A DNA stretch of 64,000 bases. Source: Prauserella shujinwangii. GTDB taxonomy: Bacteria; Actinomycetota; Actinomycetes; Mycobacteriales; Pseudonocardiaceae. The position numbers and the translations under genes were made by a program. The stretch lies in contig NZ_PVNH01000013.1 of assembly GCF_003001955.1 (NCBI RefSeq), positions 1 to 64,000 of the forward strand, written 5' to 3'. Under the pieces are notes generated by a model. It was not told the DNA's origin. It searched no databases and saw nothing but the letters and a program-made list of their open reading frames with translations. Shown here piece by piece: positions 1-64,000 of the stretch (positions are counted from its first letter, which is position 1; each line of letters starts with the position of its first letter).

Positions 1-68
1 TGCCCGGCCTCGTGGTGACAGGTGACCAGCCGGTTCAGGTGGCGCTCGTCGGTGATACGGGTGCCCAT
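1..68 (-). CDS. 5' end of an unidentified protein with a possible HEAG motif
   Basis: A reading frame starts with ATG at position 68 and runs leftward off the window. It is preceded by an AGAGGG ribosome-binding site. The visible 22 residues end in histidine-histidine-glutamate-alanine-glycine. HEAGH is the zinc-binding start of M41-type metallopeptidases, so the protein could be a small peptidase of the kind found on actinobacterial mobile elements. The decisive second histidine lies outside the window, so this is a guess. It sits downstream of traB on the same strand, separated from it by a repeat-bearing spacer. Confidence 0.4.
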   Translation of the reverse strand, partial: MGTRITDERHLNRLVTCHHEAG

Positions 69-205
69 CGAACAGCCCTCTCTGTGGTGACGGTGTGTAA
101 CGGATGGTGGGTAGGGGGTGCCGTCGCGGCTGGTGTGGGGAGGGAGCCGCGTCGGCTGGTGTGGGTGTGGTGTGTGCGGGGTGGCGAGGTGGGTGTGGCG
201 GTGGT

Positions 206-305
206 TCCCTCGGCTCCCTCAGCGGTTGTTGTGGCTGCTCATCGCGAGGGAGGAGTGGTGAGGGAGGGGGTGGGGGAAAACTCCCTCGGTGGCGGTGTCT
301 CCCTC
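206..305. repeat. Cluster of six TCCCTC motifs beside traB, candidate clt transfer site
   Basis: TCCCTC occurs on the plus strand at 206-211, 215-220, 282-287 and 300-305, and inverted (GAGGGA) at 246-251 and 260-265, mostly followed by AG or GG. The last copy overlaps the traB stop codon. In Streptomyces plasmids the TraB translocase recognises short repeats in the clt locus at or near the 3' end of traB. Position and repetition fit that role, but the motif differs from published repeats and function is inferred. No gene is evident from 69 to 303. Confidence 0.4.
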
Positions 306-2520
306 AGTCCTCGTCGTCGTGGTCGTCGGTGTCGGTGTCGTCGTTGTGGTTACGTTCGGTGAGTGCTTCGCGGATGCGGGCGGCGGAGACCTGCATCGCT
401 CCTTCGGTCTTGTAGGGCGCGGCGTTGTGCTCGGCGAGGTAGGCGGTGAGTCGTTGCGGGGTCCAGTCCCGGTAGACGGCCGGGTTGCGCTCGGCGAGGT
501 GTTGCAGCACCTCGCGGGTCTTCATGCGGGGTGCTTGGCCGAGCACGGCGGCGATGTCGGCCAGCGGGTCGGCCTCGGCCGCGTCGAGCAGCTTCGGCGT
601 GGTGGCGGTGATCCCGGCCTGGTCCCGCAGCGCGAGGGCGCGCTCGACCACGGGGGTGATCTCGTCGAGGCCCTTCTCCTTGCGCACGTAGTGCGAGCGG
701 ATCAGGCCCGGGACCTTGGCGAACCCGGCGGCCATGGCGGTGCCGACGTCTTCCCCGGCGACCAGGGTGGTGGCGGAGTAGCCGCGCTTGTGCATGCCGG
801 TGCCGAGGATGGCGTCGTTGCCCTGGTGGTCGTTGATGGCGAAGGCGACCCGGTGGGAGGCGGTCTTGGAGATGCCGCGCGGGAGGCTGTTGGCGTCGGC
901 GTCCGGGGTGACCCACAGCAGCGTGATCCCGGTCTTGCGGGCCTTCTTGGTCACCTTCAGCGCCAGCTCCTTGGCCTCCTCGCCGTGCTGTTTGTGCGTG
1001 AACAGCTCGTGCACCTCGTCGAAGACCACGACGCGGGGGCGCATGCGCGGGTCGCGCTCGGCGATGTCGCGGGTGAGCTTGGCCTCCTCCCCGCCGAGTT
1101 CTTCGAGGATGCGGCCCCGCTCGGACACCTCGCCGACCAGGTTGCGCAGGGTGGCCATGGCGGCCTCGATGTGCTCCTCCTCGTCGCCCTTCACCAGCGT
1201 GCGCAGGCGCGGTTTCATGGGGTCGTAGTCGACGTTGTAGGCCAGCACGTGCACGTCGATATCGACCAGCGGGTCGAGCATCGCGCCGAGCAGCAGGCAG
1301 ATGACCAGGGAGGACTTGCCGGAGCCCATGATCCCGGCGACCAGGTAGTTGCAGGCCATGAGCTTGCCGGTGATCTGCTCGCCCCGGGCGTCGACCGCGA
1401 CCGGCACGCCGGTGAAGTAGTCCGTGGACCCTTCGTGCAGCAGCGGCCACGCGTCGACCGGGCCGGTGAGGATGCCCTGGTCGGCCACCCACAGGTCGAG
1501 CACCCCGGGCTGGTCCTTCGGTTCGGTGGGCCAGACCTCGATCGGTTTGCGCAGCAGGTTGTGCGCCAGCACGCCCTTGCGCTTGGCGATCTCCTCGACC
1601 GGCACCTGCCGGGGCAGCAGCAGTTGCGTGTGATAACCCCGACCGACCCGGGTGGTCGGCGACACCCAGCGCGGCTGCCAGCCCTCCTTGAACGCCCGTG
1701 TCAGCGGCCCGTAGCCCAGTTCCCGCAGCGCCGCGAGGATGGCGCCCTCGTCGGGGACGGTGTCCCGGCCCTCGGCGGGCGTGGCGCGGCTGGCCAGCCA
1801 CGACGGCATCTCGGCGTGCTGCCGCCCCTGGAAGTACAGGTAGGCGATCCCGGCGGCGGTGCCGCCGAGCAGCAGGAACACCCCGTAGGTGACCACGAAC
1901 CACACGACGAACGCGATCGCGTGGACCACCCCGCTGATCGGCGCCACCACATCGGCCAGCTCGCCGCTGTTGATGGCGAGGATGATGCCGAGCACCAGCA
2001 GCAGCCCGGCCATCCCCGCCGCGCCGATCGCGGCGGCTTTGATCCACTGCGCGGGGGCGCGTAGCCAGTCCATCACGCGGTCGTGGCGGCGCTGCTTCTC
2101 CGCCACGTCGGCTTCCTGCCAGTACCGCAGCTTCTCCTCATCACCGGCGGCTTCGGCCGCGCGCATCTGCCGCTCGTAGCGGCCCGCGCCGTGGGTGTCG
2201 CGCCAGCGGCGCCACGCCACCCCCACCCCAGCCACCGGGTAGGCCACCGCGTGCCGCAGCACCGCCCTGGTGCGCTCGTGCGTGGCCACCCGGCGGGTGA
2301 GGCGCCCGACGACGACCAGGTCGTGCTTGTAGCCCTGATAGCGGGCGATGGCCTGCGCCTTCTGACTGGTCAGCCGCTGGTACTCCTCGTCGGTGACCAG
2401 CTCGCCCTCGACCACCTCGGCCTCGACCGGCCGGGCCGAGTCGGTGGCGTCGTGGGTGGGCAGGTAGTGCACTCGCGCCAGCTCTTCCCCGGTGTGCTCG
2501 TTGTCGTGCTCGGTGGTCAC
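304..2520 (-). CDS. traB: TraB-type conjugative DNA translocase, FtsK/SpoIIIE family
   Basis: This 738-residue protein is the motor of AICE conjugation; TraB proteins pump double-stranded DNA between mycelial cells. Two membrane segments lie at about residues 158-182 and 197-227. A Walker A motif (GIMGSGKSS) is near residue 397 and a Walker B (VVVFDE) near 500, as in FtsK/SpoIIIE ATPases. The N terminus is charged and has no signal peptide. The ATG overlaps the stop of the preceding membrane-protein gene by four bases (ATGA), which indicates translational coupling. It ends against a cluster of TCCCTC repeats. Length and architecture are normal for AICE TraB/TraSA proteins. Confidence 0.88.
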   Translation of the reverse strand: MTTEHDNEHTGEELARVHYLPTHDATDSARPVEAEVVEGELVTDEEYQRLTSQKAQAIARYQGYKHDLVVVGRLTRRVATHERTRAVLRHAVAYPVAGVGVAWRRWRDTHGAGRYERQMRAAEAAGDEEKLRYWQEADVAEKQRRHDRVMDWLRAPAQWIKAAAIGAAGMAGLLLVLGIILAINSGELADVVAPISGVVHAIAFVVWFVVTYGVFLLLGGTAAGIAYLYFQGRQHAEMPSWLASRATPAEGRDTVPDEGAILAALRELGYGPLTRAFKEGWQPRWVSPTTRVGRGYHTQLLLPRQVPVEEIAKRKGVLAHNLLRKPIEVWPTEPKDQPGVLDLWVADQGILTGPVDAWPLLHEGSTDYFTGVPVAVDARGEQITGKLMACNYLVAGIMGSGKSSLVICLLLGAMLDPLVDIDVHVLAYNVDYDPMKPRLRTLVKGDEEEHIEAAMATLRNLVGEVSERGRILEELGGEEAKLTRDIAERDPRMRPRVVVFDEVHELFTHKQHGEEAKELALKVTKKARKTGITLLWVTPDADANSLPRGISKTASHRVAFAINDHQGNDAILGTGMHKRGYSATTLVAGEDVGTAMAAGFAKVPGLIRSHYVRKEKGLDEITPVVERALALRDQAGITATTPKLLDAAEADPLADIAAVLGQAPRMKTREVLQHLAERNPAVYRDWTPQRLTAYLAEHNAAPYKTEGAMQVSAARIREALTERNHNDDTDTDDHDDED

Positions 2521-3722
2521 TGGTCCTCCCCCGTGCGGTGTTCGTCGCGAAGCTGGCGGGCGCGCGCGGCGGAGCAGCGCAGCCCCTTACGGATCGACTC
2601 CGCCGAGGTCGGATCGACCCGACCGGCCTCGACCGCCGTCGCCAGCTCGGCGCGGAGCTGTTCCATCGACCGCGCCGGGGGCGGCTCGATCAGGCCCCGG
2701 TTGACCCTCGACTCTCGCTGGTCAGCGCCCCGGTCGAGGGTGGCGACACCACCCGAGTCGCCCCCCTCGTCGGTGGCGTGGTCGGCGTGGTCGATCGCCT
2801 CGGCGATCGTCGTGCCGGGCGTGGTCGGGTGGTCGGCGTCGAGCAGCGCGGCCAGTTCCCGGTCCAGCGCGTCCAGCTCGCCGTCGACAACCGGGTCGAC
2901 GGGCAGGCCGGGCACGATCGCGGCCTGCAACTCCCGGCGGCGGCCGAGCTGGCGGCGGGCGAGGACGTAGCGGCCCGGCGCGTACACCAGCCGCGCGGTG
3001 CCGTCGGGGTCGATCTCGGCCACGGCCTGCCGCACCGCTGCCTTGCGCACCGCTGCGACCTTGCGCGCGGCCCGGCGGTCGATCCGGGCGGCGTCCCGCT
3101 CGGCGCGGGAGCGGCGGGCTCCGGCGGTGATGAGCTGATGCGCCAGCACCCCGGCCACCGACACCAGCCCCATCACCACCGCGATGTCCACACCGCCCGA
3201 GGGAGTGGTCAGGCCGTGCAGGAAGTTGAGCACGAACGCCACCCCGGCGAACAGCCACACCCCGAGCTGCAACGCCCACACCGGCCGCTGCGGGAACCTC
3301 GCCCGCGAGACCTGCACAGCCACCGCGAACGCCCACATACCCAGCTCCGAGAGCACCGGCAGCACGTAGCCGGTGGCGCCGCCGTAGGCGTCGTGGCCAT
3401 AGGCGGCCATCGCCGGAACCGCCATCACCGCACTGACCAGCGCCAGCGGATAGATCAGCAGGTCCACCGCATGCGTCCCCGCCCACGCCCGCAGTCCCGC
3501 CAGCATCGCCCGGCGGCGCTGTGCCCGCTGCTGCTTCGCAGTTCGGCGGGCCTGTTCGCGGGCCTGCTCGTGGGCGTGGGCCTGCTCGGTCGCGGCCCGG
3601 TTCGCCTCACTCAGCGCGGCCAGCCGCACTGCTTCCGCCTCGGCGGCGGCGAGCCGGTCGGCGCGCTTCTGCTCCGCTTCCGCCGCGCGATCCTTGCGGC
3701 GCTCGTCTCGCCACGTGCTCAT
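2517..3722 (-). CDS. DUF2637/SpdB-like membrane protein of the transfer operon
   Basis: A 401-residue protein with an alanine- and arginine-rich, coiled-coil-like N terminus (about 1-75), four hydrophobic segments between about 80 and 205, and a charged C-terminal half. The membrane part resembles the DUF2637/SpdB2 proteins encoded next to traB on actinomycete plasmids, which help plasmid spread between hyphal compartments. Its C terminus contains a short helical stretch that may bind nucleic acid. The ATG overlaps the upstream stop and its own stop overlaps the traB start, so the three genes are probably translated together. The family assignment rests on topology and position. Confidence 0.6.
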   Translation of the reverse strand: MSTWRDERRKDRAAEAEQKRADRLAAAEAEAVRLAALSEANRAATEQAHAHEQAREQARRTAKQQRAQRRRAMLAGLRAWAGTHAVDLLIYPLALVSAVMAVPAMAAYGHDAYGGATGYVLPVLSELGMWAFAVAVQVSRARFPQRPVWALQLGVWLFAGVAFVLNFLHGLTTPSGGVDIAVVMGLVSVAGVLAHQLITAGARRSRAERDAARIDRRAARKVAAVRKAAVRQAVAEIDPDGTARLVYAPGRYVLARRQLGRRRELQAAIVPGLPVDPVVDGELDALDRELAALLDADHPTTPGTTIAEAIDHADHATDEGGDSGGVATLDRGADQRESRVNRGLIEPPPARSMEQLRAELATAVEAGRVDPTSAESIRKGLRCSAARARQLRDEHRTGEDQ

Positions 3723-4045
3723 GCGCTCGCCCCCGTCCCGGTCGTGCCGTCACCGCCGTCGGTGCCGTTGGTGTCGTCGCTGGTCTGCTCGGCGGCCGCC
3801 AGGTGCCGCCGCTGCTCGGTCTCGGCGCGGATCGCGCGCTGCTGACGGGCGTGCCGGAACTCGTGCACACCCCACGCGGCACCGGCCAGCACCGACACGA
3901 CGGCCAGCCACACGCTCACCGTCGCCGCGAGCAACAGCGGCACCCCGACCGCGACCAGCTCACCGACGTGCCAGCCGATCCAGGACACGACCCGATCCGT
4001 GCGGGTCGCCTGGCCCTCAAGCCGTGCGCGTTCCTGCTCAGTCAT
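3719..4045 (-). CDS. Small two-segment membrane protein, Spd-like
   Basis: The 108-residue product has a charged N terminus, two closely spaced hydrophobic segments at about residues 27-60, a basic stretch with Arg-His-Ala-Arg, and a low-complexity Thr/Gly/Asp-rich tail. The ATG at 4045 overlaps the stop of the preceding gene (4042), and its stop overlaps the next ATG. Small membrane proteins of this sort fill Spd loci of AICEs and are thought to assist intramycelial spreading. No specific family is recognised, so a function beyond that context is not claimed. Confidence 0.65.
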   Translation of the reverse strand: MTEQERARLEGQATRTDRVVSWIGWHVGELVAVGVPLLLAATVSVWLAVVSVLAGAAWGVHEFRHARQQRAIRAETEQRRHLAAAEQTSDDTNGTDGGDGTTGTGASA

Positions 4046-4269
4046 GCGGGCACCTCCCGGTCGAAGTAGTGGTTGATCGGCCCACGCGGTGGCTGACTGG
4101 CCTGCCGCGTGGCGTAGCCGTCGAGACGGCGCATGGCCACCTCCAGCACCCGTGCGGCGAGTACGAGGGGGATCCGTGCCAGGTGCAGCAGCAGGAACAG
4201 CACCACCGCACCTGCGAACCGCAGCAGCGCCGCTGTGCCGTAGCGGGCGAGAACGTCGAATGTGGACAT
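4042..4269 (-). CDS. Small membrane protein of the transfer operon
   Basis: A 75-residue protein with one long hydrophobic segment (about residues 15-40) followed by a basic helix and an Asn-His-Tyr-Phe-Asp tail. The start at 4269 is favoured because it follows a GGGGGTG ribosome-binding site and forms a TGATG junction with the upstream stop; a longer in-frame extension would overlap the previous gene. It is part of the overlapping leftward operon. Probably another Spd-type accessory protein; not identified by sequence. Confidence 0.6.
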   Translation of the reverse strand: MSTFDVLARYGTAALLRFAGAVVLFLLLHLARIPLVLAARVLEVAMRRLDGYATRQASQPPRGPINHYFDREVPA

Positions 4270-4484
4270 CACGCACCCCCGAAGATCGCGGCCCAGCAAG
4301 GAAGGCAGTAGCCGTCCTTGGCTGCGTGCCGGGCACAGCCCTCGGTCGCGCACCCACCGGCCCCACGGCGCTGCGCCTGACTCCGCTCACGGCGGCGCTG
4401 ACCGGCGCGCATGTTGTCCTCCAGGGCCTCGCGCGAAGCGGCCCAGTCCTGCTTGAACTGCTGAAACTTGTCGCGGATGCCCAT
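4269..4484 (-). CDS. Small zinc-ribbon-like protein
   Basis: A 71-residue, strongly basic protein. The N-terminal half is predicted helical and charged. The C-terminal third carries four cysteines in a Cys-X4-Cys and Cys-X2-Cys arrangement (GCATEGC, then YCLPC), which looks like a zinc ribbon. The ATG at 4484 shares its A with the stop of the upstream RRQRL-type gene. Two neighbours also have cysteine pairs, so the operon encodes three small metal-binding-type proteins in a row. Nucleic-acid binding is plausible but unproved. Confidence 0.6.
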   Translation of the reverse strand: MGIRDKFQQFKQDWAASREALEDNMRAGQRRRERSQAQRRGAGGCATEGCARHAAKDGYCLPCWAAIFGGA

Positions 4485-4927
4485 CACGCCACCTCCAGCG
4501 CGTCCGTGGCGTCGGCGGCCTCGGCTTCGAAGCAGTCCCAGCACTGCCGGGTGGAGGTCGGCACGCAGTAGTCCTTCTCGCGCGCGCATTCGACACACAC
4601 CCGCCGCGCCCGCAGCGCGAAGGCCAGCGCCCGCCGCTGAGCCGGGCTGGGTACCCGGCGCGGCGCGGCCCGCTCGGTGGAGAACAGCTCGGCCACCGTC
4701 TCCCGCGCATACGGGCGGTGATGCCGAAACACCAGCAACGCCACAGGGTCCTGCCCATTCGGCCGCAACCCGGCCGCCCGCAACTGGGTGCGGGTCAGCA
4801 GCGTCGCCGGGGCCTCGCCCCAGCCGAACACCGGCAGCCCGTCCCGGAAGCCCCGGCACAGCGCCACCACGTGCGTCCGGCCGTCGTGAATGGTGACCAC
4901 CGACTGCCTGCGGTTGCGGGGGTTCAC
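4484..4927 (-). CDS. RRQRL-type zinc-binding protein of AICEs
   Basis: The 147-residue product resembles the small RRQRL-motif zinc-binding proteins common in actinomycete integrative elements. It keeps an Arg-Arg-Gln start near residue 6, a central region with Gly-Trp-Gly-Glu-Ala, a Leu-Thr-Arg-X-Gln-Leu-Arg segment that looks helical, and a C-terminal cysteine set (CVECAREKDYC, then CWDC). The cysteines suggest one or two zinc sites. It overlaps both neighbours by one to four bases. Its role in transfer or regulation is unknown. Confidence 0.65.
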   Translation of the reverse strand: MNPRNRRQSVVTIHDGRTHVVALCRGFRDGLPVFGWGEAPATLLTRTQLRAAGLRPNGQDPVALLVFRHHRPYARETVAELFSTERAAPRRVPSPAQRRALAFALRARRVCVECAREKDYCVPTSTRQCWDCFEAEAADATDALEVA

Positions 4928-5220
4928 CGGCCCTCACCCCCGTTCGTGCCCGGGGCGTAGACGGCGGTGTCCAGCTTGTCCAGCACCAGCCGCACATACT
5001 CGGCAGAGCACTCGCCATCGAGGTAGGCACGCACCGCCGAGGACAAGTACCTGTAGGCGAACGCCGGATCAGCGGCCCGGTCCTTCCGCGTGCAGGTAAC
5101 CGCGCCGCCGTCCCAGTACTCGTCGTGCCAGGGATCGGTGTGCTCGTCGCTGCCGCAAATGCCGCACGTGCTCGCAGGCTCGTACTGCCACCACGGGCGG
5201 GCATCCTCCGGGCTTACCAT
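4924..5220 (-). CDS. Small cysteine- and tryptophan-rich hypothetical protein
   Basis: The 98-residue acidic protein carries an N-terminal Trp-Trp-Gln-Tyr, then CGICGSDEHTDPWH, which could bind zinc through two cysteines and a histidine, and later a single Cys before a helical C terminus. The start is ATG at 5220. Its stop overlaps the next ATG, so it belongs to the transfer operon. A gap of 94 bases separates it from the gene upstream; that gap has no evident gene or clear promoter. I do not recognise the family. Confidence 0.6.
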   Translation of the reverse strand: MVSPEDARPWWQYEPASTCGICGSDEHTDPWHDEYWDGGAVTCTRKDRAADPAFAYRYLSSAVRAYLDGECSAEYVRLVLDKLDTAVYAPGTNGGEGR

Positions 5221-5314
5221 CGGTGTCCTTCCCTTCGATTCGTTACGCGAGTGGTTGGGGAGCCCGGTCCGGCGGCGTTCTTGGCGGGATGCGCCGGGCC
5301 GGGGTCAGAAACGG

Positions 5315-5524
5315 TCATGCGGCACATCGGCCCACCCCCAGCGCCTCGGCGCGCCGGTGCGCGGCCTCGGCCAGCTCGGCGGTGTCGCTGCCCTGCGAGG
5401 CCAGGTGCTCGAGCACAGTGGCCTTGCGCTCGTACCAGCGGGCCACCTGCTCCGGCGACGCATCCAGCGCCGGGCGCGAAAGGTGCAGCTGGCCCAGCTC
5501 GGCCAGCACGTTCAGCGCGGCCAT
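5315..5524 (-). CDS. Small helical hypothetical protein
   Basis: A 69-residue protein that is almost entirely predicted helix, with a repeated Glu-Ala-X-X-Arg pattern in its C-terminal half. The ATG at 5524 is chosen over the GTG three bases upstream because it forms a TGATG junction with the upstream stop. It is the second gene of the leftward AICE operon. No known domain is visible. Confidence 0.55.
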   Translation of the reverse strand: MAALNVLAELGQLHLSRPALDASPEQVARWYERKATVLEHLASQGSDTAELAEAAHRRAEALGVGRCAA

Positions 5525-5829
5525 CACGCGGCCTCGCTCTCCGCCACGACGGCCACATCGAGCCGAGCCGGAAGCGACCGCAGCGCCTCGCGCTCAGCCC
5601 GCCGCACCGAGCGCCACGCCCGGCGCTGATCGGTGAACTCGTGCGAGAGCCGCACCGACGCCGTGCGCTGCTCAGCAGCGATCTCCCGATCGACCTCCTC
5701 AATCAACCGCTCGATCTCATCCCGCTCCGCGTACCTCACGTCCACCTCCTGAGCAGCGCAAACGTCCACATCCACCGCCAGGTCCACCACTTCGCGGGCC
5801 TGACGGTCAGTGATCTGTCCGGTCTTCAT
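5524..5829 (-). CDS. First gene of the leftward AICE operon, hypothetical
   Basis: The 101-residue product is charged and helical (a run of Glu/Arg from about residue 35 to 80), suggesting a coiled coil. The ATG at 5829 has an AAAGGA ribosome-binding site five bases upstream; an earlier in-frame ATG at 5865 lies inside the promoter region and is unlikely. A TATGTT element on the minus strand overlapping 5863-5868 fits a -10 box for this operon. It is divergent from the GntR gene, with duplicated GGTCA motifs between them, so it is probably controlled by that repressor. Confidence 0.6.
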   Translation of the reverse strand: MKTGQITDRQAREVVDLAVDVDVCAAQEVDVRYAERDEIERLIEEVDREIAAEQRTASVRLSHEFTDQRRAWRSVRRAEREALRSLPARLDVAVVAESEAA

Positions 5830-5864
5830 CGAGGTCCTTTCTGTTCGTCTGACATGGTTTAACA

Positions 5865-5938
5865 TAGGTCAGACTCGGTCAGTTTGTCGTTAGGCCATCC
5901 GCGTGAACTAGGTCAGGGTTGGTCAAGGGCGGTATGCT
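5865..5938. promoter_or_regulatory. Divergent promoter region with two TAGGTCA-N5-GGTCA sites
   Basis: Two identical composite direct repeats, TAGGTCA, five bases, then GGTCA, lie at 5865-5881 and 5909-5925, 44 bases apart (about four helical turns). A TATGCT -10-like box at 5933-5938 would start transcription at about 5945, and the second repeat sits where its -35 region would be. The first repeat overlaps the TATGTT box of the leftward operon. The likely binder is the adjacent GntR/KorSA-like protein, repressing both directions. This is inferred from position and repetition. Confidence 0.55.
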
Positions 5939-5965
5939 CGCCGCGTGGAAAGCAGGAGGACGGGC

Positions 5966-6304
5966 ATGGCGCCCTTCGAGCGCGTCGCCGAGAACATCCG
6001 GCAGGCCATCCGGTCCGGGCGAATGAAGCCGGGGGAGAAGCTGCCGAGCAACCGCGAGTTGGCACGGCAGGAAGGTGTCTCCCTGGTCACCACGCAGAAG
6101 GCACTCGGGGTCTTGCAGGACGAGGGCTGGCTCGTCTCACGTGCCTCGGTCGGGGTGTACGTTAACGACACCCAGCCCCAAGAGGCGGCTCCCGAGACAC
6201 TCGACGACCTCCGGCGCGGGTTCGCCGAGCTGCGAGCTACGGTCACCGCGTTGCAGGAGCGCATCGAGGGCATCGAGCAGCGCGCTAGGCAAGCTGACGG
6301 ATGA
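5966..6304 (+). CDS. GntR-family repressor, KorSA-like
   Basis: The 112-residue protein has an N-terminal GntR winged helix (about residues 5-70, with GEKLPSNRELARQEGVS and the QKAL recognition-helix region) and a C-terminal coiled coil (about 80-108) for dimerisation instead of a large effector domain. In pSAM2 the GntR protein KorSA represses transfer activation. The ATG at 5966 has a perfect AGGAGG; a GTG at 5945, almost on the predicted transcription start, could give a 119-residue leaderless version. It faces the leftward transfer operon across a region of GGTCA repeats. Its 3' end overlaps a convergent small membrane-protein gene by 20 bases. Confidence 0.75.
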   Translation: MAPFERVAENIRQAIRSGRMKPGEKLPSNRELARQEGVSLVTTQKALGVLQDEGWLVSRASVGVYVNDTQPQEAAPETLDDLRRGFAELRATVTALQERIEGIEQRARQADG

Positions 6305-6485
6305 ACCCCGCGATGCCCTCGACGACCGTCTCGAACATCCCCAGCAGGCCCTTGGCGGCCTCGGCCGCCTCGCCCGGGTACTTCACGACGAACACAAGCA
6401 GTCCGAGCGTGACCAGCGTGCCGATGATCTTCGGCTTGGCGCTGGAGCCGGTCGGCATCGGAAGGACGTTCTTGTTCTTCGACAT
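6285..6485 (-). CDS. Single-span small membrane protein
   Basis: A 66-residue protein with a short basic, Asn/Lys-rich N terminus, one hydrophobic segment at about residues 20-35, and an amphipathic C-terminal helix. The ATG at 6485 follows GAGGAGG with good spacing. It converges on the GntR gene and overlaps its last 20 bases. Small one-span proteins are frequent near AICE regulators, but I do not recognise this one. Confidence 0.55.
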   Translation of the reverse strand: MSKNKNVLPMPTGSSAKPKIIGTLVTLGLLVFVVKYPGEAAEAAKGLLGMFETVVEGIAGFIRQLA

Positions 6486-6581
6486 CGCTGCCTCCTCGGT
6501 GAGTGGTGGTTCCCGCTGGCATGGCTCAAGGAGACCGCGAATCGGCGGACGCTTACACCACGTTTGCCGACACGGCTGGAG

Positions 6582-6627
6582 ACGTCTCGACCAGCCAAAA
6601 CGTCCGGACAACGTCCCCGAAACGTCC
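6582..6627 (+). promoter_or_regulatory. ACGTCC repeats with exact 11-base period
   Basis: ACGTCC occurs at 6600-6605, 6611-6616 and 6622-6627, exactly 11 bases apart, with a related ACGTCT at 6582-6587. The array ends 13 bases before the ATG of the XRE/DUF5919 gene. Same-face spacing on DNA suggests cooperative binding of a regulator, most simply autoregulation by that HTH protein. No clear -10 box is visible. Confidence 0.5.
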
Positions 6628-6640
6628 CAGGTTGACAGCG

Positions 6641-7381
6641 ATGGCGAATGATCGACTGCGCACCGCGATGATCGCGGCGGGTTTGACCGTGGAAGATGTG
6701 GCGGTCAAGGTCGGGGTCGACCCGAAGACGGTCGAGCGCTGGATCGGCAACGAGACCCGCAAGCCGCACCGCACCACGCGACAGGAGGTCGCCAAGCTCC
6801 TGCGCACCAAGGAAACCGACCTGTGGCCCGCGCCGGGCGCCGAACTACCTGCCAGCGCCAGCGAGACCGAACTCGTCTATCTGTACCCGGCGCGCTCGGC
6901 CATCCCCGGATCAACCTGGGAACGGTTCATCAACGGCGTACGAGAGCAGATGGACGTGCTGGTGTTCTCCGGCGCGTTCCTGGTCGAGCAGTACAACCTC
7001 ATACCGATCATCCAGCGCAAGGTGGCCGAAGGCGTGCGATTCCGGCTCCTCGTCGGCGACGAGACGGCGCCTGCGGTGATCCAGCGTGCCGTCGACGAGG
7101 GCACCCCAGGGGGTCTGGAAGGCCGCATCCAGCTCATGCGCCGCTACCTCGCCGATGTGACCGGCCTCGACGGTGTCGAGGTCCGCACGCACGGCACCGT
7201 GCTCTACAACTCGCTCTACCGCTTTGACGACGACCTCCTGGTCAACGGCCACGCACACGGCGCGCTGGCCGGCCAGAACCCCGTCCTGCACCTCAAACGC
7301 CTGCCCACCGGGTCGATGTGGCAGCACTACATGCGCTCGTTCGACCGCGTGTGGGAGCAGGCGACCCCTGAACCCAGCTAG
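6641..7381 (+). CDS. XRE-type regulator with a DUF5919 sensor-like domain
   Basis: The 246-residue protein begins with a helix-turn-helix (about residues 8-45, LTVEDVAVKVGVDPKTVERW) and continues into a domain like DUF5919 (about 75-240). The second part has an Asp-Val-Leu-Val-Phe-Ser-Gly strand, an Arg-Leu-Leu-Val-Gly-Asp strand and a late Asn-Gly-His-Ala-His-Gly segment reminiscent of a phospholipase-D-like fold that lacks the usual catalytic HxK pair. The start at 6641 keeps the HTH whole. It is coupled to the Nudix gene: its TAG stop is part of that gene's AGGAG. Such pairs recur in AICEs. Confidence 0.7.
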   Translation: MANDRLRTAMIAAGLTVEDVAVKVGVDPKTVERWIGNETRKPHRTTRQEVAKLLRTKETDLWPAPGAELPASASETELVYLYPARSAIPGSTWERFINGVREQMDVLVFSGAFLVEQYNLIPIIQRKVAEGVRFRLLVGDETAPAVIQRAVDEGTPGGLEGRIQLMRRYLADVTGLDGVEVRTHGTVLYNSLYRFDDDLLVNGHAHGALAGQNPVLHLKRLPTGSMWQHYMRSFDRVWEQATPEPS

Positions 7382-7392
7382 GAGCAGCGGAC

Positions 7393-7869
7393 ATGGCTCG
7401 TATCGACTACCTCGACGACCCCAACGCCCCGGCCGTCAACAGCGTCGTCCCCTCGGTCACCGTCGCCGTCCGCGACGACCGGGGCCGCCTTCTGCTCATC
7501 CACAAGGTCGACAACGACCTCTGGGCACTGCCCGGCGGCGGCCACGACCCCGGCGAGCGCATCACCGACACCGCCGTGCGCGAGGTCAAGGAAGAGACCG
7601 GCCTCGACATCGAGGTCACCGGCCTGGTCGGCACCTACACCAACCCCGGCCACGTCATGGCCTACGACGACGGCGAGGTCCGCCAGCAGTTCTCCTTGTG
7701 CTTCCACGGCCGCTGGGTCGGCGGCCAGCCGCGCGAGGACGGCACCGAGACCAAGGCCGCCCGCTGGGTCGACCCCGCCGAGCTGGACCACCTCAACATC
7801 CACCCCTCGATGCGCCTTCGCATCGACCACGCCCTCGACACCAGCCGCACCCAGCCCTACCTCGGCTGA
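7393..7869 (+). CDS. Nudix hydrolase, Pif-like
   Basis: The 158-residue protein has a complete Nudix box: Gly49, Glu55, Arg63, Glu64, Glu67, Glu68 and Gly70 fit the GX5EX7REUXEEXGU pattern. Nudix enzymes cleave nucleoside diphosphates linked to other groups. In pSAM2 the Nudix protein Pif, encoded next to the GntR repressor KorSA, blocks redundant transfer between cells that already carry the element; the context here matches. The ATG at 7393 uses an AGGAG overlapping the upstream stop. Its end overlaps the convergent HD gene by 13 bases. Substrate is unknown. Confidence 0.78.
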   Translation: MARIDYLDDPNAPAVNSVVPSVTVAVRDDRGRLLLIHKVDNDLWALPGGGHDPGERITDTAVREVKEETGLDIEVTGLVGTYTNPGHVMAYDDGEVRQQFSLCFHGRWVGGQPREDGTETKAARWVDPAELDHLNIHPSMRLRIDHALDTSRTQPYLG

Positions 7870-8420
7870 TCGCCCCGTAGCCGCGCCTCCGTGCGCTCCA
7901 CGCACTCCCGCAGAATCGGCGCCGCCTTCACCCACGTCCGATGCACCGGGTGGTCAGGCGGGTAGCGCTCCAAAATCTCCGCGATACGCTCGTCATAGGT
8001 CAACCGCTCACCGCTGGGTCCGGTCGTCAGGTCGGCCGTGACCAGGGCGTCCATCACCGGGCCATTCTCAAACGGGAATTCAGCAAGCTCCTCCGACAAA
8101 CCACGCTCGGCGGCTTCGAAGCGCGCGCCGGAATGGTGCGCTACGAGGCTGACAATGTGCGCTGGCCAGCCGTTGGCTCTCAGATAACGAGCACCATCGA
8201 GTGGATGGAAGCACGTATGCCCAATCTCTCGCGAATAGCCGATGTCATGTAGCCATGCAGCGGTTAGCAGTGTCGGCCTGCCCTCAACGCTTACTGCGGC
8301 TGAAATGTCGTTGGCTCGCCGCGCTACGGCTTGGACATGTTCCCATCGCCTGCCGAGTGGACCAACGAGGCGCCTAGCGAGGGCTGAAGCATCCTCAACC
8401 ATTGTCACAGCTTTCCGCAT
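7857..8420 (-). CDS. HD-domain protein, probable nucleotide phosphohydrolase
   Basis: A protein of about 187 residues with an HD-fold core: a first His near Trp-Glu-His, then AAWLHDIGYS as the HD pair, later a His-His-Ser and an Asp before Thr-Thr-Gly, the usual metal ligands. HD proteins of this size are metal-dependent phosphohydrolases acting on nucleotides. Start choice is uncertain; the ATG at 8420 is placed after the vapC stop, while an earlier start at 8465 would overlap vapC. It converges on the Nudix gene. A truncated relative of its 5' end lies at 9610-9760. Confidence 0.7.
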   Translation of the reverse strand: MRKAVTMVEDASALARRLVGPLGRRWEHVQAVARRANDISAAVSVEGRPTLLTAAWLHDIGYSREIGHTCFHPLDGARYLRANGWPAHIVSLVAHHSGARFEAAERGLSEELAEFPFENGPVMDALVTADLTTGPSGERLTYDERIAEILERYPPDHPVHRTWVKAAPILRECVERTEARLRGDQPR

Positions 8421-8442
8421 CCCGTCTGCGGATGCTTCCGCA

Positions 8443-8853
8443 CTATTCGGCACTTTGGCAGACAAGTTGAAGTCCCTCGTGCTCGGCGAAATCCGCGAAA
8501 TCCCTTATGTTCAATGTCGCGAGCGGTAGCTCGTAGATGATGCTACATGCGGCGATCCAAGTATCGTTTTGGGGGCGTGGTCTGCCGCGTACCTTGGCAT
8601 GTGCAGATATCTCGCCCCACACCTCCGCCACTTCTTTGCCGCCCGGTATGACTGGAACACTTTCAAGCCAGTGCAAAAGTGCCGCACGGTTTCGTGTTCC
8701 CCATTGGCGCATTACCGCCCATTGTGTGAGTTCACCAAAGGTGACGAACGTAATACAGACCGGCTTTCCGGCCAGCTCGGCGAGCAATCCTGATGGCAAT
8801 TGGCCCTTGAAGGAGAGCGAAGCAACGTCGGTGTCGAGGACGACGTATTCCAC
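8443..8853 (-). CDS. vapC: PIN-domain toxin, VapC-like
   Basis: The 136-residue protein has the four acidic residues of PIN ribonucleases: Asp7 (LDTD), Glu41 (FGEL), Asp97 (QNDTWIAA) and Asp118. Length is typical of VapC toxins, which cleave tRNA or rRNA when released from the antitoxin. It starts with GTG three bases after the stop of the small upstream gene, the usual antitoxin-toxin spacing. On a mobile element it would stabilise inheritance. A frameshifted copy occurs 1.3 kb downstream. Confidence 0.85.
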   Translation of the reverse strand: MEYVVLDTDVASLSFKGQLPSGLLAELAGKPVCITFVTFGELTQWAVMRQWGTRNRAALLHWLESVPVIPGGKEVAEVWGEISAHAKVRGRPRPQNDTWIAACSIIYELPLATLNIRDFADFAEHEGLQLVCQSAE

Positions 8854-8856
8854 GAT

Positions 8857-9057
8857 CTACACCAGGTTGGCGTTGCGCTGGTCCCTCACGAACTTGAGAA
8901 ACTCGGCTAGCTCCTCGTCGGTCTCAAAGACCTCGTCGCACACCAGGTCGTCGACGGTCTTCGGTTGCACACCCTGCGCTCTGGCCACCTCATCCACCGA
9001 CAACGGTGCACCGTAGTGACCGGGGCGGCCTGAACGCTCTGCTCCGCCAGCAGTCAT
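8857..9057 (-). CDS. Putative antitoxin partner of VapC
   Basis: The 66-residue protein has a short basic, Gly-rich start, a helix-turn-helix-like segment (LSVDEVARAQGVQPKTVDDL, about residues 17-36), and an acidic helical tail (about 37-60). The DNA-binding head and acidic toxin-covering tail fit a type II antitoxin, although it is not a classical AbrB or ribbon-helix-helix VapB. The second of two adjacent ATGs is preferred for spacing to GGAGG. A perfect inverted repeat, TGTCGCA and TGCGACA, lies 36 bases upstream. Confidence 0.68.
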   Translation of the reverse strand: MTAGGAERSGRPGHYGAPLSVDEVARAQGVQPKTVDDLVCDEVFETDEELAEFLKFVRDQRNANLV

Positions 9058-9369
9058 CATGCACCTCCACTGTTCCGGCCTAACGTGGCCAGTGTCGCAC
9101 TTGTCTTGCGACATGTCGCTTTCCAGCGTGTCTAGTGTCCCACGCGGGGGACATCTGCGTGCTTGCGCTGCTGTGACCTCCAGGGATGGCTCTCTCAGAC
9201 GGCCGCTGCCTGGCGACGAGCGACTTGGACGGTGTGGGTCTGGGGGAGGCCATTCATGGGCTGAGAGAGGCTCTGAGGGGTCGTATCTTGAGCCGGTCGC
9301 GGCAAGTGCGCGGCAAGAAGCACGGCCACGGCCATAAAAGTGCAGGTCAACACTGGTTTGGCCGGTGCT
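9058..9369. promoter_or_regulatory. vapBC promoter spacer with a TGTCGCA/TGCGACA operator
   Basis: No gene is seen in this 312-base spacer. At 9093-9113 TGTCGCA and TGCGACA form a perfect 7-base inverted repeat with a 7-base spacer, well placed for autoregulation by the antitoxin-toxin complex. The corresponding site at about 10428-10450 in the duplicated block is imperfect. The part near 9299-9352 is also similar to 10620-10680, showing that the spacer belongs to the duplicated right end. Confidence 0.55.
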
Positions 9370-9469
9370 CTGTAAATCAGACGGCTCTGCCTTCGGGGGT
9401 TCGAATCCCTCACCCGCCACACCAGCCGGATCGGCCCCGTGACCAGCGGAAACAGGTCACGGGGCCGAT
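9370..9469 (+). other. AICE attachment remnant: 3' half of tRNA-Tyr plus hairpin
   Basis: From about 9370 the sequence reads as the 3' half of a tRNA-Tyr: anticodon loop CTGTAAA (GTA anticodon), a long variable arm, a T-arm (9394-9411, with GGTTCGAATCC) and an acceptor strand ending CCGCCA near 9419. Nothing upstream pairs with the anticodon or acceptor stem, so it is not a working tRNA. Such halves mark the att site of tRNA-integrating elements; SLP1 uses tRNA-Tyr. A perfect 15-base stem at 9430-9444 and 9455-9469 follows, probably the tRNA terminator. Confidence 0.72.
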
Positions 9470-9609
9470 CTTGTCTCATCCGGCCGCGTCCGGCCCGCTA
9501 CGGCCGGTTGTCCCCTGGGCGTCCCAGCTCCGTGGGCCGCTCACCAGTCCTGCAGGGCACGCTCGACGCGCTCCCTCGCGGCGGCACAGCCGGAGCCCGC
9601 GGCACTTCG

Positions 9610-9760
9610 CCGTGCTGCCGGCCCGGCCGACCGCTGAGGTCGCATCCGCGCTGTTGCGCTACGGCTTGGGCGGCTTGGGCGTGTTTCCACCGGTTCCGGG
9701 TGGGCTGACGAAGCCGTTGGCCCACGGACGCAGCGTCAACATCGTTACAATGCCGCACTT
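9610..9760 (-). pseudogene. Remnant of the 5' part of an HD-domain gene
   Basis: On the minus strand this stretch encodes a fragment whose residues (Val-Asp-Ala-Ala-Ser, Gln-Arg-Leu, RWKHAQAAQAVAQQ) match the N-terminal part of the HD protein at 7857-8420 (VEDASALARRL, RWEHVQAVARR). The HD motif and the rest are missing; the sequence continues into unrelated DNA and then the hairpin after the tRNA half. It is the truncated first member of the duplicated HD-vapC-vapB block. Confidence 0.6.
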
Positions 9761-9782
9761 CCCGTCTGCGGAGACTGCCGCG

Positions 9783-10189
9783 CTATTCGGTGCCTTGGCC
9801 AACAATGCGAAGCTCCTCGTGTTCGGCGAAGTCTGTGAAGTCCTTGATGTTCAATGTGGCGAGTGGGAGCTCGTAGATGATGCAGCAAGCCGCGATCCAC
9901 GTGTCGTTCTGGGGGCGTGGCCTGCCACGCGCCTTGGAGTTCGCGAATATCCCCCCACACACTTCGGCCACTTCCTTGCTGCCTGGCAATACCGGGATGC
10001 CTTCGAGCCAATCGAGCAATACTGCTCGCTTCTGTACGCCCCATTGACGCATCACCGCCCATTGGCTGAGTTCGCCAAAAGTGACGTGATGCAGACCGGC
10101 CTTCCTGTCAGCTCCGCGAGCAGCCTGGGCGGCAACTGCTGTTTGAAAGACAGCGAAGCTGCGTCGGTGTCAAGGACGGCGTATCCCAC
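9783..10189 (-). pseudogene. Frameshifted second copy of the VapC-like PIN toxin
   Basis: The sequence is clearly homologous to the vapC gene at 8443-8853, including the Asp7 region (VLDTD) and QNDTWIAA. Compared with the intact copy, four bases (TTCG) are missing at about 10085, after the codons for Val-Cys-Ile-Thr. The first 40 residues and the last 95 are therefore in different frames. The first part starts with GTG three bases after the upstream stop, as in the intact pair. The toxin cannot be made full length unless the difference is a sequencing error. Confidence 0.82.
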
Positions 10190-10192
10190 GTC

Positions 10193-10393
10193 CTACACCA
10201 GATTGGCGTTGCGCTGGTCACGCACGAACTGGAGGAACTCGGCCAGTGCCTCTTCGCTCTCGAAGACCTCGTCGCAGGCCAGATCGTCAACGGTCTTCGG
10301 CTGCACACCCTGCGCTCTGGCCACCTCGTCCACCGACAACGGTGCACCGCGGTGGCCGGGGCGCTCTTGATGCTCCGCTCCGCCAGCCGTCAT
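10193..10393 (-). CDS. Second copy of the VapC-partner antitoxin
   Basis: The 66-residue product is a close relative of the antitoxin at 8857-9057: same length, the same helix-turn-helix-like segment and the same acidic tail ending NANLV. It has the same GGAGGTG ribosome-binding site. Its toxin partner is frameshifted, so this may be an orphan antitoxin able to neutralise the toxin of the neighbouring element, or it may be decaying. The ATG at 10393 is chosen by comparison with the first copy. Confidence 0.62.
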   Translation of the reverse strand: MTAGGAEHQERPGHRGAPLSVDEVARAQGVQPKTVDDLACDEVFESEEALAEFLQFVRDQRNANLV

Positions 10394-10919
10394 CACGCAC
10401 CTCCAACGATCGGACTGCCGTGGCCAGTGTCGCACTGGTTTCGCACGATGTCGCCTTTCCGGCGTGTCCCACGTGAGCGGCATCTGCTCAGGTACGGCCA
10501 CGACCTGCTGAGGCGACCACCCCAGGTGGCGTTACGCGGCCATGCGCGACATGGCCGGGGTTGAATCGCCCGCAGCGGGACGGTCGCACGTTGAGAGCGG
10601 CGCTGGGAAGCCGTCTCGGGGCAGTCCCGGCAGGTGCTTGGCAAGGTGCGGCCTCTGGGCCGTAACCATGCAGGTCGAAGCCCCCGAGCATGGCACTTGG
10701 GTTCGCTACGAATTCCTGGCCGGGTGGGCGGAAAAACCGCCGACCGGCGGAGCGGGAGTCGTTCCCTACGTATCCCGGCCCGGGATCGGTTCGACGCTGC
10801 TTCGCAGGTCAGCGGGTACTCACACGGCACGGGACAATGCTTTCCTGATGCGGCGCGGCACGGTGGCGTCCGCGTGCTCGCCGTATGCTGGCGCGACCTT
10901 CCACGACAGGAGACGGTGA
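10394..10919. other. Spacer of the duplicated right end, no gene seen
   Basis: About 526 bases without a convincing gene. The first 100 bases resemble the vapBC promoter at 9058-9160, with a degraded version of its inverted repeat. A further patch at about 10620-10680 resembles 9299-9352. After that the two copies diverge, and this copy continues with unrelated DNA up to the small gene at 10920. Confidence 0.5.
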
Positions 10920-11174
10920 ATGACGGGGCCAGAGCACTATCGACACGCCGAGAACTACCTGGCCGAAGCCGCGGGCCTCACCGGTGAGCGTGCGCGTGAG
11001 CTGCGCGAGCTTGCTCTCGTGCACGCCACGCTGGCGCACGCCGCGGCTACCGCGATGGTCGGGGCCACCGCGATGGTCAGCGCCGGGATAGGCGACGACA
11101 AAGGTGGGATGCGGACGCTGGCCTCCGACCGGCAGGCCTGGAGAACTGTGGCGAGCGCGAGCGGCGACGGCTGA
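10920..11174 (+). CDS. Small helical hypothetical protein
   Basis: An 84-residue protein beginning Met-Thr-Gly-Pro-Glu-His-Tyr, then mostly predicted helix with Ala-rich stretches and His-Ala-Thr-Leu-Ala-His. Similar short proteins starting GPEHY are widespread on actinobacterial mobile elements and phages, without known function. An AGGAGA ribosome-binding site lies 7 bases before the ATG. It ends 13 bases before a degraded tRNA 3' end, so it was probably the last gene of the older integrated element. Confidence 0.6.
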   Translation: MTGPEHYRHAENYLAEAAGLTGERARELRELALVHATLAHAAATAMVGATAMVSAGIGDDKGGMRTLASDRQAWRTVASASGDG

Positions 11175-11187
11175 CGCCGACCCGCGT

Positions 11188-11270
11188 CCCCCTTCGGGGT
11201 TCGCGTCCCGCGCCCGCCACACCAGCCGGACCGGCCCCGCGACCAGCGCAGAGAGGCCACGGGGCCGATC
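11188..11270 (+). other. Degraded second tRNA-Tyr 3' end plus hairpin
   Basis: The stretch resembles the T-arm, acceptor strand and terminator at 9390-9469: CCTTCGGGGTTCG, then CGCCCGCCACACCAGCCGGA, then a GGCCCCG and CGGGGCC stem. The variable arm and anticodon region are lost and the T-arm has base changes. It appears to be the attachment border of an older insertion, after which ordinary chromosomal genes begin. Confidence 0.6.
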
Positions 11271-11352
11271 TCGTCCCACCCGCTCGGGACTGGCCGGTCG
11301 CGGTCGGGAATCGAGAAGCGGCGGCCACCGAGCGTGGTTAGCCTGAAGCGCC

Positions 11353-11763
11353 ATGGACCTCAGGATTCACACGAGCTTCCTGCCGCACGATGACCCGGAC
11401 GCGTCCCTCGCCTTCTGGCGGGACGTCCTCGGCTTCGAGGTTCGCAGCGACGTCGGGCAGGGCGAGATGCGCTGGATCACGGTCGGCCCGCCCGGCCAGC
11501 CCGCCACGTCCATCCTCCTCGGGCCGCCCGGCGCCGATCCCGGCATCACCGACGACGAGCGCCGCACCATCGCCGAGATGATGGCGAAGGGCACCTACGG
11601 CTGGATCCACCTGGCCACCGCCGACCTCGACGGCACGTTCGAGCGGGTGCGGGCACGCGGCGCGGAGGTCGCGCAGGAGCCGATCGAGCAGCCGTACGGG
11701 ATCCGGGACTGCGCCTTCCGCGATCCCGCCGGAAACCTGATCCGCGTTCAGGAACTCCGCTGA
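11353..11763 (+). CDS. VOC-family (glyoxalase/bleomycin-resistance-like) protein
   Basis: The 136-residue protein is a single vicinal-oxygen-chelate domain. It shows an N-terminal His-Thr and Phe-Trp-Arg-Asp-Val-Leu-Gly-Phe-Glu pattern, a central Trp-Ile-His-Leu-Ala-Thr strand and a C-terminal Asp-Cys-Ala-Phe-Arg-Asp-Pro-Ala-Gly-Asn, all standard VOC landmarks. Such proteins bind a metal and act as lyases, dioxygenases or drug-binding proteins; the substrate is not predictable. It is the first clearly chromosomal gene after the integrated elements and runs in the same direction as a second VOC gene. Confidence 0.8.
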   Translation: MDLRIHTSFLPHDDPDASLAFWRDVLGFEVRSDVGQGEMRWITVGPPGQPATSILLGPPGADPGITDDERRTIAEMMAKGTYGWIHLATADLDGTFERVRARGAEVAQEPIEQPYGIRDCAFRDPAGNLIRVQELR

Positions 11764-11841
11764 GCGTCACCGCGCACCGGCAGGCCGATCGGTCAGGAAT
11801 CGAGAAGTCCGGGCTCCCGGACCCTCACTAGCGTGACCGGT

Positions 11842-12450
11842 ATGGCTTCCATCGAGTACGTGACGATCGAGGTGGCCGACACCGCGGCCGCCGACCGCTT
11901 CTATACCGCCGCCTTCGATCTCGGGGCCCGGGTGCGCTTGCGGGAGGCGGAGGCACCGACGACCGGTTTCCGCGGGTGCACGCTGTCGCTCGTCGTGTCG
12001 CGGCCGGCCACCGTCAACAGCCTCGTCGACGCCGCGCTCGCCGCGGGCGCCACGGCGCTGAAGCCGGCCGCGAAGTCGCTCTGGGGCTACGGCGGCGTCG
12101 TACAGGCCCCGGACGGGACCATCTGGTCGATCGCGTCCTCGGCGAAGAAGGACACCGGCCCCGCCACCCGGCGGATCGACGAGATCGTGCTCCAGCTGGG
12201 TGTCGCGGACGTGGCCGCGAGCAAGCGGTTCTACGTCGACCGCGGTTTCACCGTGGCGAAGAGCTTCGGCCGCAGGTACGTCGAGTTCGACACCGGCCCG
12301 GTGAAGCTGACCCTCAACCGGCGCCGCGCCCTCGCCAAGGTCGCCGGTGTCTCCGCCGACGGCACGGGATCACACCGGCTCGGCATCGCCAGCGATGCCG
12401 GGCCCTTCACCGACCCGGACGGGTTCGGCTGGGAGGCCGCGTCCCGGTGA
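11842..12450 (+). CDS. Two-domain VOC-family protein
   Basis: About 202 residues forming two VOC-like halves. The first half (about 1-105) includes Phe-Tyr-Thr-Ala-Ala-Phe-Asp-Leu-Gly and Ala-Pro-Asp-Gly-Thr-Ile-Trp; the second (about 110-200) has Lys-Arg-Phe-Tyr-Val-Asp-Arg-Gly-Phe and ends in an Asp-Pro-Asp-Gly-Phe-Gly-Trp-Glu. Proteins of this design are often annotated as glyoxalases of unknown substrate. The ATG at 11842 is preferred over a GTG nine bases earlier. It has no evident partner besides the VOC gene upstream. Confidence 0.75.
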   Translation: MASIEYVTIEVADTAAADRFYTAAFDLGARVRLREAEAPTTGFRGCTLSLVVSRPATVNSLVDAALAAGATALKPAAKSLWGYGGVVQAPDGTIWSIASSAKKDTGPATRRIDEIVLQLGVADVAASKRFYVDRGFTVAKSFGRRYVEFDTGPVKLTLNRRRALAKVAGVSADGTGSHRLGIASDAGPFTDPDGFGWEAASR

Positions 12451-12473
12451 GCCGCAGCGGCGCGGACCGGCCC

Positions 12474-12932
12474 TCACCCGCGGACGTGCCGGCTCGTGTC
12501 GCCCAGAAGGTCCGGTAGCACCTCCGCCGTCTTCCACCACCACCGTCCGTCCACACGCTCGAACGTCCCGTTGAATCGCGTGTAGATGATCGGTTGCAGC
12601 GGGAAATCCGGTAGCGCCTGCCAGATGCTGGCGTAGCTGGAGAAAACAGCGGTTCCCGCGTCGTCGTCGACGTCGATCACGACGTTCGACAACTGGTGCT
12701 TGGTGTGTGTTTTCCCGTCGTACCGGATGACGTGGTCTTCGAACCAGCGGCGGGCCGGTTCCGGCCCGGGCGCCTCCGCGAACGGCCACGTCCCGTGTTC
12801 CCAGAGCCGCGCGACCGCGTCGAGGTCGCCGTTGTCGATGGCGTCGCAGTACGCGCAGAGGGTGCGCCAGATCTGCTTCTCCGAAGCATAGGAAGGCCGC
12901 CCGTGGACCTGTGGCACGTCGATCGGGCTCAT
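12474..12932 (-). CDS. SnoaL/NTF2-like protein
   Basis: The 152-residue protein has the NTF2-like cone fold signature: an N-terminal helix with Tyr-Cys-Asp-Ala-Ile-Asp-Asn-Gly-Asp-Leu-Asp, a Leu-Trp-Glu-His-Gly segment, and late strands ending Gly-Arg-Trp-Trp-Trp-Lys. SnoaL-like proteins include polyketide cyclases, dehydratases and ring hydroxylase small subunits; no specific substrate can be named. The ATG at 12932 follows GAAGGGAGAA. It converges on the VOC gene. Confidence 0.7.
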   Translation of the reverse strand: MSPIDVPQVHGRPSYASEKQIWRTLCAYCDAIDNGDLDAVARLWEHGTWPFAEAPGPEPARRWFEDHVIRYDGKTHTKHQLSNVVIDVDDDAGTAVFSSYASIWQALPDFPLQPIIYTRFNGTFERVDGRWWWKTAEVLPDLLGDTSRHVRG

Positions 12933-13321
12933 CCGTTCTCCCTTCTCCGCCCCGGTGTCCAGCGTGACACCGACCGCTCCTCTGCCGGTACCGGACTCGT
13001 CGCCGACGGAGGTCGTTTCGTGCCGTGGACCACGCTCCGTCCCGCCGGGGAGACGGCACGCCTGTTGTGGCGATTCGGCCGCCGGTACGCGGTCGTCCTG
13101 CGGGTCGCGACGCTGCCCCCGGTCGCCGCGCCGGAGCGCCTGGTGGGCACGCTGGCGGCCGACGTGTCGGGTGTTCACCGGACAACACCGGAGCCGGCGC
13201 CCTTCTAGGGTGAGAAGCGCCGGTATTCGCAGGGGAGGAAGCCCGGCTTGGGAGGCGGCTGCCGACGATCACTGGGGGCCGCCCGGCCTTCTTTGATCAC
13301 ATGTCCACCGGGGGTGGGTCG
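12933..13321. other. Intergenic stretch with a possible coding remnant
   Basis: No complete gene is seen. A plus-strand frame ending with TAG at 13206-13208 keeps strong actinobacterial codon bias over about 80 codons and reads as a plausible protein tail (Arg-Phe-Val-Pro-Trp-Thr-Thr, Leu-Leu-Trp-Arg-Phe-Gly), but it lacks a good start and has no recognisable domain. It may be a gene fragment. The remaining 110 bases lead to the secreted nuclease-family gene. Confidence 0.35.
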
Positions 13322-14131
13322 ATGAGGATTCGCAAACTGTTCGCCGCTGCCGCGACGGCGGCACTCGCGGCGACCGTGTTCGCCGCGCCGGCCGAGGCGG
13401 CGACGAGGTTCTACTTCTTCCAGTTCAACATGGCGGGCAACACGATGAACGAGGGCGGCGTCGGTGTCGCCAAGGCCGTGGTGGCTTCGGTGAAGGACAG
13501 CAAGCGGTGGCCGTACATCGTGACGCTGAACGAGGTCTGCCTGAACCAGCACAACTACATCAGGACCCGGCTGGACGACCACGGCTATGTCGGCACGTGG
13601 GGCCCGACCGGGCCGAAGTGTAAGAACGGCGCCGCCTACGGCAACGCGATCTTCGTCAAGTCCGGGCGCACGATCCTCGGCAACTTCGCGCTGCCCAATC
13701 CGAACAACACCGAGCAGCGGAAGATCCTCTGCGTCAGGTCGAACCGGTACGACAAGTGGGTCGCCTGCGTGACCCACATCTCGCACAAGTCGGCGGACCA
13801 GAAGACGCAAATCAACGCGGTCGCCACCAGGGTCGATTCCTACCGGAACGGCGGCAACCGGGTCGTCGTCGGCGGCGACTTCAACGTCACGCCGAACAGT
13901 CCCTGGATCGATCCGATGTACGCCTCCTGTTACCCCGGGGGCAAGGGCAGGTTCTACGAGACGGATCGCGCGAAGTGCGACGGCCGGGGCGGGGAGGGCA
14001 CGCACAGCAAGGGCAAGATCGATTACCTCTTCTACTCGTCCCACTTCTACAGCTTCTGGGGCGACGCGACGAGCTCGAACTACTCCGACCACGATCCGCT
14101 GTGGGGCCGGGCCTACCTCGCGAATCCCTGA
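13322..14131 (+). CDS. Secreted endonuclease/exonuclease/phosphatase-family protein
   Basis: The 269-residue product starts with a signal peptide (basic RIRK, Ala-rich core, cleavage after AEAA, about residue 27). The mature part has the EEP landmarks: an Asn in Phe-Gln-Phe-Asn-Met, a Glu in Leu-Asn-Glu-Val, His in Thr-His-Ile, a Gly-Gly-Asp-Phe-Asn-Val and a final Ser-Asp-His-Asp-Pro. This superfamily hydrolyses phosphodiester bonds with Mg2+, for instance as DNases or sphingomyelinases. The start with GGGGGTGGG upstream is preferred over one seven codons earlier. Extracellular DNA or lipid degradation is likely. Confidence 0.8.
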   Translation: MRIRKLFAAAATAALAATVFAAPAEAATRFYFFQFNMAGNTMNEGGVGVAKAVVASVKDSKRWPYIVTLNEVCLNQHNYIRTRLDDHGYVGTWGPTGPKCKNGAAYGNAIFVKSGRTILGNFALPNPNNTEQRKILCVRSNRYDKWVACVTHISHKSADQKTQINAVATRVDSYRNGGNRVVVGGDFNVTPNSPWIDPMYASCYPGGKGRFYETDRAKCDGRGGEGTHSKGKIDYLFYSSHFYSFWGDATSSNYSDHDPLWGRAYLANP

Positions 14132-14185
14132 TGACCTTCGCCGCGCAGGAGAGACGGAACAGTGCCGGACAACGAGAGGGGAACC

Positions 14186-14632
14186 ATGCGCCGGTATCTC
14201 GCGGCAGCCGCCGCCTCCGCCGCACTGGTGGCGGGAATCGGCATCACCACCGCGGGAAGTGCGGCCGCTGACTCCGTGGGCTGGTGCAACGGCTCGACGA
14301 GGGTCAGTGTCGGCAGTCAGTTCATCGTGCAGCCGTATCACAGGGGCACGGGGAGAGTGGACTGCACGCTCGCCCGAGGAGCATCCGGCAGTGCGGTGAG
14401 CGCGCTGCAGCGGGCATTGCGGCAGTGCAACTACGCCGGTGGTCTGCGTGTGGACGGCGACTTCGGGCCGCGCACCGAGGAAGCGCTGAAGTACGCCCAG
14501 TTCCGGCGAGGCGTCGTATCGGACGGGATCTACGGCCCGAACACCCGGGTCGCGCTGCGCTGGCCGTCCTACTATCGCAGCGGAACGGCGACGGGTGACT
14601 GCGTGCGTTCTCCGTCCGGTGTCAGGCCCTGA
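14186..14632 (+). CDS. Secreted peptidoglycan-binding domain protein
   Basis: A 148-residue protein with a signal peptide (MRRYLAAAAASAAL and cleavage near ADS, about residue 31) and one PG_binding_1-type domain (about 65-125), recognised by Gly-X-X-Val-X-X-Leu-Gln-Arg-Ala-Leu, Val-Asp-Gly-Asp-Phe-Gly-Pro-Arg-Thr and Asp-Gly-Ile-Tyr-Gly-Pro. There is no catalytic domain. Such proteins dock on the cell wall. The start at 14186 uses GAGAGGGG. It follows the nuclease-family gene in the same direction after 54 bases. Confidence 0.78.
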   Translation: MRRYLAAAAASAALVAGIGITTAGSAAADSVGWCNGSTRVSVGSQFIVQPYHRGTGRVDCTLARGASGSAVSALQRALRQCNYAGGLRVDGDFGPRTEEALKYAQFRRGVVSDGIYGPNTRVALRWPSYYRSGTATGDCVRSPSGVRP

Positions 14633-14777
14633 CCGCCGGAACGGCCCACGTGGGCTGGATCGCAGTCGGTACTCCGCCGATGTCCAAAGGTATCGATACG
14701 CCAACGGTCGAGGCAGCCTGCCCGGCACCGGGCCGGCTGCTGCGACCATTCCCGGCGACGAGTGTCACGACGGTGCC

Positions 14778-15200
14778 ATGGCGGGCAGAGAACCGAGGAG
14801 GCCGCTCGGTTCGCTCGCCTTGGCGACCGTGGGCATGTGGTTCATCGGCGCGATCGTGACGTCGAAGGTGGTGGTGCTGGGGGGCGGTATCCGGGTGGAC
14901 AACTGGTTCACCCGGTACTGGATTCCGTGGTCGGCGGTGGCGGAGATCGAGGTGGATCCCGCGGTGGCGGTGGTGTTGCGGGACGAGACCGTGGTGCCGT
15001 TGGGGGTGGGTGGCGCCTCGGTGCTGAACGCGTTGCGGGGCAACCGGTATCAGCGGCGGGTGCGGGAGCGGATCGAGGCGGCCAGGGCGGCGGCGCCGGT
15101 GGCGAGTCCCGCGGACTCCGTGATGACGAGGTCGTGGCGGCTGCTGCTGTGGGCGGCGGTGTACTTCGGCCTCGCCAGCCCGCACCTGATCGCGGGCTGA
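14778..15200 (+). CDS. Membrane protein with a PH-like domain
   Basis: A 140-residue protein with a hydrophobic segment near residues 12-35, a beta-rich centre (about 38-85, with Val-Asp-Asn-Trp-Phe-Thr-Arg-Tyr-Trp-Ile-Pro-Trp and Val-Val-Leu-Arg-Asp-Glu) and a second hydrophobic segment at the C terminus. The centre resembles the bacterial PH domain found in small actinobacterial membrane proteins. No enzymatic motif is visible. The ATG at 14778 lacks a strong ribosome-binding site. Confidence 0.6.
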   Translation: MAGREPRRPLGSLALATVGMWFIGAIVTSKVVVLGGGIRVDNWFTRYWIPWSAVAEIEVDPAVAVVLRDETVVPLGVGGASVLNALRGNRYQRRVRERIEAARAAAPVASPADSVMTRSWRLLLWAAVYFGLASPHLIAG

Positions 15201-15209
15201 GAACCCGCG

Positions 15210-15809
15210 CTACCGCTCCAGCAGCGCCGTCATCTCCGTGACCTCCTGGCGCTGGCGGTCGGCGATCTCCCGCGCGTGGATCGAGGCCAGGGAGTCGTTG
15301 CCGTCCCGTAGCTGCGCCTCGGCGATCTCCACGGCTCCCTGGTGGTGCTCGATCATCGTGCGCAGCCACAGTTCGTCGAACTCGGCCGCTGTGGCCTGCT
15401 GGAGTTCCTGGAACGTCTCCTCGGTCATCAGGTGCGAGTGGTCGTGCTCGCCCGAGGCGCCGCCCGGCGTGACCGTCTCGCCCCACATGGTCAGCAACGC
15501 CATCAGCTGCTTCGTCTCGGGATCCTGGACCGACGTGATCCGCCGCGCGAGATCCTGGATCGCGGGGTCGGCCGTGCGCTCGAGGGCGAGTTCGGCGGCC
15601 ACCACCGCCTGCTCGTGGTGCGGGACCATCTCCTGCGCGAAGGCGACGTCGCTGCGGTTGTGGTCGTCGCCGTTCGGCGCGCTGGTGGCTGTGGCCGGGG
15701 CGGGCCCCGTCGAGGGGGCGGGTTCCGCGTCGCCCGACGTGCCGCATCCGGCCGCGAGCCCGAGGGTGAGGATCAGCGCACCACCGGCGATGTGCTTCCG
15801 CCTCGGCAT
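15210..15809 (-). CDS. DUF305 lipoprotein
   Basis: The 199-residue protein has a lipoprotein signal (lipobox LAAGC, Cys22) and a DUF305 domain with its two signature helices: Met-Val-Pro-His-His-Glu-Gln-Ala near residue 62 and Met-Ile-Glu-His-His-Gln-Gly-Ala near 150. DUF305 proteins are ferritin-like four-helix proteins with conserved His/Met clusters; several are associated with copper. A His-Asp-His-Ser-His stretch lies between the helices. It is divergent from the MerR-PP2C gene across 59 bases, so that regulator may control it. Confidence 0.85.
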   Translation of the reverse strand: MPRRKHIAGGALILTLGLAAGCGTSGDAEPAPSTGPAPATATSAPNGDDHNRSDVAFAQEMVPHHEQAVVAAELALERTADPAIQDLARRITSVQDPETKQLMALLTMWGETVTPGGASGEHDHSHLMTEETFQELQQATAAEFDELWLRTMIEHHQGAVEIAEAQLRDGNDSLASIHAREIADRQRQEVTEMTALLER

Positions 15810-15868
15810 GGGGCCTCCTGTCGGACGTCGGGCGAAGGCTTGACCTTGTCCCTCGGGGAGGACCCATT

Positions 15869-16948
15869 GTGCTCGACGTGGAGGAACTGCTGACGATCGG
15901 GGAGTTCTCGGCCAGGTCCGGGCTGTCCCCGAAGATGCTCCGGGCCTATGCCGCCGCCGGGCTGCTCACACCGGCCGCCGTCGATCGCTCGAACGGCTAC
16001 CGGTATTACGCACCGGCCCAGGTGCCCGAGGCCGAGCTCATCGCCGTACTGCGGCGGGGCGGGGTCGCCCTGGCCGACATCGCCGCGTTTCTCCGCGACC
16101 CCACGCCCGCCAGGGTGGCGGCGTGGGAGCGGGCGCTGGACGCCGAGTACCGCTCACGCCGGGAGGCGCTGACCGAGGTCCGCGCCCGGATGACGCCCGG
16201 CACCGCCGCGCCACCGATCACCCGGACAGTCCAGGAGAAGGGACCTGTGATGACGAACCTGACCGCCGCGACCGCGACCGACACCGGCACCGTGCGGCCC
16301 GAGAACCAGGACCGTGTGCTGGCCGAGGACGCGATCTTCGCCGTGGCTGACGGCTTCGGCGAGCAAGGCCGCGCCGCGAGCCGCCTCGCGGTGGACACGA
16401 TGCGAGCGGCCCTGACCGGCGACCGCACCCGCGAGACGCTGGCCGACGCCGTTCGCCAGGCCAACCGCGCCGTGTGGCGGGAGGGTGGCGAGGCGCCGGC
16501 CTCGGGAACCACCCTGCTCGCCCTGGTCGCCGTCGCCGGCGGTGGGCTCGTCGCGGCGAACGTCGGGGACTCCCGCGGCTACCGCCTGCGCGGGCAGCAG
16601 CTCACCCGCGTCACCGCCGACCACAGCGTGGCTGCGGACCTGGTCCGGGCCGGCGAGCTGACCGAGCGGGACGCGCGGAACCACCCGCGGCGCAGCCTCC
16701 TCACCCGCGCCGTCGGCGTCGGCCCTGAGGTGGCGGCCGACCTCGTCGAGATCGTCCCTCAGCCCGGGGACCGGCTGCTGCTGTGCACCGACGGTCTGTT
16801 CAACGAGCTGGAGGACGACCGGATCGCCGAGGTGCTCCGTTCGGCGGCGGACCCGGAGGACGCCGCGTCGGAGCTGACCCGGCTGGCCGCGAGCCACGGC
16901 GGCGGCGACAACATCTCAGCCGTGGTCATCGACGTGGGGGTGCGATGA
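15869..16948 (+). CDS. MerR-type DNA-binding domain fused to a PP2C phosphatase
   Basis: The 359-residue protein joins an N-terminal MerR winged helix (about 7-75, LTIGEFSARSGLSPKMLRAY) and helix (to about 110) to a PP2C phosphatase (about 130-357). The phosphatase motifs are present: RPENQDR, VADGFGEQG (a variant of DGMGGH), NVGDSRGYRL, TADHS, CTDGLF and GGGDNIS. PP2C enzymes remove phosphate from Ser/Thr using Mn2+/Mg2+. The start is GTG. An internal GTGATG at 16247-16252, in frame and preceded by AGGAGAAGGGA, could also make the phosphatase alone. It overlaps the convergent methyltransferase gene by 33 bases. Confidence 0.82.
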   Translation: MLDVEELLTIGEFSARSGLSPKMLRAYAAAGLLTPAAVDRSNGYRYYAPAQVPEAELIAVLRRGGVALADIAAFLRDPTPARVAAWERALDAEYRSRREALTEVRARMTPGTAAPPITRTVQEKGPVMTNLTAATATDTGTVRPENQDRVLAEDAIFAVADGFGEQGRAASRLAVDTMRAALTGDRTRETLADAVRQANRAVWREGGEAPASGTTLLALVAVAGGGLVAANVGDSRGYRLRGQQLTRVTADHSVAADLVRAGELTERDARNHPRRSLLTRAVGVGPEVAADLVEIVPQPGDRLLLCTDGLFNELEDDRIAEVLRSAADPEDAASELTRLAASHGGGDNISAVVIDVGVR

Positions 16949-17641
16949 CGAGGCGCGAAACAGCGCCGTCCAGAGGAACCTCTCCCCGAAGCACGGCGAC
17001 TCGGCGGGTTCGTCGTGCATCCGGCGCAGCTCCAGCTCCGTGAGGTCGGCGAAGATCCACCGGAGCTCCTCCGGCGTGTACGCGAGGCCACCCCGCAGGG
17101 AGCCTTCCCGGTACAGCTCGGCATCGGGCAGCTCGGAACCCATCTCCCCGGCCGCGAAACAGGCGAGCCCGAACAGCCCGCCGGGGGCCAGCACCCGGTC
17201 GAGCAGTGCCCGATAGCTCACCCTCCGGTGCGGCGGCAGATGGTGGAAGCAACCGGAGTCGTACACCAGGTCGTAGCGGCCGGTGAACTCCGCGTCGACG
17301 ATGTCGGCGCGGCGGAAGCGCACCTCGACGCCCGCCTCCTGGGCGCGGTCCTCGGCCCACGCCAGGGCGGTCGGGGAGAGATCGACGGCGTCCACCTCGA
17401 AACCGTGCCGCGCGAGATGGACGGCGTTGCGGCCGGGCCCGCACCCGAGGTCGAGCACGCGCCCCGTCGTGATCAACCCCCGCTCGAGATAGGACACCAG
17501 GTTCTCGTCCGGTTTGGCCACGAAGAACGGGACCTGCCTCGACCGGTCGCCGTAGAAGGCGTCCCAGCGGTCGGCCTGCGGCGGAAACAGGCCGTCCAGC
17601 AACCTCAGCACGTCGTCCACCGTGCGCACGGAACGGTCCAC
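16916..17641 (-). CDS. Class I SAM-dependent methyltransferase
   Basis: The 241-residue protein has the Rossmann methyltransferase core: motif I VLDLGCGPGRNA (about residue 63), the acidic end of strand 2 (Val-Asp-Ala-Val-Asp-Leu-Ser) and Asp-Leu-Val-Tyr-Asp-Ser-Gly-Cys-Phe-His-His-Leu further on. The Gly-Cys-Phe-His-His stretch is typical of a thiopurine-methyltransferase-like group. Start is GTG at 17641. The substrate cannot be inferred; nothing in the neighbours points to a pathway. Confidence 0.78.
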   Translation of the reverse strand: MDRSVRTVDDVLRLLDGLFPPQADRWDAFYGDRSRQVPFFVAKPDENLVSYLERGLITTGRVLDLGCGPGRNAVHLARHGFEVDAVDLSPTALAWAEDRAQEAGVEVRFRRADIVDAEFTGRYDLVYDSGCFHHLPPHRRVSYRALLDRVLAPGGLFGLACFAAGEMGSELPDAELYREGSLRGGLAYTPEELRWIFADLTELELRRMHDEPAESPCFGERFLWTALFRASSSHPHVDDHG

Positions 17642-17659
17642 GCGGTTCCTTCCCGGAAA

Positions 17660-18288
17660 CTAGCGGCACCGCCGCAGCACGGACCGGATCGTGTCCGCCT
17701 CGGCCTGGTCCGCGGTCAGGCCGTAGGTGTGTTTGATGCGCACCCAGCGGGCGACGTAGCCGCACCGGTCGCGGTCGGGCAGCCATTCGGCGGGGTCCTG
17801 GTCGCCCTTCTGCCGGTTGCTCGTGGCGGTGACGGCGACCAGTACGTCCGGGTCGTTGGCGAAGGCCCGCCGCCGCTCCTCGGGCCAGCGGCGGGCACCC
17901 GACCGCGCCGCCTCGGCCAGCGGCACGATGTGGTCGATGTCCAGGTCACCGGGGTCGGTCACGGTCACGCCGTCGTAGCCGCTGAACCAGGTGCCCGACA
18001 GCGCGCAGTCATGCCCGACACGGACCCGCCGCCCCTGCTCCCGGAGCACTCGTCGCGCACGTCGCAGCCGTCGCCCACAGACGTCCAGTGCGGCCAGTCG
18101 TCCCGGTCGTAGTGCGCGCCGGTGTCCTCGGGGGCCACCCGCAGCTCGGGCAGGGCCGCCACGTCGACGGTGGCCGGTGCCGACGCGGGGTGGGCGGACA
18201 GGCCGGGCAACGCGCAGCCCGCGAGCGCGGGCCCGGCAACGGTGAGCGCGAGGGCGGCGACACCTCGACGCACGCGGAGTCCGGTCAC
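17660..18288 (-). pseudogene. Frameshifted secreted HNH endonuclease (DUF1524-like)
   Basis: The 5' frame (18288 to about 18050) encodes a lipoprotein-like signal (LALTVAGPALAGC) and the usual start of this family (Leu-Arg-Val-Ala-Pro-Glu, HWTSVGDGCDVRDE). The catalytic part (VGHDC, Gly-Thr-Trp-Phe-Ser-Gly-Tyr-Asp-Gly, DLDIDHIVPLAEA, SNRQKGDQDPAEW) lies in another frame. One missing base, best explained as a lost G in GACGAG(G)TGCTC near 18050, separates them. Both halves otherwise look intact. It is either a recent pseudogene or a sequencing error in a working secreted nuclease gene. Confidence 0.78.
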
Positions 18289-18389
18289 ACGATCCCTTCC
18301 GGCCGGGCTGAGCGGGCGAGCCGATCATGCCATCCGCGTCCGACACCACCGTCGCGGAACCCGGATGAACCGGGCGTCGTTGTCGCGTC

Positions 18390-18704
18390 GTGGGCACTCT
18401 GTTCGCGATGTCGATCCCGGGACTCGTCCTGCTGCTGTTCGTGCTCGCGGCGCTCGAGCTGGCCGCGAGCAAGTTCGACTGGATCCCCTGGCGACGTGGC
18501 AGGAAACGGAGGATGGCGACCGGCCTCGCGGCGGAGGAGCTCTTCTCGTTCCTCTACGCCACCAAGCGCGCCGAGCTGGACCAGCGCGACACCGAACTGG
18601 TGATGCCCCAGCTCGAGGAGGACGGCGCCCCGCCCCGCAACAGGATCGACCTCGACCACGGCACCGCCGTGCTCGACCTCTCCGGCCGGGAGCGCGGCAG
18701 CTAG
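18390..18704 (+). CDS. DUF6191-family small membrane protein
   Basis: The 104-residue protein has one N-terminal membrane segment (about 8-30), then a WRRGRKRR basic stretch, a Leu-Phe-Ser-Phe-Leu-Tyr-Ala-Thr-Lys-Arg segment and a conserved-looking tail with Asp-Gly-Ala-Pro-Pro-Arg-Asn-Arg-Ile-Asp-Leu-Asp. This layout matches the DUF6191 family of actinobacteria. GTG at 18390 is chosen because relatives begin Met-Gly-X-Leu. The stop codon TAG lies in the CTAG target site of the neighbouring IS, which therefore inserted exactly at the gene end. Confidence 0.68.
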   Translation: MGTLFAMSIPGLVLLLFVLAALELAASKFDWIPWRRGRKRRMATGLAAEELFSFLYATKRAELDQRDTELVMPQLEEDGAPPRNRIDLDHGTAVLDLSGRERGS

Positions 18705-19716
18705 GAGCTGTTTAAGAACGGGCCCTGGTGTCTGGGTATAGCGAGGTCTCCGGTAGATGGATCAACGACCAAGAAGATCAGCATCTATCCGGAGACCTCG
18801 GTGGGAAGCGTATCGGTGGGCGCGCGCAAAGACTTGACGGACCGGCAGTGGCAGGTGTTGCAGCGTGTGTTGCCGCCTCGTTCTGGGGTGGGACGTCGCC
18901 CGAAGTGGACGTGGCGTCAGTTGCTGGACGGGATCCGGTGGCGGGTACGAGTTGGTGCTCCCTGGCGGGACGTGCCGGAACGGTACGGGCACTGGCAGTC
19001 GATCTATCAGTTGTTCCGTCGCTGGCAACGGGAGGGCGTGTGGTCCTGGATTCTCACGATGCTGTGGGCATGGGCCGACCGGGCAGGGCTGATCGACTGG
19101 CAGGTGTCGGTGGATTCCACGATCAATCGGGCCCACCAGCACGCGTCCGGGGCCCGCCGCCGACCCGATGAGCAGGTCGAACCGCCCGGCGACGAGCCGG
19201 GCGACCACGCGCTCGGTCGGTCCCGGGGCGGGTTCACCACGAAGATCCACCTGGCCTGCGAACAAGGACGCAAACCGTTGTCACTGGTGATCACCGCCGG
19301 TCAACGCGGTGAGAGCCCTCAGATGACCGGCGTGCTGGACGCGATCCGGGTGCCCCGGCCCGGACCTGGACGAGCGCGCACACGCCCACGGCGCGTGCTG
19401 GCCGACAAGGCCTACTCTTCCCGCTCGAACCGGGCCTACCTGCGCAAACGCGGGATCGCGGCCACGATCCCGACCCCCAAAGATCAAACTGCCCACCGCC
19501 GCGCCCGCGGATCAGCCGGTGGCCGCCCACCCGCCTTCGACCCCCACCACTACCGGCAACGCCACGCCGTCGAATGCGGCATCAACCAGCTCAAACACCA
19601 CCGCGCCATCGCCAGCCGCTACGACAAACTCGCCGTCCGCTACGAAGCCACCCTCCACGTCGCCACCATCGACATCTGGCTACACAACCTCACCAAGACC
19701 AATTCCTAAACAACTC
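18705..19716 (+). mobile_element. Complete IS5-family insertion sequence
   Basis: A 1012-base element with one transposase gene. The ends form an imperfect inverted repeat: GAGCTGTTTAAGAA on the left and GAGTTGTTTAGGAA read inward from the right. Both sides carry CTAG (18701-18704 and 19717-19720), consistent with a 4-base target duplication. It lies at the stop codon of the DUF6191 gene. About 90 bases of the left end recur inverted at 23116-23204. Confidence 0.85.
18801..19709 (+). CDS. IS5-family transposase, DDE type
   Basis: The 302-residue transposase begins with the Leu-Thr-Asp-Arg-Gln-Trp-X-X-Leu segment typical of IS5 relatives. The presumed catalytic residues are Asp in VSVDSTINRAHQHA (about 105), Asp in VLADKAYSS (about 200) and Glu in AVECGINQLKHHR (about 262). 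The IS427-like group is the best fit. The reading frame is uninterrupted from GTG 18801 to TAA, so the enzyme is probably functional. Transcription may start in the left end. Confidence 0.88.
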   Translation: MGSVSVGARKDLTDRQWQVLQRVLPPRSGVGRRPKWTWRQLLDGIRWRVRVGAPWRDVPERYGHWQSIYQLFRRWQREGVWSWILTMLWAWADRAGLIDWQVSVDSTINRAHQHASGARRRPDEQVEPPGDEPGDHALGRSRGGFTTKIHLACEQGRKPLSLVITAGQRGESPQMTGVLDAIRVPRPGPGRARTRPRRVLADKAYSSRSNRAYLRKRGIAATIPTPKDQTAHRRARGSAGGRPPAFDPHHYRQRHAVECGINQLKHHRAIASRYDKLAVRYEATLHVATIDIWLHNLTKTNS

Positions 19717-19813
19717 CTAGTGGGAGGCGGGGTTGAGCCACAGGATGGTTCGGTCGGCGTCGGCCGGATGGCGGGCACCCGGGTGCGAGCCCGGGCGCCC
19801 GTGGCGAGTTCGG

Positions 19814-20274
19814 TCAGCTCTCGGTGGGTTCGAGCAGGATCAGCGGCACCTCGCGGTTGCCGGCCTCGACGGCCCGGGCGCGAAAGTCGGCGAAAACGGG
19901 TAGAGCTCGTCGGTGTAGGCCAGCCAGTTCTCCCGCTCCGCGCCTTCGGCTACCCGGGCGGTCATCAGCCGGCGATCGGGACCGTCCTGCAGTTGCACCG
20001 TCGGGTGCGCCACGAGGTTGTGGAACCAGCTCGGATTGCGAGCCTGGCCGCCGGCCGCCGCGCCGATGGCGTAGACGCCGTCACGCTCGATGCGCATCAG
20101 GGCGACCTTGCGCAGCTTGCCCGAACGGGCGCCGCGCATGGTCACCACGACCACGGGGCCACCCTCCGTCGTCGCGCATTCGCGGCCGTCGGTGCGCTCG
20201 TAGAGCTCGACCTGGTCGCGGGTCGTCGCGTCGGCACTGGGGACGTACTCACCGTCGAGCAGATCCGTTGTCAT
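19814..20274 (-). pseudogene. Deazaflavin (F420)-dependent nitroreductase with a late frameshift
   Basis: The first 125 or so residues match the DDN family of F420-binding nitroreductases: Val-Val-Val-Val-Thr-Met-Arg-Gly-Ala-Arg-Ser-Gly-Lys, then Asn-Pro-Ser-Trp-Phe-His-Asn-Leu and Ala-Tyr-Thr-Asp-Glu-Leu-Tyr-Pro. The frame then leaves the family pattern and ends at 19840. Restoring one T in the run at 19893-19896 gives the expected tail (Arg-Ala-Val-Glu-Ala-Gly-Asn-Arg-Glu-Val-Pro, then LILLEP), ending at 19814. The last 30 residues pack near the cofactor in relatives, so the break may matter. A homopolymer error is possible. Confidence 0.7.
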
Positions 20275-20374
20275 GTCAGGGAATTCCTTTCATTGGGGGG
20301 TGGCGTTTCACGCGCGGCCGTGGATGTCGCAGCCAGAACCGGCGGGACGGTGGAGCCGAACACGTTCACCGGCT

Positions 20375-21376
20375 TCAGCCGGTTACCTGGATCACGGTCT
20401 TCCCGATGGTCCGGCCGCTCTCGGCGAGGGCGTGCGCCGTCTTCATGGTCTCGGCGGTCAGGCCCTCGAGCGTGGTGGTGACGATCGGGCGCAGCCGGCC
20501 CGCCGCGACGTCGTCCGCCGCCCGGGCGAGGATCCGGCCTTGGCTGCCGACGTCGCCGCCGGCCACGATCTTGCTGAACACCATCTCGCTGTGCAGCGAC
20601 AGTGACTTTCCGGTGAGGGCCCCCGGGTCGAAGGGGCCGGCGAGGTCGATGGAGGCCAGGTGACCGAAGGGGCGCAGCACCTCGACGATCACCCCCAGGT
20701 GACCGCTGGTGCCCGAGGTCGAGAACACCAGGTCGACGTGGTCGATCCCCGCCGCGTGGAGCTGTCCGGCCAGGTCGCCGCGGTGATCGACGACCAGGTC
20801 GGCGCCCATCGCCGTCGCCCACTTCCGTGACTCAGGCCGCGAGGCCGTGCTGATCACGAATGCCGGCGTCGTGGCCTTGAGCAGTTGCGTGGCCATCGAC
20901 CCGACGCCGCCGGCTCCGCCGATGACGAGCACGCGGCCGACACCGGGCAGCAACGCATCCTGGTCGCGAAACAGCGATTCCCAGGCCGTGAGGACGCCGA
21001 TGGGCAGCGATGCGGCGTCGGTGAACGCGAGCCGGTCCGGGATCTTGGCAACCACCCGGTGGTCGACCGCGACGCGCTCGGCCCAGCTGCCGTCGCGGGT
21101 GAAGTCGCCGGTTCCCATCACCCGGTCCCCGACCGCGAACCCGGTGGCCGCGGGCCCGGCCGCGGCGACGACCCCGGCGAACTCCCAGCCGAGGATGACC
21201 CGCCCGCCGGGCTCGGCGCTGCGCGTCTGCCGGATCGCGGCTTCACCCGGGTTGATGCCGATCGCACGGACTTCGATCAGCAGGTCACCGTCGCGTAGCC
21301 GAGGTTCGGCGACCTCGGCCAGGGTGATGGCGAACGTGTCGAGCGCGTGCGCTTTCTCGTAGGCGAGAGCCTTCAT
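20375..21376 (-). CDS. Zinc-type alcohol dehydrogenase/quinone oxidoreductase
   Basis: The 333-residue protein is an MDR-superfamily enzyme: N-terminal GroES-like domain (about 25-120), Gly-Asp-Arg-Val-Met-Gly, and an NADPH-binding Rossmann motif GGAGGVGSMATQLLK near residue 150. The cysteine ligands of zinc alcohol dehydrogenases are absent, which favours the zinc-free quinone reductase branch. It is transcribed with the F420/NADP-type oxidoreductase gene 4 bases upstream. Together with the nitroreductase and TetR genes it looks like a redox or electrophile-response unit. Confidence 0.8.
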   Translation of the reverse strand: MKALAYEKAHALDTFAITLAEVAEPRLRDGDLLIEVRAIGINPGEAAIRQTRSAEPGGRVILGWEFAGVVAAAGPAATGFAVGDRVMGTGDFTRDGSWAERVAVDHRVVAKIPDRLAFTDAASLPIGVLTAWESLFRDQDALLPGVGRVLVIGGAGGVGSMATQLLKATTPAFVISTASRPESRKWATAMGADLVVDHRGDLAGQLHAAGIDHVDLVFSTSGTSGHLGVIVEVLRPFGHLASIDLAGPFDPGALTGKSLSLHSEMVFSKIVAGGDVGSQGRILARAADDVAAGRLRPIVTTTLEGLTAETMKTAHALAESGRTIGKTVIQVTG

Positions 21377-21380
21377 GGCT

Positions 21381-21956
21381 TCATTCCTGCCTCAGGGCGT
21401 GCAGTGCCGAGAGCGGGCCGCCGATCTGCATCAGGCGGCCGCCATCGCGCAGCGATCCGGCGTCGACCGGCGCGAATCCGATGCCGTCGGCGACGGTGTG
21501 GAAATCCGCCTTGGCGGCCTCGTCGTCACCGGCGTAGAACAGCAGCTGCCGCCCTTCCGTGTGCCGGGGATCGGCGGCGATGTACTGGGCGTAGAGGGTG
21601 TTGAAGGCCTTGACCACGCGCGCGCCCGGTGCGCGCTCCGCGACGAACTCGCTCGCCGTCTCGACCTCGAGGTCGGCGACGGTGTTGGTGGTGTCGACCA
21701 GGATGCGGCCGTCCCACTCGGGCAGCCCGGCCAGCGCGTCACCGACCTGTGGCCACATCACGGTGAGGAAGACCATGTCGGCGGTGGCCGCTTCGTCGGC
21801 CGTGCCTGCGCTCGCGAGCGGCCCCAGCCGGGTCACGACGTCGAGCAGCGTGTCCGGGCCGCGGCTGTTGCTGAGCGTTACCTTGTGGCCGGCCGTCACG
21901 AGGTGGCCGGCGATGGCCTGCGCGACCGTCCCGGCGCCGATGGTTCCGAAGTTCAT
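21381..21956 (-). CDS. NADPH-dependent F420 reductase-like protein
   Basis: The 191-residue protein opens with a Rossmann motif, IGAGTVAQAIAGHL (residues 5-18), followed by Leu-Ser-Asn-Ser-Arg-Gly, which binds NADP phosphate in F420H2:NADP+ oxidoreductases (COG2085). Val-Lys-Ala-Phe-Asn-Thr and a terminal Gly-Gly-Arg-Leu-Met-Gln complete the family pattern. It may reduce F420 for the neighbouring nitroreductase, or act on another substrate as many relatives do. The ATG lies beside a long palindromic operator shared with the divergent tetR gene. Confidence 0.75.
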   Translation of the reverse strand: MNFGTIGAGTVAQAIAGHLVTAGHKVTLSNSRGPDTLLDVVTRLGPLASAGTADEAATADMVFLTVMWPQVGDALAGLPEWDGRILVDTTNTVADLEVETASEFVAERAPGARVVKAFNTLYAQYIAADPRHTEGRQLLFYAGDDEAAKADFHTVADGIGFAPVDAGSLRDGGRLMQIGGPLSALHALRQE

Positions 21957-21975
21957 GACTGTCCCTTCAGTCTTC

Positions 21976-22016
21976 GATGACGTCCGCCATCATAATTTAT
22001 GATTGTAGACGTCATC
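21976..22016. promoter_or_regulatory. Nested palindromic operator between redox genes and tetR
   Basis: Two inverted repeats share one centre at 21996. The inner pair is ATCATAA (21989-21995) and TTATGAT (21997-22003); the outer pair is GATGACGTC (21976-21984) and GACGTCATC (22008-22016), separated from the inner pair by four bases on each side. All arms match perfectly. An AT-rich perfect dyad in this GC-rich genome, between a TetR gene and its divergent target, is almost certainly the TetR operator. Confidence 0.78.
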
Positions 22017-22106
22017 ATTAACTGTCAAGCCTGGACTCCTCCGCGCACTCTCGTTTTGATGATGAGTACCATCGCGAGAGACGAGCTCGCCGGGAAGGTG
22101 GTCGAC

Positions 22107-22718
22107 GTGCCCCGCATCACGCAAGAGCAGAAGCGGCTCAACCACGAGAAGATCGTCAACGCGGCCGGTGCGGGATTCCGGCTGCGCGGCATCGACGGCA
22201 TCGGCATCGAGGAGCTGATGAAGTCGGCAGGCATGACGCACGGCGGGTTTTACAACCACTTCGCCTCGAAGGACGACCTTGCTCTCGAAGTCCTCCACCA
22301 GGGCTTCGCCGACTCGCTCGAGGCGCTCGACGCCATCCGCGAAGCGCATCCCCGCTCGGCGCGCGCGGCCCTGCACGACATGGTCGACGGGTACGTCAAC
22401 GCCGAGCACCGCGACCACCCCGAGATCGGCTGCGCCTCGGCCGCCCTCGTCTCCGACGTCGGCCGCCACGGCGCCGCCGCCCAGGCCGAATACCGGCGCG
22501 GGCTTGACGGCTACTTCGCCACCATCACCGACATGCTGCTCGACCGCGCACGCCAATCCGGCACCGAACTCACTCCCGCCGAAGCCCGCGAGCACGCGGT
22601 GGCGCTGTTCAGCCAGATGGTCGGCGCGCTGGTCCTCTCCCGGGCGATCGCGGACGCTGCCCCGGACCTGTCGGACGAGGTGCTGACGGTCAATCGGCGG
22701 CGGCTCAAGAAGCTGTGA
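22107..22718 (+). CDS. TetR-family regulator
   Basis: The protein is about 203 residues with an N-terminal TetR HTH (about 10-55, ending Gly-Met-Thr-His-Gly-Gly-Phe-Tyr-Asn-His-Phe) and an all-helical ligand domain with a Cys near residue 110 (Glu-Ile-Gly-Cys-Ala). The Gly-Gly-Phe-Tyr-Asn-His-Phe recognition helix places it with regulators of electrophile and quinone responses. The GTG at 22107 has GGAAGG upstream; ATGs at 22059 and 22062 lack one. It likely represses itself and the divergent redox operon through the nested palindrome. Confidence 0.8.
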   Translation: MPRITQEQKRLNHEKIVNAAGAGFRLRGIDGIGIEELMKSAGMTHGGFYNHFASKDDLALEVLHQGFADSLEALDAIREAHPRSARAALHDMVDGYVNAEHRDHPEIGCASAALVSDVGRHGAAAQAEYRRGLDGYFATITDMLLDRARQSGTELTPAEAREHAVALFSQMVGALVLSRAIADAAPDLSDEVLTVNRRRLKKL

Positions 22719-23115
22719 CCGCCGTCGTTCCGGCCACCCCGACGGAGCGAGTCCGGCGTCGAGCAGCCCCGCATGGCGCCGTCGGCGTGTCAACAGTCAT
22801 GACAGATGTTGCCTGGACAACTACCGCGACCGTGGAATCGGGCACGGGGCAGCCGGGCCGCCGTGCCGCTTCGCCTGGGCCGGGCGGCCTGCCGAATATC
22901 GCAGGATCGAGTACGTGCACTGTACCAGCAGGAACTGCTGTGACGGACCATCATGTCCGTCACCTCACCGCGACAACTGCCACCAGATGAGGATGCGCCC
23001 CCGAGCCATGCTGGATGTCTGGAATCGGCCCGTCGCCGAGCTCGTCACCACGCCCGCCCTGCCCCCGAATCTCCATGCTTTCCGACGAGTTTCCCCAGAT
23101 CGCCATCCAGGCAGA
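22719..23115. other. Intergenic region, no gene seen
   Basis: About 400 bases between tetR and the IS end fragment. Frames are broken or have atypical codon use on both strands. A TGTCATGACA palindrome lies near 22795-22804 and may be a regulator site. The DNA may be leftover from whatever brought the IS fragment. Confidence 0.4.
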
Positions 23116-23208
23116 TCCGAATAGATGCTGATCTACTTGGTCGTTGATCCATCTACCGGCGACCTCGCTATACCCAGACACCAGGGCCCGTTCTTAAACA
23201 GCTCCTAG
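23116..23208 (-). mobile_element. Inverted fragment of the IS5-family left end
   Basis: Read on the minus strand from 23204, the sequence matches the first 90 or so bases of the IS at 18705, with only a few mismatches, including GAGCTGTTTAAGAACGGGCC and the GATGGATCAACGACCAAG region. It stops before the transposase gene. It is followed outward by CTAG (23205-23208), as at the intact IS. The two ends face away from each other and enclose the redox genes, like the borders of a composite transposon. Confidence 0.85.
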
Positions 23209-23282
23209 CGGACCCTCCGCTCGCGGTGACGCGGAACGGCCCCGCCGCCCGTGGCCGGCGAGGCCGTTCCGACGTCCCGTGC

Positions 23283-24404
23283 TCAGCGCAGCGAACCGAA
23301 GAACGTCCTGAGGTCGTCGACCAGCAGGTCGGGCGCCTGGTGGGCGGTGTAGTGGCCACCGCGTTCGAGCTCGCTCCAGTGGACGAGGTTCTTGTGGTCG
23401 CGCTCGGCGAACCGCCGGATGGTCTGGAAGTCGCCCGGCGCCATGGCGAGGCCGATCGGCACGGTCGTCGGCTCGGCGGGCTGCTCGGCCTTGTCGTTCT
23501 CGTAGTAGAAGCGGGCGGCGGACGCGGCGGTGCGGGTGAACCAGTACACGCTCACGTTGTCGAGCACGAAATCCGCGTCCACCGCGTCGCCGAACAGCTG
23601 CCCGTTCCACGCCAGCTGCCCGACGGGCGAGTCCTGCAGCGCGAACGCCAGCGTCTGCGGCTGCTGTGCCTGCAGGGTGTTGAAGGCACCCATCTTCTCC
23701 CAGAACCACTGGAGGTGCTCCAGCGCGGCGGTCTCCTGCTCGGTGAGGTCCCGCATCTCCGCGGGGTCCCCGGTGGGGAAGGAGAAGATCTGCGTCACGT
23801 GCACACCCACGACGTGCTCGGGGTCCGCCCGGCCGACTTCGGGGGAGATCATCGACCCGCCGTCGTTGCCCACCGCGCCGTAGCGGGTGTACCCGAGCCG
23901 TCGCATGAGCTCGGCCCACGCCCTGGCGACGCGGTGGACGTTCCAGCCCTTGTCCCTTGTGGGGCCGGAGAACCCGAACCCGGGCACCGACGGGATCACG
24001 ACGTGGAACGCCTGCGCCGGGTCGCCGCCGTGGGCGCGCGGGTCGGTGAGCGGGCCGATCACGTCGAGGTACTCCACGAACGATCCCGGCCAGCCGTGCG
24101 TGAGGATCAGCGGCAGCGCGTCCGGCTCGGGGGAGCGGACGTGCAGGAAGTGCACGTTCTGGCCGTCGATCTCGGTGGTGAACTGCGGGAAGGAGTTGAC
24201 GCGCCGCTCGAACGCGCGCCAGTCGTAGCCGTCCGCCCAGCGCTCGGCGAGCTTGCGCACGTACTCGGTGGTCACGCCGTAGTCGGCGCCCGCGCCGGGC
24301 AGCTCGTCCGGGAAGCGGGTACGGCCGATCCGGTCGGTGAGGTCGTCCAGATCGGCCTGCGGGATGTCGATGCGGAAGGGGCGGATGCCGGTGTTGTTCG
24401 TCAT
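23283..24404 (-). CDS. Epoxide hydrolase, alpha/beta-hydrolase family
   Basis: The 373-residue protein has the N-terminal extension of microsomal-type epoxide hydrolases (about 1-110, Pro-Phe-Arg-Ile-Asp-Ile-Pro start) and an alpha/beta-hydrolase fold. The oxyanion segment HGWPGS is near residue 107, the nucleophile Asp lies in AVGNDGGSM (about 178), and the catalytic His in GGHYTAHQAPD near the C terminus. It opens epoxides to diols. The ATG at 24404 is chosen over a GTG two codons earlier. It is divergent from a WYL-domain regulator across 63 bases, the probable controller. Confidence 0.87.
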   Translation of the reverse strand: MTNNTGIRPFRIDIPQADLDDLTDRIGRTRFPDELPGAGADYGVTTEYVRKLAERWADGYDWRAFERRVNSFPQFTTEIDGQNVHFLHVRSPEPDALPLILTHGWPGSFVEYLDVIGPLTDPRAHGGDPAQAFHVVIPSVPGFGFSGPTRDKGWNVHRVARAWAELMRRLGYTRYGAVGNDGGSMISPEVGRADPEHVVGVHVTQIFSFPTGDPAEMRDLTEQETAALEHLQWFWEKMGAFNTLQAQQPQTLAFALQDSPVGQLAWNGQLFGDAVDADFVLDNVSVYWFTRTAASAARFYYENDKAEQPAEPTTVPIGLAMAPGDFQTIRRFAERDHKNLVHWSELERGGHYTAHQAPDLLVDDLRTFFGSLR

Positions 24405-24467
24405 GGCCACAACGCTAGGAGTGCTTTAGGCACGGTTCGTTCCTAATGGTCGGGCAGAATCGGAAAA

Positions 24468-25442
24468 ATGTTGGAGACCTCGGCGCGCCTGCTCCGCCTG
24501 CTGTCCCTGCTGCAGACCCCGCGCGAGTGGCGTGGCACGGAACTGGCGGAGCGGCTGTCCGTCTCACCCCGGACGGTGCGCAATGACATCGAACGCCTGC
24601 GCAACCTGGGCTATCCGGTCCACGCGACACGCGGTGCGGCGGGCGGCTACCGGCTGGAGGCCGGAGCGCAGCTGCCGCCGCTGCTGCTGGACGACGAGGA
24701 GGCCGTCGCCGTCGCGGTGGGCCTGCGCACGGCCGCGGGCGGCACGATCGCCGGGATCGAGGAGACGTCGCTGCGGGCGCTCGCGAAACTCGAACGGGTG
24801 CTCCCGTCCCGGCTGCGGCACCGGGTCAACGCGCTGCAGAGCTACACGGTGACGGTGCCGCGCGACGACGGCGGGCCCACCGTCGATCCGGCGGTGTTCA
24901 CCGCGCTGGTCACCGCGGCCAGGGACCACGAGCGGCTCCGCTTCGACTATGCGGGGCACGGCGGCGCGGAGTCGGTGCGCACGGTGGAGCCGCACCGGCT
25001 GGTGAACTGGGGCCGCCGCTGGTACCTCGTGGCCTGGGACCTCGACCGGGCGGACTGGCGGACGTTCCGGGTCGACCGGCTCCGGCCACGGATCCCGACC
25101 GGTCCCCGGTTCATCCCGCGCGAACCGCCCGGTGGTGACGCGGCGGCGTACGTCTCGCGGGGCGTGTCCTCCGCCGCGTGGCGCCTCCGGGCCCGCGTGC
25201 TGGTGCACGCCCCCGCGCCCGTCGTCGCCGAGCGGATCTCCCCCGCGGTGGGGGTGGTGGAGGCCGTCGACGAACACCGCTGCGTGCTGGACACGGGCGC
25301 CGACTCGGTGGAGACGCTCGGCGTCCACCTGGGCATGCTGGGCGCACGGTTCGAGGTGACCGAACCCGCCGAACTGGTTGCCCACCTGCGCGAACTCGCC
25401 GACCGCTACGCCGCGGCCGTGCCCCCGGCCGGGCGACTTTAG
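24468..25442 (+). CDS. YafY-type HTH/WYL-domain regulator
   Basis: The 324-residue protein has an N-terminal HTH_11 (about 5-60, LSVSPRTVRNDIERLRNLGYPV), a WYL domain (about 140-205, with Pro-His-Arg-Leu-Val-Asn-Trp-Gly-Arg-Arg-Trp-Tyr-Leu) and a C-terminal WCX extension. WYL proteins sense nucleic acids or small ligands and usually control the adjacent divergent gene, here the epoxide hydrolase. TAGGA and TCCTA arms at 24416-24420 and 24441-24445 in the shared promoter could be its site. Confidence 0.83.
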   Translation: MLETSARLLRLLSLLQTPREWRGTELAERLSVSPRTVRNDIERLRNLGYPVHATRGAAGGYRLEAGAQLPPLLLDDEEAVAVAVGLRTAAGGTIAGIEETSLRALAKLERVLPSRLRHRVNALQSYTVTVPRDDGGPTVDPAVFTALVTAARDHERLRFDYAGHGGAESVRTVEPHRLVNWGRRWYLVAWDLDRADWRTFRVDRLRPRIPTGPRFIPREPPGGDAAAYVSRGVSSAAWRLRARVLVHAPAPVVAERISPAVGVVEAVDEHRCVLDTGADSVETLGVHLGMLGARFEVTEPAELVAHLRELADRYAAAVPPAGRL

Positions 25443-25489
25443 CGGGCAGAACGCGGTCGGCGGCCGGCCGCCGACCGCGTTCTGCCCGC
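25442..25489. terminator. Perfect 48-base palindrome between convergent genes
   Basis: GCGGGCAGAACGCGGTCGG plus CGGCC at 25442-25465 is followed directly by its exact complement at 25466-25489, with no loop. It lies between the WYL gene (whose TAG begins the palindrome) and the convergent SDR gene, so it can terminate both. Part of it and the bases before it (25427-25459) recur at 59173-59206, so it belongs to a dispersed repeat family. Confidence 0.75.
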
Positions 25490-25505
25490 AGAATGCGGCG
25501 CGCGG

Positions 25506-26306
25506 TCAGCGGCGCGCGGAGCCGGGGCGGGACATCCGCCGGTGCACGGCGGCCATGATCGAGTCGGGGGCCACCCGGGCCACCGCGGCCTGCACCCGGT
25601 TGCGCCGTGCGCCCGCGACGACCTGCTCCCTGCCCTCGATCGTCGCCTCGTAGCCCTGGCGTGCGACGAGCGAAGCCGGGTCCTTCTCGCCCGCGCCGAT
25701 CTTCGTGTCCTGCATGCCCGCCCGCTCGAAGAACTCCGTGTCGGTCGGGCCGGGCAGCAGCGCGGTCACCGTCACGCCCGTGCCGCGCAGCTCGTCGCGC
25801 AGCGCCTCCGAGAACGACGTCAGGAACGCCTTCGTCGCCGCGTACACCGACTGGTACGGGCCCGGCATCAGACCCGCCACCGAGGACGTGAACAGCACCC
25901 GTCCGGCGTGCTGGCGCACCATGCCCGGCAGGATCCGCCTGGCCAGGTGCAGCGCCGACCGCACGTTGAGGTCCAGCACCCGCAGGTGGTCCTCCAGTTC
26001 GGTCTCCACGAAAGCCCCGTTCGCGCCGACCCCCGCGTTGAGCACGAGGGCGTTCACCGGGCGGTTCACCTCCGAGACCCGGCGCACCAGCTCCTCGACG
26101 CCGTCGTAGGTCGCCAGGTCGGTCCGCACGGCCTCGGTCGTCACGCCGTACGACTCCAGCTCGCGCCGCGCGTCCTCCAGCTCCGCGTCCTCCGCGGACA
26201 CGACGAGGTCGAACCCGTGCTCCGCGAACTGCTTGGCCAGTTCGAGCCCGATCCCGCTGGAGGCGCCCGTGACCACGGCCAGCGGGCGAGTCGTCGATTC
26301 CGTCAT
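25506..26306 (-). CDS. Short-chain dehydrogenase/reductase
   Basis: The 266-residue SDR has the cofactor motif TGASSGIG near residue 14, Asn-Ala-Gly-Val-Gly near 91, and the catalytic Ser (TSSVAG, about 141), Tyr and Lys (Tyr-Ala-Ala-Thr-Lys, about 156 and 160). It is a classical NAD(P)-dependent oxidoreductase, substrate unknown. The ATG overlaps the stop of the upstream MFS gene by four bases, so both are co-transcribed under the divergent TetR gene. Confidence 0.83.
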   Translation of the reverse strand: MTESTTRPLAVVTGASSGIGLELAKQFAEHGFDLVVSAEDAELEDARRELESYGVTTEAVRTDLATYDGVEELVRRVSEVNRPVNALVLNAGVGANGAFVETELEDHLRVLDLNVRSALHLARRILPGMVRQHAGRVLFTSSVAGLMPGPYQSVYAATKAFLTSFSEALRDELRGTGVTVTALLPGPTDTEFFERAGMQDTKIGAGEKDPASLVARQGYEATIEGREQVVAGARRNRVQAAVARVAPDSIMAAVHRRMSRPGSARR

Positions 26307-27736
26307 GGCAGCTCCTGCTCCGGTCGTGGTGAGGTCCGCTGCCCGGATACCCGGCTCGGCGGCGTCGAACCGGCCTCGTGCCGCCGCCCGGGCAACGCGA
26401 GCGCGAGCAGCGCCACCACGGTGAGGATCGCGGCGATCCCGGCGAACGCGCGGCCGTAACCCGCCGCCAGCGCCGCGCGGTCGCCACCACCGCCCGCGAG
26501 CGCGGCGAGCGCCGCGAGCCCCACCGCGCCGCCCACCTGCTTGGCGGTGTTCAGCACGCCGGACGCCGCCCCGGCCGCCTCCCGGGGCACACCGGACGTC
26601 ACCATCGCCGTGACCGGGGTGGTCAGCAGACCGCTGCCGAGCGAGATCAGCACGGCGGGCCCGAGCATCGCCCCGACATAGCCGTCGGCCGGCGTTCCCC
26701 GGCTCTGCCACAGGAAACCCACCGCCGCGACGACCGCTCCGGCCGCGATCAGCGTGCGGCAGGCCACGCACCGCATCAGCCTGGGCGTGAGCCACATGCC
26801 CACCGCCATCGTGAGCAGGGTGTGCGGGAGGAAGCCGAGACCCGCCCGCAGCGGCCCGTACTCGAGCACCCGCTGCATGAACAGCGTGAGGAAGAACCAC
26901 ATCGGGTTGAAGCACATCCCCGCCAGCAGCAGCACGACGTTGCCGAGGGACACCGTCCGCGCCCGGAACAGGGCAGGCGGCAGCAGCGGCGCCCGCGCCA
27001 GGCGGAGCTCCACGACCACGAAGGCGGCCAGCGCGCCGAGCCCGCCCAGCAGCGACCAGCCCGTCACCGGATCGGCCAGCCCGTGCTCGTGCGTCCGGGC
27101 GACGCCATAGGTGAGCAGCGCGAACCCCGCGGTCGCCGTCACGGCGCCCGCGACGTCGAGCCCCCGCTCCGCCGCCGGACGGTGCCCGTCCCGGCCGAGC
27201 AGCCGCCGCGCCAGCGGAATGGCGACCACGGCCAGCGGCACGTTCACCAGCAGGATCCACCGCCACGACAGGTACTCGGTGAGCACCCCACCGACGAGGC
27301 TGCCCGCCGCGCCACCGGCGATGCCGACCGCCGTCCACGCCGCGAGCGCCCGCGTGCGCCGCGTGCCTTCCGGGAACGTCGTGGTCAGCACGGTCAACGT
27401 GGCCGGAGCCAGCACCGCGGCGCCGAGCCCCTGCACGGCGCGCGCGGCCACGAGCGTTCCCGGCGTCGTCGCCAGCCCACCGACGAGGCTGGCCGCGGCG
27501 AACACGCCGAGCCCCGCGACGAACACCCGGCCCCGGCCGTACAGGTCGGCCAGCCGCCCGCCGAGCAGCAGGAAGCCGGCGAACGCGAGGGCGTACGCGG
27601 TGACCACCCACTGCAGGCCGACCTGGTCGAAACCGAGCGCGACCCGCACGGCGGGCAGCGCGACGTTCACGACGGAGAGATCCAGCACCACCATGAACTG
27701 CGCCGTGCACGCCAGCGCCAGCACCGCCCTCTTCAT
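26303..27736 (-). CDS. DHA2-family (EmrB/QacA-like) drug:H+ antiporter
   Basis: The 477-residue protein has about 14 membrane segments. Family motifs are visible: Val-Leu-Asp-Leu-Ser-Val-Val-Asn-Val-Ala-Leu-Pro in the first helix, GGRLADLYGRGRVF (motif A, about 60-73) and GAAGSLVGGVLTEYLSWRWI (motif C region). These export cationic or hydrophobic drugs. It overlaps the downstream SDR start. The start codon lies inside a dyad shared with the divergent tetR promoter. Confidence 0.87.
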   Translation of the reverse strand: MKRAVLALACTAQFMVVLDLSVVNVALPAVRVALGFDQVGLQWVVTAYALAFAGFLLLGGRLADLYGRGRVFVAGLGVFAAASLVGGLATTPGTLVAARAVQGLGAAVLAPATLTVLTTTFPEGTRRTRALAAWTAVGIAGGAAGSLVGGVLTEYLSWRWILLVNVPLAVVAIPLARRLLGRDGHRPAAERGLDVAGAVTATAGFALLTYGVARTHEHGLADPVTGWSLLGGLGALAAFVVVELRLARAPLLPPALFRARTVSLGNVVLLLAGMCFNPMWFFLTLFMQRVLEYGPLRAGLGFLPHTLLTMAVGMWLTPRLMRCVACRTLIAAGAVVAAVGFLWQSRGTPADGYVGAMLGPAVLISLGSGLLTTPVTAMVTSGVPREAAGAASGVLNTAKQVGGAVGLAALAALAGGGGDRAALAAGYGRAFAGIAAILTVVALLALALPGRRHEAGSTPPSRVSGQRTSPRPEQELP

Positions 27737-27752
27737 GATACGTGTGTACCAT
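27735..27752. promoter_or_regulatory. Dyad operator covering the MFS start codon
   Basis: ATGATAC (27735-27741) and GTACCAT (27746-27752) form a near-perfect inverted repeat (6 of 7 pairs) with a 4-base centre. The whole intergenic region is only 22 bases, so the dyad overlaps the MFS start codon and reaches within seven bases of the tetR GTG. Both transcripts are probably nearly leaderless and repressed by the TetR protein bound here. Confidence 0.6.
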
Positions 27753-27758
27753 AAAGGG

Positions 27759-28394
27759 GTGCCGAAGATCGTCGACCATGCCTGGCGGCGGGCGGAGATC
27801 GCCGACGCCCTCGTCCGGCTCGCCGCGCGGGAGGGCCTGCACGCGGTGACGATGCGCTCGGTCGCCGCCGAGGCGGGGATCTCACTGCGGCTGGTGCAGT
27901 ACTACTTCCACAGCAAGGCGCAGCTCATGAGCGCGACGCTGGACCACCTGGAGCGGCGCGGCCACGAGCGCTGGGCCGCCCGGCTCGCCCACCTGCCGGC
28001 CCCGCCGCCCGCCCGCGCGTTCGTCGAGGCGCTGCTGGCCGAGGCCCTGCCCACCGACGAAGCCAGCCGCGCCTTCCACCTGGTGTGGACGTCCTACGCG
28101 GTGCTGGCGATGACCGATCCCGAGCTGGCCGAGCAGCCGTTCGTCGAGGGACCCAACCGGCTGGAACGGCAGCTCACCGAGGTCCTCGACCAGGCGCGAA
28201 CGGACGGGGAACTGGCCGCCGGTCTGGATCCGGCAGCGGAGGCCGCCCGGCTGCTCGCCCTCCACCACGGCCTCGGCACCGGCGTCCTCGTCGGGCAGCG
28301 CACCGCCGAATCCGCGGCCGGGGTATTGCGCTACCACCTCGACCGGCTCTTCGCCACCCCGGGCGACGAGTGTGTGATCCACACTCCGGGGTAA
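27759..28394 (+). CDS. TetR-family regulator of the MFS-SDR unit
   Basis: The 211-residue protein has an N-terminal TetR HTH (about 10-55, MRSVAAEAGISLRLVQYYF) and a helical ligand-binding domain of BetI-like type. It starts with GTG only 22 bases from the divergent MFS efflux gene, with a dyad in between, so it probably senses the transported drug. Few bases precede the start, suggesting a leaderless message. The GH43 gene follows in the same direction 10 bases later but is functionally unrelated. Confidence 0.82.
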   Translation: MPKIVDHAWRRAEIADALVRLAAREGLHAVTMRSVAAEAGISLRLVQYYFHSKAQLMSATLDHLERRGHERWAARLAHLPAPPPARAFVEALLAEALPTDEASRAFHLVWTSYAVLAMTDPELAEQPFVEGPNRLERQLTEVLDQARTDGELAAGLDPAAEAARLLALHHGLGTGVLVGQRTAESAAGVLRYHLDRLFATPGDECVIHTPG

Positions 28395-28404
28395 CCGCGT
28401 TCCG

Positions 28405-29355
28405 ATGCGAACGCGGCTGCTCAACCTCCTGCTCAGTGTCCTGACCGGATCCGCCGTGCTCGCGCCCGGCGCGCCCGCCGCCGAGCCGAGACTGCTGCTG
28501 GACGCGAACTTCCCCGATCCGGACGTCAACCGGTTCGGCTCGCACTACTACGGCTACGCGACCGGCACCAGGGACACCAGGGCGCCGGTGGCCACCGCGC
28601 CGTCCCCGGCAGGCCCGTGGCGCGCACGCGGGGACGCCCTGCCGGAGCGGCCCGCCTGGATGGCACGGAAGAGCGGTATCTGGGCGCCCGACGTCGTCCG
28701 CCGCGCCGACGGCGACTACCTGATGTACTTCAGCGGGGCGCGCGGCGCGGACGGCACCATGTGCATCGGCGCCGCGGTGGCCGGGTCGCCGCTCGGCCCG
28801 TTCCGTCCCGTCGGCCGGAAACCGGTGGTGTGTGACCCCCGGGACGACGGGAACATCGACCCGGCCGCGTTCACCACCGCCGACGGCCGCCGCTTCCTGC
28901 TCTACAAGGCGAACGGGCACGAAGGCGAGCCCGCGATCCTCTACCTGCAGCGGGTCGGTCCCGGCGGGATCCGGCCGGTGGGGGACCGCGTCGAGCTACT
29001 GCGGGCCGACCATCCCGACGAGCACGGCATCGTCGAGGCGCCGACCCTGGTGCGGCTGCCCTCGCGGTACGTCCTGTTCTACTCGGCCGATCACTTCACC
29101 AGCCCCGGCTACCGCACCACCTACGCGACCGCGCCGGCGCTGACCGGGCCGTACACGAAGAGCGGCGCACCGTTCATCTCCCGCCGCGTGCTCGGCGCGA
29201 ACGTCGACGGTCCCGGCTCGGCCGACGTACTCCCCGGCCCCGGCGGCACGCACGCGTTCTTCCACGCGTGGCGCGGCCCCGATCGCGGATACCGCGCGCT
29301 GTACACCGTCGAGATGCACTTCGACAACGGCAGGCCCGTGCTCGGCGGCTCGTGA
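28405..29355 (+). CDS. Secreted glycoside hydrolase, GH43-like
   Basis: The 316-residue protein has a signal peptide (about 1-25, cleavage near PAAEP) and a five-bladed beta-propeller GH43 domain. Acidic positions that fit the catalytic set are Asp in FPDPDV (about 37), Asp in IWAPDVV (about 95) and Glu in IVEAPTL (about 212). GH43 enzymes act as arabinofuranosidases, xylosidases or galactosidases; the substrate is open. The TGA stop lies within a hairpin shared with the convergent DUF309 gene. Confidence 0.83.
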   Translation: MRTRLLNLLLSVLTGSAVLAPGAPAAEPRLLLDANFPDPDVNRFGSHYYGYATGTRDTRAPVATAPSPAGPWRARGDALPERPAWMARKSGIWAPDVVRRADGDYLMYFSGARGADGTMCIGAAVAGSPLGPFRPVGRKPVVCDPRDDGNIDPAAFTTADGRRFLLYKANGHEGEPAILYLQRVGPGGIRPVGDRVELLRADHPDEHGIVEAPTLVRLPSRYVLFYSADHFTSPGYRTTYATAPALTGPYTKSGAPFISRRVLGANVDGPGSADVLPGPGGTHAFFHAWRGPDRGYRALYTVEMHFDNGRPVLGGS

Positions 29356-29378
29356 GCGCGGAAGGTCCCGCTCACGAG
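29349..29378. terminator. CTCGTGAG hairpin containing both convergent stop codons
   Basis: CTCGTGAGCG (29349-29358) and CGCTCACGAG (29369-29378) form a perfect 10-base stem with a 10-base loop. The TGA of the GH43 gene is in the left arm and the TGA of the convergent DUF309 gene in the right arm. The same CTCGTGAG stem occurs at 50382-50427, so it is a dispersed element acting as a bidirectional terminator. Confidence 0.7.
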
Positions 29379-29851
29379 GAGCGCAACCGGGGTGCGATCG
29401 CCTCGGGCCGAGGGGGCTGCCGACGGCTGGGCAGGCACGTCGCCAGCTGCTCGGCCCACTCCCGCAGCCCGGCGACGTCGATGCCGTGCGGCGGGGCGCT
29501 CGCGTAGGGGCCGATGTTCTCGGCGCCCCGGCGCAGCAGGGACGCCGCGCCACCCGGGTTGCCGCGCGCCGCGTGCGTGACGCCGACGGCCAGCTGCGCC
29601 AGCCCCCGCCACAGCGCGCGCTCGTCCTCCGGTCCCGACTTCCAGGCGTCCTCCAGCACCTCGTGGGCGTGGAACGGCTTGCCGTCGTCCAGTAGCCGCT
29701 GTGCCTCCCGCAGCGCCTCGCCGGGGGCGCGGACCACGCCCTCCGGCTGCCGCTCGACGCCCTCCGCGCCGTAGGGCAGGGGCCTGCCGAGCCCGTCGCG
29801 CGGCCGGGCGTTGCGGGCGCGGCCCTCCTCGTCTCGGTCCCGATCAGCCAC
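29372..29851 (-). CDS. DUF309-family protein
   Basis: The 159-residue protein has a charged, probably disordered N terminus (1-45) and a DUF309 helical domain (about 48-135) with its signature Phe-His-Ala-His-Glu-Val-Leu-Glu-X-Ala-Trp (about residue 60) and Gly-Leu-Ala-Gln-Leu-Ala-Val-Gly. The family is widespread, of unknown function. It is encoded 19 bases downstream of ctaD on the same strand. Confidence 0.8.
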   Translation of the reverse strand: MADRDRDEEGRARNARPRDGLGRPLPYGAEGVERQPEGVVRAPGEALREAQRLLDDGKPFHAHEVLEDAWKSGPEDERALWRGLAQLAVGVTHAARGNPGGAASLLRRGAENIGPYASAPPHGIDVAGLREWAEQLATCLPSRRQPPRPEAIAPRLRSS

Positions 29852-29870
29852 GTCCCGAGTCTCGCACGCC

Positions 29871-31646
29871 CTACTCGCCGGTCTTGCCCTCCGTGGCCTC
29901 GGAAGCCCTCTTCGACGGCGGCTCCGGTTCCGCCGTATGCGGCTTGGCCTTGCCGGTGAGCGTGATGTGCCCCTCGTCCTGCATCCGCTCGACCATGTGC
30001 GGGTAGTGCAGCTCGAACGCGGGCCGTTCCGACCGGATCCGGGGCAGCTCGGTGAAGTTGTGCCGCGGCGGCGGGCACGAGGTGGCCCACTCCAGCGAGT
30101 TGCCGTAACCCCACGGGTCGTCGGCCTCGACCGGGTCGCCGAAGCGGTAGCTGCGCACGACGTTCCACAGGAACGGCAGCATCGACAGCCCCAGGACGAA
30201 TGCGCCGACGGTGGACACCGTGTTCAGCGCGGTGAAGCCGTCGCCGGGCAGGTAGTCGGCGTACCGGCGGGGCATGCCCTCGTCGCCGAGCCAGTGCTGG
30301 ACGAGGAACGTCAGGTGGAACCCGATGAAGGTGAGCCAGAAGTGCAGCTTGCCCAGTGGCTCGTCCATCATCCGGCCGGTGAACTTGGGGAACCAGAAGT
30401 AGATCCCGGCGAACGTGGCGAACACGATCGTGCCGAACAACACGTAGTGGAAGTGCGCCACCACGAAGTAGCTGTCGGTGACGTGGAAGTCCAGCGGTGG
30501 CGACGCCAGGATGATCCCCGTCAGCCCGCCGAGCAGGAACGTCACCAGGAAGCCGACCGACCACAGCATCGGCGACTCGAAGCTGATCTGTCCCTTCCAC
30601 ATCGTGCCGATCCAGTTGAAGAACTTGATCCCGGTCGGCACCGCGATGAGGAAGGTCATGAACGCGAAGAACGACATGAGGATCGCCCCGGTGGCGAACA
30701 TGTGGTGCGCCCACACCGCCGCCGACAGCGCGGTGATCCCCATGGTCGCGAACACCATCAGCCGGTAACCGAACAGCGGTTTGCGGCTGAACACCGGGAT
30801 GATCTCGGTGATGATGCCGAAGAAGGGCAGCGCCACGATGTAGACCTCGGGATGCCCGAAGAACCAGAACAGGTGCTGCCACAGGATCGCCCCGCCGTTC
30901 TCCGGGTCGAACACGTGCGCCCCGAGCTGCCGGTCGGCCATCAGGCCCAGCAGCGCCGCGGTGAGGATGGGGAACGCGATGAGGATCAGCACACTGGTGA
31001 ACAGGATGTTCCAGGTGAAGATCGGCATCCGCCACATCGTCATGCCGGGGCAGCGCAGGCACACGATCGTGGTGATCATGTTGACCGCGCCGAGGATCGT
31101 GCCCAGCCCCGACACCACCAGCCCCATGATCCACAGCTCGCCCGCGATGCCCACCGAGTACTCGGCCCTGGACAGCGGCGTGTACGCCGTCCAGCCGAAG
31201 TCGGCTCCACCCGCGGGGGTCAGGAACGAGCTCAGCACGATCGTGCCGCCGAACAGGAACAACCAGTACGACAGCGCGTTCAGCCGGGGAAACGCGACAT
31301 CGGGCGACCCGATCTGCAGCGGCAGCACCAGGTTGGCGAACGCGAACAGCACGGGCGTCGCGTACAGCAGCAGCATGATCGTGCCGTGCATGGTGAACAG
31401 CTGGTTGTACTGCTCGTTCGAGAGGAACTGCAGTCCCGGCGCCGCCAGCTCACCGCGCATCAGCAGCGCCAGCAGGCCGCCGATCATGAAGAACGCCAGT
31501 GAGGTGCTCAGGTAGAGCATCCCGATCTTCTTGTGATCGGTGGTCTTCAGGTACGAAAGCAGTACCTGGCCGCGCTTTCCCCGGTGCGGGGCCGGGTGCT
31601 GGATTCGGGTCGGCCGCAGGCCGATCTGGGTGTCCAAGTCGCGCAC
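29871..31646 (-). CDS. ctaD: Cytochrome c oxidase subunit I
   Basis: The 591-residue protein is the catalytic subunit of the aa3-type terminal oxidase, with 12 membrane helices. Ligands are visible: the low-spin heme His in MFTMHGTIM, the Cu_B/heme region [10 protein letters not shown] with the cross-linked His-Tyr pair, His-His in WAHHMFATG, Lys in the K-channel ([10 protein letters not shown]) and the [10 protein letters not shown] histidines. Start is GTG at 31646 after GGAGG; an ATG alternative is not near. The long charged C-terminal tail is usual in actinobacteria. It works in the bcc-aa3 supercomplex. Confidence 0.96.
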
Positions 31647-31715
31647 CTCCGCCCGAGTGGTGCCCTGTCCCGCATCACGGTAGACCCAGGGGCGGACCTG
31701 CGCATCCCTTGGTTA

Positions 31716-31970
31716 CTACTGCTGGTAGGACTCGACCTCGCTGACCGGGCGCGGCTCCTCCGTGTCCGGGTCCTCGCCGAACTCCGCGCGGGCGCGCCGC
31801 CGCCGCAACAGATCCCAGCACTGGTCGAGCTGCTCCTCAAGCGAGCGCAGCCGGGCCCGGTCGCGCTCGCTCAGGCCCTTGCCGGTCGCCCGCCCCCGCA
31901 GCTCGTGCTCCTCGGCGATCAGCGCGTCGATCCGGGCGATCATCTCTTCCGAGCCAGCCCCGTCGGCCAT
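31716..31970 (-). CDS. DUF2630-family small protein
   Basis: The 84-residue, charged helical protein matches the DUF2630 pattern: Ile-Ala-Arg-Ile-Asp-Ala-Leu-Ile-Ala-Glu-Glu-His-Glu-Leu, then Leu-Glu-Glu-Gln-Leu-Asp-Gln-Cys-Trp-Asp-Leu-Leu-Arg-Arg-Arg-Arg-Ala. Function is unknown; it is common next to redox genes in actinobacteria. AAAGGAG precedes the ATG at 31970. It runs in the direction of ctaD, 69 bases upstream, and is divergent from thioredoxin. Confidence 0.8.
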   Translation of the reverse strand: MADGAGSEEMIARIDALIAEEHELRGRATGKGLSERDRARLRSLEEQLDQCWDLLRRRRARAEFGEDPDTEEPRPVSEVESYQQ

Positions 31971-32046
31971 CGCTTCGACTCCTTTCGTCCGGCACCGGCC
32001 ACGGTACGCGCGGGAATGCGGATCGGCCGTCCGTCGTTGCCCCGGT

Positions 32047-32415
32047 ATGAGCACAGTCGAGCTGACCACCGACAACTTCGACCAGATCGTGGCGGACAAC
32101 GAGTTCGTCCTCATCGACTTCTGGGCGGACTGGTGCGGCCCGTGCCGCCAGTTCGCACCCACCTACGAGCGAGTGTCGGAGAATCACTCGGACGTGGTGT
32201 TCTCGAAGGTGGACACCGAGGCGCAGCCGCAGCTGGCGGCGGCGTTCGACATCAAGTCCATCCCCACCGTCGCCGTGATCCGCGACCGGGTGCTCCTCTA
32301 CGCCGAGCCCGGCGCCCTGCCCGAGGACGCGCTCGAGGACCTCATCCGGCAGGTGCGGGAGCTGGACATGAACGAGGTCAAGGCCGCCGCCGAGCAGCAG
32401 GAGCAGGGGGAGTGA
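32047..32415 (+). CDS. Thioredoxin
   Basis: The 122-residue protein has the thioredoxin fold with active site WCGPC (Cys30, Cys33) and the cis-proline loop (SIPTVAVI, about 75). It is slightly longer than classical TrxA because of an acidic and Gln-rich tail. It reduces disulfides in the cytoplasm. The ATG at 32047 gives the normal family N terminus. It stands alone and converges on the IclR gene. Confidence 0.92.
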   Translation: MSTVELTTDNFDQIVADNEFVLIDFWADWCGPCRQFAPTYERVSENHSDVVFSKVDTEAQPQLAAAFDIKSIPTVAVIRDRVLLYAEPGALPEDALEDLIRQVRELDMNEVKAAAEQQEQGE

Positions 32416-32421
32416 CCGCGC

Positions 32422-33186
32422 TCAGCGGTCCCTGCCCGGCGCGAGCGAGCGGGAGATCCCGCGCGCGGCCGCCTGCACCAGCGGAGCCAGCGTGATGGGC
32501 GCCGCGGTGTCCGCCCGCACGACGAGCGACACCGCGGCGATCACCTCGTCCCCGGGGCCCCGGATCGGCGCGGCCACCGACAGGGCGTCGAGCGTCACCT
32601 GCCCGTCGCTGACCGCGTAGCCGTTCCGCCGCACGGCCGCCAGCACCTCCCGCAGCCGGTCCGGCTCGGTGACCGTCTTCGCCGTGTACGCCTGCAGCGG
32701 CGCGGCCAGCGCCCGTTCCTGCACCTCCGCGGGGGCGTGCGCGAGCAGCACCAGACCGACCCCGGTGGCGTGCAGCGCGAACCGGCCACCGACCCTGGTC
32801 AGCACCGGCACCGCCCGCCTGCCCGCGATCCGCTCCACGAACACCAGCTCCAGCCCCTCCCGCACGGCGAGCTGGACGTTCTCGTGCGTCACCTCGTAGA
32901 GGTCCTCGAGGAACGGCATCGCCACGTCCCGCAGCCGCAGCCCGCGCGGGGCCAGCGAGGCGACCTCCCACAGCCGCAGCCCGATGCGGTAACGCCCGTC
33001 CGCGCCGCGTTCCAGCGCGCCCCACTCGACGAGCTCGGCCGCTCGCCGGTGCGCCGTCGGCAGCGAGATGCCCGCCCTGCGGGCGAGTTCACTCAGGGTG
33101 AGCTGCGGGGTGGCCGGGGTGAACGCCTCGAGCATGGCGAGGACCTTGGCCGTCACCGACCGCGTGTCCCGGGCCACTGTGCCCAC
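32422..33186 (-). CDS. IclR-family regulator of the Rieske oxygenase cluster
   Basis: The 254-residue protein has the IclR winged helix (about 8-65, LTLSELARRAGISLPTAHR) and the effector domain (about 80-250, including Gly-Tyr-Ala-Val-Ser-Asp-Gly-Gln-Val and a Ser-Val-Ala-Ala-Pro-Ile-Arg-Gly). The GTG at 33186 follows TAGGAG; longer versions would run into the reductase gene. It is last in a leftward cluster whose enzymes degrade aromatics, and IclR proteins often control such clusters. Confidence 0.83.
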   Translation of the reverse strand: MGTVARDTRSVTAKVLAMLEAFTPATPQLTLSELARRAGISLPTAHRRAAELVEWGALERGADGRYRIGLRLWEVASLAPRGLRLRDVAMPFLEDLYEVTHENVQLAVREGLELVFVERIAGRRAVPVLTRVGGRFALHATGVGLVLLAHAPAEVQERALAAPLQAYTAKTVTEPDRLREVLAAVRRNGYAVSDGQVTLDALSVAAPIRGPGDEVIAAVSLVVRADTAAPITLAPLVQAAARGISRSLAPGRDR

Positions 33187-33194
33187 CCGAACTC

Positions 33195-34139
33195 CTACAA
33201 CTCGAGAACCAGCCGCGGGCCGCACGAACGCGACACGCAGATCATCATCGTCTCACCGGCGGCCCGCTCCTCGTCGGTGAGCAGCGAGTCGCGGTGGTCG
33301 GGCACTCCGGCGCGCACCTCCGTCTCACACGTGCCGCACGTGCCCTCCCGGCACGACGAGAGCACCGGCACCCCGGCGTCCTCGACGACCTCAAGGATCG
33401 ACCTCCCCGGCGGAACGGGCAACGTCCGCCCCGAAACGGCCAGCTCCACCTCGAACGCCACCCGCGGTCCCGCGTCCGCATCCGCCTTCGGAGCGAACCG
33501 CTCGACGTGCAGCGCCCCCGGACCCCACGCAACGCACCGCTGTTCCACCGCCGCGAGCAGCGGCTCCGGCCCGCAGCAGTACACGGCCGTGCCCGGGTGC
33601 GGGGTGCCGAGCACCTCGTCGAGCGGCAGCGGACCGCACTCGTCCAGTGGGTGCAGGCGCACCCGGTCGCCGTACTCGGCCGCGAGCGCGTCCGCGAACG
33701 CCATCGACGACCGGCTCCGGCCCCCGTACACCAGCAGCCAGTCGGCGCCTCTCGCCTCGGCCTCGGCGACCATGGGCACGATCGGCGTGATCCCAATGCC
33801 ACCCGCGAGGAACAGGTAGCGCGCCGACGCTTCCAGCGGAAAGTGGTTCCGCGGGCCGCGCACCCGCACGGTGTCGCCCTCGGCGAGCCGGTCGTGCACG
33901 AACGCCGACCCGCCCCGCCCCTCCGGTTCGCGCAGCACCGCCACCGTGTACGCGCCGGTGTCCGCCGGGTCGCCACACAGCGAGTACTGCCGCTCCAGCC
34001 CCTCGGCCAGCAGCAGGTCGAGATGCGCACCGGGAGCCCACGCGGGCAGGGGGCCGCCGTCCGGGGCGCGTAACGTCAGGCACACCACCCCGTCGGCCAC
34101 CGGCTCCCGGTGTGCCAGCACGAGCTCGCGCTCCTCCAT
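33195..34139 (-). CDS. Rieske-oxygenase reductase, FNR domain plus C-terminal 2Fe-2S
   Basis: The 314-residue protein has a ferredoxin-reductase FMN/FAD domain (about 5-100, RQYSLCGDP), an NAD(P) domain (about 105-215, Leu-Phe-Leu-Ala-Gly-Gly-Ile-Gly-Ile-Thr-Pro) and a plant-type 2Fe-2S domain at the C terminus (SSCREGTCGTC with a distant fourth Cys). This is the VanB/phthalate dioxygenase reductase layout. It feeds electrons to the Rieske oxygenase upstream. The ATG at 34139 follows AAGGAGG. Confidence 0.88.
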   Translation of the reverse strand: MEERELVLAHREPVADGVVCLTLRAPDGGPLPAWAPGAHLDLLLAEGLERQYSLCGDPADTGAYTVAVLREPEGRGGSAFVHDRLAEGDTVRVRGPRNHFPLEASARYLFLAGGIGITPIVPMVAEAEARGADWLLVYGGRSRSSMAFADALAAEYGDRVRLHPLDECGPLPLDEVLGTPHPGTAVYCCGPEPLLAAVEQRCVAWGPGALHVERFAPKADADAGPRVAFEVELAVSGRTLPVPPGRSILEVVEDAGVPVLSSCREGTCGTCETEVRAGVPDHRDSLLTDEERAAGETMMICVSRSCGPRLVLEL

Positions 34140-34149
34140 CGCGCCTCCT

Positions 34150-34326
34150 TCACGCACCGGCGGGGTGCCGCTCGGGATGCGCGAGCAGCCAGTCCCACAG
34201 CTCGACGGGGTCGTCCGACTCGTGCTCGGCGCCGCAGTGGCAGACGCCGAGCAGCCGGTCGGTGCCCAGTACCCAGTGGATGCGGTACACGGAGTCGCCG
34301 CGCAGCATCGGGACGCGGTCGGTCAC
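34150..34326 (-). CDS. Small Cys/His protein between Rieske oxygenase and reductase
   Basis: A 58-residue protein starting with GTG that overlaps the oxygenase stop (GTGA). It contains Val-Tyr-Arg-Ile-His-Trp-Val, then CHCGAEHESDDP, and ends Leu-Trp-Asp-Trp-Leu-Leu-Ala-His-Pro-Glu. The Cys-His-Cys and His could bind a metal. It is 10 bases from the reductase start, so all three are translated together. It may be an assembly or electron-transfer accessory; no family is recognised with confidence. Confidence 0.62.
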   Translation of the reverse strand: MTDRVPMLRGDSVYRIHWVLGTDRLLGVCHCGAEHESDDPVELWDWLLAHPERHPAGA

Positions 34327-35399
34327 GACCGCACCGCCACCGGCCGCGCCGCGGCGCCCCGCTCGCCGCGTTCGATCATGCGCTTGAGGAACCGGCGCGC
34401 GGCCAGCCCGCCGGTGTCGATGTTGATGCTGAGTTCCTGGTAACCGTCGCGCTCGCCCTCGATCACCCGCTCGAGAATGTTCAGCGCCGTGACGTCCTGC
34501 AGCACCACCGTGCGGTTGCTCTCCGCCAGGAACGCCGACACCTCCTCGTCGTCGAGGGCGAAGTCCCTCGCCACCGCCCAGAAGTCGTGCGTGCTGTGCT
34601 CGGTCTCCGGCGTGATGGCGTAGACCACCTCCACGTGGAACGCGTCGGGGTCGGTGCCGTCGTCGTTCGGCAGCACACCCACCGGCGCGATCCGGCTGTG
34701 CAGCAGGTAGAGGCACGGCGGGTGGTACTCGATGTCCTGCCACCGCGTGATGCGCCCCTCGATACCCGTCGACCTGGCGTAGAACGAGGGGCATTCCGCG
34801 TCGGCCATGTGCCTGCTGACGTAGATGACCTCGTTCTCCTCGTCGACCTCCGTCGTGATCGGCGTGTTCGCCACCTCCGGCGTGCCGATGTAGCCGCCGT
34901 GCAGGTACGTCTCGTGGGACAGGTCCATGAGGTTGTCCACCAGCAGGCTGTACCGCGCGGCGAGTGGCTCCATTCCGGACACCGTGGTGTAGGCCGGATC
35001 GGCCAGCCACGGCGCGCGCGGGATCAGCGCCGGGTCGGCCTCGTCCCGGTCGCCGATCCACACCCAGACGAAGGAGTCCTGCTCGACGACGGGATAGCTC
35101 GGCACCCGGGCGGTGCGCGGGACGCGGGACTGGCCGGGCACGAACACGCACGAACCGGACCGGTCGTAGGTGAAGCCATGGTAGCCGCAGACGATCGTGT
35201 CGCCGTCCAACCTGCTCTCCGACAGCGGGTACCTGCGATGTACGCAGCGGTCGGCCAGGGCGACCGCAGCGCCGGACTCCGTGCGGTAGAACACGATCGG
35301 CTCACCGAGGATCGTGCGGCCGAGCAGTTCCCGGCCGACCTCGCGGCTGTACGCCGCGACGTACCACTGGTTACGGGCAAAGGTCGCCGTTGTCGTCAT
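34323..35399 (-). CDS. Rieske-type aromatic oxygenase, VanA-like
   Basis: The 358-residue protein has an N-terminal Rieske domain binding 2Fe-2S through Cys52, His54, Cys71 and His74, followed by a catalytic domain with the mononuclear iron site (Asn-Leu-Met-Asp-Leu-Ser-His-Glu-Thr-Tyr-Leu-His, about 153-164). The domain order and length match VanA-type O-demethylases and related hydroxylases that work with a one-component reductase, here encoded just downstream. Substrate could be vanillate or another methoxylated or hydroxylated aromatic acid. ATG at 35399 follows GGAG. Confidence 0.88.
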   Translation of the reverse strand: MTTTATFARNQWYVAAYSREVGRELLGRTILGEPIVFYRTESGAAVALADRCVHRRYPLSESRLDGDTIVCGYHGFTYDRSGSCVFVPGQSRVPRTARVPSYPVVEQDSFVWVWIGDRDEADPALIPRAPWLADPAYTTVSGMEPLAARYSLLVDNLMDLSHETYLHGGYIGTPEVANTPITTEVDEENEVIYVSRHMADAECPSFYARSTGIEGRITRWQDIEYHPPCLYLLHSRIAPVGVLPNDDGTDPDAFHVEVVYAITPETEHSTHDFWAVARDFALDDEEVSAFLAESNRTVVLQDVTALNILERVIEGERDGYQELSINIDTGGLAARRFLKRMIERGERGAAARPVAVRS

Positions 35400-35562
35400 C
35401 GACGTCGCTCCTTGGCATGCGTGGTGGGAAACCGCGCTGACTGTGCGCGGCGGCGACCGGGCCCGGCCACGGCCGTTTTCAGTCCCTGAAAGACTTTGTC
35501 CGTTCCGTTCGCCGGAACGCGCCGCGAGCGTTTTCCGCGCCGGGTTGTCATCGTGACGCGCC

Positions 35563-37029
35563 ATGACAGGACCCAAGCCGACAGAGTCGGCACAGCAGAC
35601 TCCGTTCCTGGGGGCCGAAGGCACCGGCAGGCCGTACCGAGCACTGTGGGCGGCGCTGCTGCTGGGCTGGGTCGTCAGCTACGCGGACCGCACGCTGACC
35701 GGGCCCGTGGTGAGCTGGATGCTCGCCAACGAGGTCGGCTTCATCGGCCAGGCCAACGACCCGCGCGCGCTCGGCGGGCTCGTCGGCTCGCTGTTCTTCA
35801 CCGGCTACATGCTCACCCAGTACCCGGGCGGCAGGCTCGGCGACCGGTTCGGCCACCGCGAGATGATCGTGCTCTCGCTGCTGTGGGCCGGTGTCATGAC
35901 GGCGCTGTCCGGCATCGTGGTGGGGCTCATCGCGTTCGTCGCCGCGCGCGTGCTCACCGGCCTCGGTGAGGGCGTCTTCTACTCCAACGACCGGACGCTG
36001 ATCCTCAACAACACCCCGCCGAGGCGGCGCACGCTCGGCCTCGGCGTGGTGATCTCCGGACTGTCGATCGGTCTCACCATCGGCATCATCTGCACCCCGC
36101 TGCTCATCGAATGGGGCACCGCACTCGGGTTCGGCGACGGCGCCTGGCGCATGCCGTTCCTGGTCTTCGCGGTCGTCTCGGTCGCCGTCGCGCTCGGCTG
36201 CTGGTGGTTCTTCCACCACCACCTCGGCGGCAGGCTGCACCTCGGACCGCCGCTGGTGCGCCTGCTCGGCGTCTCCGCGCCCCTGCTCGCCGCCGTGCTG
36301 CTGCTGTTCGTGGTCGCCGACGAGCTGCGGTGGCCCACCTGGGGCACGGCGATCGGTTCCGGGGTGCTCGCCGTCCTCGTCATCGGCATCATCGTGACGA
36401 GGCTGCGGCGGACCCCCGAGGCCGCGAGCCTGCTCGGCCGCGACATCGTCATCATCTACATCGCCTACATCGCGATCCTGTGGAACCTGTGGTTCTTCAG
36501 CTTCTGGTCGGTGGAGATCGTGCGCGAGGCGGCGAACAGTTCGCTGCTGGCGGCGGCACTCACGGCGGCGTTCAACGCCGGTGCCGGCATCCTCGGTTTC
36601 CCCGCGGGTGGCTGGCTCGCCGACTGGGCACTGCGCCGCGGCTACGGCCGCAAGCCGCTGCTGGTGGCGTTCACCATGATCTACTCGGTGCTGGTCTTCA
36701 CGTTCGCGCTGTCGATCGGCGCGGGGGAGCGGCCCTCACTGCTGCTGCTCGGCACGATCCTGTTCTGCTCCGGGCTGTTCTTCAACGCGCTGCAGCCGAT
36801 CGCGCAGGGGATCACCGGCGACCTCGTGCCCGCCGCGCAGCGCGGCGCCGCGTTCGGCATGCTCAACCTGGTGTCCGAGATCGGAGCCGTCGCCAGCCCC
36901 GTGGTCAGCGGCGTGCTGCGGGACGCCACGGGCAGCTGGGCCGTGGGTACCTGGGTCGCGGGCGGCATCATGCTCGCCTCCGGCCTGCTGTACCTGCTCG
37001 TGCGTGAACGGCGACCGCAGCTGGCCTGA
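35563..37029 (+). CDS. MFS transporter, anion:cation symporter type
   Basis: The 488-residue protein has about 12 membrane helices with MFS motif A-like GGRLGDRFGHRE near residue 86 and a Tyr-Ala-Asp-Arg-Thr in the first helix, a hallmark of the ACS/phthalate-permease group. It is divergent from the Rieske oxygenase, so it probably imports the aromatic acid degraded by that cluster. The 163-base gap between them would hold both promoters and the IclR site. Confidence 0.82.
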   Translation: MTGPKPTESAQQTPFLGAEGTGRPYRALWAALLLGWVVSYADRTLTGPVVSWMLANEVGFIGQANDPRALGGLVGSLFFTGYMLTQYPGGRLGDRFGHREMIVLSLLWAGVMTALSGIVVGLIAFVAARVLTGLGEGVFYSNDRTLILNNTPPRRRTLGLGVVISGLSIGLTIGIICTPLLIEWGTALGFGDGAWRMPFLVFAVVSVAVALGCWWFFHHHLGGRLHLGPPLVRLLGVSAPLLAAVLLLFVVADELRWPTWGTAIGSGVLAVLVIGIIVTRLRRTPEAASLLGRDIVIIYIAYIAILWNLWFFSFWSVEIVREAANSSLLAAALTAAFNAGAGILGFPAGGWLADWALRRGYGRKPLLVAFTMIYSVLVFTFALSIGAGERPSLLLLGTILFCSGLFFNALQPIAQGITGDLVPAAQRGAAFGMLNLVSEIGAVASPVVSGVLRDATGSWAVGTWVAGGIMLASGLLYLLVRERRPQLA

Positions 37030-37039
37030 ATGTCCACAC

Positions 37040-37080
37040 GGGAACGGTCCGCTTCGCTGTCATCGGGGCGGACCGCTCCC
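37040..37080. terminator. Bidirectional hairpin between MFS gene and clpP
   Basis: GGGAACGGTCCGC (37040-37052) and GCGGACCGCTCCC (37068-37080) pair with one mismatch around a 15-base loop. It lies just after the MFS stop and overlaps the end of clpP on the other strand, fitting a shared terminator. Confidence 0.6.
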
Positions 37081-37626
37081 GAGGACGTGATCGACGAACC
37101 CGTACTCCCTGGCGCCCTCGGCGTCGAACCAGCGGTCCCGGTCGAAGTCGGCCAGGATCCGCTCCACCGGCTGGCCGGTGTGCCCGGCGATCAGCTCGGC
37201 CAGCTCCTGCTTGCTCCGCCGGAACAACTCGGCCTGCGTGCGGATGTCCGACTCGGTGCCGCCGATCCCGGCCAACGGCTGGTGCATGAGCACCTGGCAG
37301 TGCGGTAACGCGTACCGTTTGCCCGGCGTGCCCGCGGAGAGCAGGAACTGGCCCATCGACGCCGCCAGGCCCATGCCGAACGTGGCCACGTCGCAGTCCA
37401 GCAGCCGCATGGTGTCGAAGATAGCCATCCCCGCGAGCACCGCGCCGCCCGGCGAGTTGATGTAGAGCGAGATGTCGGCGGACGGGTCCTCGGCCTCCAG
37501 CAACAGCAGCTGCGCCGTGATCCGGTTCGCGACGTCGTCGTCGACCTGCTGCCCAAGCACGACGACCCGCTGCCGCAACAGCCGTTCGTACACCGAGTCG
37601 TTCAGCGTCGCCGGACCACCGCTCAT
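37060..37626 (-). CDS. ClpP-family serine protease, stand-alone copy
   Basis: The 188-residue protein has the ClpP catalytic triad Ser90 (GLAASMG), His115 (LMHQPLAG) and Asp164 (FDRDRWF). It is slightly shorter than housekeeping ClpP and has no clpX or second clpP next to it, unlike the main clpP1P2-clpX locus of actinobacteria. It is therefore probably an additional paralogue of the ClpP3/P5 kind. It forms barrel-shaped proteases with a Clp ATPase. Confidence 0.88.
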   Translation of the reverse strand: MSGGPATLNDSVYERLLRQRVVVLGQQVDDDVANRITAQLLLLEAEDPSADISLYINSPGGAVLAGMAIFDTMRLLDCDVATFGMGLAASMGQFLLSAGTPGKRYALPHCQVLMHQPLAGIGGTESDIRTQAELFRRSKQELAELIAGHTGQPVERILADFDRDRWFDAEGAREYGFVDHVLGSGPPR

Positions 37627-37804
37627 TCCGTCCTCCGATTGGTCGCCTGTGGACTACCGCCGACGGTAGCGGCGGAACCGTCGGCGCGGAGCCGGAATTC
37701 GCCTGCGGCGTAACGTGCTCGCCGACGGCGAACGACGGGAACGCAACGCCCGGCCCGCTGAAACGTCCATCTGGTAGTGGACGGCGAGCAGGGAGGAGTC
37801 CGAG

Positions 37805-38539
37805 ATGGACCCACGGTGGTTCTCGGGGTGGGTGCGGGAGTTCCGCGCCGCGGACGGCCGGAGACGAGAGGAAGGTGACCCGGACTGGACCCGGGGCGCC
37901 GCCGGGCTCTCCCCCGCGGTCGTCCGCAGCCTCCAGCGGTTCCAGGTCGGCGAGTCCGGCGACGGCGCGAACCTGATCCGGGCCGCCGAGCGCACGGGTG
38001 ACGCCGACTACGCCGAGGCGGTCCGGCTCTTCGTCGCGGAGGAACGCGACCACGCCCGCCTGCTCGCACGGCTGCTCCGCGCGGCGGACGCACCGACCAT
38101 CACCCGCCACTGGACGGACACGGCCTTCGTCGCGGTGCGGCGGGCGCTGGGCCTCCGGCTGGAACTGATGACCCTGCTCGTCGCCGAGGTGATCGCCCTG
38201 CGGTACTACCGGGCCCTGCGGGACGGCGCCGGGGACCGGCTGACCACCCAGGTCGCGGACCGGGTCCTCACCGACGAGGAGCGGCACGTCCCCTTCCACG
38301 TCCAGCGGTTGCACGCCGACTACGGCCACCTGTCCCCGGCGCTGTGGTCCGCGGTGCGCGGGGCGTGGTGGGCGCTGTACCTGGCGGCGGTGGCGGTCGT
38401 CGCCGTCGACCACGGTTCCGCGCTCGCCCGGCTCGGCGTGCCAAGGCGCCGGTTCGCCGCCGACGCGATCCGGCTGTTCGCCCGCACGGTCCGCGACGTC
38501 CGCCGGGGGCTGCCCGTCCCGGCCTGCTCGCCCGGCTAG
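37805..38539 (+). CDS. Ferritin-like domain protein
   Basis: The 244-residue protein looks like a four-helix ferritin-like bundle: Phe-Gln-Val-Gly-Glu-Ser, then Glu-Glu-Arg-Asp-His-Ala (about 79-84), a Glu in Leu-Val-Ala-Glu-Val, and Asp-Glu-Glu-Arg-His-Val-Pro-Phe-His (about 157-165), the spacing of carboxylate and His ligands of a di-iron site. No named enzyme is recognised. It overlaps the convergent response-regulator gene by four bases. Confidence 0.68.
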   Translation: MDPRWFSGWVREFRAADGRRREEGDPDWTRGAAGLSPAVVRSLQRFQVGESGDGANLIRAAERTGDADYAEAVRLFVAEERDHARLLARLLRAADAPTITRHWTDTAFVAVRRALGLRLELMTLLVAEVIALRYYRALRDGAGDRLTTQVADRVLTDEERHVPFHVQRLHADYGHLSPALWSAVRGAWWALYLAAVAVVAVDHGSALARLGVPRRRFAADAIRLFARTVRDVRRGLPVPACSPG

Positions 38540-39180
38540 GAGCCCAGGTAGCGAAGCACCGCCAGCACGCGGCGGCTGAACCCGGCATCCGCCACGATCT
38601 CCAGCTTGTCGAAGATCGCGTTCACGTGCTTCTCCACCGCGCTCTGCGAGACATACAGCCGCGCGGCGATCCCGGCGTTGGTGTGGCCCTGCGCCATCTT
38701 CTCCAGGACATCACGCTCGCGCGCGGTCAGCCGAGCCAGCGGATCCACGTGCGTGGTGCGAGCCAGTAGCCTGCGCACCACCTCCGGGTCGAACGCCGCG
38801 CCGCCGTCCGCCACCCGCTCGAGCGCGTCGAGGAACTCGCCGACCTGCGCGACCCGGTCCTTCAGCAGGTAACCCACCCGCCCGGCGTCGTCGGTGATGA
38901 GCTCGGTGGCGTACCGCTTCTCCACGTACTGCGAGAGCACCAGCACCCCGATCTCCGGCCACCGCCTGCGGATCTCCAGCGCCGCCACCAGCCCCTCGTC
39001 CCCTCGCCCCGGCGGCATCCGGACGTCGGTGACGATCACGTCGGGCCGGTGCGCCGCGGTGGCCTCGACCAGAGCCCGTCCGTCGCCGACGGCCGCCACC
39101 ACCTCGTGCCCCTCCTCCGCGAGCAGCCGTACCAGCCCCTCGCGCAACAGCGTCGAGTCCTCAGCCAGGATCACCCGCAC
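38536..39180 (-). CDS. LuxR/NarL-family response regulator
   Basis: The 214-residue protein has a receiver domain with phospho-acceptor Asp52 (VIVTDVRMP) and Lys near 106 (LLKDR), and a C-terminal LuxR HTH (about 148-210, LTARERDVLEKMAQGHTN). The GTG start overlaps the kinase stop by 10 bases, so it is translated with the sensor kinase. The GYLLKDRV segment is typical of regulators paired with HisKA_3 kinases. Targets are unknown. Confidence 0.92.
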   Translation of the reverse strand: MRVILAEDSTLLREGLVRLLAEEGHEVVAAVGDGRALVEATAAHRPDVIVTDVRMPPGRGDEGLVAALEIRRRWPEIGVLVLSQYVEKRYATELITDDAGRVGYLLKDRVAQVGEFLDALERVADGGAAFDPEVVRRLLARTTHVDPLARLTARERDVLEKMAQGHTNAGIAARLYVSQSAVEKHVNAIFDKLEIVADAGFSRRVLAVLRYLGS

Positions 39181-40340
39181 GGCAGCACCGCCGTCACCGT
39201 CGTCGGCCCACCGACCGGACTGTCCACAGTGAACTCCCCATCCGCGGCGGCGACCCTGCGCGCGAGCCCGGACAGCCCGCCGCCCTCCGGCACCGCCCCA
39301 CCGCACCCGTCGTCGGTGATCCGCACCACCACCGCGCCGTCCCCGGCCGAGACGGTGATGTCGACGCGGCTCGCACCGGCATGCTTGGCCGCGTTGGTCA
39401 CCGCCTCGGACGCCACGAAGTACGCCACGGTCTCGGTCGCCGTGTCCGGCCGCGCAGGCAGGTCGAACCGCAGCCGAACCGGCAGGCTCGACCGCTCGGC
39501 GAGCGACTCCAGCGCCACGTGCAGCCCGCCCGAGTCGAGCGCCACCGGGTACACCCGCCAGGTCACCTCGCGCAGGTCCCGCAACGCCCGCTGGGCTTCC
39601 TCGTGCGCCTGCCGCAGCAGCTCCCCGGCACGGCCCGGCTCCTCCGCGCGCAGCGCCCTGCCGAGCACCATGCCGAGTGCCACCAGCCGCTGCTGGACCC
39701 CGTCGTGCAGGTCCCGCTCGATGCGCCTGCGCTCGTCGTTCACCGCCTCCACGACGGCGGCCCGGCTCGTCGCCAGCTCCGAGACCCGGCGCCGCAGTCG
39801 CTCCTGCTCGCTCGGCCCCAGCCACCGGCGCGCCAGCAGCCGCTCCAGCGCGGCGACCCCGATCAGGCCCTGCACGGCGAGGAACACCAGCAGGATGCCG
39901 AACAGGAACACGACGATCGGGTCGTACCAGTCCTGGTCGGTGCCGACGGGATCGCCGCCGCCCAGCGGCTGCCCGTCGAGCAGCTGCCAGAGCATGATCG
40001 CGCCGGTGACCGCGCCCCACAGGATCAGCAGGAAGACGCCCGCGCCGAGGCCACCGACCACGCTGCGCAGCGCGAGATAGCGCAACGCCCGCGGCCCCGA
40101 GTAGCCCGAGGCGCTCTCGGTGCCGAGGAACCGCGCGAGCCGCCACTGCTCGAACCCGGCCAGCGCCCTGGCCACGGCGAAAACGCGGGGCCGCGTGGCG
40201 GGCACCGCCACCGCGAGCGCGGCGAGCACGGCGAACGCGAACTCGCCGAACGCGGAGGCGCCACCGAGGGCGAGGCCCGCCGTCACCCGGCTCCCGCGCA
40301 CGGCGAGCGCGGCGAGCCGGTCGAGGCGGGGCTGGGGCAC
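39171..40340 (-). CDS. Membrane sensor histidine kinase, HisKA_3 type
   Basis: The 389-residue protein has four hydrophobic segments in the N-terminal half (about 10-175), a coiled linker, the HisKA_3 phosphorylation site (ERDLHDGVQQRL, His about 222) and an HATPase domain (Asn-Ala-Ala-Lys-His-Ala, then Asp-Asp-Gly-Cys-Gly-Gly and Gly-Gly-Leu-Ser-Gly-Leu). The GTG at 40340 begins Val-Pro-Gln-Pro; a longer ORF upstream lacks a start signal. It phosphorylates the overlapping response regulator. Signal unknown, probably membrane stress. Confidence 0.88.
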   Translation of the reverse strand: MPQPRLDRLAALAVRGSRVTAGLALGGASAFGEFAFAVLAALAVAVPATRPRVFAVARALAGFEQWRLARFLGTESASGYSGPRALRYLALRSVVGGLGAGVFLLILWGAVTGAIMLWQLLDGQPLGGGDPVGTDQDWYDPIVVFLFGILLVFLAVQGLIGVAALERLLARRWLGPSEQERLRRRVSELATSRAAVVEAVNDERRRIERDLHDGVQQRLVALGMVLGRALRAEEPGRAGELLRQAHEEAQRALRDLREVTWRVYPVALDSGGLHVALESLAERSSLPVRLRFDLPARPDTATETVAYFVASEAVTNAAKHAGASRVDITVSAGDGAVVVRITDDGCGGAVPEGGGLSGLARRVAAADGEFTVDSPVGGPTTVTAVLPCG

Positions 40341-40499
40341 GCCCCCGAGGTTAGCGACGCTCCCGAGCCGGTGAACTGAGGTTTTCCACAGTTTCACCCT
40401 GGGGTAGCCATCCGGCGGACCGGGTGCCGCGCTTCATGGTCGGCAGACGGGCCGGTTCGTAACGTTCGGTGTGTCGCCAACCGAACACGAAAGGCCGTT

Positions 40500-41144
40500 A
40501 TGAACACGCTGGCAACAGCAGCCGCCGAACCCCTCGGCGGGCTGTCCGGATGGGTCGTCGACCTGATGGAGACGCTGGGCGGACCCGGCGCCGCGATCGC
40601 CGTGGGGCTCGACAACCTGTTCCCGCCCATCCCGAGTGAGGTCGTCCTCCCACTCGCCGGGTTCACCGCCAGCCAGGGCACGTTCACCCTCGCGGGCGCG
40701 TTGTTCTGGACCACGTTGGGCTCGGTGCTCGGCGCGGTCATCGTGTACTTCGTGGGGCGCACCTTCGGCCGCGAGCGCACCCGGCGGCTGCTCGGCCGCA
40801 TCCCGCTCGTCTCCACCGACGACTTCGACCGGGCGGAGGCGTGGTTCGCGCGGTACGGCACGAAAGCCGTGTTCCTCGGCCGGATGGTGCCGCTCGTGCG
40901 CAGCCTCATCTCACTGCCCGCCGGGATCGAGCGGATGCCGTTCTGGCTGTTCCTGCTGCTGACCACGGCGGGCAGCCTGCTGTGGAACAGCGGGTTCGTC
41001 GTCGCCGGCTACCTGCTGGGGGAGAACTGGCACGTCGTGGAGACCTACGCGGGCATCTTCCAGACGATCGTCCTGGTCGCCGTCGGCTTCGCGGTCGTCT
41101 GGTTCGTGGTCAGCCGCCTGCGCGGCGCCCGCCAGCGCCAGTAA
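40500..41144 (+). CDS. DedA-family membrane protein
   Basis: The 214-residue protein has about five membrane segments and the DedA/SNARE-associated signatures: Asn-Leu-Phe-Pro-Pro-Ile-Pro-Ser-Glu near residue 39, Gly-Arg-Met-Val-Pro-Leu-Val-Arg-Ser (about 129) and Ser-Leu-Pro-Ala-Gly. DedA proteins are thought to flip undecaprenyl phosphate or phospholipids using the proton gradient. It is divergent from the kinase gene and ends at a strong hairpin. Confidence 0.87.
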   Translation: MNTLATAAAEPLGGLSGWVVDLMETLGGPGAAIAVGLDNLFPPIPSEVVLPLAGFTASQGTFTLAGALFWTTLGSVLGAVIVYFVGRTFGRERTRRLLGRIPLVSTDDFDRAEAWFARYGTKAVFLGRMVPLVRSLISLPAGIERMPFWLFLLLTTAGSLLWNSGFVVAGYLLGENWHVVETYAGIFQTIVLVAVGFAVVWFVVSRLRGARQRQ

Positions 41145-41157
41145 CGCCCGCCGGACA

Positions 41158-41210
41158 GCAGTGAAGGCCACCTTCACTGCGTTCAACGCACTGAAGGTGG
41201 CCTTCACTGC
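41158..41210. terminator. Long perfect hairpin between dedA and lon
   Basis: GCAGTGAAGGCCACCTTCA (41158-41176) and TGAAGGTGGCCTTCACTGC (41192-41210) are exactly complementary over 19 bases, with a 15-base loop that itself has GCG/CGC arms. It serves both convergent genes. The AGTGAAGGCCACCTTCA core looks like the dispersed intergenic repeats I associate with Amycolatopsis genomes, but that needs a genome search. Confidence 0.8.
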
Positions 41211-41232
41211 CCCGCGGGCTCAGGTGGCGGGG

Positions 41233-43632
41233 TCAGGCGGCGTGGGCCAGGGGAGCGGCGGCGGGCTCCAGCGCGATCTCCAGGACCTCCCGCACGGTCG
41301 ACACCGGGCGCACGTCCAGCCGCTCCCGGATCCCGGCCGGGACGTCGTCGAGGTCCGGCTCGTTCCGTTCCGGGATCACCACCGTGGTGATGCCCGCCCG
41401 GTGCGCGGCCAGCAGCTTCTGCTTCACCCCGCCGATCGGCAGCACCCTGCCGGTCAGCGACACCTCGCCGGTCATCGCCACGTCCGCCCGCACCGGCCGC
41501 CCCGACAGCAGCGACGCCAGCGCGGTCGTCATCGTGACCCCCGCCGAGGGACCGTCCTTCGGCACCGCGCCCGCGGGCACGTGCACGTGGACACCCCGGT
41601 CCTTCAGATCACCCACCGGCAGCTCCAGTTCGGCTCCCCGCGACCGCAGGTAGGACAGCGCGATCCGCGCCGACTCCTGCATCACGTCGCCGAGCTGACC
41701 GGTCAGCGAGAGCCCGGTGCCACCGGTCTCCGCGTCGGCGAGCGACGCCTCGACGAACAGCACATCCCCGCCCGCGCCGGTCACCGCCAGCCCGGTCGCG
41801 ACACCGGGGATCGCCGTGCGCCGCGCACCCGAGGGCAGCGCCGACTCCGGCACGTGCCTCGGCCTGCCCAGGTAGGAGACCAGGTCGCCGTCGCCGACCG
41901 GGATCGGCAGCGCGGCCTCGCCGAGCGCCACCCGCGTCGCGACCTTGCGCAGCACCTTCGCCAGCATCCGGTTCAGCTCGCGCACCCCCGCCTCGCGCGT
42001 GTACTCCACGGCGATGCGGCTCAGCGCCTCGTCGGAGAGCACCACGTCACCGGGGTTCATCCCGGCCCGCTCCAGCTCACGGGGCAGCAGGTGGTCCCGC
42101 GCGATCGTCACCTTCTCCTGCTCGGTGTAACCGTCGAGCGTCACCAGCTCCATCCGGTCCAGCAGCGGACCCGGGATCGTCTCCAGCGAGTTCGCCGTCG
42201 CCAGGAACACCACGTCCGACAGGTCCAGCTCCACCTCGAGGTAGTGGTCGCGGAACGTGTGGTTCTGCTCCGGATCCAGCACCTCCAGCAGCGCGGCGGT
42301 CGGGTCGCCCCGGTAGTCGGCGCCGACCTTGTCGATCTCGTCCAGCAGCACGACCGGGTTCATCGCGCCCGCCTCGCGGATGGCCCGCACGATCCGGCCC
42401 GGCAGCGCCCCGACGTAGGTGCGCCGGTGCCCGCGGATCTCCGCCTCGTCCCGGACCCCGCCGAGGGCCACGCGGACGAACTCGCGGCCCATCGCCCTGG
42501 CGACCGACTCGCCCAGTGACGTCTTGCCGACCCCGGGCGGACCCGCGAGCGCGAGCACCGCCCCCGAGTGCCTGCCGCCGACCTCCGCCGCGCTCTCGGC
42601 GCGCCGCTGCCGGACGGCCAGGTACTCGATGATCCGCTCCTTGACGTCCGCCAGTCCCGCGTGGTCGGCGTCGAGCACGCGCCGCGCCTCCGCGATGTCG
42701 TGCACGTCGGTCGTGCGGACCCGCCACGGCAGGTCGAGCACCGTGTCCAGCCACGTGCGGATCCAGCCGCTCTCCGGCGACTGCTCCGACGTGCGCTCCA
42801 GCTTGTCCACCTCGGCCAGCGCGGCCTCGCGCACGTGCTCGGGCAGGTCGGCCGCCTCCACCCGGGCGCGGTAGTCGTCCCGGTCGGCGCCGCCGTCGAG
42901 CTCGCCGAGCTCCTTGCGGATCGCCTCCAGCTGCCTGCGCAGCAGGAACTCCTTCTGCTGCTTCTCCATGTCGTCGGCGACGTCCTTGCGGATGCCCTCG
43001 GTCACCTCCAGCTCGGCGAGGTAGGCCCTGGTGGCCTCCAGCGCCTTCGCCAGCCGCTCCGAGACGTCGGCCGTGCGCAGCAGGTCGAGCTTCTGCTGCA
43101 CGCTCAGGTACGGCGCGTTGCCCGCGAGGTCGGCGATCGCCGACGGGTCCTCGATCCGCTGCACCGCGTCCAGCAGCTGCCAGCCGCCGCGCTGCCGCAG
43201 CACCGCGAGCACCATCGACTTGAACTCGCCGGCCAGCTCGGCCGTGCGCGCGTCGGACGGCTCCGGCAGGGTCTCCGCGTGCACCCACGCGGCGGCGCCG
43301 GGGCCCGCGCCCGGCTCACCCGGCCGGGCCCGGTGCGTGCCCCGCAGCAGGGCCGCCGACGCGCCGTCGGGAGTGCGGCCCACGCGCTCGACCGTGGCCA
43401 CCGTGCCGACGTCGGCGAGGACGCCGTCCAGCCGCGGCACGATCAGGACCTCCGCCGCACGCGGCAGCTCCGACCGGATCCCGGGCAGCGGCACCGCGCC
43501 CGGCTGCCGCGCCTGCGCCGACTCCACGGCGGCGCGGGTCTCGTCGGAGGTCAGGTCGAACGGCGCCACCATGCCCGGCAGCACCACGTCGTCGTCGAGG
43601 GGAAGCACGGGGAGGAGCTGTGTCTGACTCAT
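41233..43632 (-). CDS. lon: ATP-dependent protease Lon
   Basis: The 799-residue protein has the LON substrate-binding domain (about 1-200), a coiled linker, an AAA+ ATPase with Walker A GPPGVGKTS (about 365) and Walker B VVLLDEIDK, and a C-terminal protease domain with catalytic Ser in KDGPSAGVT (about 690) and Lys in GGVKQKLLA (about 733). Length is normal for actinobacterial Lon. It degrades damaged and regulatory proteins. GAGGGAG precedes the ATG, and a HAIR element 20 bases upstream indicates heat-shock control by HspR. Confidence 0.96.
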   Translation of the reverse strand: MSQTQLLPVLPLDDDVVLPGMVAPFDLTSDETRAAVESAQARQPGAVPLPGIRSELPRAAEVLIVPRLDGVLADVGTVATVERVGRTPDGASAALLRGTHRARPGEPGAGPGAAAWVHAETLPEPSDARTAELAGEFKSMVLAVLRQRGGWQLLDAVQRIEDPSAIADLAGNAPYLSVQQKLDLLRTADVSERLAKALEATRAYLAELEVTEGIRKDVADDMEKQQKEFLLRRQLEAIRKELGELDGGADRDDYRARVEAADLPEHVREAALAEVDKLERTSEQSPESGWIRTWLDTVLDLPWRVRTTDVHDIAEARRVLDADHAGLADVKERIIEYLAVRQRRAESAAEVGGRHSGAVLALAGPPGVGKTSLGESVARAMGREFVRVALGGVRDEAEIRGHRRTYVGALPGRIVRAIREAGAMNPVVLLDEIDKVGADYRGDPTAALLEVLDPEQNHTFRDHYLEVELDLSDVVFLATANSLETIPGPLLDRMELVTLDGYTEQEKVTIARDHLLPRELERAGMNPGDVVLSDEALSRIAVEYTREAGVRELNRMLAKVLRKVATRVALGEAALPIPVGDGDLVSYLGRPRHVPESALPSGARRTAIPGVATGLAVTGAGGDVLFVEASLADAETGGTGLSLTGQLGDVMQESARIALSYLRSRGAELELPVGDLKDRGVHVHVPAGAVPKDGPSAGVTMTTALASLLSGRPVRADVAMTGEVSLTGRVLPIGGVKQKLLAAHRAGITTVVIPERNEPDLDDVPAGIRERLDVRPVSTVREVLEIALEPAAAPLAHAA

Positions 43633-43650
43633 CGAATCGCTCCCTCAGTA

Positions 43651-43671
43651 GTTGAGTACCTCCGACTCAAC
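43651..43671. promoter_or_regulatory. HAIR element (HspR operator) upstream of lon
   Basis: GTTGAGT, seven bases, then ACTCAAC forms a perfect inverted repeat. The HspR consensus is CTTGAGT-N7-ACTCAAG, so 12 of 14 arm positions match and spacing is exact. HspR is known to repress lon in Streptomyces lividans and dnaK/clpB operons elsewhere. The position 19 bases upstream of the start codon fits repression of lon transcription. Confidence 0.85.
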
Positions 43672-43724
43672 CTTCCCGAGCGAGCGGGGATTCCCCCACG
43701 CCGTTCGCCGTGAGCGAGCGCCGG

Positions 43725-44576
43725 TCAGCGCGGTCGCTCGGCCACCCCGCACCAGCCGAACGGCCGCGCCCGCAGCTGCAGCCCGTTGAGCTCGACGTCC
43801 GGCCGCCAGTCGGCCGGGTGCACGAACCCCGGCTCCACCAGCGGCCACCCGCCGTACAGCGGCTCCAGCTCACCCCGGTCGCGCAACCAGATCGGGTTAC
43901 TCGTTCCCCGGTACATGTCGACGAACCGGCGCAGCTGCTCCGCCTGCTCGCCCGTCGCCAGCTCACCGGTCATGTGCGAAATCGCCAGCCAGCTGCCGGG
44001 CGCCAGCCGCTCGCGGTAACGGCGGACGAGCCCGGTGGGGTCCTCGTCGTCGCCGACGAAGTGCAGCACCGCGATCATCAGCACGCACACCGGCTCGGCG
44101 AAGTCGAGCAGCCGCCGCGTCTCGGCGTGGTCCAGCACGGCCGCCGGGTCACGCAGGTCGGCCTGCACGATGCCGGCCCAGTCGGTCGCGCCGTCCCGTT
44201 CCAGGATCACCGTGGCGTGCGCGACGGCCACCGGCTCGTAGTCCACGTAGACGACCGAGGCGTGCTCGCCCTCCGGCAGGTGCCCCCGCACGATCTCGTG
44301 CACGTTGCCGACGGTGGGCACCCCGGAGCCGAGATCGAGGAACTGACGGATCCCCGCGTCCAGCGCCGCCCGCACGAGCCTGCCGAGGAATCTGCGGTTC
44401 TGCGTGGCCAGCTCCTTGATCGGCGGAAAGGTGCGCTCGATTCTCCGGCCGAACTCCCGGTCCACCGCCCAGTTCTGGTTCCCGCCCAGGTACCAGTCGT
44501 AGACCCGGGCGGCGGACGGCCGCTCGGTGTCGACTCCGGAGGGCGCCTCAGGGGCCACGTCGTTGCTCTCGGTCAC
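43725..44576 (-). CDS. DUF574-family SAM-dependent methyltransferase-like protein
   Basis: The 283-residue protein belongs to the large actinobacterial DUF574/Methyltransf_19 family: start region Pro-Ser-Ala-Ala-Arg-Val-Tyr-Asp-Trp-Tyr-Leu-Gly-Gly, then Asn-Arg-Arg-Phe-Leu, motif I Phe-Leu-Asp-Leu-Gly-Ser-Gly-Val-Pro-Thr and Ile-Ala-Val-Leu-His-Phe-Val. Substrates are unknown; the family is expanded in antibiotic producers. It is downstream of the GNAT gene on the same strand. Confidence 0.85.
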   Translation of the reverse strand: MTESNDVAPEAPSGVDTERPSAARVYDWYLGGNQNWAVDREFGRRIERTFPPIKELATQNRRFLGRLVRAALDAGIRQFLDLGSGVPTVGNVHEIVRGHLPEGEHASVVYVDYEPVAVAHATVILERDGATDWAGIVQADLRDPAAVLDHAETRRLLDFAEPVCVLMIAVLHFVGDDEDPTGLVRRYRERLAPGSWLAISHMTGELATGEQAEQLRRFVDMYRGTSNPIWLRDRGELEPLYGGWPLVEPGFVHPADWRPDVELNGLQLRARPFGWCGVAERPR

Positions 44577-44585
44577 CGCACCGTT

Positions 44586-45512
44586 CTACCGGACCGCCGG
44601 ACGGCGGTACCAGTAGGTCCACAACGGGCGGTAACCCTGCGCGTACCAGAACGGCGTCGACCGCGGGCTGGCCAGGGCGTGGTGCAGGAGCACGACCTCC
44701 GCGCCCGCCTCGTCGAACACCTGGTGCGCGTGCTCGGCCAGCGCCGTGCCCACACCGGTGCTGCGGGCCTGCTCGGCTACGTTGAGTGAGGTGAGGTAGC
44801 CCACGCGCCCCGCGGAGACCTGGCCCCGCACCCAGTCCGACGCCGGGGGCAGCTGCAGCTGCGCGATCCCCAGCGGCTCGCCGTAGAGCTCCGCGATCCA
44901 CAGCTGCGGCTCCCGCTGCGCCAGCTCCCGGTCCACCTGCTCGGTGACCACCCGCTCGGCGGCGTCCCTCGGGGTCACCAGGCCGAACTGCGCGTCGTAG
45001 CGCAGCAGCTCGAGCAGCAGCCGCACAGCCGTCGGCCGGTCGCGCCACTCGGCCCGCCGGATCCGCACCCCCGGCACGGCGGGCGGACCGCCGCCCAGCC
45101 GGTCGGCGGGGCGGACGGCGATCACCCTCCCCGGCGCGAAACCGCGCCGGATGAGCTCCTCGGTGCCCGCGGTGTCGCGGCTCGGCCGGACCACGATCGC
45201 CGCCGTGTCCCACTCGCCGCGCGGGCACTCGCGCACGTGCGGTTCCCACGCGTCGAGCAGCTCCCCGAGCCGGGCGCCCGGGTCGGACCCGGCGAGGCGG
45301 ACGTCGAGCCGGTGCTCCACCAGCGGGCGCCACAGTGCCTCCGCCGCCGTGGGCGAGATCTCGGAGCGGGTGGCCAGCGCGACGGCGTGCTCGGTGCCGA
45401 GCAGCGTGCCCCCGGCTCCAGCCCAGGAGGTGGGCGGCGGGATCAGCGAGTCCTCGGCGAGCAGCCGCTTCGCGTGCTCGGCGGTGATGTTCGCGATGTG
45501 CTCGGTGTCCAT
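44586..45512 (-). CDS. GNAT-family acetyltransferase
   Basis: The 308-residue protein ends in a GNAT domain (about 160-305). The acetyl-CoA loop is seen as Gln-Ala-Arg-Ser-Thr-Gly-Val-Gly-Thr-Ala-Leu (about 243), followed by Leu-Leu-His-His-Ala-Leu-Ala-Ser-Pro and Phe-Trp-Tyr-Ala-Gln-Gly-Tyr-Arg-Pro-Leu. The N-terminal half is a degenerate second GNAT-like region. The ATG at 45512 or 45521 are both possible. Substrate unknown. Confidence 0.78.
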   Translation of the reverse strand: MDTEHIANITAEHAKRLLAEDSLIPPPTSWAGAGGTLLGTEHAVALATRSEISPTAAEALWRPLVEHRLDVRLAGSDPGARLGELLDAWEPHVRECPRGEWDTAAIVVRPSRDTAGTEELIRRGFAPGRVIAVRPADRLGGGPPAVPGVRIRRAEWRDRPTAVRLLLELLRYDAQFGLVTPRDAAERVVTEQVDRELAQREPQLWIAELYGEPLGIAQLQLPPASDWVRGQVSAGRVGYLTSLNVAEQARSTGVGTALAEHAHQVFDEAGAEVVLLHHALASPRSTPFWYAQGYRPLWTYWYRRPAVR

Positions 45513-45773
45513 GCGGTCCATCCAACCGGACGGCGTATGACCTGCGTCACGGCACCTCGGCGACGAGGTTCGGCTCTCGACTACGCGGGGCGACCGGCAC
45601 GCGGGCGCGGTCACCCCGTCACCCAGAGCCGGGTAACCGCGTTGGTGTCTCGTTAACCCTGAGGTGATGTCATGGTGCTCGAAACGAGGCTTAACTACGC
45701 CCTCCGGGGTACAGTAATGCCCTCGTTGGCGACCCTGCCCTGATCGAGGGCGTGCGCAGCGGAAGGAGGTTGC

Positions 45774-48413
45774 ATGCCGGACGCACCCGCCGAGTCCGTC
45801 GGCTCCAGTGCGGCTGCAGCCGATTCACGTCCCTCCAGACAACACGGGCAGGTCTCCGACGAGGCCCGTGCCGACGAACGCCGGTTCGGCGTCTACACCG
45901 CCGCGGTGCTCGCGGCGGGCCTCGTCGCCGCGGCCGCCGTCTCCGCGTGGCTGCCGTTCGAGGGCTCGGTGCACCTGTGGTGGATCGGGCCGCTGCTCGC
46001 GCTCGCCTTCCTCGGCGCCGAGCAACTCGGGGTCAACGTCGACGTGCGCAGCGGCATCTCGTGGACGATCTCGTTCACCGAGATCCCGCTCGTCATCGCG
46101 TTCTTCGTCGCCCCGTTCGAGGTGGTGCTCGCCGCACACGTCATCGCGGGCATCAGCACCTTGCTCGCCCGCCGGGTCTCCGGCCGCATCCTCTACAACA
46201 CCGGCGCCTTCTTCCTGGAGATCACCAGCGCCTTCGCGGTCGCCGGGCTGGTCAAGCAGGCCCTCGGTGACCCGGCCGGGATGCCGTGGCTCGCCGCGCT
46301 CGCCGGCACGCTCGCCGCGCCGCTCGCCAGCTGCGTGCTCGCGATGGCGGCCGTCCGGGTGCTGCGCCGCCGCATGCGGGTCGGCACGGTGCTCCGGCTG
46401 GCCGGCCGCATCCTCGTGGTGGCGTTCGTCAACGCCTCGGTCGGGCTCACCGGCTACCTGGTGATCTCCACGACCCCCGAGGCGTGGCCGATCGTCCTCG
46501 CCGTCTGCCTCGGCCTGGCCGCCCTGTACTGGGCTTACTCCGACCTGCTCCGCGAGCAGCGGGACATGGAGGCGCTCTCCGACGTCAGCCTGATGGTCGC
46601 CCGCTCGGGCCAGCAGGCCGCCGCCCGCCCGGCCAGCCGCGCCGACGAGATCCGCCGCGGGATCGACGTGGGCGAGTGGGCGACGATCGCCGAACGGATC
46701 AAGGACCAGCTCGCCGCCGGCCGCGTGGTGCTGCGCCTGCGCTTCGAGCCGGACGAGGCGATGCGCGTGGTCGTCGCGGGCGAGCCGCTGCCCGCCGACG
46801 ACGTCCCGGCCGACGACCCGCTGCTGCGGCTGCCCGGCGCGCACGTCCGGCACGTCCGGGTCACCGAGGCCAACCCCGAGGTGCGGGCCGCCCTGCTCGA
46901 CCGCGGCGCGCAGGAGGCGCTCGTCGTACCGCTGCGCAGCGCGAACCAGCTGCTCGGAGTCGTCGAGGCACACGACCGGCTGTCCCGCTGGCGCGGCTTC
47001 GGCAAGTACGACGTGCAGCTGCTCGGCACGATGGCCAGCCACCTCGCCACGGCACTGGACAACCGCAGGCTGCTCGCGACGCTGCGGCACGACGCCTACC
47101 ACGACCCGCTGACCGGCCTGCTGAACCGGCCCGGTTTCCGGCAGGTGGCGCGCGACCCGCTGCGTGAGCGCGGCAGCTGCGTGGTGCTGCGGGTGGACCT
47201 CGACGTGTTCTCCACCGTGAGCGACGCGCTCGGCTACGCCTGGGCCGACCGCATGGTGATGGCGGCGGGCAGGCGCATCCGCGACGTCCTCGGCAGCGAC
47301 GTGCCGCTGGCCCGGCTGGAGGGCGCCTCGTTCGCCGCGCTGCTCGTGGACTGCCTGCCCGATGACGCGCACCCCGTCGCCGAGCGGCTGCGGGCGGAGC
47401 TGTCCGCCCCGTACCCGGTCGACCGGCTCACGGTCGAGGCCAACGCGATGGTCGGCTACGCCGCGTCCGGGGTGGAGGAGAACTCCGAGATCGTCGACGT
47501 CGACAGCCTGCTGCAGCGCGCGGACGTCGCGGTGCGGGCGACCCGCGGCGGCGAGGAGGTCCGCGGCTACGTGCCGAGCATGGGCCAGATCTTCCTGCGC
47601 CGGTTCCAGATGGTCACCCAGTTCCGGCAGGCGCTGGAGGAGGGCCAGCTCAGCGTCCACTACCAGCCGAAGATCGCGCTGCCGAACAAGCACGTCCTCG
47701 GTGTCGAGGCGCTGGTGCGCTGGCAGCACCCCGAGTTCGGCAAGGTGGACCCGGACGAGTTCGTGCCCGCCGTCGAGGCCGCGGGGCTCGTGGGCGTGCT
47801 CACGTCGTTCGTGCTGGAGGAGTCGCTGCGCCGCGCCCGCCGGTGGCTCGACGAGGGGCTGCGGATCTCCGTCGCCGTCAACCTCTCGGTGCGCAACCTC
47901 GCCGACGCCGAGTTCCCGGCGAAGGTGGTCGCGGCGCTGGAACGGTTCGGCGTGCCCGCCGAGCTGCTGACGTTCGAGCTCACCGAATCCGGCGTGATGG
48001 CCGACCCGCAGCGGGCGCTGCCGATCCTGCGGGAGCTGCACAGCCTGGGCATCGTGCTCGCCGTCGACGACTTCGGCACCGGGTACTCGTCGCTGGCCTA
48101 CCTGCGCCAGCTGCCGGTCGACCAGGTCAAGATCGACAAGAGCTTCGTCCTCGGCATGGGCACCGACCTCGGCGACCTCGCGGTGGTCCGGTCCATCGTC
48201 GAGCTGGGGCACTCGCTCGGGCTCACCGTGGTGGCCGAGGGCGTGGAGGAGGACCTCGCGCGCGACCAGCTGGAGGCGATGGGCTGCGACGTGGCGCAGG
48301 GTTACCTGATCTCCCGGCCGCTGTCCGAGGAACGGCTGGAGGCCTGGCTGCAGGCGCGGACGGCGCGTTCCGTCGGCAGGCAGTCCGAGACCGTGCTGAC
48401 CCTGCTGACCTGA
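45774..48413 (+). CDS. Membrane GAF-GGDEF-EAL c-di-GMP protein with degenerate GGDEF
   Basis: The 879-residue protein has about eight membrane helices (about 40-260), a GAF-like domain (about 300-430), a GGDEF domain (about 440-600) and an EAL domain (about 615-865). The GGDEF active site reads Arg-Leu-Glu-Gly-Ala-Ser-Phe, so cyclase activity is probably lost. The EAL part keeps EALVRW, the Asn and Glu ligands, AVDDFGTGYSSL and KIDKSF, which supports phosphodiesterase activity. It would lower c-di-GMP in response to a membrane or cytoplasmic signal. AAGGAGG precedes the ATG. Confidence 0.9.
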   Translation: MPDAPAESVGSSAAAADSRPSRQHGQVSDEARADERRFGVYTAAVLAAGLVAAAAVSAWLPFEGSVHLWWIGPLLALAFLGAEQLGVNVDVRSGISWTISFTEIPLVIAFFVAPFEVVLAAHVIAGISTLLARRVSGRILYNTGAFFLEITSAFAVAGLVKQALGDPAGMPWLAALAGTLAAPLASCVLAMAAVRVLRRRMRVGTVLRLAGRILVVAFVNASVGLTGYLVISTTPEAWPIVLAVCLGLAALYWAYSDLLREQRDMEALSDVSLMVARSGQQAAARPASRADEIRRGIDVGEWATIAERIKDQLAAGRVVLRLRFEPDEAMRVVVAGEPLPADDVPADDPLLRLPGAHVRHVRVTEANPEVRAALLDRGAQEALVVPLRSANQLLGVVEAHDRLSRWRGFGKYDVQLLGTMASHLATALDNRRLLATLRHDAYHDPLTGLLNRPGFRQVARDPLRERGSCVVLRVDLDVFSTVSDALGYAWADRMVMAAGRRIRDVLGSDVPLARLEGASFAALLVDCLPDDAHPVAERLRAELSAPYPVDRLTVEANAMVGYAASGVEENSEIVDVDSLLQRADVAVRATRGGEEVRGYVPSMGQIFLRRFQMVTQFRQALEEGQLSVHYQPKIALPNKHVLGVEALVRWQHPEFGKVDPDEFVPAVEAAGLVGVLTSFVLEESLRRARRWLDEGLRISVAVNLSVRNLADAEFPAKVVAALERFGVPAELLTFELTESGVMADPQRALPILRELHSLGIVLAVDDFGTGYSSLAYLRQLPVDQVKIDKSFVLGMGTDLGDLAVVRSIVELGHSLGLTVVAEGVEEDLARDQLEAMGCDVAQGYLISRPLSEERLEAWLQARTARSVGRQSETVLTLLT

Positions 48414-48487
48414 GCGTTCGCGGGAGGGGACCCCCCTGCGCGAGCGCACCGGCGGCTCGGGTACTCTTGTCGAGGCTCGTTGAGCAC

Positions 48488-48560
48488 GCCCCTTTAGCTC
48501 AGTCGGCAGAGCGTCTCCATGGTAAGGAGAAGGTCTACGGTTCGATTCCGTAAAGGGGCT
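48488..48560 (+). tRNA. tRNA-Thr (GGT)
   Basis: A 73-base cloverleaf: acceptor GCCCCTT with AAGGGGC, D-arm with GCTCAGTCGGCAGAGC, anticodon stem TCTCC/GGAGA with loop ATGGTAA (anticodon GGT), T-arm TACGG TTCGATT CCGTA. CCA is not encoded. Confidence 0.95.
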
Positions 48561-48612
48561 CGGTCGTCGGGGCCGCGATACGTAAACTCGTGTCGCGGCC
48601 TTGAGCGTGTCA

Positions 48613-48685
48613 GGCGGTGTAGCTCAGTCGGTAGAGCAAGCGGCTCATAATCGCTGTGTCGCCGGTTCGAGTCCGGCCACCGCTA
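48613..48685 (+). tRNA. tRNA-Met (CAT), elongator type
   Basis: A 73-base cloverleaf: acceptor GGCGGTG with CACCGCT, D-arm GCTCAGTCGGTAGAGC, anticodon stem AGCGG/TCGCT with loop CTCATAA, T-arm GCCGG TTCGAGT CCGGC. The paired 1-72 end marks an elongator, not initiator, tRNA. Confidence 0.95.
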
Positions 48686-48742
48686 CGCGAGTGGGCGGAT
48701 GCTGCGTGCCGAACGGCACGCCTTCCTCGCTTCGCAATAGCC

Positions 48743-48795
48743 TTGGGGGGTGCGGACCCCCCAAACCCCCGCCCAGGAGGGGCTCCGCCCCCCTG
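48743..48795. repeat. Two GC-rich hairpins before rpmG
   Basis: TTGGGGGGT/ACCCCCCAA (48743-48764) and CAGGAGGGG/CCCCCCTG (48774-48795) make two adjacent stems. Similar CTTGGGGGG...CCCCCC blocks are spread through Pseudonocardiaceae intergenic DNA. They follow the tRNA-Met and may terminate its transcript. Confidence 0.6.
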
Positions 48796-48843
48796 GACCC
48801 CCCCGGTCCCGCGGGGGAGTCGAGTTAGTGAGAAGGAGCCGCT

Positions 48844-49008
48844 GTGGCTGCCACCGACGTGCGACCGAAGATCACGCTGGCGTGCGAGGAGTGCAAGCAC
48901 CGCAACTACATCACCAGGAAGAACCGGCGCAACGACCCGGACCGCCTGGAGATGAAGAAGTTCTGCCCGAACTGCGGTACGCACCGGGTGCACAAGGAGA
49001 CGCGCTGA
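48844..49008 (+). CDS. rpmG: 50S ribosomal protein L33
   Basis: A 54-residue L33 with start GTG after GAAGGAG. It keeps the zinc cysteines (Cys14, Cys17, Cys41, Cys44), so it is the zinc-binding C+ type; actinobacteria also have a zinc-free paralogue used under zinc limitation. Its position before hadA-hadB and secE matches rpmG2 of mycobacteria. Confidence 0.95.
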
Positions 49009-49035
49009 CCAAGCCGTCACCGCTGTAGCTTTCGC

Positions 49036-49066
49036 GAGGCCGTCCCCGTCCATCGGGGGCGGCCTC
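49036..49066 (+). terminator. Hairpin terminator after rpmG
   Basis: GAGGCCG (49036-49042) and CGGCCTC (49060-49066) with inner CCCC/GGGG form a strong stem followed by CTTTCGTTT. It ends the rpmG transcript before the protease gene. Confidence 0.75.
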
Positions 49067-49261
49067 CTTTCGTTTGTCGGGGAGCCCGCACGGTGGGAAA
49101 GAACCCGACGAAAGTCACTGGTGTCCAGTTCGTGACCCTCGTCACCCTATCGAGTGCCGGTTATCACCGGTGTCGGTCACGAAACAGTGTCCGGCCAACC
49201 CACTCCTGGCCGGCGCGGCCACCGCCGCGTCCGGTCGACCCTGCGAAAGTGAGTTGCCGGT

Positions 49262-50350
49262 ATGAGAAAACTGTCCCGATCCGCGATCGGACTCGCCGTG
49301 GGAGCGCTGGCGATCGGCTCGCTCTCCCCTTCGGTGGCATCGGCTTCGAGTATCGAGGGCTACTCGAGCCAGGTTCAGCAGGCCGCGGTCTCCGAGCTCG
49401 CCTCGAGCGAGGGCATCACGGAGTTCGCCGCCGAACAGCGCCTGCGCGCCCAGGAGCGCAGCGTGGAGACGCTGGACCAGCTCACCGAACGCCTCGGTGG
49501 CGAGGCGGCGGGCACGTACCTCGACGACCGGGGACGCCCGGTCGTCAACGTCCTGACCCAGCAGGCGGCGGCCGAGGTGAAGCGCTCCGGCGCGACCGCG
49601 AAGGTGGTCAGCCGCTCGACCGCGGAACTGGAGTCCATCCAGGCCAAGCTGCAGCGGGCCGCGACCGCGCACACCTCGATCGGACTGGACCCGGCCGCCA
49701 ACCGGGTCGTCGTGACGATCGCCGACGCCGCCGACGACGCGAAGGCGGCGCGGCTGCTCGCGACGGCGAAGCGCTTCGGCGACGCCGTCCAGGTGGAGCA
49801 GGTCGACGGCACGATGCGCAAGGCCGTGTACAACGGCGAGGCCATCACCGGTGGCGGTAGCCGCTGCTCGGCCGGGTTCAACACCAACTACGGCGGGCGC
49901 AACTACATCGTCGACGCCGGGCACTGCACGGGTGCCATCTCCCAGTGGAACGTCGGCCCCTCCGTGCACGCCAGCTTCCCCGGCAACGACTACGGCCTGA
50001 TCCGCAACGACACCGGCCACGCGCCCGGCGCCGTGACCCTCTACAACGGCTCGACGCAGCGGATCAGCTCGGCGGCCAACGCCTACGTCGGCCAGTCGAT
50101 CTGCAAGAGCGGCAGCACCACCGGCCTGACCTGTGGCACCGTGCAGCGCACCAACGTCACGGTGAACTACTCGGAGGGCTCGGTGCACCAGCTCGTGCAG
50201 ACCTCGGCGCGGGTCGACCGCGGTGACTCCGGCGGCTGCCTGTTCTCCGGCAGCACCGGGCTCGGCATCACCTCCGGCATGGGCGGCGGCAGCTCGTTCT
50301 TCCAGCCGGTCGTCGAGGCCCTCAACGCCTACGGCGTGAGCCTGAACTGA
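49262..50350 (+). CDS. Secreted S1 serine protease, streptogrisin/alpha-lytic type
   Basis: The 362-residue preproprotein has a signal peptide (about 1-28), an alpha-lytic-type pro-region (about 30-198) that acts as folding chaperone, and a chymotrypsin-fold domain from about 198. The catalytic triad is His (DAGHC, about 221), Asp (GNDYG, about 242) and Ser (GDSGG, about 323). Disulfide cysteines flank the active site. It degrades proteins outside the cell. It stands between rpmG and hadA, where relatives have no protease, so it is an insertion into the conserved block. Confidence 0.9.
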   Translation: MRKLSRSAIGLAVGALAIGSLSPSVASASSIEGYSSQVQQAAVSELASSEGITEFAAEQRLRAQERSVETLDQLTERLGGEAAGTYLDDRGRPVVNVLTQQAAAEVKRSGATAKVVSRSTAELESIQAKLQRAATAHTSIGLDPAANRVVVTIADAADDAKAARLLATAKRFGDAVQVEQVDGTMRKAVYNGEAITGGGSRCSAGFNTNYGGRNYIVDAGHCTGAISQWNVGPSVHASFPGNDYGLIRNDTGHAPGAVTLYNGSTQRISSAANAYVGQSICKSGSTTGLTCGTVQRTNVTVNYSEGSVHQLVQTSARVDRGDSGGCLFSGSTGLGITSGMGGGSSFFQPVVEALNAYGVSLN

Positions 50351-50381
50351 ACCTGAACCGGACAGGGAGCCGGCCGCCGGG

Positions 50382-50427
50382 CTCGTGAGTGGCAACCGTG
50401 GTTAGAACAACGTTTCTCACTCACGAG
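50382..50427. repeat. Second CTCGTGAG-type hairpin element
   Basis: CTCGTGAGTG (50382-50391) and CACTCACGAG (50418-50427) form a perfect 10-base stem with a 26-base loop. It is related to the element at 29349-29378 and again follows a gene end, here the protease. It likely terminates that transcript just before hadA. Confidence 0.68.
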
Positions 50428-50452
50428 TCCCGGCGGTCGGTAACCTGCCTGC

Positions 50453-50902
50453 GTGCCTTTGGATGCCTCCTTCGTCGGCCGGACCTACCCGCCCACGAGC
50501 AGCTACGAAGTCAGCAGGGAGAAGATCGTCGAGTTCGCCGACGCGATCGGCGACGGCAGCGCGCTCTACCGTGACCCGGAGGCCGCCACGGCCGCGGGAT
50601 ACCCGGACGTGATCGCGCCGCCCACCTTCCTCACGATCATCAACCTGGCGGCGATCAACGCCATCGTCGCCGACCCCGAGCTCGGTCTCGACTACTCGCG
50701 CATGGTGCACGGCGACCAGAGCTTCACCCACCACCGTCCCGTCCACGCCGGTGACCGGCTGCGGCTCACCACCCACATCGACGAGATCTTCGCCAGGGCG
50801 GGCAACGACTTCCTGACCGTGCGCGCCGACATCGCGACCGAGGACGGCGAGCCGGTGTGCACCACCCGGGCTCAGCTCGTGGTCCGAGGGGAGGCCGGAT
50901 GA
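50453..50902 (+). CDS. hadA: MaoC-like (3R)-hydroxyacyl-ACP dehydratase subunit HadA
   Basis: The 149-residue protein has a FAS1-like dehydratase (MaoC-type) hot-dog fold with Pro-Pro-Thr-Phe in the N-terminal half and Tyr-Ser-Arg-Met-Val-His-Gly-Asp-Gln-Ser-Phe. In mycobacteria HadA recognises substrate and pairs with the catalytic HadB in the FAS-II system. It starts with GTG and its stop overlaps the hadB start (ATGA). The rpmG-hadA-hadB-trnW-secE order is conserved in actinobacteria. Confidence 0.88.
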   Translation: MPLDASFVGRTYPPTSSYEVSREKIVEFADAIGDGSALYRDPEAATAAGYPDVIAPPTFLTIINLAAINAIVADPELGLDYSRMVHGDQSFTHHRPVHAGDRLRLTTHIDEIFARAGNDFLTVRADIATEDGEPVCTTRAQLVVRGEAG

Positions 50903-51315
50903 ACCTCGTGCACCCCGAACAGGGCACCGAACTTCCGGCGCTGGCGGTCCGGGTCACCCGGGAACAGCTCGTCCGCTACGCGGGTGCCTCGCTCGACTTC
51001 AACCCCATCCACTGGAACGAGCGCTTCGCCAAGGAGGTCGGCCTGCCGGACGTCATCGCCCACGGCATGCTCACGATGGCGCTCGGCGGCAGGTTGCTCA
51101 GCGACTGGCTCGGTGACCCCGGCCGCATCGCCGAGTACGGCGTCCGCTTCACCCGGCCCGTCGTCGTCCCGGACGACGACGAGGGCACCCTGGTCGAGTT
51201 CACCGGCAAGGTCGCCGAGGTGCGGGACGACGGCACCGCCCGCGTCGACATCACCGCCCGCAGCGGCGGCAAGACCGTGCTCGGCAAGGCGCAGGCGGTG
51301 GTCCGGCTCAGCTGA
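50899..51315 (+). CDS. hadB: MaoC-like dehydratase catalytic subunit HadB
   Basis: The 138-residue hot-dog protein keeps the hydratase motif with catalytic Asp and His (Leu-Asp-Phe-Asn-Pro-Ile-His-Trp-Asn, about 34-41) and Gly-Met-Leu-Thr-Met-Ala. Together with HadA it dehydrates 3-hydroxyacyl-ACP. hadC, present in mycobacteria after hadB, is absent here, as expected for an organism without mycolic acids. Its end overlaps the convergent SGNH hydrolase by 8 bases. Confidence 0.88.
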   Translation: MNLVHPEQGTELPALAVRVTREQLVRYAGASLDFNPIHWNERFAKEVGLPDVIAHGMLTMALGGRLLSDWLGDPGRIAEYGVRFTRPVVVPDDDEGTLVEFTGKVAEVRDDGTARVDITARSGGKTVLGKAQAVVRLS

Positions 51316-52171
51316 CCGCCGGCAGCACGGCGTCGGCCATCGCCCGCTGCCCGCGGGCGGTGGGATGCAGCGGGGCCGCGCCGGTCACCGGCTCCGGACC
51401 CTCGATCCAGCGGGCACTGGGGGCTGCGCACATGCTGTGCCCCCGGGTGGCCCGCGCGGTGTCCGCGAACTCCGCCCCGTGGTCGCGGGCCTGCTCGGCG
51501 AGCATCGCGTTCAGCCGCTCGATCGACCGCCGCAGGTACGTCACATCCCCGGTGCCGTACGGCAGCTCCGGCCAGCACGCGGCCGGGTCGGCAGGCAGGA
51601 TCGCCGGGTAGCCGACCACGACCACACGCGCGTCCGGCGCGCGCTCGCGGATCCGCTCCAGCGCCCGGCCCACCCGAGGTGCCGCCTCCGCGACCGCCTC
51701 GGCGAGCCGGTCGCGGCCGCCCGAGGTGAACCGGTCCCGGCACGGAGTCGCGGTGCGGTCCCGGGTCGCGCAGCGCTCGCCGAGCGTGACGAAACCCACG
51801 TCGTTACCGCCGATGCCGAGGGTTACGTGTGTGGTCCCCGCGGTGACCGCGGCCAGCTGCGGCGGGTTCGTGCCCTCCCGGGTCCGCTGCGGGGAGGACA
51901 GGTGCTCCGTGGTGGCCCCGCCGCAGCTGACGTCGACGAACTCGGCGGGCGTCAGCCCGTTCCGGACGAGCCGCGGGTAGTTGTTGTCCGAGCGGCCGCA
52001 GCCCGGCGGCGTCCCGACCGGCTGCCCGGTGCCGGGCGCGGCCGTGTACGAGTCGCCGAGCGCGACGTACCGGGCGGGTGGTTCCTCGCCCCCTCGCAGG
52101 TAGCCGAAGACCACCGCGGCCGCGACCAGGACGAGCGCCACCCCTGCCGCGCTCCAGCTCTTCCAGCCCAT
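51308..52171 (-). CDS. SGNH/GDSL-family lipase or esterase
   Basis: The 287-residue protein has an N-terminal membrane anchor or uncleaved signal (about 5-25) and SGNH blocks: Ala-Leu-Gly-Asp-Ser-Tyr (Ser about 41), Gly-Gly-Ala in block II, Gly-Gly-Asn-Asp in block III and Asp-X-X-His-Pro (LHPTARGQRA) near the end. Such enzymes hydrolyse esters of lipids or carbohydrates at the cell surface. The ATG at 52171 precedes the signal. Confidence 0.85.
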   Translation of the reverse strand: MGWKSWSAAGVALVLVAAAVVFGYLRGGEEPPARYVALGDSYTAAPGTGQPVGTPPGCGRSDNNYPRLVRNGLTPAEFVDVSCGGATTEHLSSPQRTREGTNPPQLAAVTAGTTHVTLGIGGNDVGFVTLGERCATRDRTATPCRDRFTSGGRDRLAEAVAEAAPRVGRALERIRERAPDARVVVVGYPAILPADPAACWPELPYGTGDVTYLRRSIERLNAMLAEQARDHGAEFADTARATRGHSMCAAPSARWIEGPEPVTGAAPLHPTARGQRAMADAVLPAVS

Positions 52172-52190
52172 CGTGGATGTTCCTACCCGA

Positions 52191-53177
52191 TCACTCCGGC
52201 GCCGTCGACCGCTGGTGCAGCAGGTCGTTGACCAGCCCCGCCGCCTGCTCCGGCCGGTCCACCGTGACGAAGACGCGCCGCCCCGAGCGCAGCGAGAGCA
52301 CCAGGGCCGGGCCACCCCGCAGCACGTAGCCGGTGTCACCGGTGACCGGGTTCACCCTGACTCCGAAACCGCCCATGGCGAGCATCCCCAGCCGGTCGGC
52401 GTCCGCGTGCGCGATGTCCGCCAGCGGAAGGTGCCTGCGCGGCAGGCCGAACCACCCCATGCGGACCGACACCCCGGTCGAGTCCACGACGGCCCGCAGC
52501 CGGGACAGCGCCGCCGTGATCGCCAGTCCCGGCACGGTGACCACGAGGTAGAGGAACAGCGGCACGTCCGCGGCCCCCGCCAGGTCGATGGCGACGAGGA
52601 CGGCGGGCGCGGGGAGGAAGGAGGCGGCCAGCCACCGGTTGGTGCTGCCCCCGGTCCACGTCGCCCGCTGGCCGGGCGCGAGCCCGATCGAAGGCCGGTC
52701 GCCGCCCTCGCCGGCACCGCGCCGCGCGGGCACGGACGGGCCCACCAGCGCCCCGAGCAGGGCGGCCACCGCGCTCCCGCCGAGCAGCAGCACCAGTGAC
52801 CAGCCGGCGTCGGCGGCGGCGCGCCAGCTCTCCGCGCCGAGGTTGGCCCACAGCGTGCTCACGAGCGCGGCCGAGGGCAGCGCCGCCAGCCAGGCGTAGA
52901 AGCCGAGCAGCCAGCGCAGCACCGCCGCGCCGCGGCGCAGCGCCACCAGCGCGAGGGTCGCGCCCAGCAGGGCGAGAGCGCCGCCGGCGCAGAACAGCGC
53001 GACGGTGATCGTGTCGACGGACGCGGCACCGTCGGGCTCGCCACCTGCGCCCCAGTGCACGGCCACCGGGTCGGGCAGGCGATCGGCCCAGCGCAGCCGG
53101 AGCCACCCCGCCAGCCCGGCCGCGACCGCGGGGATCCCGAGGGTCGCCAGCAGGATCCGTGCCCGCACCTGTGTCAT
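52191..53177 (-). CDS. DUF1648-type membrane protein
   Basis: The 328-residue protein has an N-terminal membrane segment followed by Leu-Pro-Asp-Pro-Val-Ala-Val-His-Trp, which matches DUF1648 (about 30-80), and six or so membrane segments. A cytoplasmic C-terminal region (about 230-325) has PH-like strands. It overlaps the upstream GntR gene by four bases, the usual pairing of a YtrA-type regulator and membrane protein. Confidence 0.75.
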   Translation of the reverse strand: MTQVRARILLATLGIPAVAAGLAGWLRLRWADRLPDPVAVHWGAGGEPDGAASVDTITVALFCAGGALALLGATLALVALRRGAAVLRWLLGFYAWLAALPSAALVSTLWANLGAESWRAAADAGWSLVLLLGGSAVAALLGALVGPSVPARRGAGEGGDRPSIGLAPGQRATWTGGSTNRWLAASFLPAPAVLVAIDLAGAADVPLFLYLVVTVPGLAITAALSRLRAVVDSTGVSVRMGWFGLPRRHLPLADIAHADADRLGMLAMGGFGVRVNPVTGDTGYVLRGGPALVLSLRSGRRVFVTVDRPEQAAGLVNDLLHQRSTAPE

Positions 53178-53524
53178 GCGTACCGCCTTCGGATCAGCGC
53201 GTTCAGCTCGTCCGGGTCGAGTCCGGCCCGGCGGGCCTCGGTGACGAGCTCCCCGACCAGCCCGTGCAGCCTCGCCCAGGTCTCCGCGCCGCCGGTGACG
53301 ACGGCGCCCCGCCTGCGGCGCAGCTCGATCAGCCCCTCGTCCCGCAGCAGCGCGTAGGCGCGCAGCACCGTGTGGACGTTCACCTCCAGCGACGCCGCGA
53401 GGGTACGGGCAGGCGGCAGTTGGTCACCCGGCCGCACGTCCCCGTCGGCGACGGCTCGCCGGACCGAGGCGGCCACCTGCTCGAACAGGGGGACCTTCGA
53501 CGCGGGGTCGATCCGGACCAGCAT
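53174..53524 (-). CDS. GntR/YtrA-family regulator
   Basis: The 116-residue protein has a GntR winged helix (about 10-70, QLPPARTLAASLEVNVHTVLRAY) and a short helical dimerisation tail (about 78-116), the YtrA layout. These usually repress the operon they head. The ATG at 53524 lies one base after a GTTCTA/TAGAAC dyad. It is translationally coupled to the DUF1648 membrane protein. Confidence 0.83.
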   Translation of the reverse strand: MLVRIDPASKVPLFEQVAASVRRAVADGDVRPGDQLPPARTLAASLEVNVHTVLRAYALLRDEGLIELRRRRGAVVTGGAETWARLHGLVGELVTEARRAGLDPDELNALIRRRYA

Positions 53525-53525
53525 A

Positions 53526-53544
53526 GTTCTAACTCTACTAGAAC
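53526..53544. promoter_or_regulatory. GTTCTA/TAGAAC operator at the GntR start codon
   Basis: GTTCTA (53526-53531) and TAGAAC (53539-53544) form a perfect 6-base inverted repeat with a 7-base centre, one base upstream of the ATG. Such placement implies a leaderless or very short leader mRNA and tight autorepression. Confidence 0.58.
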
Positions 53545-53563
53545 AAACGCGCTCTGGGTGCAC

Positions 53564-53601
53564 GAAGAAGGCCGCCCCGGTGCGCCGAGGCGGCCTGCTT
53601 C
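53564..53601. terminator. Hairpin between the GntR promoter and aspartate aminotransferase gene end
   Basis: AGGCCGCC (53569-53576) and GGCGGCCT (53589-53596), extended by GAAG/CTTC, form a stem just past the aminotransferase stop (13 bases). It ends the aminotransferase transcript on the minus strand. Confidence 0.7.
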
Positions 53602-53613
53602 ATCCGATCCGGG

Positions 53614-54846
53614 TCACGTGGCCTCGGCGAGCAGCCTCCCGACGCGGGTGACGCCCTCCACCAGGTCCTCCTCCGCGAGCGCGTAGGAGAACCGGAAGTA
53701 GCCAGGGGTGCCGAACGCCTCGCCGGGCACCACGGCGACCTCGGCCTCCCGGAGGATGAGGTCCGCCAGCGCCACCGTGTCCTCCGGCCGCTCGCCCCGG
53801 ATCTCCTTGCCCAGCAGCGCCTTCACCGAGGGGTACGCGTAGAACGCGCCCTGCGGCGTCGGGCAGTCGACCCCGGGGATCTCCGAGAGCAGCGCGACGA
53901 TCCGCTTCCGCCGCGCGTCGAACGCGGCCCGCATCTCCGCCACGACATCGAGCGGGCCCGCGACGGCCGCGAGCGCGGCCCGCTGCGAGACGTTGGCGAC
54001 ATTGCCGCACAGGTGGGACTGGTAGCTCGCCGCGGCCTTGATCACGTCGGTGGGCCCGGCGATCCAGCCCACCCGCCAGCCGGTCATCGAGTACGTCTTC
54101 GCGACGCCGTTGAGGATCAGCGTCTGGTCGGCCAGCTCGGGCACCACCACCGGCATCGACTCGGCCGTCATGCCGTCGTACACCAGGTGCTCGTAGATCT
54201 CGTCGGTGACGACCCAGATGCCGTGCTCGTAGGCCCACCGGCCGATCGCCTCCACCTGCTCGCGCGGGTACACCGCGCCGGTGGGGTTGGACGGCGAGTT
54301 GAACAGCAGCACCTTCGTGCGCTCGGTGCGCGCGGCCTCGAGCTGCTCGACGGTCGCCAGGTAGCCCGTGGACTCGTCGGCCGTGACCTGGACCGGAACC
54401 CCGCCCGCGAGGGTGATCGACTCGGGGTAGGTCGTCCAGTACGGCGCGAGCAGGAGCACCTCGTCGCCCGGGTCGAGCAGGGTGGCGAAGGCGGAATAGA
54501 CCGCCTGCTTCCCGCCGTTGGTGATGAGGACCTGGGAAGGGTCGCAGTCGAACCCGGAGTCGCGCAGGGTCTTGGCCGCGATCGCCTCCCGCAGCTCGGG
54601 CAGGCCCGCCGCGGCGGTGTAGCCGTGGTTGGCCCGGTCGCGCACGGCGGCGGCGGCCGCCTCGACGATGTGGTCCGGGGTCGGGAAGTCGGGCTGGCCC
54701 GCGCCGAAGCCGATCACCGGACGCCCCTCGGCCTTCAGCGCCTTGGCCTTCGCGTCGACGGCGAGCGTCGCCGACGGCGTGATGCCGGCGATGCGGGCCG
54801 AGACGCGCGAGCGGGGGCTGCTGACGGTGCTTCCAGGGGTGGCCAT
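53614..54846 (-). CDS. aspC: Aspartate aminotransferase, class I/II PLP enzyme
   Basis: The 410-residue protein is a fold-type I aminotransferase: [11 protein letters not shown] (about 47), Asn-Gly-Gly-Lys-Gln-Ala, Ser-Pro-Ser-Asn-Pro-Thr-Gly (about 184), and Lys in [13 protein letters not shown] (about 247) that binds PLP. It transaminates aspartate and 2-oxoglutarate; some relatives also act on prephenate. Homologues lie next to secE in many actinobacteria. Divergent from tRNA-Trp. Confidence 0.88.
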
Positions 54847-55026
54847 GGCGGCATTTTTTCACGCGTGAGGTGGCTGTGCGCAGCCGCCCCTCGGCCGTCC
54901 GACGGGCTCGGTTGCGAGCCGCTGCCGGGCTTGCCGTAGACTGCGGAACTTGGAACGTACGACCGTCGGCCCCTCGCGGAATGCGGGGCTGGTGAAGTGC
55001 GTCCTGTGGGCGGTCCTGCCGCCCGA

Positions 55027-55099
<73 letters not shown>

Positions 55100-55183
55100 C
55101 GTCGCGCGGCCCGGGACATCACGTCCCGGCCGGGGTCGCAGCGGACACAGCGGACACAGCCAGGTGATGCGGAGGAGTGGCTC

Positions 55184-56510
<1,327 letters not shown>

Positions 56511-56585
56511 CGGCCGCAGGACGGCCGACAGTCCCCGCGCTACGGGCAGGTGCGCGGGGGAGACGACACTGAACAGGAAAAAGGA

Positions 56586-57020
56586 ATGCCACCCAAGAAG
56601 AAGAGGCTTGCAGCGATCATCAAGCTGCAGATCCAGGCGGGCGCCGCGAACCCGGCGCCGCCCGTCGGTCCGGCGCTGGGTCAGCACGGCGTCAACATCA
56701 TGGAGTTCTGCAAGGCCTACAACGCGGCCACCGAGTCGCAGCGCGGCAACGTCGTGCCGGTCGAGATCTCCGTGTACGAGGACCGGTCGTTCGACTTCAA
56801 GCTCAAGACGCCGCCCGCCGCGAAGCTGCTGCTCAAGGCCGCCGGTGTCGACAAGGGCAGCGGCGAGCCGCACAAGACCAAGGTCGGCAAGGTGACCTGG
56901 GACCAGATCCGCGAGATCGCCGAGACGAAGAAGACCGACCTCAACGCGTTCGACGCCGACCAGGCCGCCAAGATCATCGCCGGTACCGCCCGGTCGATGG
57001 GCCTGACGATCGTCGACTGA
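56586..57020 (+). CDS. rplK: 50S ribosomal protein L11
   Basis: The 144-residue L11 keeps the N-terminal Pro-Pro region ([15 protein letters not shown]) that binds thiostrepton-type antibiotics with 23S rRNA. It forms the GTPase-associated centre. The ATG at 56586 follows AAAAAGGA. Length is standard. Confidence 0.97.
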
Positions 57021-57094
57021 CGAGCACCATCCGTGGGAGGGCCAGGCGCTGGCCCGCCACCACACCTGATCCGCTTCAGCAGTAAGGACAGAGC

Positions 57095-57814
57095 ATGACC
57101 AAGCGCAGCAAGGCCTACCGCCAGGCCGCCGAGCTGATCGACCCGCAGCGGCTGTACACGCCGCTGGAGGCCGCGAAGCTCGCCAAGGAGTCGTCCAAGG
57201 TCAAGATGGACGCCACCGTCGAGGTCGCGATGCGCCTCGGCGTGGACCCCCGCAAGGCCGACCAGATGGTCCGCGGCACCGTGAACCTGCCGCACGGAAC
57301 CGGTAAGACCGTCCGCGTCATCGTGTTCGCCAGTGGCGACAAGGCCGCCGAGGCCGAGGCCGCAGGCGCCGACGCGGTCGGCACCGACGAGTTGATCGAG
57401 CGCATCCAGGGTGGCTGGCTCGACTTCGACGCCGCGATCGCCACGCCGGACCAGATGGCGAAGGTCGGGCGGATCGCCCGCATCCTCGGCCCCCGTGGGC
57501 TGATGCCCAACCCGAAGACCGGCACCGTGACGCCCGCCGTCGGCAAGGCCGTCGCCGACATCAAGGGCGGCAAGGTGAGCTTCCGGGTCGACAAGCAGGC
57601 CAACCTGCACCTCGTGATCGGCAAGACGTCGTTCGACACCGAGAAGCTGGTGGAGAACTACGCGGCCGCGCTCGACGAGGTGCTGCGGGCCAAGCCGTCC
57701 GCCGCCAAGGGCCGGTACCTCAAGAAGGTCACCTTCACCACGACGATGGGCCCCGGCATCCCGGTGGACCCGGCGCGCACCCGCGACCTGCTCGCCGAGG
57801 AGGTCAGCGCGTAA
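57095..57814 (+). CDS. rplA: 50S ribosomal protein L1
   Basis: The 239-residue L1 shows [14 protein letters not shown] (about 131-144), the conserved rRNA-binding loop. It forms the L1 stalk and can repress its own operon. The start is ATG 57095 after AGTAAGGA-type sequence. A strong terminator follows. Confidence 0.97.
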
Positions 57815-57833
57815 CGCGCCCGTCGCAGGCGAC

Positions 57834-57866
57834 AAGGGCGGCCACCCCGAACGGGTGGCCGCCCTT
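57834..57866 (+). terminator. Strong hairpin after rplA
   Basis: AAGGGCGGCCACCC (57834-57847) and GGGTGGCCGCCCTT (57853-57866) make a 14-base perfect stem with a 5-base loop and a short T run. It separates rplKA from the repeat-rich spacer. Confidence 0.82.
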
Positions 57867-57874
57867 TCGCGTGC

Positions 57875-58105
57875 GCGAGTCCCCCGCTCCCGCCCGCGAG
57901 TCCGCCGCTCGGACCCGCGAGTGCCGCGTTCGGGTCGGTGAGTGCCGCGTTCGGACGTGCGAGTGCCGTGTTCGGGTCGGTGAGTGTCGCGTTCTGGCGC
58001 GCGAGTGCCGCGGTCCGGCCGCGAGTGCTGCGGTGGGTGCGGCGAGTGCCGCGTTCCGTGGTGCGAGAGCCGCGTTCGGACACGCGGGGTGCCGCGCTCG
58101 GAACC
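57875..58105. repeat. Array of about eleven 21-base repeats
   Basis: A unit of about 21 bases centred on GCGAGTGCCGCGTTCGG repeats between rplA and the next gene. GAG starts are at 57877, 57898, 57919, 57940, 57961, 57982, 58003, 58023, 58044 and 58065, with one 20-base and one 23-base-apart step among otherwise exact 21-base steps. The open frames across it translate to low-complexity peptide and are unlikely to be genes. Purpose unknown. Confidence 0.8.
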
Positions 58106-58154
58106 GCGCGGTCGGCGTTCCGGATTCCCGGAGCCGTTCGAGCGCTTCCGCCAC

Positions 58155-58244
58155 GCACCGAATGCCGCATTGGTGGCGTCCAGTGCACCGAATGCCACAT
58201 TGGGGACATCCGGCGCACCGAATGCGGCATTGGGTGCATCCGGT
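58155..58244. repeat. Three exact-period 30-base repeats
   Basis: GCACCGAATGCCGCATTGG and variants start at 58155, 58185 and 58215, exactly 30 bases apart, each followed by a variable GGNGRCNTCC-like part. They directly follow the 21-base array, as a second, different repeat family, and end 30 bases before the convergent membrane-protein gene stop. Confidence 0.78.
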
Positions 58245-58274
58245 CGGCGCTCGTCGGCGGCGGTGGGTGCCAGT

Positions 58275-59141
58275 TCAGCGGGTGGGGCCGGTGCTCGCCG
58301 GGGGAGCGGGGCAGGTCCGCGGTCCCTTCTCGTGTCCGGTGATGAGCCACTGACCCTCGAAGTCCTGCTTGGTGACCACGAAGGTGCCGAGGGCGGGACC
58401 GCCCTCGATCGGGAAGTCGCAGGAGTCGATCCGGATCGTCGTGGCGTCCGGGTCGTACGTCCTGGGGTAGATCGACTCGGCGTAGTCGTTGACGTGGGCC
58501 ACCTGCTCGTGGAGCCCGAGGACCGCCTCCCGGCAGTCGGCGTACCCGGTGTTCACCGCGAACCGCTGCTGGATACCGCGCTCGTTGTCGAAGTAGCCAC
58601 AGGCGAGGTCGGGCCTGCCGTAGGCGATCTGGGCGTAGACCTTCCGCACGGCCTCGTAGGGCTCGGTGGAGAGGATCTTGTTCGTGCGGTAGGTGCCGCC
58701 GCCCATCTCGGCCGCGGGCCGCTCGGGGTCGTCGCCGCCGGTGACCATGTTGATGATGTACTTCGCCGCCAGGATCAGGGCGAGCGCGAGCAGGGCGAGG
58801 AAGACCAGCCAGCCGAGCACCTTCTTGCCGAGCCAGCGCAGCCAGCGGGGGGCCTTCGGCCTGCCGGGCGGCGCGGGGTCCAGCTGCTGGGGCGGTGCGG
58901 CCGCGGGCGGGTACCGCGGGGTGGACCCGCCCTGCTGCGCCTCCTGGTACCGCAGGAACTCCTGGAACTGCTGAAACTGCTGGAACTGGCGGAACTGCTC
59001 GGCGTCGAACCGTTCGGGCTCCGCCCGCTGCTCCGGCGCCGCCTGCCGCGCGGGCTCGACCTCGGAGCCCGGCGTGGCGCCGTCCGGGCGCCGCTCGGGC
59101 CCCGGCTCGCCGTCAGGTCGCTGTTCCACCACGTGACCCAT
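58275..59141 (-). CDS. Single-span membrane protein with Gln/Phe-rich tract
   Basis: The 288-residue protein has a Pro/Glu-rich cytoplasmic N terminus with a Phe-Gln repeat ([17 protein letters not shown], about 49-66), one membrane segment (about 113-135) and an extracytoplasmic domain (about 145-285) with four cysteines that could form two disulfides. It resembles mycobacterial-type conserved membrane proteins with a C-terminal DUF4878/lumazine-like fold, but the family is not certain. It is transcribed against the ribosomal operon. Confidence 0.7.
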
Positions 59142-59172
59142 GATGCCTGCCCGGCCACTCCCGGTGGCGTCC

Positions 59173-59206
59173 CGGCCGCGTTTTGCCCGCGGAAGTCGCC
59201 CGGCCG
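59173..59206. repeat. Dispersed repeat also found at 25427
   Basis: Read on the minus strand, GGCCGGGCGACTT then two bases, then GCGGGCAAAACGCGG matches 25427-25459 except for three positions. A further CGCGTTTCGCCCGCGGAACG follows at about 59209-59228. It lies upstream of rplJ, in a spacer without a gene between 59142 and the promoter at 59271. Confidence 0.65.
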
Positions 59207-59270
59207 GTCGCGTTTCGCCCGCGGAACGCGGTCCGGGCGGGGGTGGCGCCGGGGCGCGGGTGGGGGCGGG

Positions 59271-59496
59271 TATGCTGGTCGCGGTTCTACCGAAGACCGC
59301 TGGTCTTCCCCGTGCCTCCCGGCGCGGGGAGCGAAGGTCCCGTGCACCGCGGGCGGCCCGCGCAGGAGGAACGAGGCTCACCGCGTGCGCACGCACGCCA
59401 CCGTGGACGCCCCGCCGCCTGCTGCGCCGGGGCGTTTGTCGTGTCCGGGGTCCCGGGCCGGCCAGTGGTCGCTCAGCCAAGAGAGAGGAGGCGACC
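59271..59496 (+). promoter_or_regulatory. rplJL promoter and probable L10 autoregulatory leader
   Basis: TATGCT at 59271-59276 is a good -10 box. The following 210 bases contain CCGAAGACCGCTGGTCTTCC and further GC-rich arms and have no gene, as expected for an L10(L12)4-binding leader that represses rplJL when free L10 is in excess. Sequence-specific elements of the Rfam model cannot be scored by eye. Confidence 0.55.
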
Positions 59497-60036
59497 ATGG
59501 CGAAGCCCGACAAGGTGGCGGCCGTCGCCGAGATCGCGGACCGGTTCCGCACCAGCTCGGCAACAGTCGTCACTGAGTACACCGGCCTCTCCGTGTCCCA
59601 GCTCAGCGAGCTGCGCCGCGCTCTCGGCAACACCGCCAAGTACCGGGTCGCGAAGAACACCCTCGTCAAGCGTGCCGCCGAGGACGCGGGCATCGAGGGC
59701 CTCGACGAGCTGTTCATCGGCCCGACCGCCATCGCCTTCGTCGAGGGTGAGCCGGTCGAGGCCGCGAAGGCTCTGAAGGACTTCGCGAAGGCCAACAACG
59801 CCCTCGTCATCAAGGGCGGCTACATGGACGGCCGCCCGCTCACCGTCGACGAGATCGACCGGATCGCCGACCTCGAGAGCCGCGAGGTGCTGCTCTCCAA
59901 GGCGGCGGGCGCGTTCAAGGCGAAGCTGTCCCAGGCCGCCGCGCTGTTCCAGGCGCCGGCGTCCCAGGTGGCTCGCATGACCGCCGCGCTCGAGGACAAG
60001 CGCAGGTCCGAGTCCGGCGACACTGCCGAGAGCTGA
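59497..60036 (+). CDS. rplJ: 50S ribosomal protein L10
   Basis: The 179-residue L10 has the N-terminal rRNA-binding domain (Tyr-Arg-Val-Ala-Lys-Asn-Thr-Leu-Val, about 46-54) and a C-terminal helix that holds the L7/L12 dimers. It forms the stalk base. GAGAGGAGG precedes the ATG. rplL follows after 46 bases. Confidence 0.97.
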
Positions 60037-60082
60037 CCACGAAAACCCCGACCACCGAGATCACCGAGAGAGGAACGCCACC

Positions 60083-60475
60083 ATGGCGAAGATGAGCACC
60101 GACGAACTGCTCGACGCGTTCAAGGAGCTGACGCTGCTCGAGCTGTCCGAGTTCGTGAAGAAGTTCGAGGAGACCTTCGACGTCACCGCGGCCGCCCCGG
60201 CGCCGCAGGTCGTCGCGGGCGCCCCCGCCGCGGGCGGTGCCGCCCCGGCCGAGGAGGAGCAGGACGAGTTCGACGTCATCCTCGAGGGCGCGGGCGACAA
60301 GAAGATCCAGGTCATCAAGGTCGTCCGCGAGATCGTCTCCGGCCTCGGCCTGAAGGAGGCCAAGGAGATGGTCGAGGGCGCTCCGAAGCCGCTCCTGGAG
60401 AAGGTCGACAAGGAGGCCGCCGACGCCGCCAAGGAGAAGCTCGAGGCCGCCGGCGCCAAGGTCACCGTCAAGTGA
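60083..60475 (+). CDS. rplL: 50S ribosomal protein L7/L12
   Basis: The 130-residue L12 has the N-terminal dimerisation helices (1-35), an Ala/Pro/Gly hinge (about 38-60) and the C-terminal factor-binding domain (Lys-Ile-Gln-Val-Ile-Lys-Val-Val-Arg and Gly-Leu-Lys-Glu-Ala-Lys). It recruits translation GTPases. Confidence 0.97.
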
Positions 60476-60532
60476 CCCATTCCGGTCACTTCTCGTGAAC
60501 GAACCGCCACGGCGCGGTATTCACGGACCGGC

Positions 60533-60569
60533 AAAAGGGCGGGCACCCATCCCGGGTGCCCGCCCTTTT
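60533..60569 (+). terminator. Rho-independent terminator after rplL
   Basis: AAAAGGGCGGGCACCC (60533-60548) and GGGTGCCCGCCCTTTT (60554-60569) form a perfect 16-base stem with a 5-base loop and a T tail. The rest of the 304-base gap to mceG shows no gene and should contain the mce locus promoter. Confidence 0.9.
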
Positions 60570-60779
60570 TCGATTCCGGAACACACCCGGGTATCCGCGA
60601 GACCCGCCTTCGTGGGTTACCTTGCTGCGCGATCGCGGCGACAACGGGTGCTCGCGCACAGAACTGGCGAGTAACCTGTCGGCCCCCTGCTCGTTGCACC
60701 TGGTTGACGCGGGTATCGGGCGCGGCGATACCAGGTGCGGGCCGACGCGGGCCGGCGACGAACAGCTCCGGGAGGTGCG

Positions 60780-61982
60780 ATGGGTGCCGAGGTGGTCATC
60801 GAAGGCCTGACGAAGTCCTTCGGCAAGCAGGCCATCTGGCGGGACGTGACGCTGACGCTGCCGCCTGGCGAGGTCTCCGTCATGCTCGGCCCTTCGGGCA
60901 CCGGCAAGTCGGTGTTCCTCAAGTCGATGATCGGCCTGCTCAAGCCCGACCGCGGCAAGTGCGTCGTCAACGGCGTCGACATCGTGCAGTGCTCCGAGCA
61001 CAAGCTCTACGAGACCCGCAAGCTGTTCGGCGTGCTGTTCCAGGACGGCGCGCTGTTCGGTTCCATGAACCTCTACGACAACGTCGCGTTCCCGCTGCGG
61101 GAGCACACCAAGAAGTCCGAGACCGAGATCCGCAAGATCGTGCTCGAGAAACTCGAGATGACCGGTCTCAAGGGCGCCGAGACCAAGCTGCCCGGTGAGA
61201 TCTCCGGCGGTATGCGCAAGCGCGCCGGCCTCGCCAGGGCGCTCGTGCTCGACCCCGAGATCATCCTGTGCGACGAGCCCGACTCCGGCCTCGACCCCGT
61301 GCGCACCGCCTACCTCTCGCAGCTGCTGATCGACCTCAACGCGCAGATCGACGCCACCATCCTCATCGTCACCCACAACATCAACGTGGCCCGCACCGTG
61401 CCGGACAACATCGGCATGCTCTTCCGCAAGGAGCTGGTGATGTTCGGCCCCCGCGAGGTGCTGCTGACCAGCGACGAGCCGGTGGTGGAGCAGTTCCTCA
61501 ACGGCCGCCGGATCGGGCCGATCGGCATGTCCGAGGAGAAGGACTCCGCCCAGATGGCGATGGAGCAGGAGATGGCCGACGCCGGGCACCACGACGGGTC
61601 CACCGAGGACGTCCGTGGCGTCGTCCCGCAGCTGCAGCCGACGCCGGGGCTGCCGGAGCGGCAGGGCGTCCGCCGCCGCAAGGACCGCGTCATGAAGATC
61701 CTGCACACCCTGCCGCCCGCAGCGCAGGAAGGCATCATCGAGTCGCTCACCCCCGAGGAGCAGCGGCGCTACGGCGTGCAGCCGCACGCCTACGCGGGCG
61801 CGCAGCACGCCACCCGGCCCGTCGCGTCCGGCAGCACGCCCAGCAGGCACTCCGGCGAGCTGCCCACCGAGAACATCGCCCAGCTGCCGGACTCCGGCTG
61901 GAACGGGCCCGCGCCGAGACCCCAGCCCGGCACCGGCGGCCCCCGGCACCAGTCGCCGCGCCCGGGGCAGGGCGGCGCATGA
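60780..61982 (+). CDS. mceG: MceG-type ABC transporter ATPase
   Basis: The 400-residue protein has an ABC ATPase domain (about 4-245) with Walker A GPSGTGKS (about 38), signature ISGGMRKR (about 141) and Walker B IILCDEPDSGLDP (about 161), closest to MlaF/Mkl. A long C-terminal extension (about 260-400) is Pro/Gln/Gly-rich and resembles the tails of actinobacterial MceG proteins, which bind other Mce parts. It powers Mce lipid importers. GGGAGG precedes the ATG. Confidence 0.9.
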   Translation: MGAEVVIEGLTKSFGKQAIWRDVTLTLPPGEVSVMLGPSGTGKSVFLKSMIGLLKPDRGKCVVNGVDIVQCSEHKLYETRKLFGVLFQDGALFGSMNLYDNVAFPLREHTKKSETEIRKIVLEKLEMTGLKGAETKLPGEISGGMRKRAGLARALVLDPEIILCDEPDSGLDPVRTAYLSQLLIDLNAQIDATILIVTHNINVARTVPDNIGMLFRKELVMFGPREVLLTSDEPVVEQFLNGRRIGPIGMSEEKDSAQMAMEQEMADAGHHDGSTEDVRGVVPQLQPTPGLPERQGVRRRKDRVMKILHTLPPAAQEGIIESLTPEEQRRYGVQPHAYAGAQHATRPVASGSTPSRHSGELPTENIAQLPDSGWNGPAPRPQPGTGGPRHQSPRPGQGGA

Positions 61983-62064
61983 GCGGTGCCGACCGAGTTC
62001 GGTCGCTCCCCACGACACGGCGAGCGGGCACGGCCCGCGAGGAACGAGCACGGCGAGGACGTTC

Positions 62065-62859
62065 ATGACAGCAGGGGCCTCCACGGCCAGGTTTCCCGGA
62101 ATCGGCATGCTGCGGGAAACCGGGAAGCTCTTCGCCCTCGGCCTCGACGTCGGGCGCGGGATCTTCCAGCGGCCGTTCCAGCTGCGCGAGTTCATCCAGC
62201 AGTCCTGGTTCATCGCGAGCGTCACGATCCTGCCGACCGCGCTCGTCGCCATCCCGTTCGGCGCGGTCATCTCGCTGCAGTTCGGTTCCCTGGCCAGGCA
62301 GCTCGGCGCGCAGTCCTACACGGGCGCGGGCAGCGTCCTCGCCACCGTCCAGCAGGCCAGCCCGCTGGTGACCGCGCTGCTGGTCGCGGGCGCGGGCGGC
62401 TCCGCGATCTGCGCCGACATCGGCGCGCGCACCATCCGCGAGGAGATCGACGCCATGGAGGTGCTCGGTGTCTCCGCGGTGCAGCGCCTGATCGTGCCGA
62501 GGGTCCTCGCGTGCATGCTCGTCGCGCTGCTGCTCAACGGCATGGTCAGCGTCATCGGCGTGCTCGGCGGCTACTTCTTCAACGTCGTCCTCCAGGACGG
62601 CACACCCGGCGCCTACCTCGCCAGCTTCTCCGCCCTCGCCCAGCTGCCCGACCTGTGGGTCGGCGAGATCAAGGCGCTCATCTTCGGCTTCATCGCGGCG
62701 GTCGTGGCCTCCTACCGCGGCCTGCACCCGCCGCCGGGGCCGAAGGGCGTGGGGGATGCGGTCAACCAGTCCGTCGTCATCACGTTCCTGCTGTTGTTCG
62801 TGGTGAACTTCGTGATCACGTTGATCTACCTGCAGATCGTTCCGACGAAGTTGGGCTAG
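62065..62859 (+). CDS. YrbE/MlaE-family permease, first subunit
   Basis: The 264-residue membrane protein is a MlaE-type permease with five or six membrane helices and the family motif region Glu-Glu-Ile-Asp-Ala-Met-Glu-Val-Leu-Gly-Val (about 128-138). With the second YrbE it makes the membrane channel of an Mce importer, driven by the MceG ATPase encoded upstream. Actinobacterial mce operons usually import sterols or lipids. Confidence 0.92.
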   Translation: MTAGASTARFPGIGMLRETGKLFALGLDVGRGIFQRPFQLREFIQQSWFIASVTILPTALVAIPFGAVISLQFGSLARQLGAQSYTGAGSVLATVQQASPLVTALLVAGAGGSAICADIGARTIREEIDAMEVLGVSAVQRLIVPRVLACMLVALLLNGMVSVIGVLGGYFFNVVLQDGTPGAYLASFSALAQLPDLWVGEIKALIFGFIAAVVASYRGLHPPPGPKGVGDAVNQSVVITFLLLFVVNFVITLIYLQIVPTKLG

Positions 62860-62872
62860 GACGGCAAGAACG

Positions 62873-63712
62873 ATGGCTTCCCTCACCCAGAACGCGAAGC
62901 GGATCGCGAACCGTCCACTGGAGACACTGGACGTCCTCGGCGACCAGATGTCGTTCTACATCCGCGCGCTCGCGTGGGCACCGCGGACGATCCGCCGCTA
63001 CTCCAAGGAAGTGCTGCGGCTGCTCGCCGAGGTCAGCTTCGGCTCGGGCTCGCTGGCGGTGATCGGCGGCACGGTCGGCGTCATGGTCGGCCTGACCCTG
63101 TTCACCGGTGTGCTCGTCGGCCTCCAGGGCTACTCCGCCTTGAGCTCGATCGGCACGTCGGCGTTCACCGGCTTCCTCACCGCGTTCTTCAACACCCGCG
63201 AGATCGCGCCCCTCGTGGCGGGCCTCGCACTGTCGGCGACGGTCGGCGCCGGCTTCACCGCCCAGCTCGGCGCGATGCGGATCTCCGAGGAGATCGACGC
63301 GCTCGAGGTGATGGGCGTGCCCAGCCTGCCGTACCTGGTGACCACCCGGATCCTCGCCGGGTTCGTCGCCGTCATCCCGCTGTACGTGATCGGGCTGCTC
63401 AGCTCCTACCTCGCGTCCCGGCTGGTCGTGGTCTACCTCTATGACCAATCGGCGGGCACCTACGACCACTACTTCGACCTGTTCTTACCACCGCAGGACG
63501 TTCTGTACTCGTTCATCAAGGTCCTGATCTTCAGCGTGCTGATCATCCTCACGCACTGCTACTACGGTTACCGGGCCAGCGGCGGCCCCGCGGGCGTCGG
63601 TGTGGCCGTCGGCCGGGCCGTGCGGCTGACGATCGTCACGGTCGCCATCGTCAACTTCTTCATCGGCTTCGCCATCTGGGGCACCGACACGACGGTGAGG
63701 ATCGCGGGATGA
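62873..63712 (+). CDS. YrbE/MlaE-family permease, second subunit
   Basis: The 279-residue partner permease has the same Glu-Glu-Ile-Asp-Ala-Leu-Glu-Val-Met-Gly-Val motif (about 139-149) and a longer cytoplasmic N terminus. It starts 13 bases after the first yrbE and overlaps the mce start by four bases. Both must pair for transport. Confidence 0.92.
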   Translation: MASLTQNAKRIANRPLETLDVLGDQMSFYIRALAWAPRTIRRYSKEVLRLLAEVSFGSGSLAVIGGTVGVMVGLTLFTGVLVGLQGYSALSSIGTSAFTGFLTAFFNTREIAPLVAGLALSATVGAGFTAQLGAMRISEEIDALEVMGVPSLPYLVTTRILAGFVAVIPLYVIGLLSSYLASRLVVVYLYDQSAGTYDHYFDLFLPPQDVLYSFIKVLIFSVLIILTHCYYGYRASGGPAGVGVAVGRAVRLTIVTVAIVNFFIGFAIWGTDTTVRIAG

Positions 63713-64000
63713 GCGCGCGGCAGGTCATGGTCACGGTACGGCGCAGGCTGCTCGGCCTGCTGCTCATCGCCGTCCTGGTGGGCGGCGTGGCGCTCAGCGT
63801 CGCCCTCTACAACAAGGCGTTCTCCACGTTCGTCACCGTCAAGCTGCGCGCGGGCGACATCGGCAACCAGCTCACCGAACGTTCCGACGTCAAGGTGCGC
63901 GGGCTCATCGTGGGCAGCGTCGCCGACGTCGCGCCCACCGACGACGGCGTCGAACTCACCCTGCAGCTGAACCCGGAGCAGGCCGACCTGGTGCCGAGCA
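63709..64000 (+). CDS. Mce-family lipid-binding protein, 5' part
   Basis: The visible 97 residues start with a basic end and one membrane segment (about 12-35), then a beta-rich MlaD/Mce domain beginning Val-Lys-Leu-Arg-Ala-Gly-Asp-Ile-Gly-Asn-Gln-Leu and Asp-Val-Lys-Val-Arg-Gly-Leu-Ile-Val-Gly-Ser-Val. It is the first of a probable series of Mce proteins continuing to the right. The ATG overlaps the yrbE stop. Confidence 0.9.
   Translation, partial: MSARQVMVTVRRRLLGLLLIAVLVGGVALSVALYNKAFSTFVTVKLRAGDIGNQLTERSDVKVRGLIVGSVADVAPTDDGVELTLQLNPEQADLVPS

Follow-up and report, generated by a model that had tools for sequence, protein, structure and literature searches.

A resident AICE and the degraded ends of older elements at the tRNA-Tyr gene of Prauserella shujinwangii, a probable case of accretion

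SLP1 of Streptomyces integrates in tRNA-Tyr. Its integrase subfamily and Prim-Pol are named in PMC3218068, which also describes tandem actinomycete integrative and conjugative elements (AICEs) at tRNA-Lys in Frankia (Fean5518/Fean5534, which excise both separately and together) and at tRNA-Arg in S. avermitilis (Sav3708/Sav3728). In a Streptomyces population, several AICEs with direct repeats lie in one tRNA-Arg site along with a conserved remnant devoid of traB, and the term accretion has been used for this (PMC9513070). In Streptococcus salivarius, cis-mobilizable elements (CIMEs) are deletion remnants that carry att sites and cargo and adjoin a resident element in tandem, usually lying beyond it as seen from the target gene (Table 2 of PMC7563491).

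Here, I describe the tRNA-Tyr of Prauserella shujinwangii, which is occupied by an AICE, E2, directly adjoined by degraded ends of older elements. The layout runs from tRNA-Tyr (on contig C9) through E2, attR1, an older AICE left end, an older AICE right end and a decayed tRNA half to the chromosome (Table 1; "window" denotes the whole 64-kb stretch analysed, and related genomes bear G numbers). Site-specific accretion at tRNA-Tyr would explain this locus, with a probability of about 0.9.

The resident element E2

Window positions 1-9428 are assigned to the right part of E2 because the border on contig C9, with its tRNA-Tyr, integrase and excisionase-like gene, has 59 bases (attL, 316020-316078) identical to 9370-9428; the intact tRNA-Tyr and integrase that the original prediction expected at the left border are thus both present, at the end of C9. 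The tyrosine integrase adjoins the att site at the tRNA 3' end, its Phage_integrase match (E 3.5e-5; 24.1 bits) lying under the Pfam cut-off of 27.1, as does that of the G107 integrase (26.5 bits). There is a single FtsK/SpoIIIE-type TraB translocase, above its Pfam cut-off, and six window proteins are colinear with those of the G107 element at 45-84% identity. As to replication, C9 carries a DUF3631 gene; Prim-Pol was met with in the sister tRNA-Ser element alone. By gene content and att repeats E2 is classed as an AICE, a putative self-transferring element. It is not seen whole, since its middle seems to be absent from the assembly, which gave no match to the M41-type protein of one relative; such an empty answer is weak evidence. 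The contigs follow the order C5-C9-C13, the window lying on C13, and the breaks fall in sequence common to two sister AICEs.

Homologues of the HTH regulator lie beside Nudix and HD genes in four relatives (G283, G176, G131 and G165) and beside a Nudix gene in G006. A plasmid search with 7393-9480 returned 18 records, 11 of them from Streptomyces, the matches being mostly to Nudix genes. Close to attR1, a PIN-domain toxin gene stands next to a small putative antitoxin gene, as in VapBC modules; the toxin scores under the cut-offs of the NCBIfam VapC models and the antitoxin has no Pfam or NCBIfam match, and a similar small gene adjoins vapC in 20 of 29 loci and, in another set, in 16 of 21. 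Such a VapBC pair beside attR is probably an addiction module. The CGGCAA pair of the right arm is the only one on the plus strand of the window, and the attL pair the only one on the plus strand of the 20-kb C9 piece; the G065 element, too, has such pairs close to its two ends.

Table 1. Features of the tRNA-Tyr locus (window coordinates unless C9 is given)
Feature	Position	Strand	Basis or remark
Intact tRNA-Tyr	C9 315988-316070		Near end of contig C9; followed by integrase, xis-like gene, DUF3631 gene
E2, right part	1..9428	.	Window begins at contig break within E2; left part on C9
TraB-like FtsK/SpoIIIE DNA translocase, E2	304..2520	-	Pfam FtsK_SpoIIIE 28.6 bits (cut-off 24); 69% to G107 homologue
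HTH regulator, E2 regulator-Nudix-HD module	6668..7381	+	Weak HTH matches, under Pfam cut-offs
Nudix hydrolase, E2	7393..7869	+	Pfam NUDIX 80.6 bits
HD-domain hydrolase, E2 block A	7857..8465	-	Pfam HD 24.6 bits (cut-off 22)
vapC-like PIN toxin, block A	8443..8853	-	Frame open; Pfam PIN 29.7 bits (cut-off 23.6)
Putative antitoxin, block A	8857..9060	-	Start set at ATG behind GGAGGT site
E2 right-arm repeat	9298..9318	+	Two CGGCAA units 11 bp apart; similar pair near attL on C9
attR1 core, tRNA-Tyr 3' half and following bases	9370..9428	+	59 bp identical to attL
Left-end scar of older AICE	9421..9610	.	Hairpin, GTCCCA-type arm repeats (9509-9529), integrase end
Integrase C-terminus remnant	9541..9610	-	About 23 codons, ends ...RERVERALQDW*; frame broken within
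Truncated 5' part of HD gene, block B	9650..9790	-	Alignment to block A; limits approximate
vapC copy, block B	9786..10189	-	Broken reading frame; in two frames, block A matched at 75% (100 aa) and 77% (35 aa)
Antitoxin copy, block B	10193..10396	-	Open frame; GGAGGT site retained; 85% identical to block A in amino acids
Decayed E2-type right-arm repeat, block B	10626..10646	+	Within A-B alignment; 14/21 to E2 arm
DNA without block A counterpart	10690..11190	.	About 500 bp; 84-aa ORF at 10920-11174
attR2, decayed tRNA-Tyr 3' half and hairpin	11191..11278	+	Outer border of stack
Chromosomal flank, two glyoxalase-superfamily genes	11301..12450	+	Pfam Glyoxalase; homologous pair 3' of tRNA-Tyr in G004

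Homologous blocks and a left-end scar

From the letters alone it had been predicted that one order of genes, promoter, tRNA half and hairpin, spacer DNA included, occurs twice in a row. Alignment by blastn bears out the homology, spacer DNA and hairpin included: 8327-9132 and 9671-10468 are 77.0% identical over 809 nt (E 2.8e-172), the tRNA 3' ends with their hairpins (9390-9478 and 11191-11278) 85% over 89 nt, and the same homology is recovered as repeat families D1, D2 and D3. The order recurs in a damaged form, however, for in block B the HD gene is reduced to about its first 45-50 codons (homology beginning near 9650-9668), the vapC frame is broken and the unmatched DNA at 10690-11190 separates the homologous spacer from the decayed tRNA half. 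This stretch has no blastn match in 20 relative loci and no convincing match in G004; of 150 family genomes, 11 have a relative of its 84-aa ORF, the own genome counted. By blastn, neither block is matched at the DNA level in the initial set of 20 relative loci. The predicted promoter has no support from a simple consensus scan of 8800-11400, which found none of sigma-70 type, and there are no tandem repeats in 7000-12000.

The vapC and antitoxin copies differ mainly at silent sites (dN/dS 0.24, 0.16 and 0.08; NG86) and hence diverged separately while functional. The blocks have diverged by 23%, against 10% between the own genome and a same-genus relative at YajQ-tRNA-hairpin, and together with the silent-site pattern this disfavours a recent local duplication. 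The two VapCs are nearer to each other (Table 1) than to the outside VapCs found, of which the best in 297 genomes has 62% identity; of two MAG contigs, one gives 68% across residues 7-131 and the other 71% across a single segment.

As expected for 3' halves, ARAGORN reports a tRNA at neither attR1 nor attR2. To the right of attR1, 9421-9610 is 66-74% identical to element left ends in G107, G015 and G100 as well as to a similar scar in G283, the homology ending at 9610 in all four comparisons. Past the hairpin, the alignment with the G107 left end scores 101 (best of 500 shuffles, 48) and that with G100 barely exceeds its shuffles (55 vs 47), whereas E2's own left end gives no match (33; best shuffle 47). 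The flank of G001, the sole same-genus genome compared, scores 40, which is not over the shuffles of the other comparisons, and aligns with the left end of the G015 element in a comparison that matches at 140 of 188 columns and takes in the arm repeats. Counted roughly as matches per 60 bases, the attR1 hairpin is nearest (0.88-0.92) to left-end AICE hairpins of G068, G107, G015 and G100 and to the G001 flank, the row for the G068 attR flank not aligning and thus being uninformative; the idea that this hairpin is an untouched native terminator was rejected on these grounds. A second integrase remnant, which the original prediction proposed to look for left of position 1, does exist, but at 9541-9610, right of attR1, and the claim that the older element is preserved solely by its right end has to be given up, for a left-end scar survives too.

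The outer border, attR2, has 80% identity to the own tRNA-hairpin query, and its hairpin is nearest that of attR1 (0.87), the next four, the G004 flank among them, following at 0.78; this hairpin may be native or else a third left-end scar. In G004, whose flank yielded no integrase match, the glyoxalase-like pair of the window lies 0.57 kb past the tRNA-Tyr. G001 carries an AICE left-end scar at the site rather than being cleanly empty. The interval 9421-11278, of about 1.9 kb, appears deletion-derived and att-flanked, with an integrase remnant only and no conjugation gene among the genes called there; it holds the left-end scar and the antitoxin copy and is built like a candidate cis-mobilizable element with att sites at its ends. 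Its joint excision is unlikely because the outer att is strongly decayed.

Other genera of the family have scars and a few stacks of their own at tRNA-Tyr; independent stacks stand in G006 (attR, then an integrase remnant), G283 and G286. In G199, vapC and antitoxin genes form an island with tRNA-Tyr on one side and a tRNA half on the other, first taken as a perfect parallel; it may be of other origin, since its flanking repeat is about 520 bp long with 80% identity and the island showed no convincing remnant of an integrase.

Order of events and alternative histories

Under accretion, one or more older elements would have entered the tRNA 3' end by means of the tyrosine integrase that each encoded, and each would have supplied a substitute tRNA end along with a terminator-like hairpin; a deletion from within the integrase gene to within an HD gene would then have removed the middle and stranded the remainder, and later recombination between the attP of E2 and the rebuilt tRNA end would have displaced the remnant outward. 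Successive integration at one tRNA, as originally predicted, is supported by the C9 border, the 59-bp att identity and the scar after attR1. Stacking of related AICEs likewise stands, although the number two may be too low, since the arm repeats of the scar and of the older right end seem to differ, in which case both ends may be relics of two older elements joined by a deletion.

That a single older AICE lost its middle, scar and right end both being its own, is a variant of accretion with somewhat less than even odds. It needs the fewest events, and related right modules do pair with different integrases among relatives; however, the GTCCCA-type arms of the scar find their best match in the G107 right end (15/21), whereas the arm of block B is of a decayed CGGCAA type, and an element's own right end ranks first or second on arm repeats in 11 of 12 elements (ties counted in favour). 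This mismatch is a modest signal because of decay and of chance matches up to 14: shuffled controls for the block B arm reach this value (mean 10.9, 95th percentile 13), and just upstream of attR2 there is no recognisable arm repeat, the best score (13/21) being at chance level.

The reverse order, E2 being older and the right-hand element having inserted at its attR, would leave the same final topology, so that topology by itself cannot prove the predicted order of newer inside old border; it is improbable, for attR1 equals attL over 59 bp, whereas attR2 shows drift and genes are missing from block B, a decay which fits the predicted order. A local tandem duplication of the right end of E2, with one copy then decaying and tRNA halves carried along, accords with the likeness of the blocks in gene order, spacer and hairpin and with the nearness of their VapCs, and yet is rejected as most improbable, because the junction holds an AICE left end whose integrase codons are unmatched by E2's own left end, and hence is not a product of such a duplication, and because divergence mainly at silent sites is unlike the decay of a redundant copy.

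Under accretion, the second antitoxin may have survived as a by-product, or it may weaken the action of E2's VapC. It is doubtful, though conceivable, that an att-proximal VapBC selects which part of a dying AICE survives and that the older remnant's antitoxin guards against loss of the newer element (anti-addiction); if true, collapsed elements would persist beside tRNA-Tyr as small remnants bearing antitoxin or VapBC, and accretion would alter the stability of later arrivals. The second antitoxin gives a handle for testing anti-addiction, as arm repeats give a means of assigning scars to integrase types.

Comparison with known systems

SLP1 is like E2 in being an AICE and in its target gene. 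With AICE accretion and decayed cis-mobilizable remnants already published, the Prauserella stack is a good new example of a process known from related bacteria; it is well preserved, one 11-kb stretch displaying each layer, namely the resident element, replaced tRNA ends with hairpins, arm repeats and a deletion remnant. Like Fean5518/Fean5534 and Sav3708/Sav3728 (PMC3218068), it is a tandem in a single tRNA gene, the outer partner here being a decayed fragment. Like the S. salivarius CIMEs (PMC7563491), it includes an att-bearing deletion remnant in tandem; here, the outer att is decayed and the predicted transfer is of the TraB type. Another counterpart is the accretion at tRNA-Arg in Streptomyces (PMC9513070), where AICEs and a remnant are likewise stacked at one tRNA; the present case differs in its target, tRNA-Tyr, in the family, in the size (about 1.9 kb), left-end scar and antitoxin copy of its remnant, and in the homology of this remnant to the right end of the resident element.

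Two right ends and their left border

The original prediction placed two homologous right ends of integrative elements in a row at one tRNA-Tyr site, and this arrangement is borne out. In the right end of the resident AICE (E2), which carries HD, vapC and antitoxin genes (block A), window 8327-9132 is 77.0% identical over 809 nt to window 9671-10468 in the decayed copy (block B), and the second copy of the tRNA 3' half plus hairpin is 85% identical over 89 nt. In block B, the HD gene is reduced to its 5' part, the vapC frame is broken and the antitoxin frame is open; ~500 bp that have no counterpart in block A lie just before its decayed tRNA half. No consensus promoter was found in window 8800-11400. 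Weak relatives of an 84-aa ORF (see table) occur in 11 of the 150 family genomes searched, the own genome counted, and the ORF has no match in Pfam or NCBIfam.

Coordinates of features at the tRNA-Tyr and tRNA-Ser sites
Feature	Sequence	Positions
attR1 core	window	9370-9428
Identical 59 bp at intact tRNA-Tyr	C9	316020-316078
Scar, left-end remnant of an older AICE	window	9421-9610
Block B	window	9610-11270
Stretch without block A counterpart	window	10690-11190
84-aa ORF	window	10920-11174
attR2, decayed outer counterpart of attR1	window	11191-11278
Transposase fragment-like stretch (by eye only)	window	19395-19709
tRNA-Ser of C5	L241	9149-9234

Between the blocks, the NG86 method gives dN 0.094 and dS 0.39 for the antitoxin gene and 0.135 and 0.87 for the N-terminal piece of vapC. 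The C-terminal piece of vapC has dN 0.139 and dS 1.66 by NG86 and is the only one for which YN00 gave a value (dN 0.159, dS 1.25). A recent duplication as the source of both blocks was considered and rejected, this dN/dS pattern speaking against it, as does the block divergence of 23%, compared with 10% between this genome and the same-genus genome G001 over YajQ, tRNA-Tyr and hairpin. Accretion at the tRNA-Tyr is well supported.

The left border, at which an intact tRNA-Tyr and an integrase were to be looked for, was located on contig C9 of the same assembly (21 contigs, 6.1 Mb), where both are present. A search of the genome with window 9330-9480 matched C9 at a tRNA-Tyr called intact by ARAGORN, the only full-length tRNA-Tyr match in the genome, and 59 bp there are identical to the attR1 core. 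The tRNA-Tyr is followed by genes for a tyrosine integrase and an excisionase-like protein of 62 aa (minus strand), then by a DUF3631 gene and one more ORF; C9 ends 3.9 kb past the tRNA.

C9 shares its final 106 bases with the end of C5 at 99% identity and its opening 129 bases with the start of C13, of which the window is bases 1-64000, at 98% identity; these near-identical ends are why the window starts at a contig break. Near the end of C5 lies a tRNA-Ser with integrase, DUF3631-type and Prim-Pol genes, and the counterpart tRNA-Ser 3' end lies 10.6 kb inside C9 (L250 1-10716, the C9 start); the tRNA-Ser thus houses a second AICE related to E2. Segments of 2313 and 622 bp in its transfer region are 87-88% identical to window 1976-4272 and 5212-5829, and its TraB has only 42% identity overall to that of E2. 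The contig breaks fall in sequence common to both AICEs, and the att types give the contig order C5-C9-C13. A search with one probe protein did not find the E2 segment missing between C9 and C13.

A left-end scar and the arm repeats

Right of attR1, the scar can be aligned with the left ends of elements in G107, G015 and G100 and with the segment right of the attR of G283, and in 4/4 comparisons the homology stops at 9610. Beyond the hairpin (window 9479-9615; 500 shuffles each, in two-base blocks), it scores 101 against G107 (best shuffle 48), 82 against G015 (48), 73 against G283 (59) and 55 against G100 (47); it does not match E2's own left end (33; best shuffle 47), and the G001 flank scores 40 (without shuffles). 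The minus-strand translation of window 9471-9760 contains RERVERALQDW*, resembling the integrase C-termini RDRVERALQGW* of G015 and RERVERGLRGW* of G033. Searched with window 9400-9668, 183 of 297 family genomes (own included) have some match, most of those listed covering the tRNA end and hairpin only; the best outside the own genome is in G107, 74% over query positions 1-211.

Many elements carry, just inside their att sites, two short units ~11 bp apart, whose type (GTCCCA, GCCCCA, CGGCAA, others) varies by element. Left-arm strings, chosen by eye, were compared with right ends; for 11 of 12 elements the element's own right end came first or second (ties favourable to the own end), and in G283 it came fifth. 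The unit usually matches at both ends of one element, which suggests an integrase-specific arm code. E2 has the CGGCAA type at both ends, and likewise G065; the integrases of the two share 75% identity. Ends of tRNA-Tyr AICEs with paired arms at this spacing were seen in L147, L070, L150, L151, L154, L159, L162 and others.

The scar has GTCCCA-type arms, whereas block B has a decayed CGGCAA-type arm, its position set by alignment to block A; alone, this arm is weak, matching 14/21 for E2 and 13 for the next two, with shuffled controls reaching 14. Because the two types differ, two older elements are perhaps fused here, and judging from these repeats a deletion may, at even or slightly better odds, have joined them into the present remnant.

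The site and its VapBC pair in relatives

Among 35 family genomes, one per genus (G001-G035), three (G007, G012, G028) are cut off at contig ends. A near-full-length integrase match, by similarity alone, follows the tRNA-Tyr in 7 of the other 32 (G006, G008, G014, G015, G022, G032, G035), an integrase scar in four (G016, G025, G026, G033), and a left-end scar, with arm repeats and no integrase match, in G001, so that 12/32 carry one or the other; the remaining 20 have no integrase match within the 5.5 to 20 kb fetched. Remnants stacked beyond a second att site occur in G006 of this set, and in G283 and G286 of a set of 19 genomes that was drawn from att matches and is therefore biased (G023 is common to both). 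In G004, a glyoxalase-like gene pair like the one that flanks the stack in the window lies 0.57 kb after the tRNA-Tyr. In G001, the gene run colinear with the window picks up again ~2.1 kb after the tRNA-Tyr, with a homologue of the window from 25506 on; most of window 12.5-25 kb is thus missing at that place.

Of 297 family genomes, the own one among them, 32 contain a VapC relative. A similar antitoxin gene stands beside vapC at 20/29 loci (not at L126, L133, L138, L139, L141, L142, L144, L145 and L146), and likewise at 16/21 loci from named contigs, several being the same places. Related antitoxins can give anti-addiction. Among 20 larger VapC regions, only G199 has vapC between the tRNA-Tyr and a second tRNA half, an island without convincing integrase remnant; in G204, vapC lies downstream of an integrase gene that adjoins tRNA-Tyr. 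In G199 (L169 8861-11007), a ~520-bp repeat of 80% identity flanks vapC and antitoxin.

Comparison with known elements

E2 shares the order of six window proteins, at 45-84% identity, with the element at tRNA-Tyr in G107, and its TraB lies above the Pfam FtsK_SpoIIIE cut-off. Its regulator-Nudix-HD module recurs in G283, G176 and G131, also in G006, there with HD set apart; G131 has the gene order of E2, namely regulator, Nudix, HD, vapC and antitoxin. Excerpts of PMC3218068 report an mdp-nud-xre cluster in AICEs, which the module resembles. No stacked AICEs at tRNA-Tyr in Pseudonocardiaceae appear among the literature matches listed (titles, abstract starts). Excerpts of earlier papers describe the accretion of AICEs and decayed remnants (PMC9513070, PMC3218068), define and count CIMEs (PMC7563491) and report a composite island stabilised by a toxin-antitoxin pair (PMC8978831); the tRNA-Tyr stack of the window is an ordinary kind of accretion, though unusually legible.
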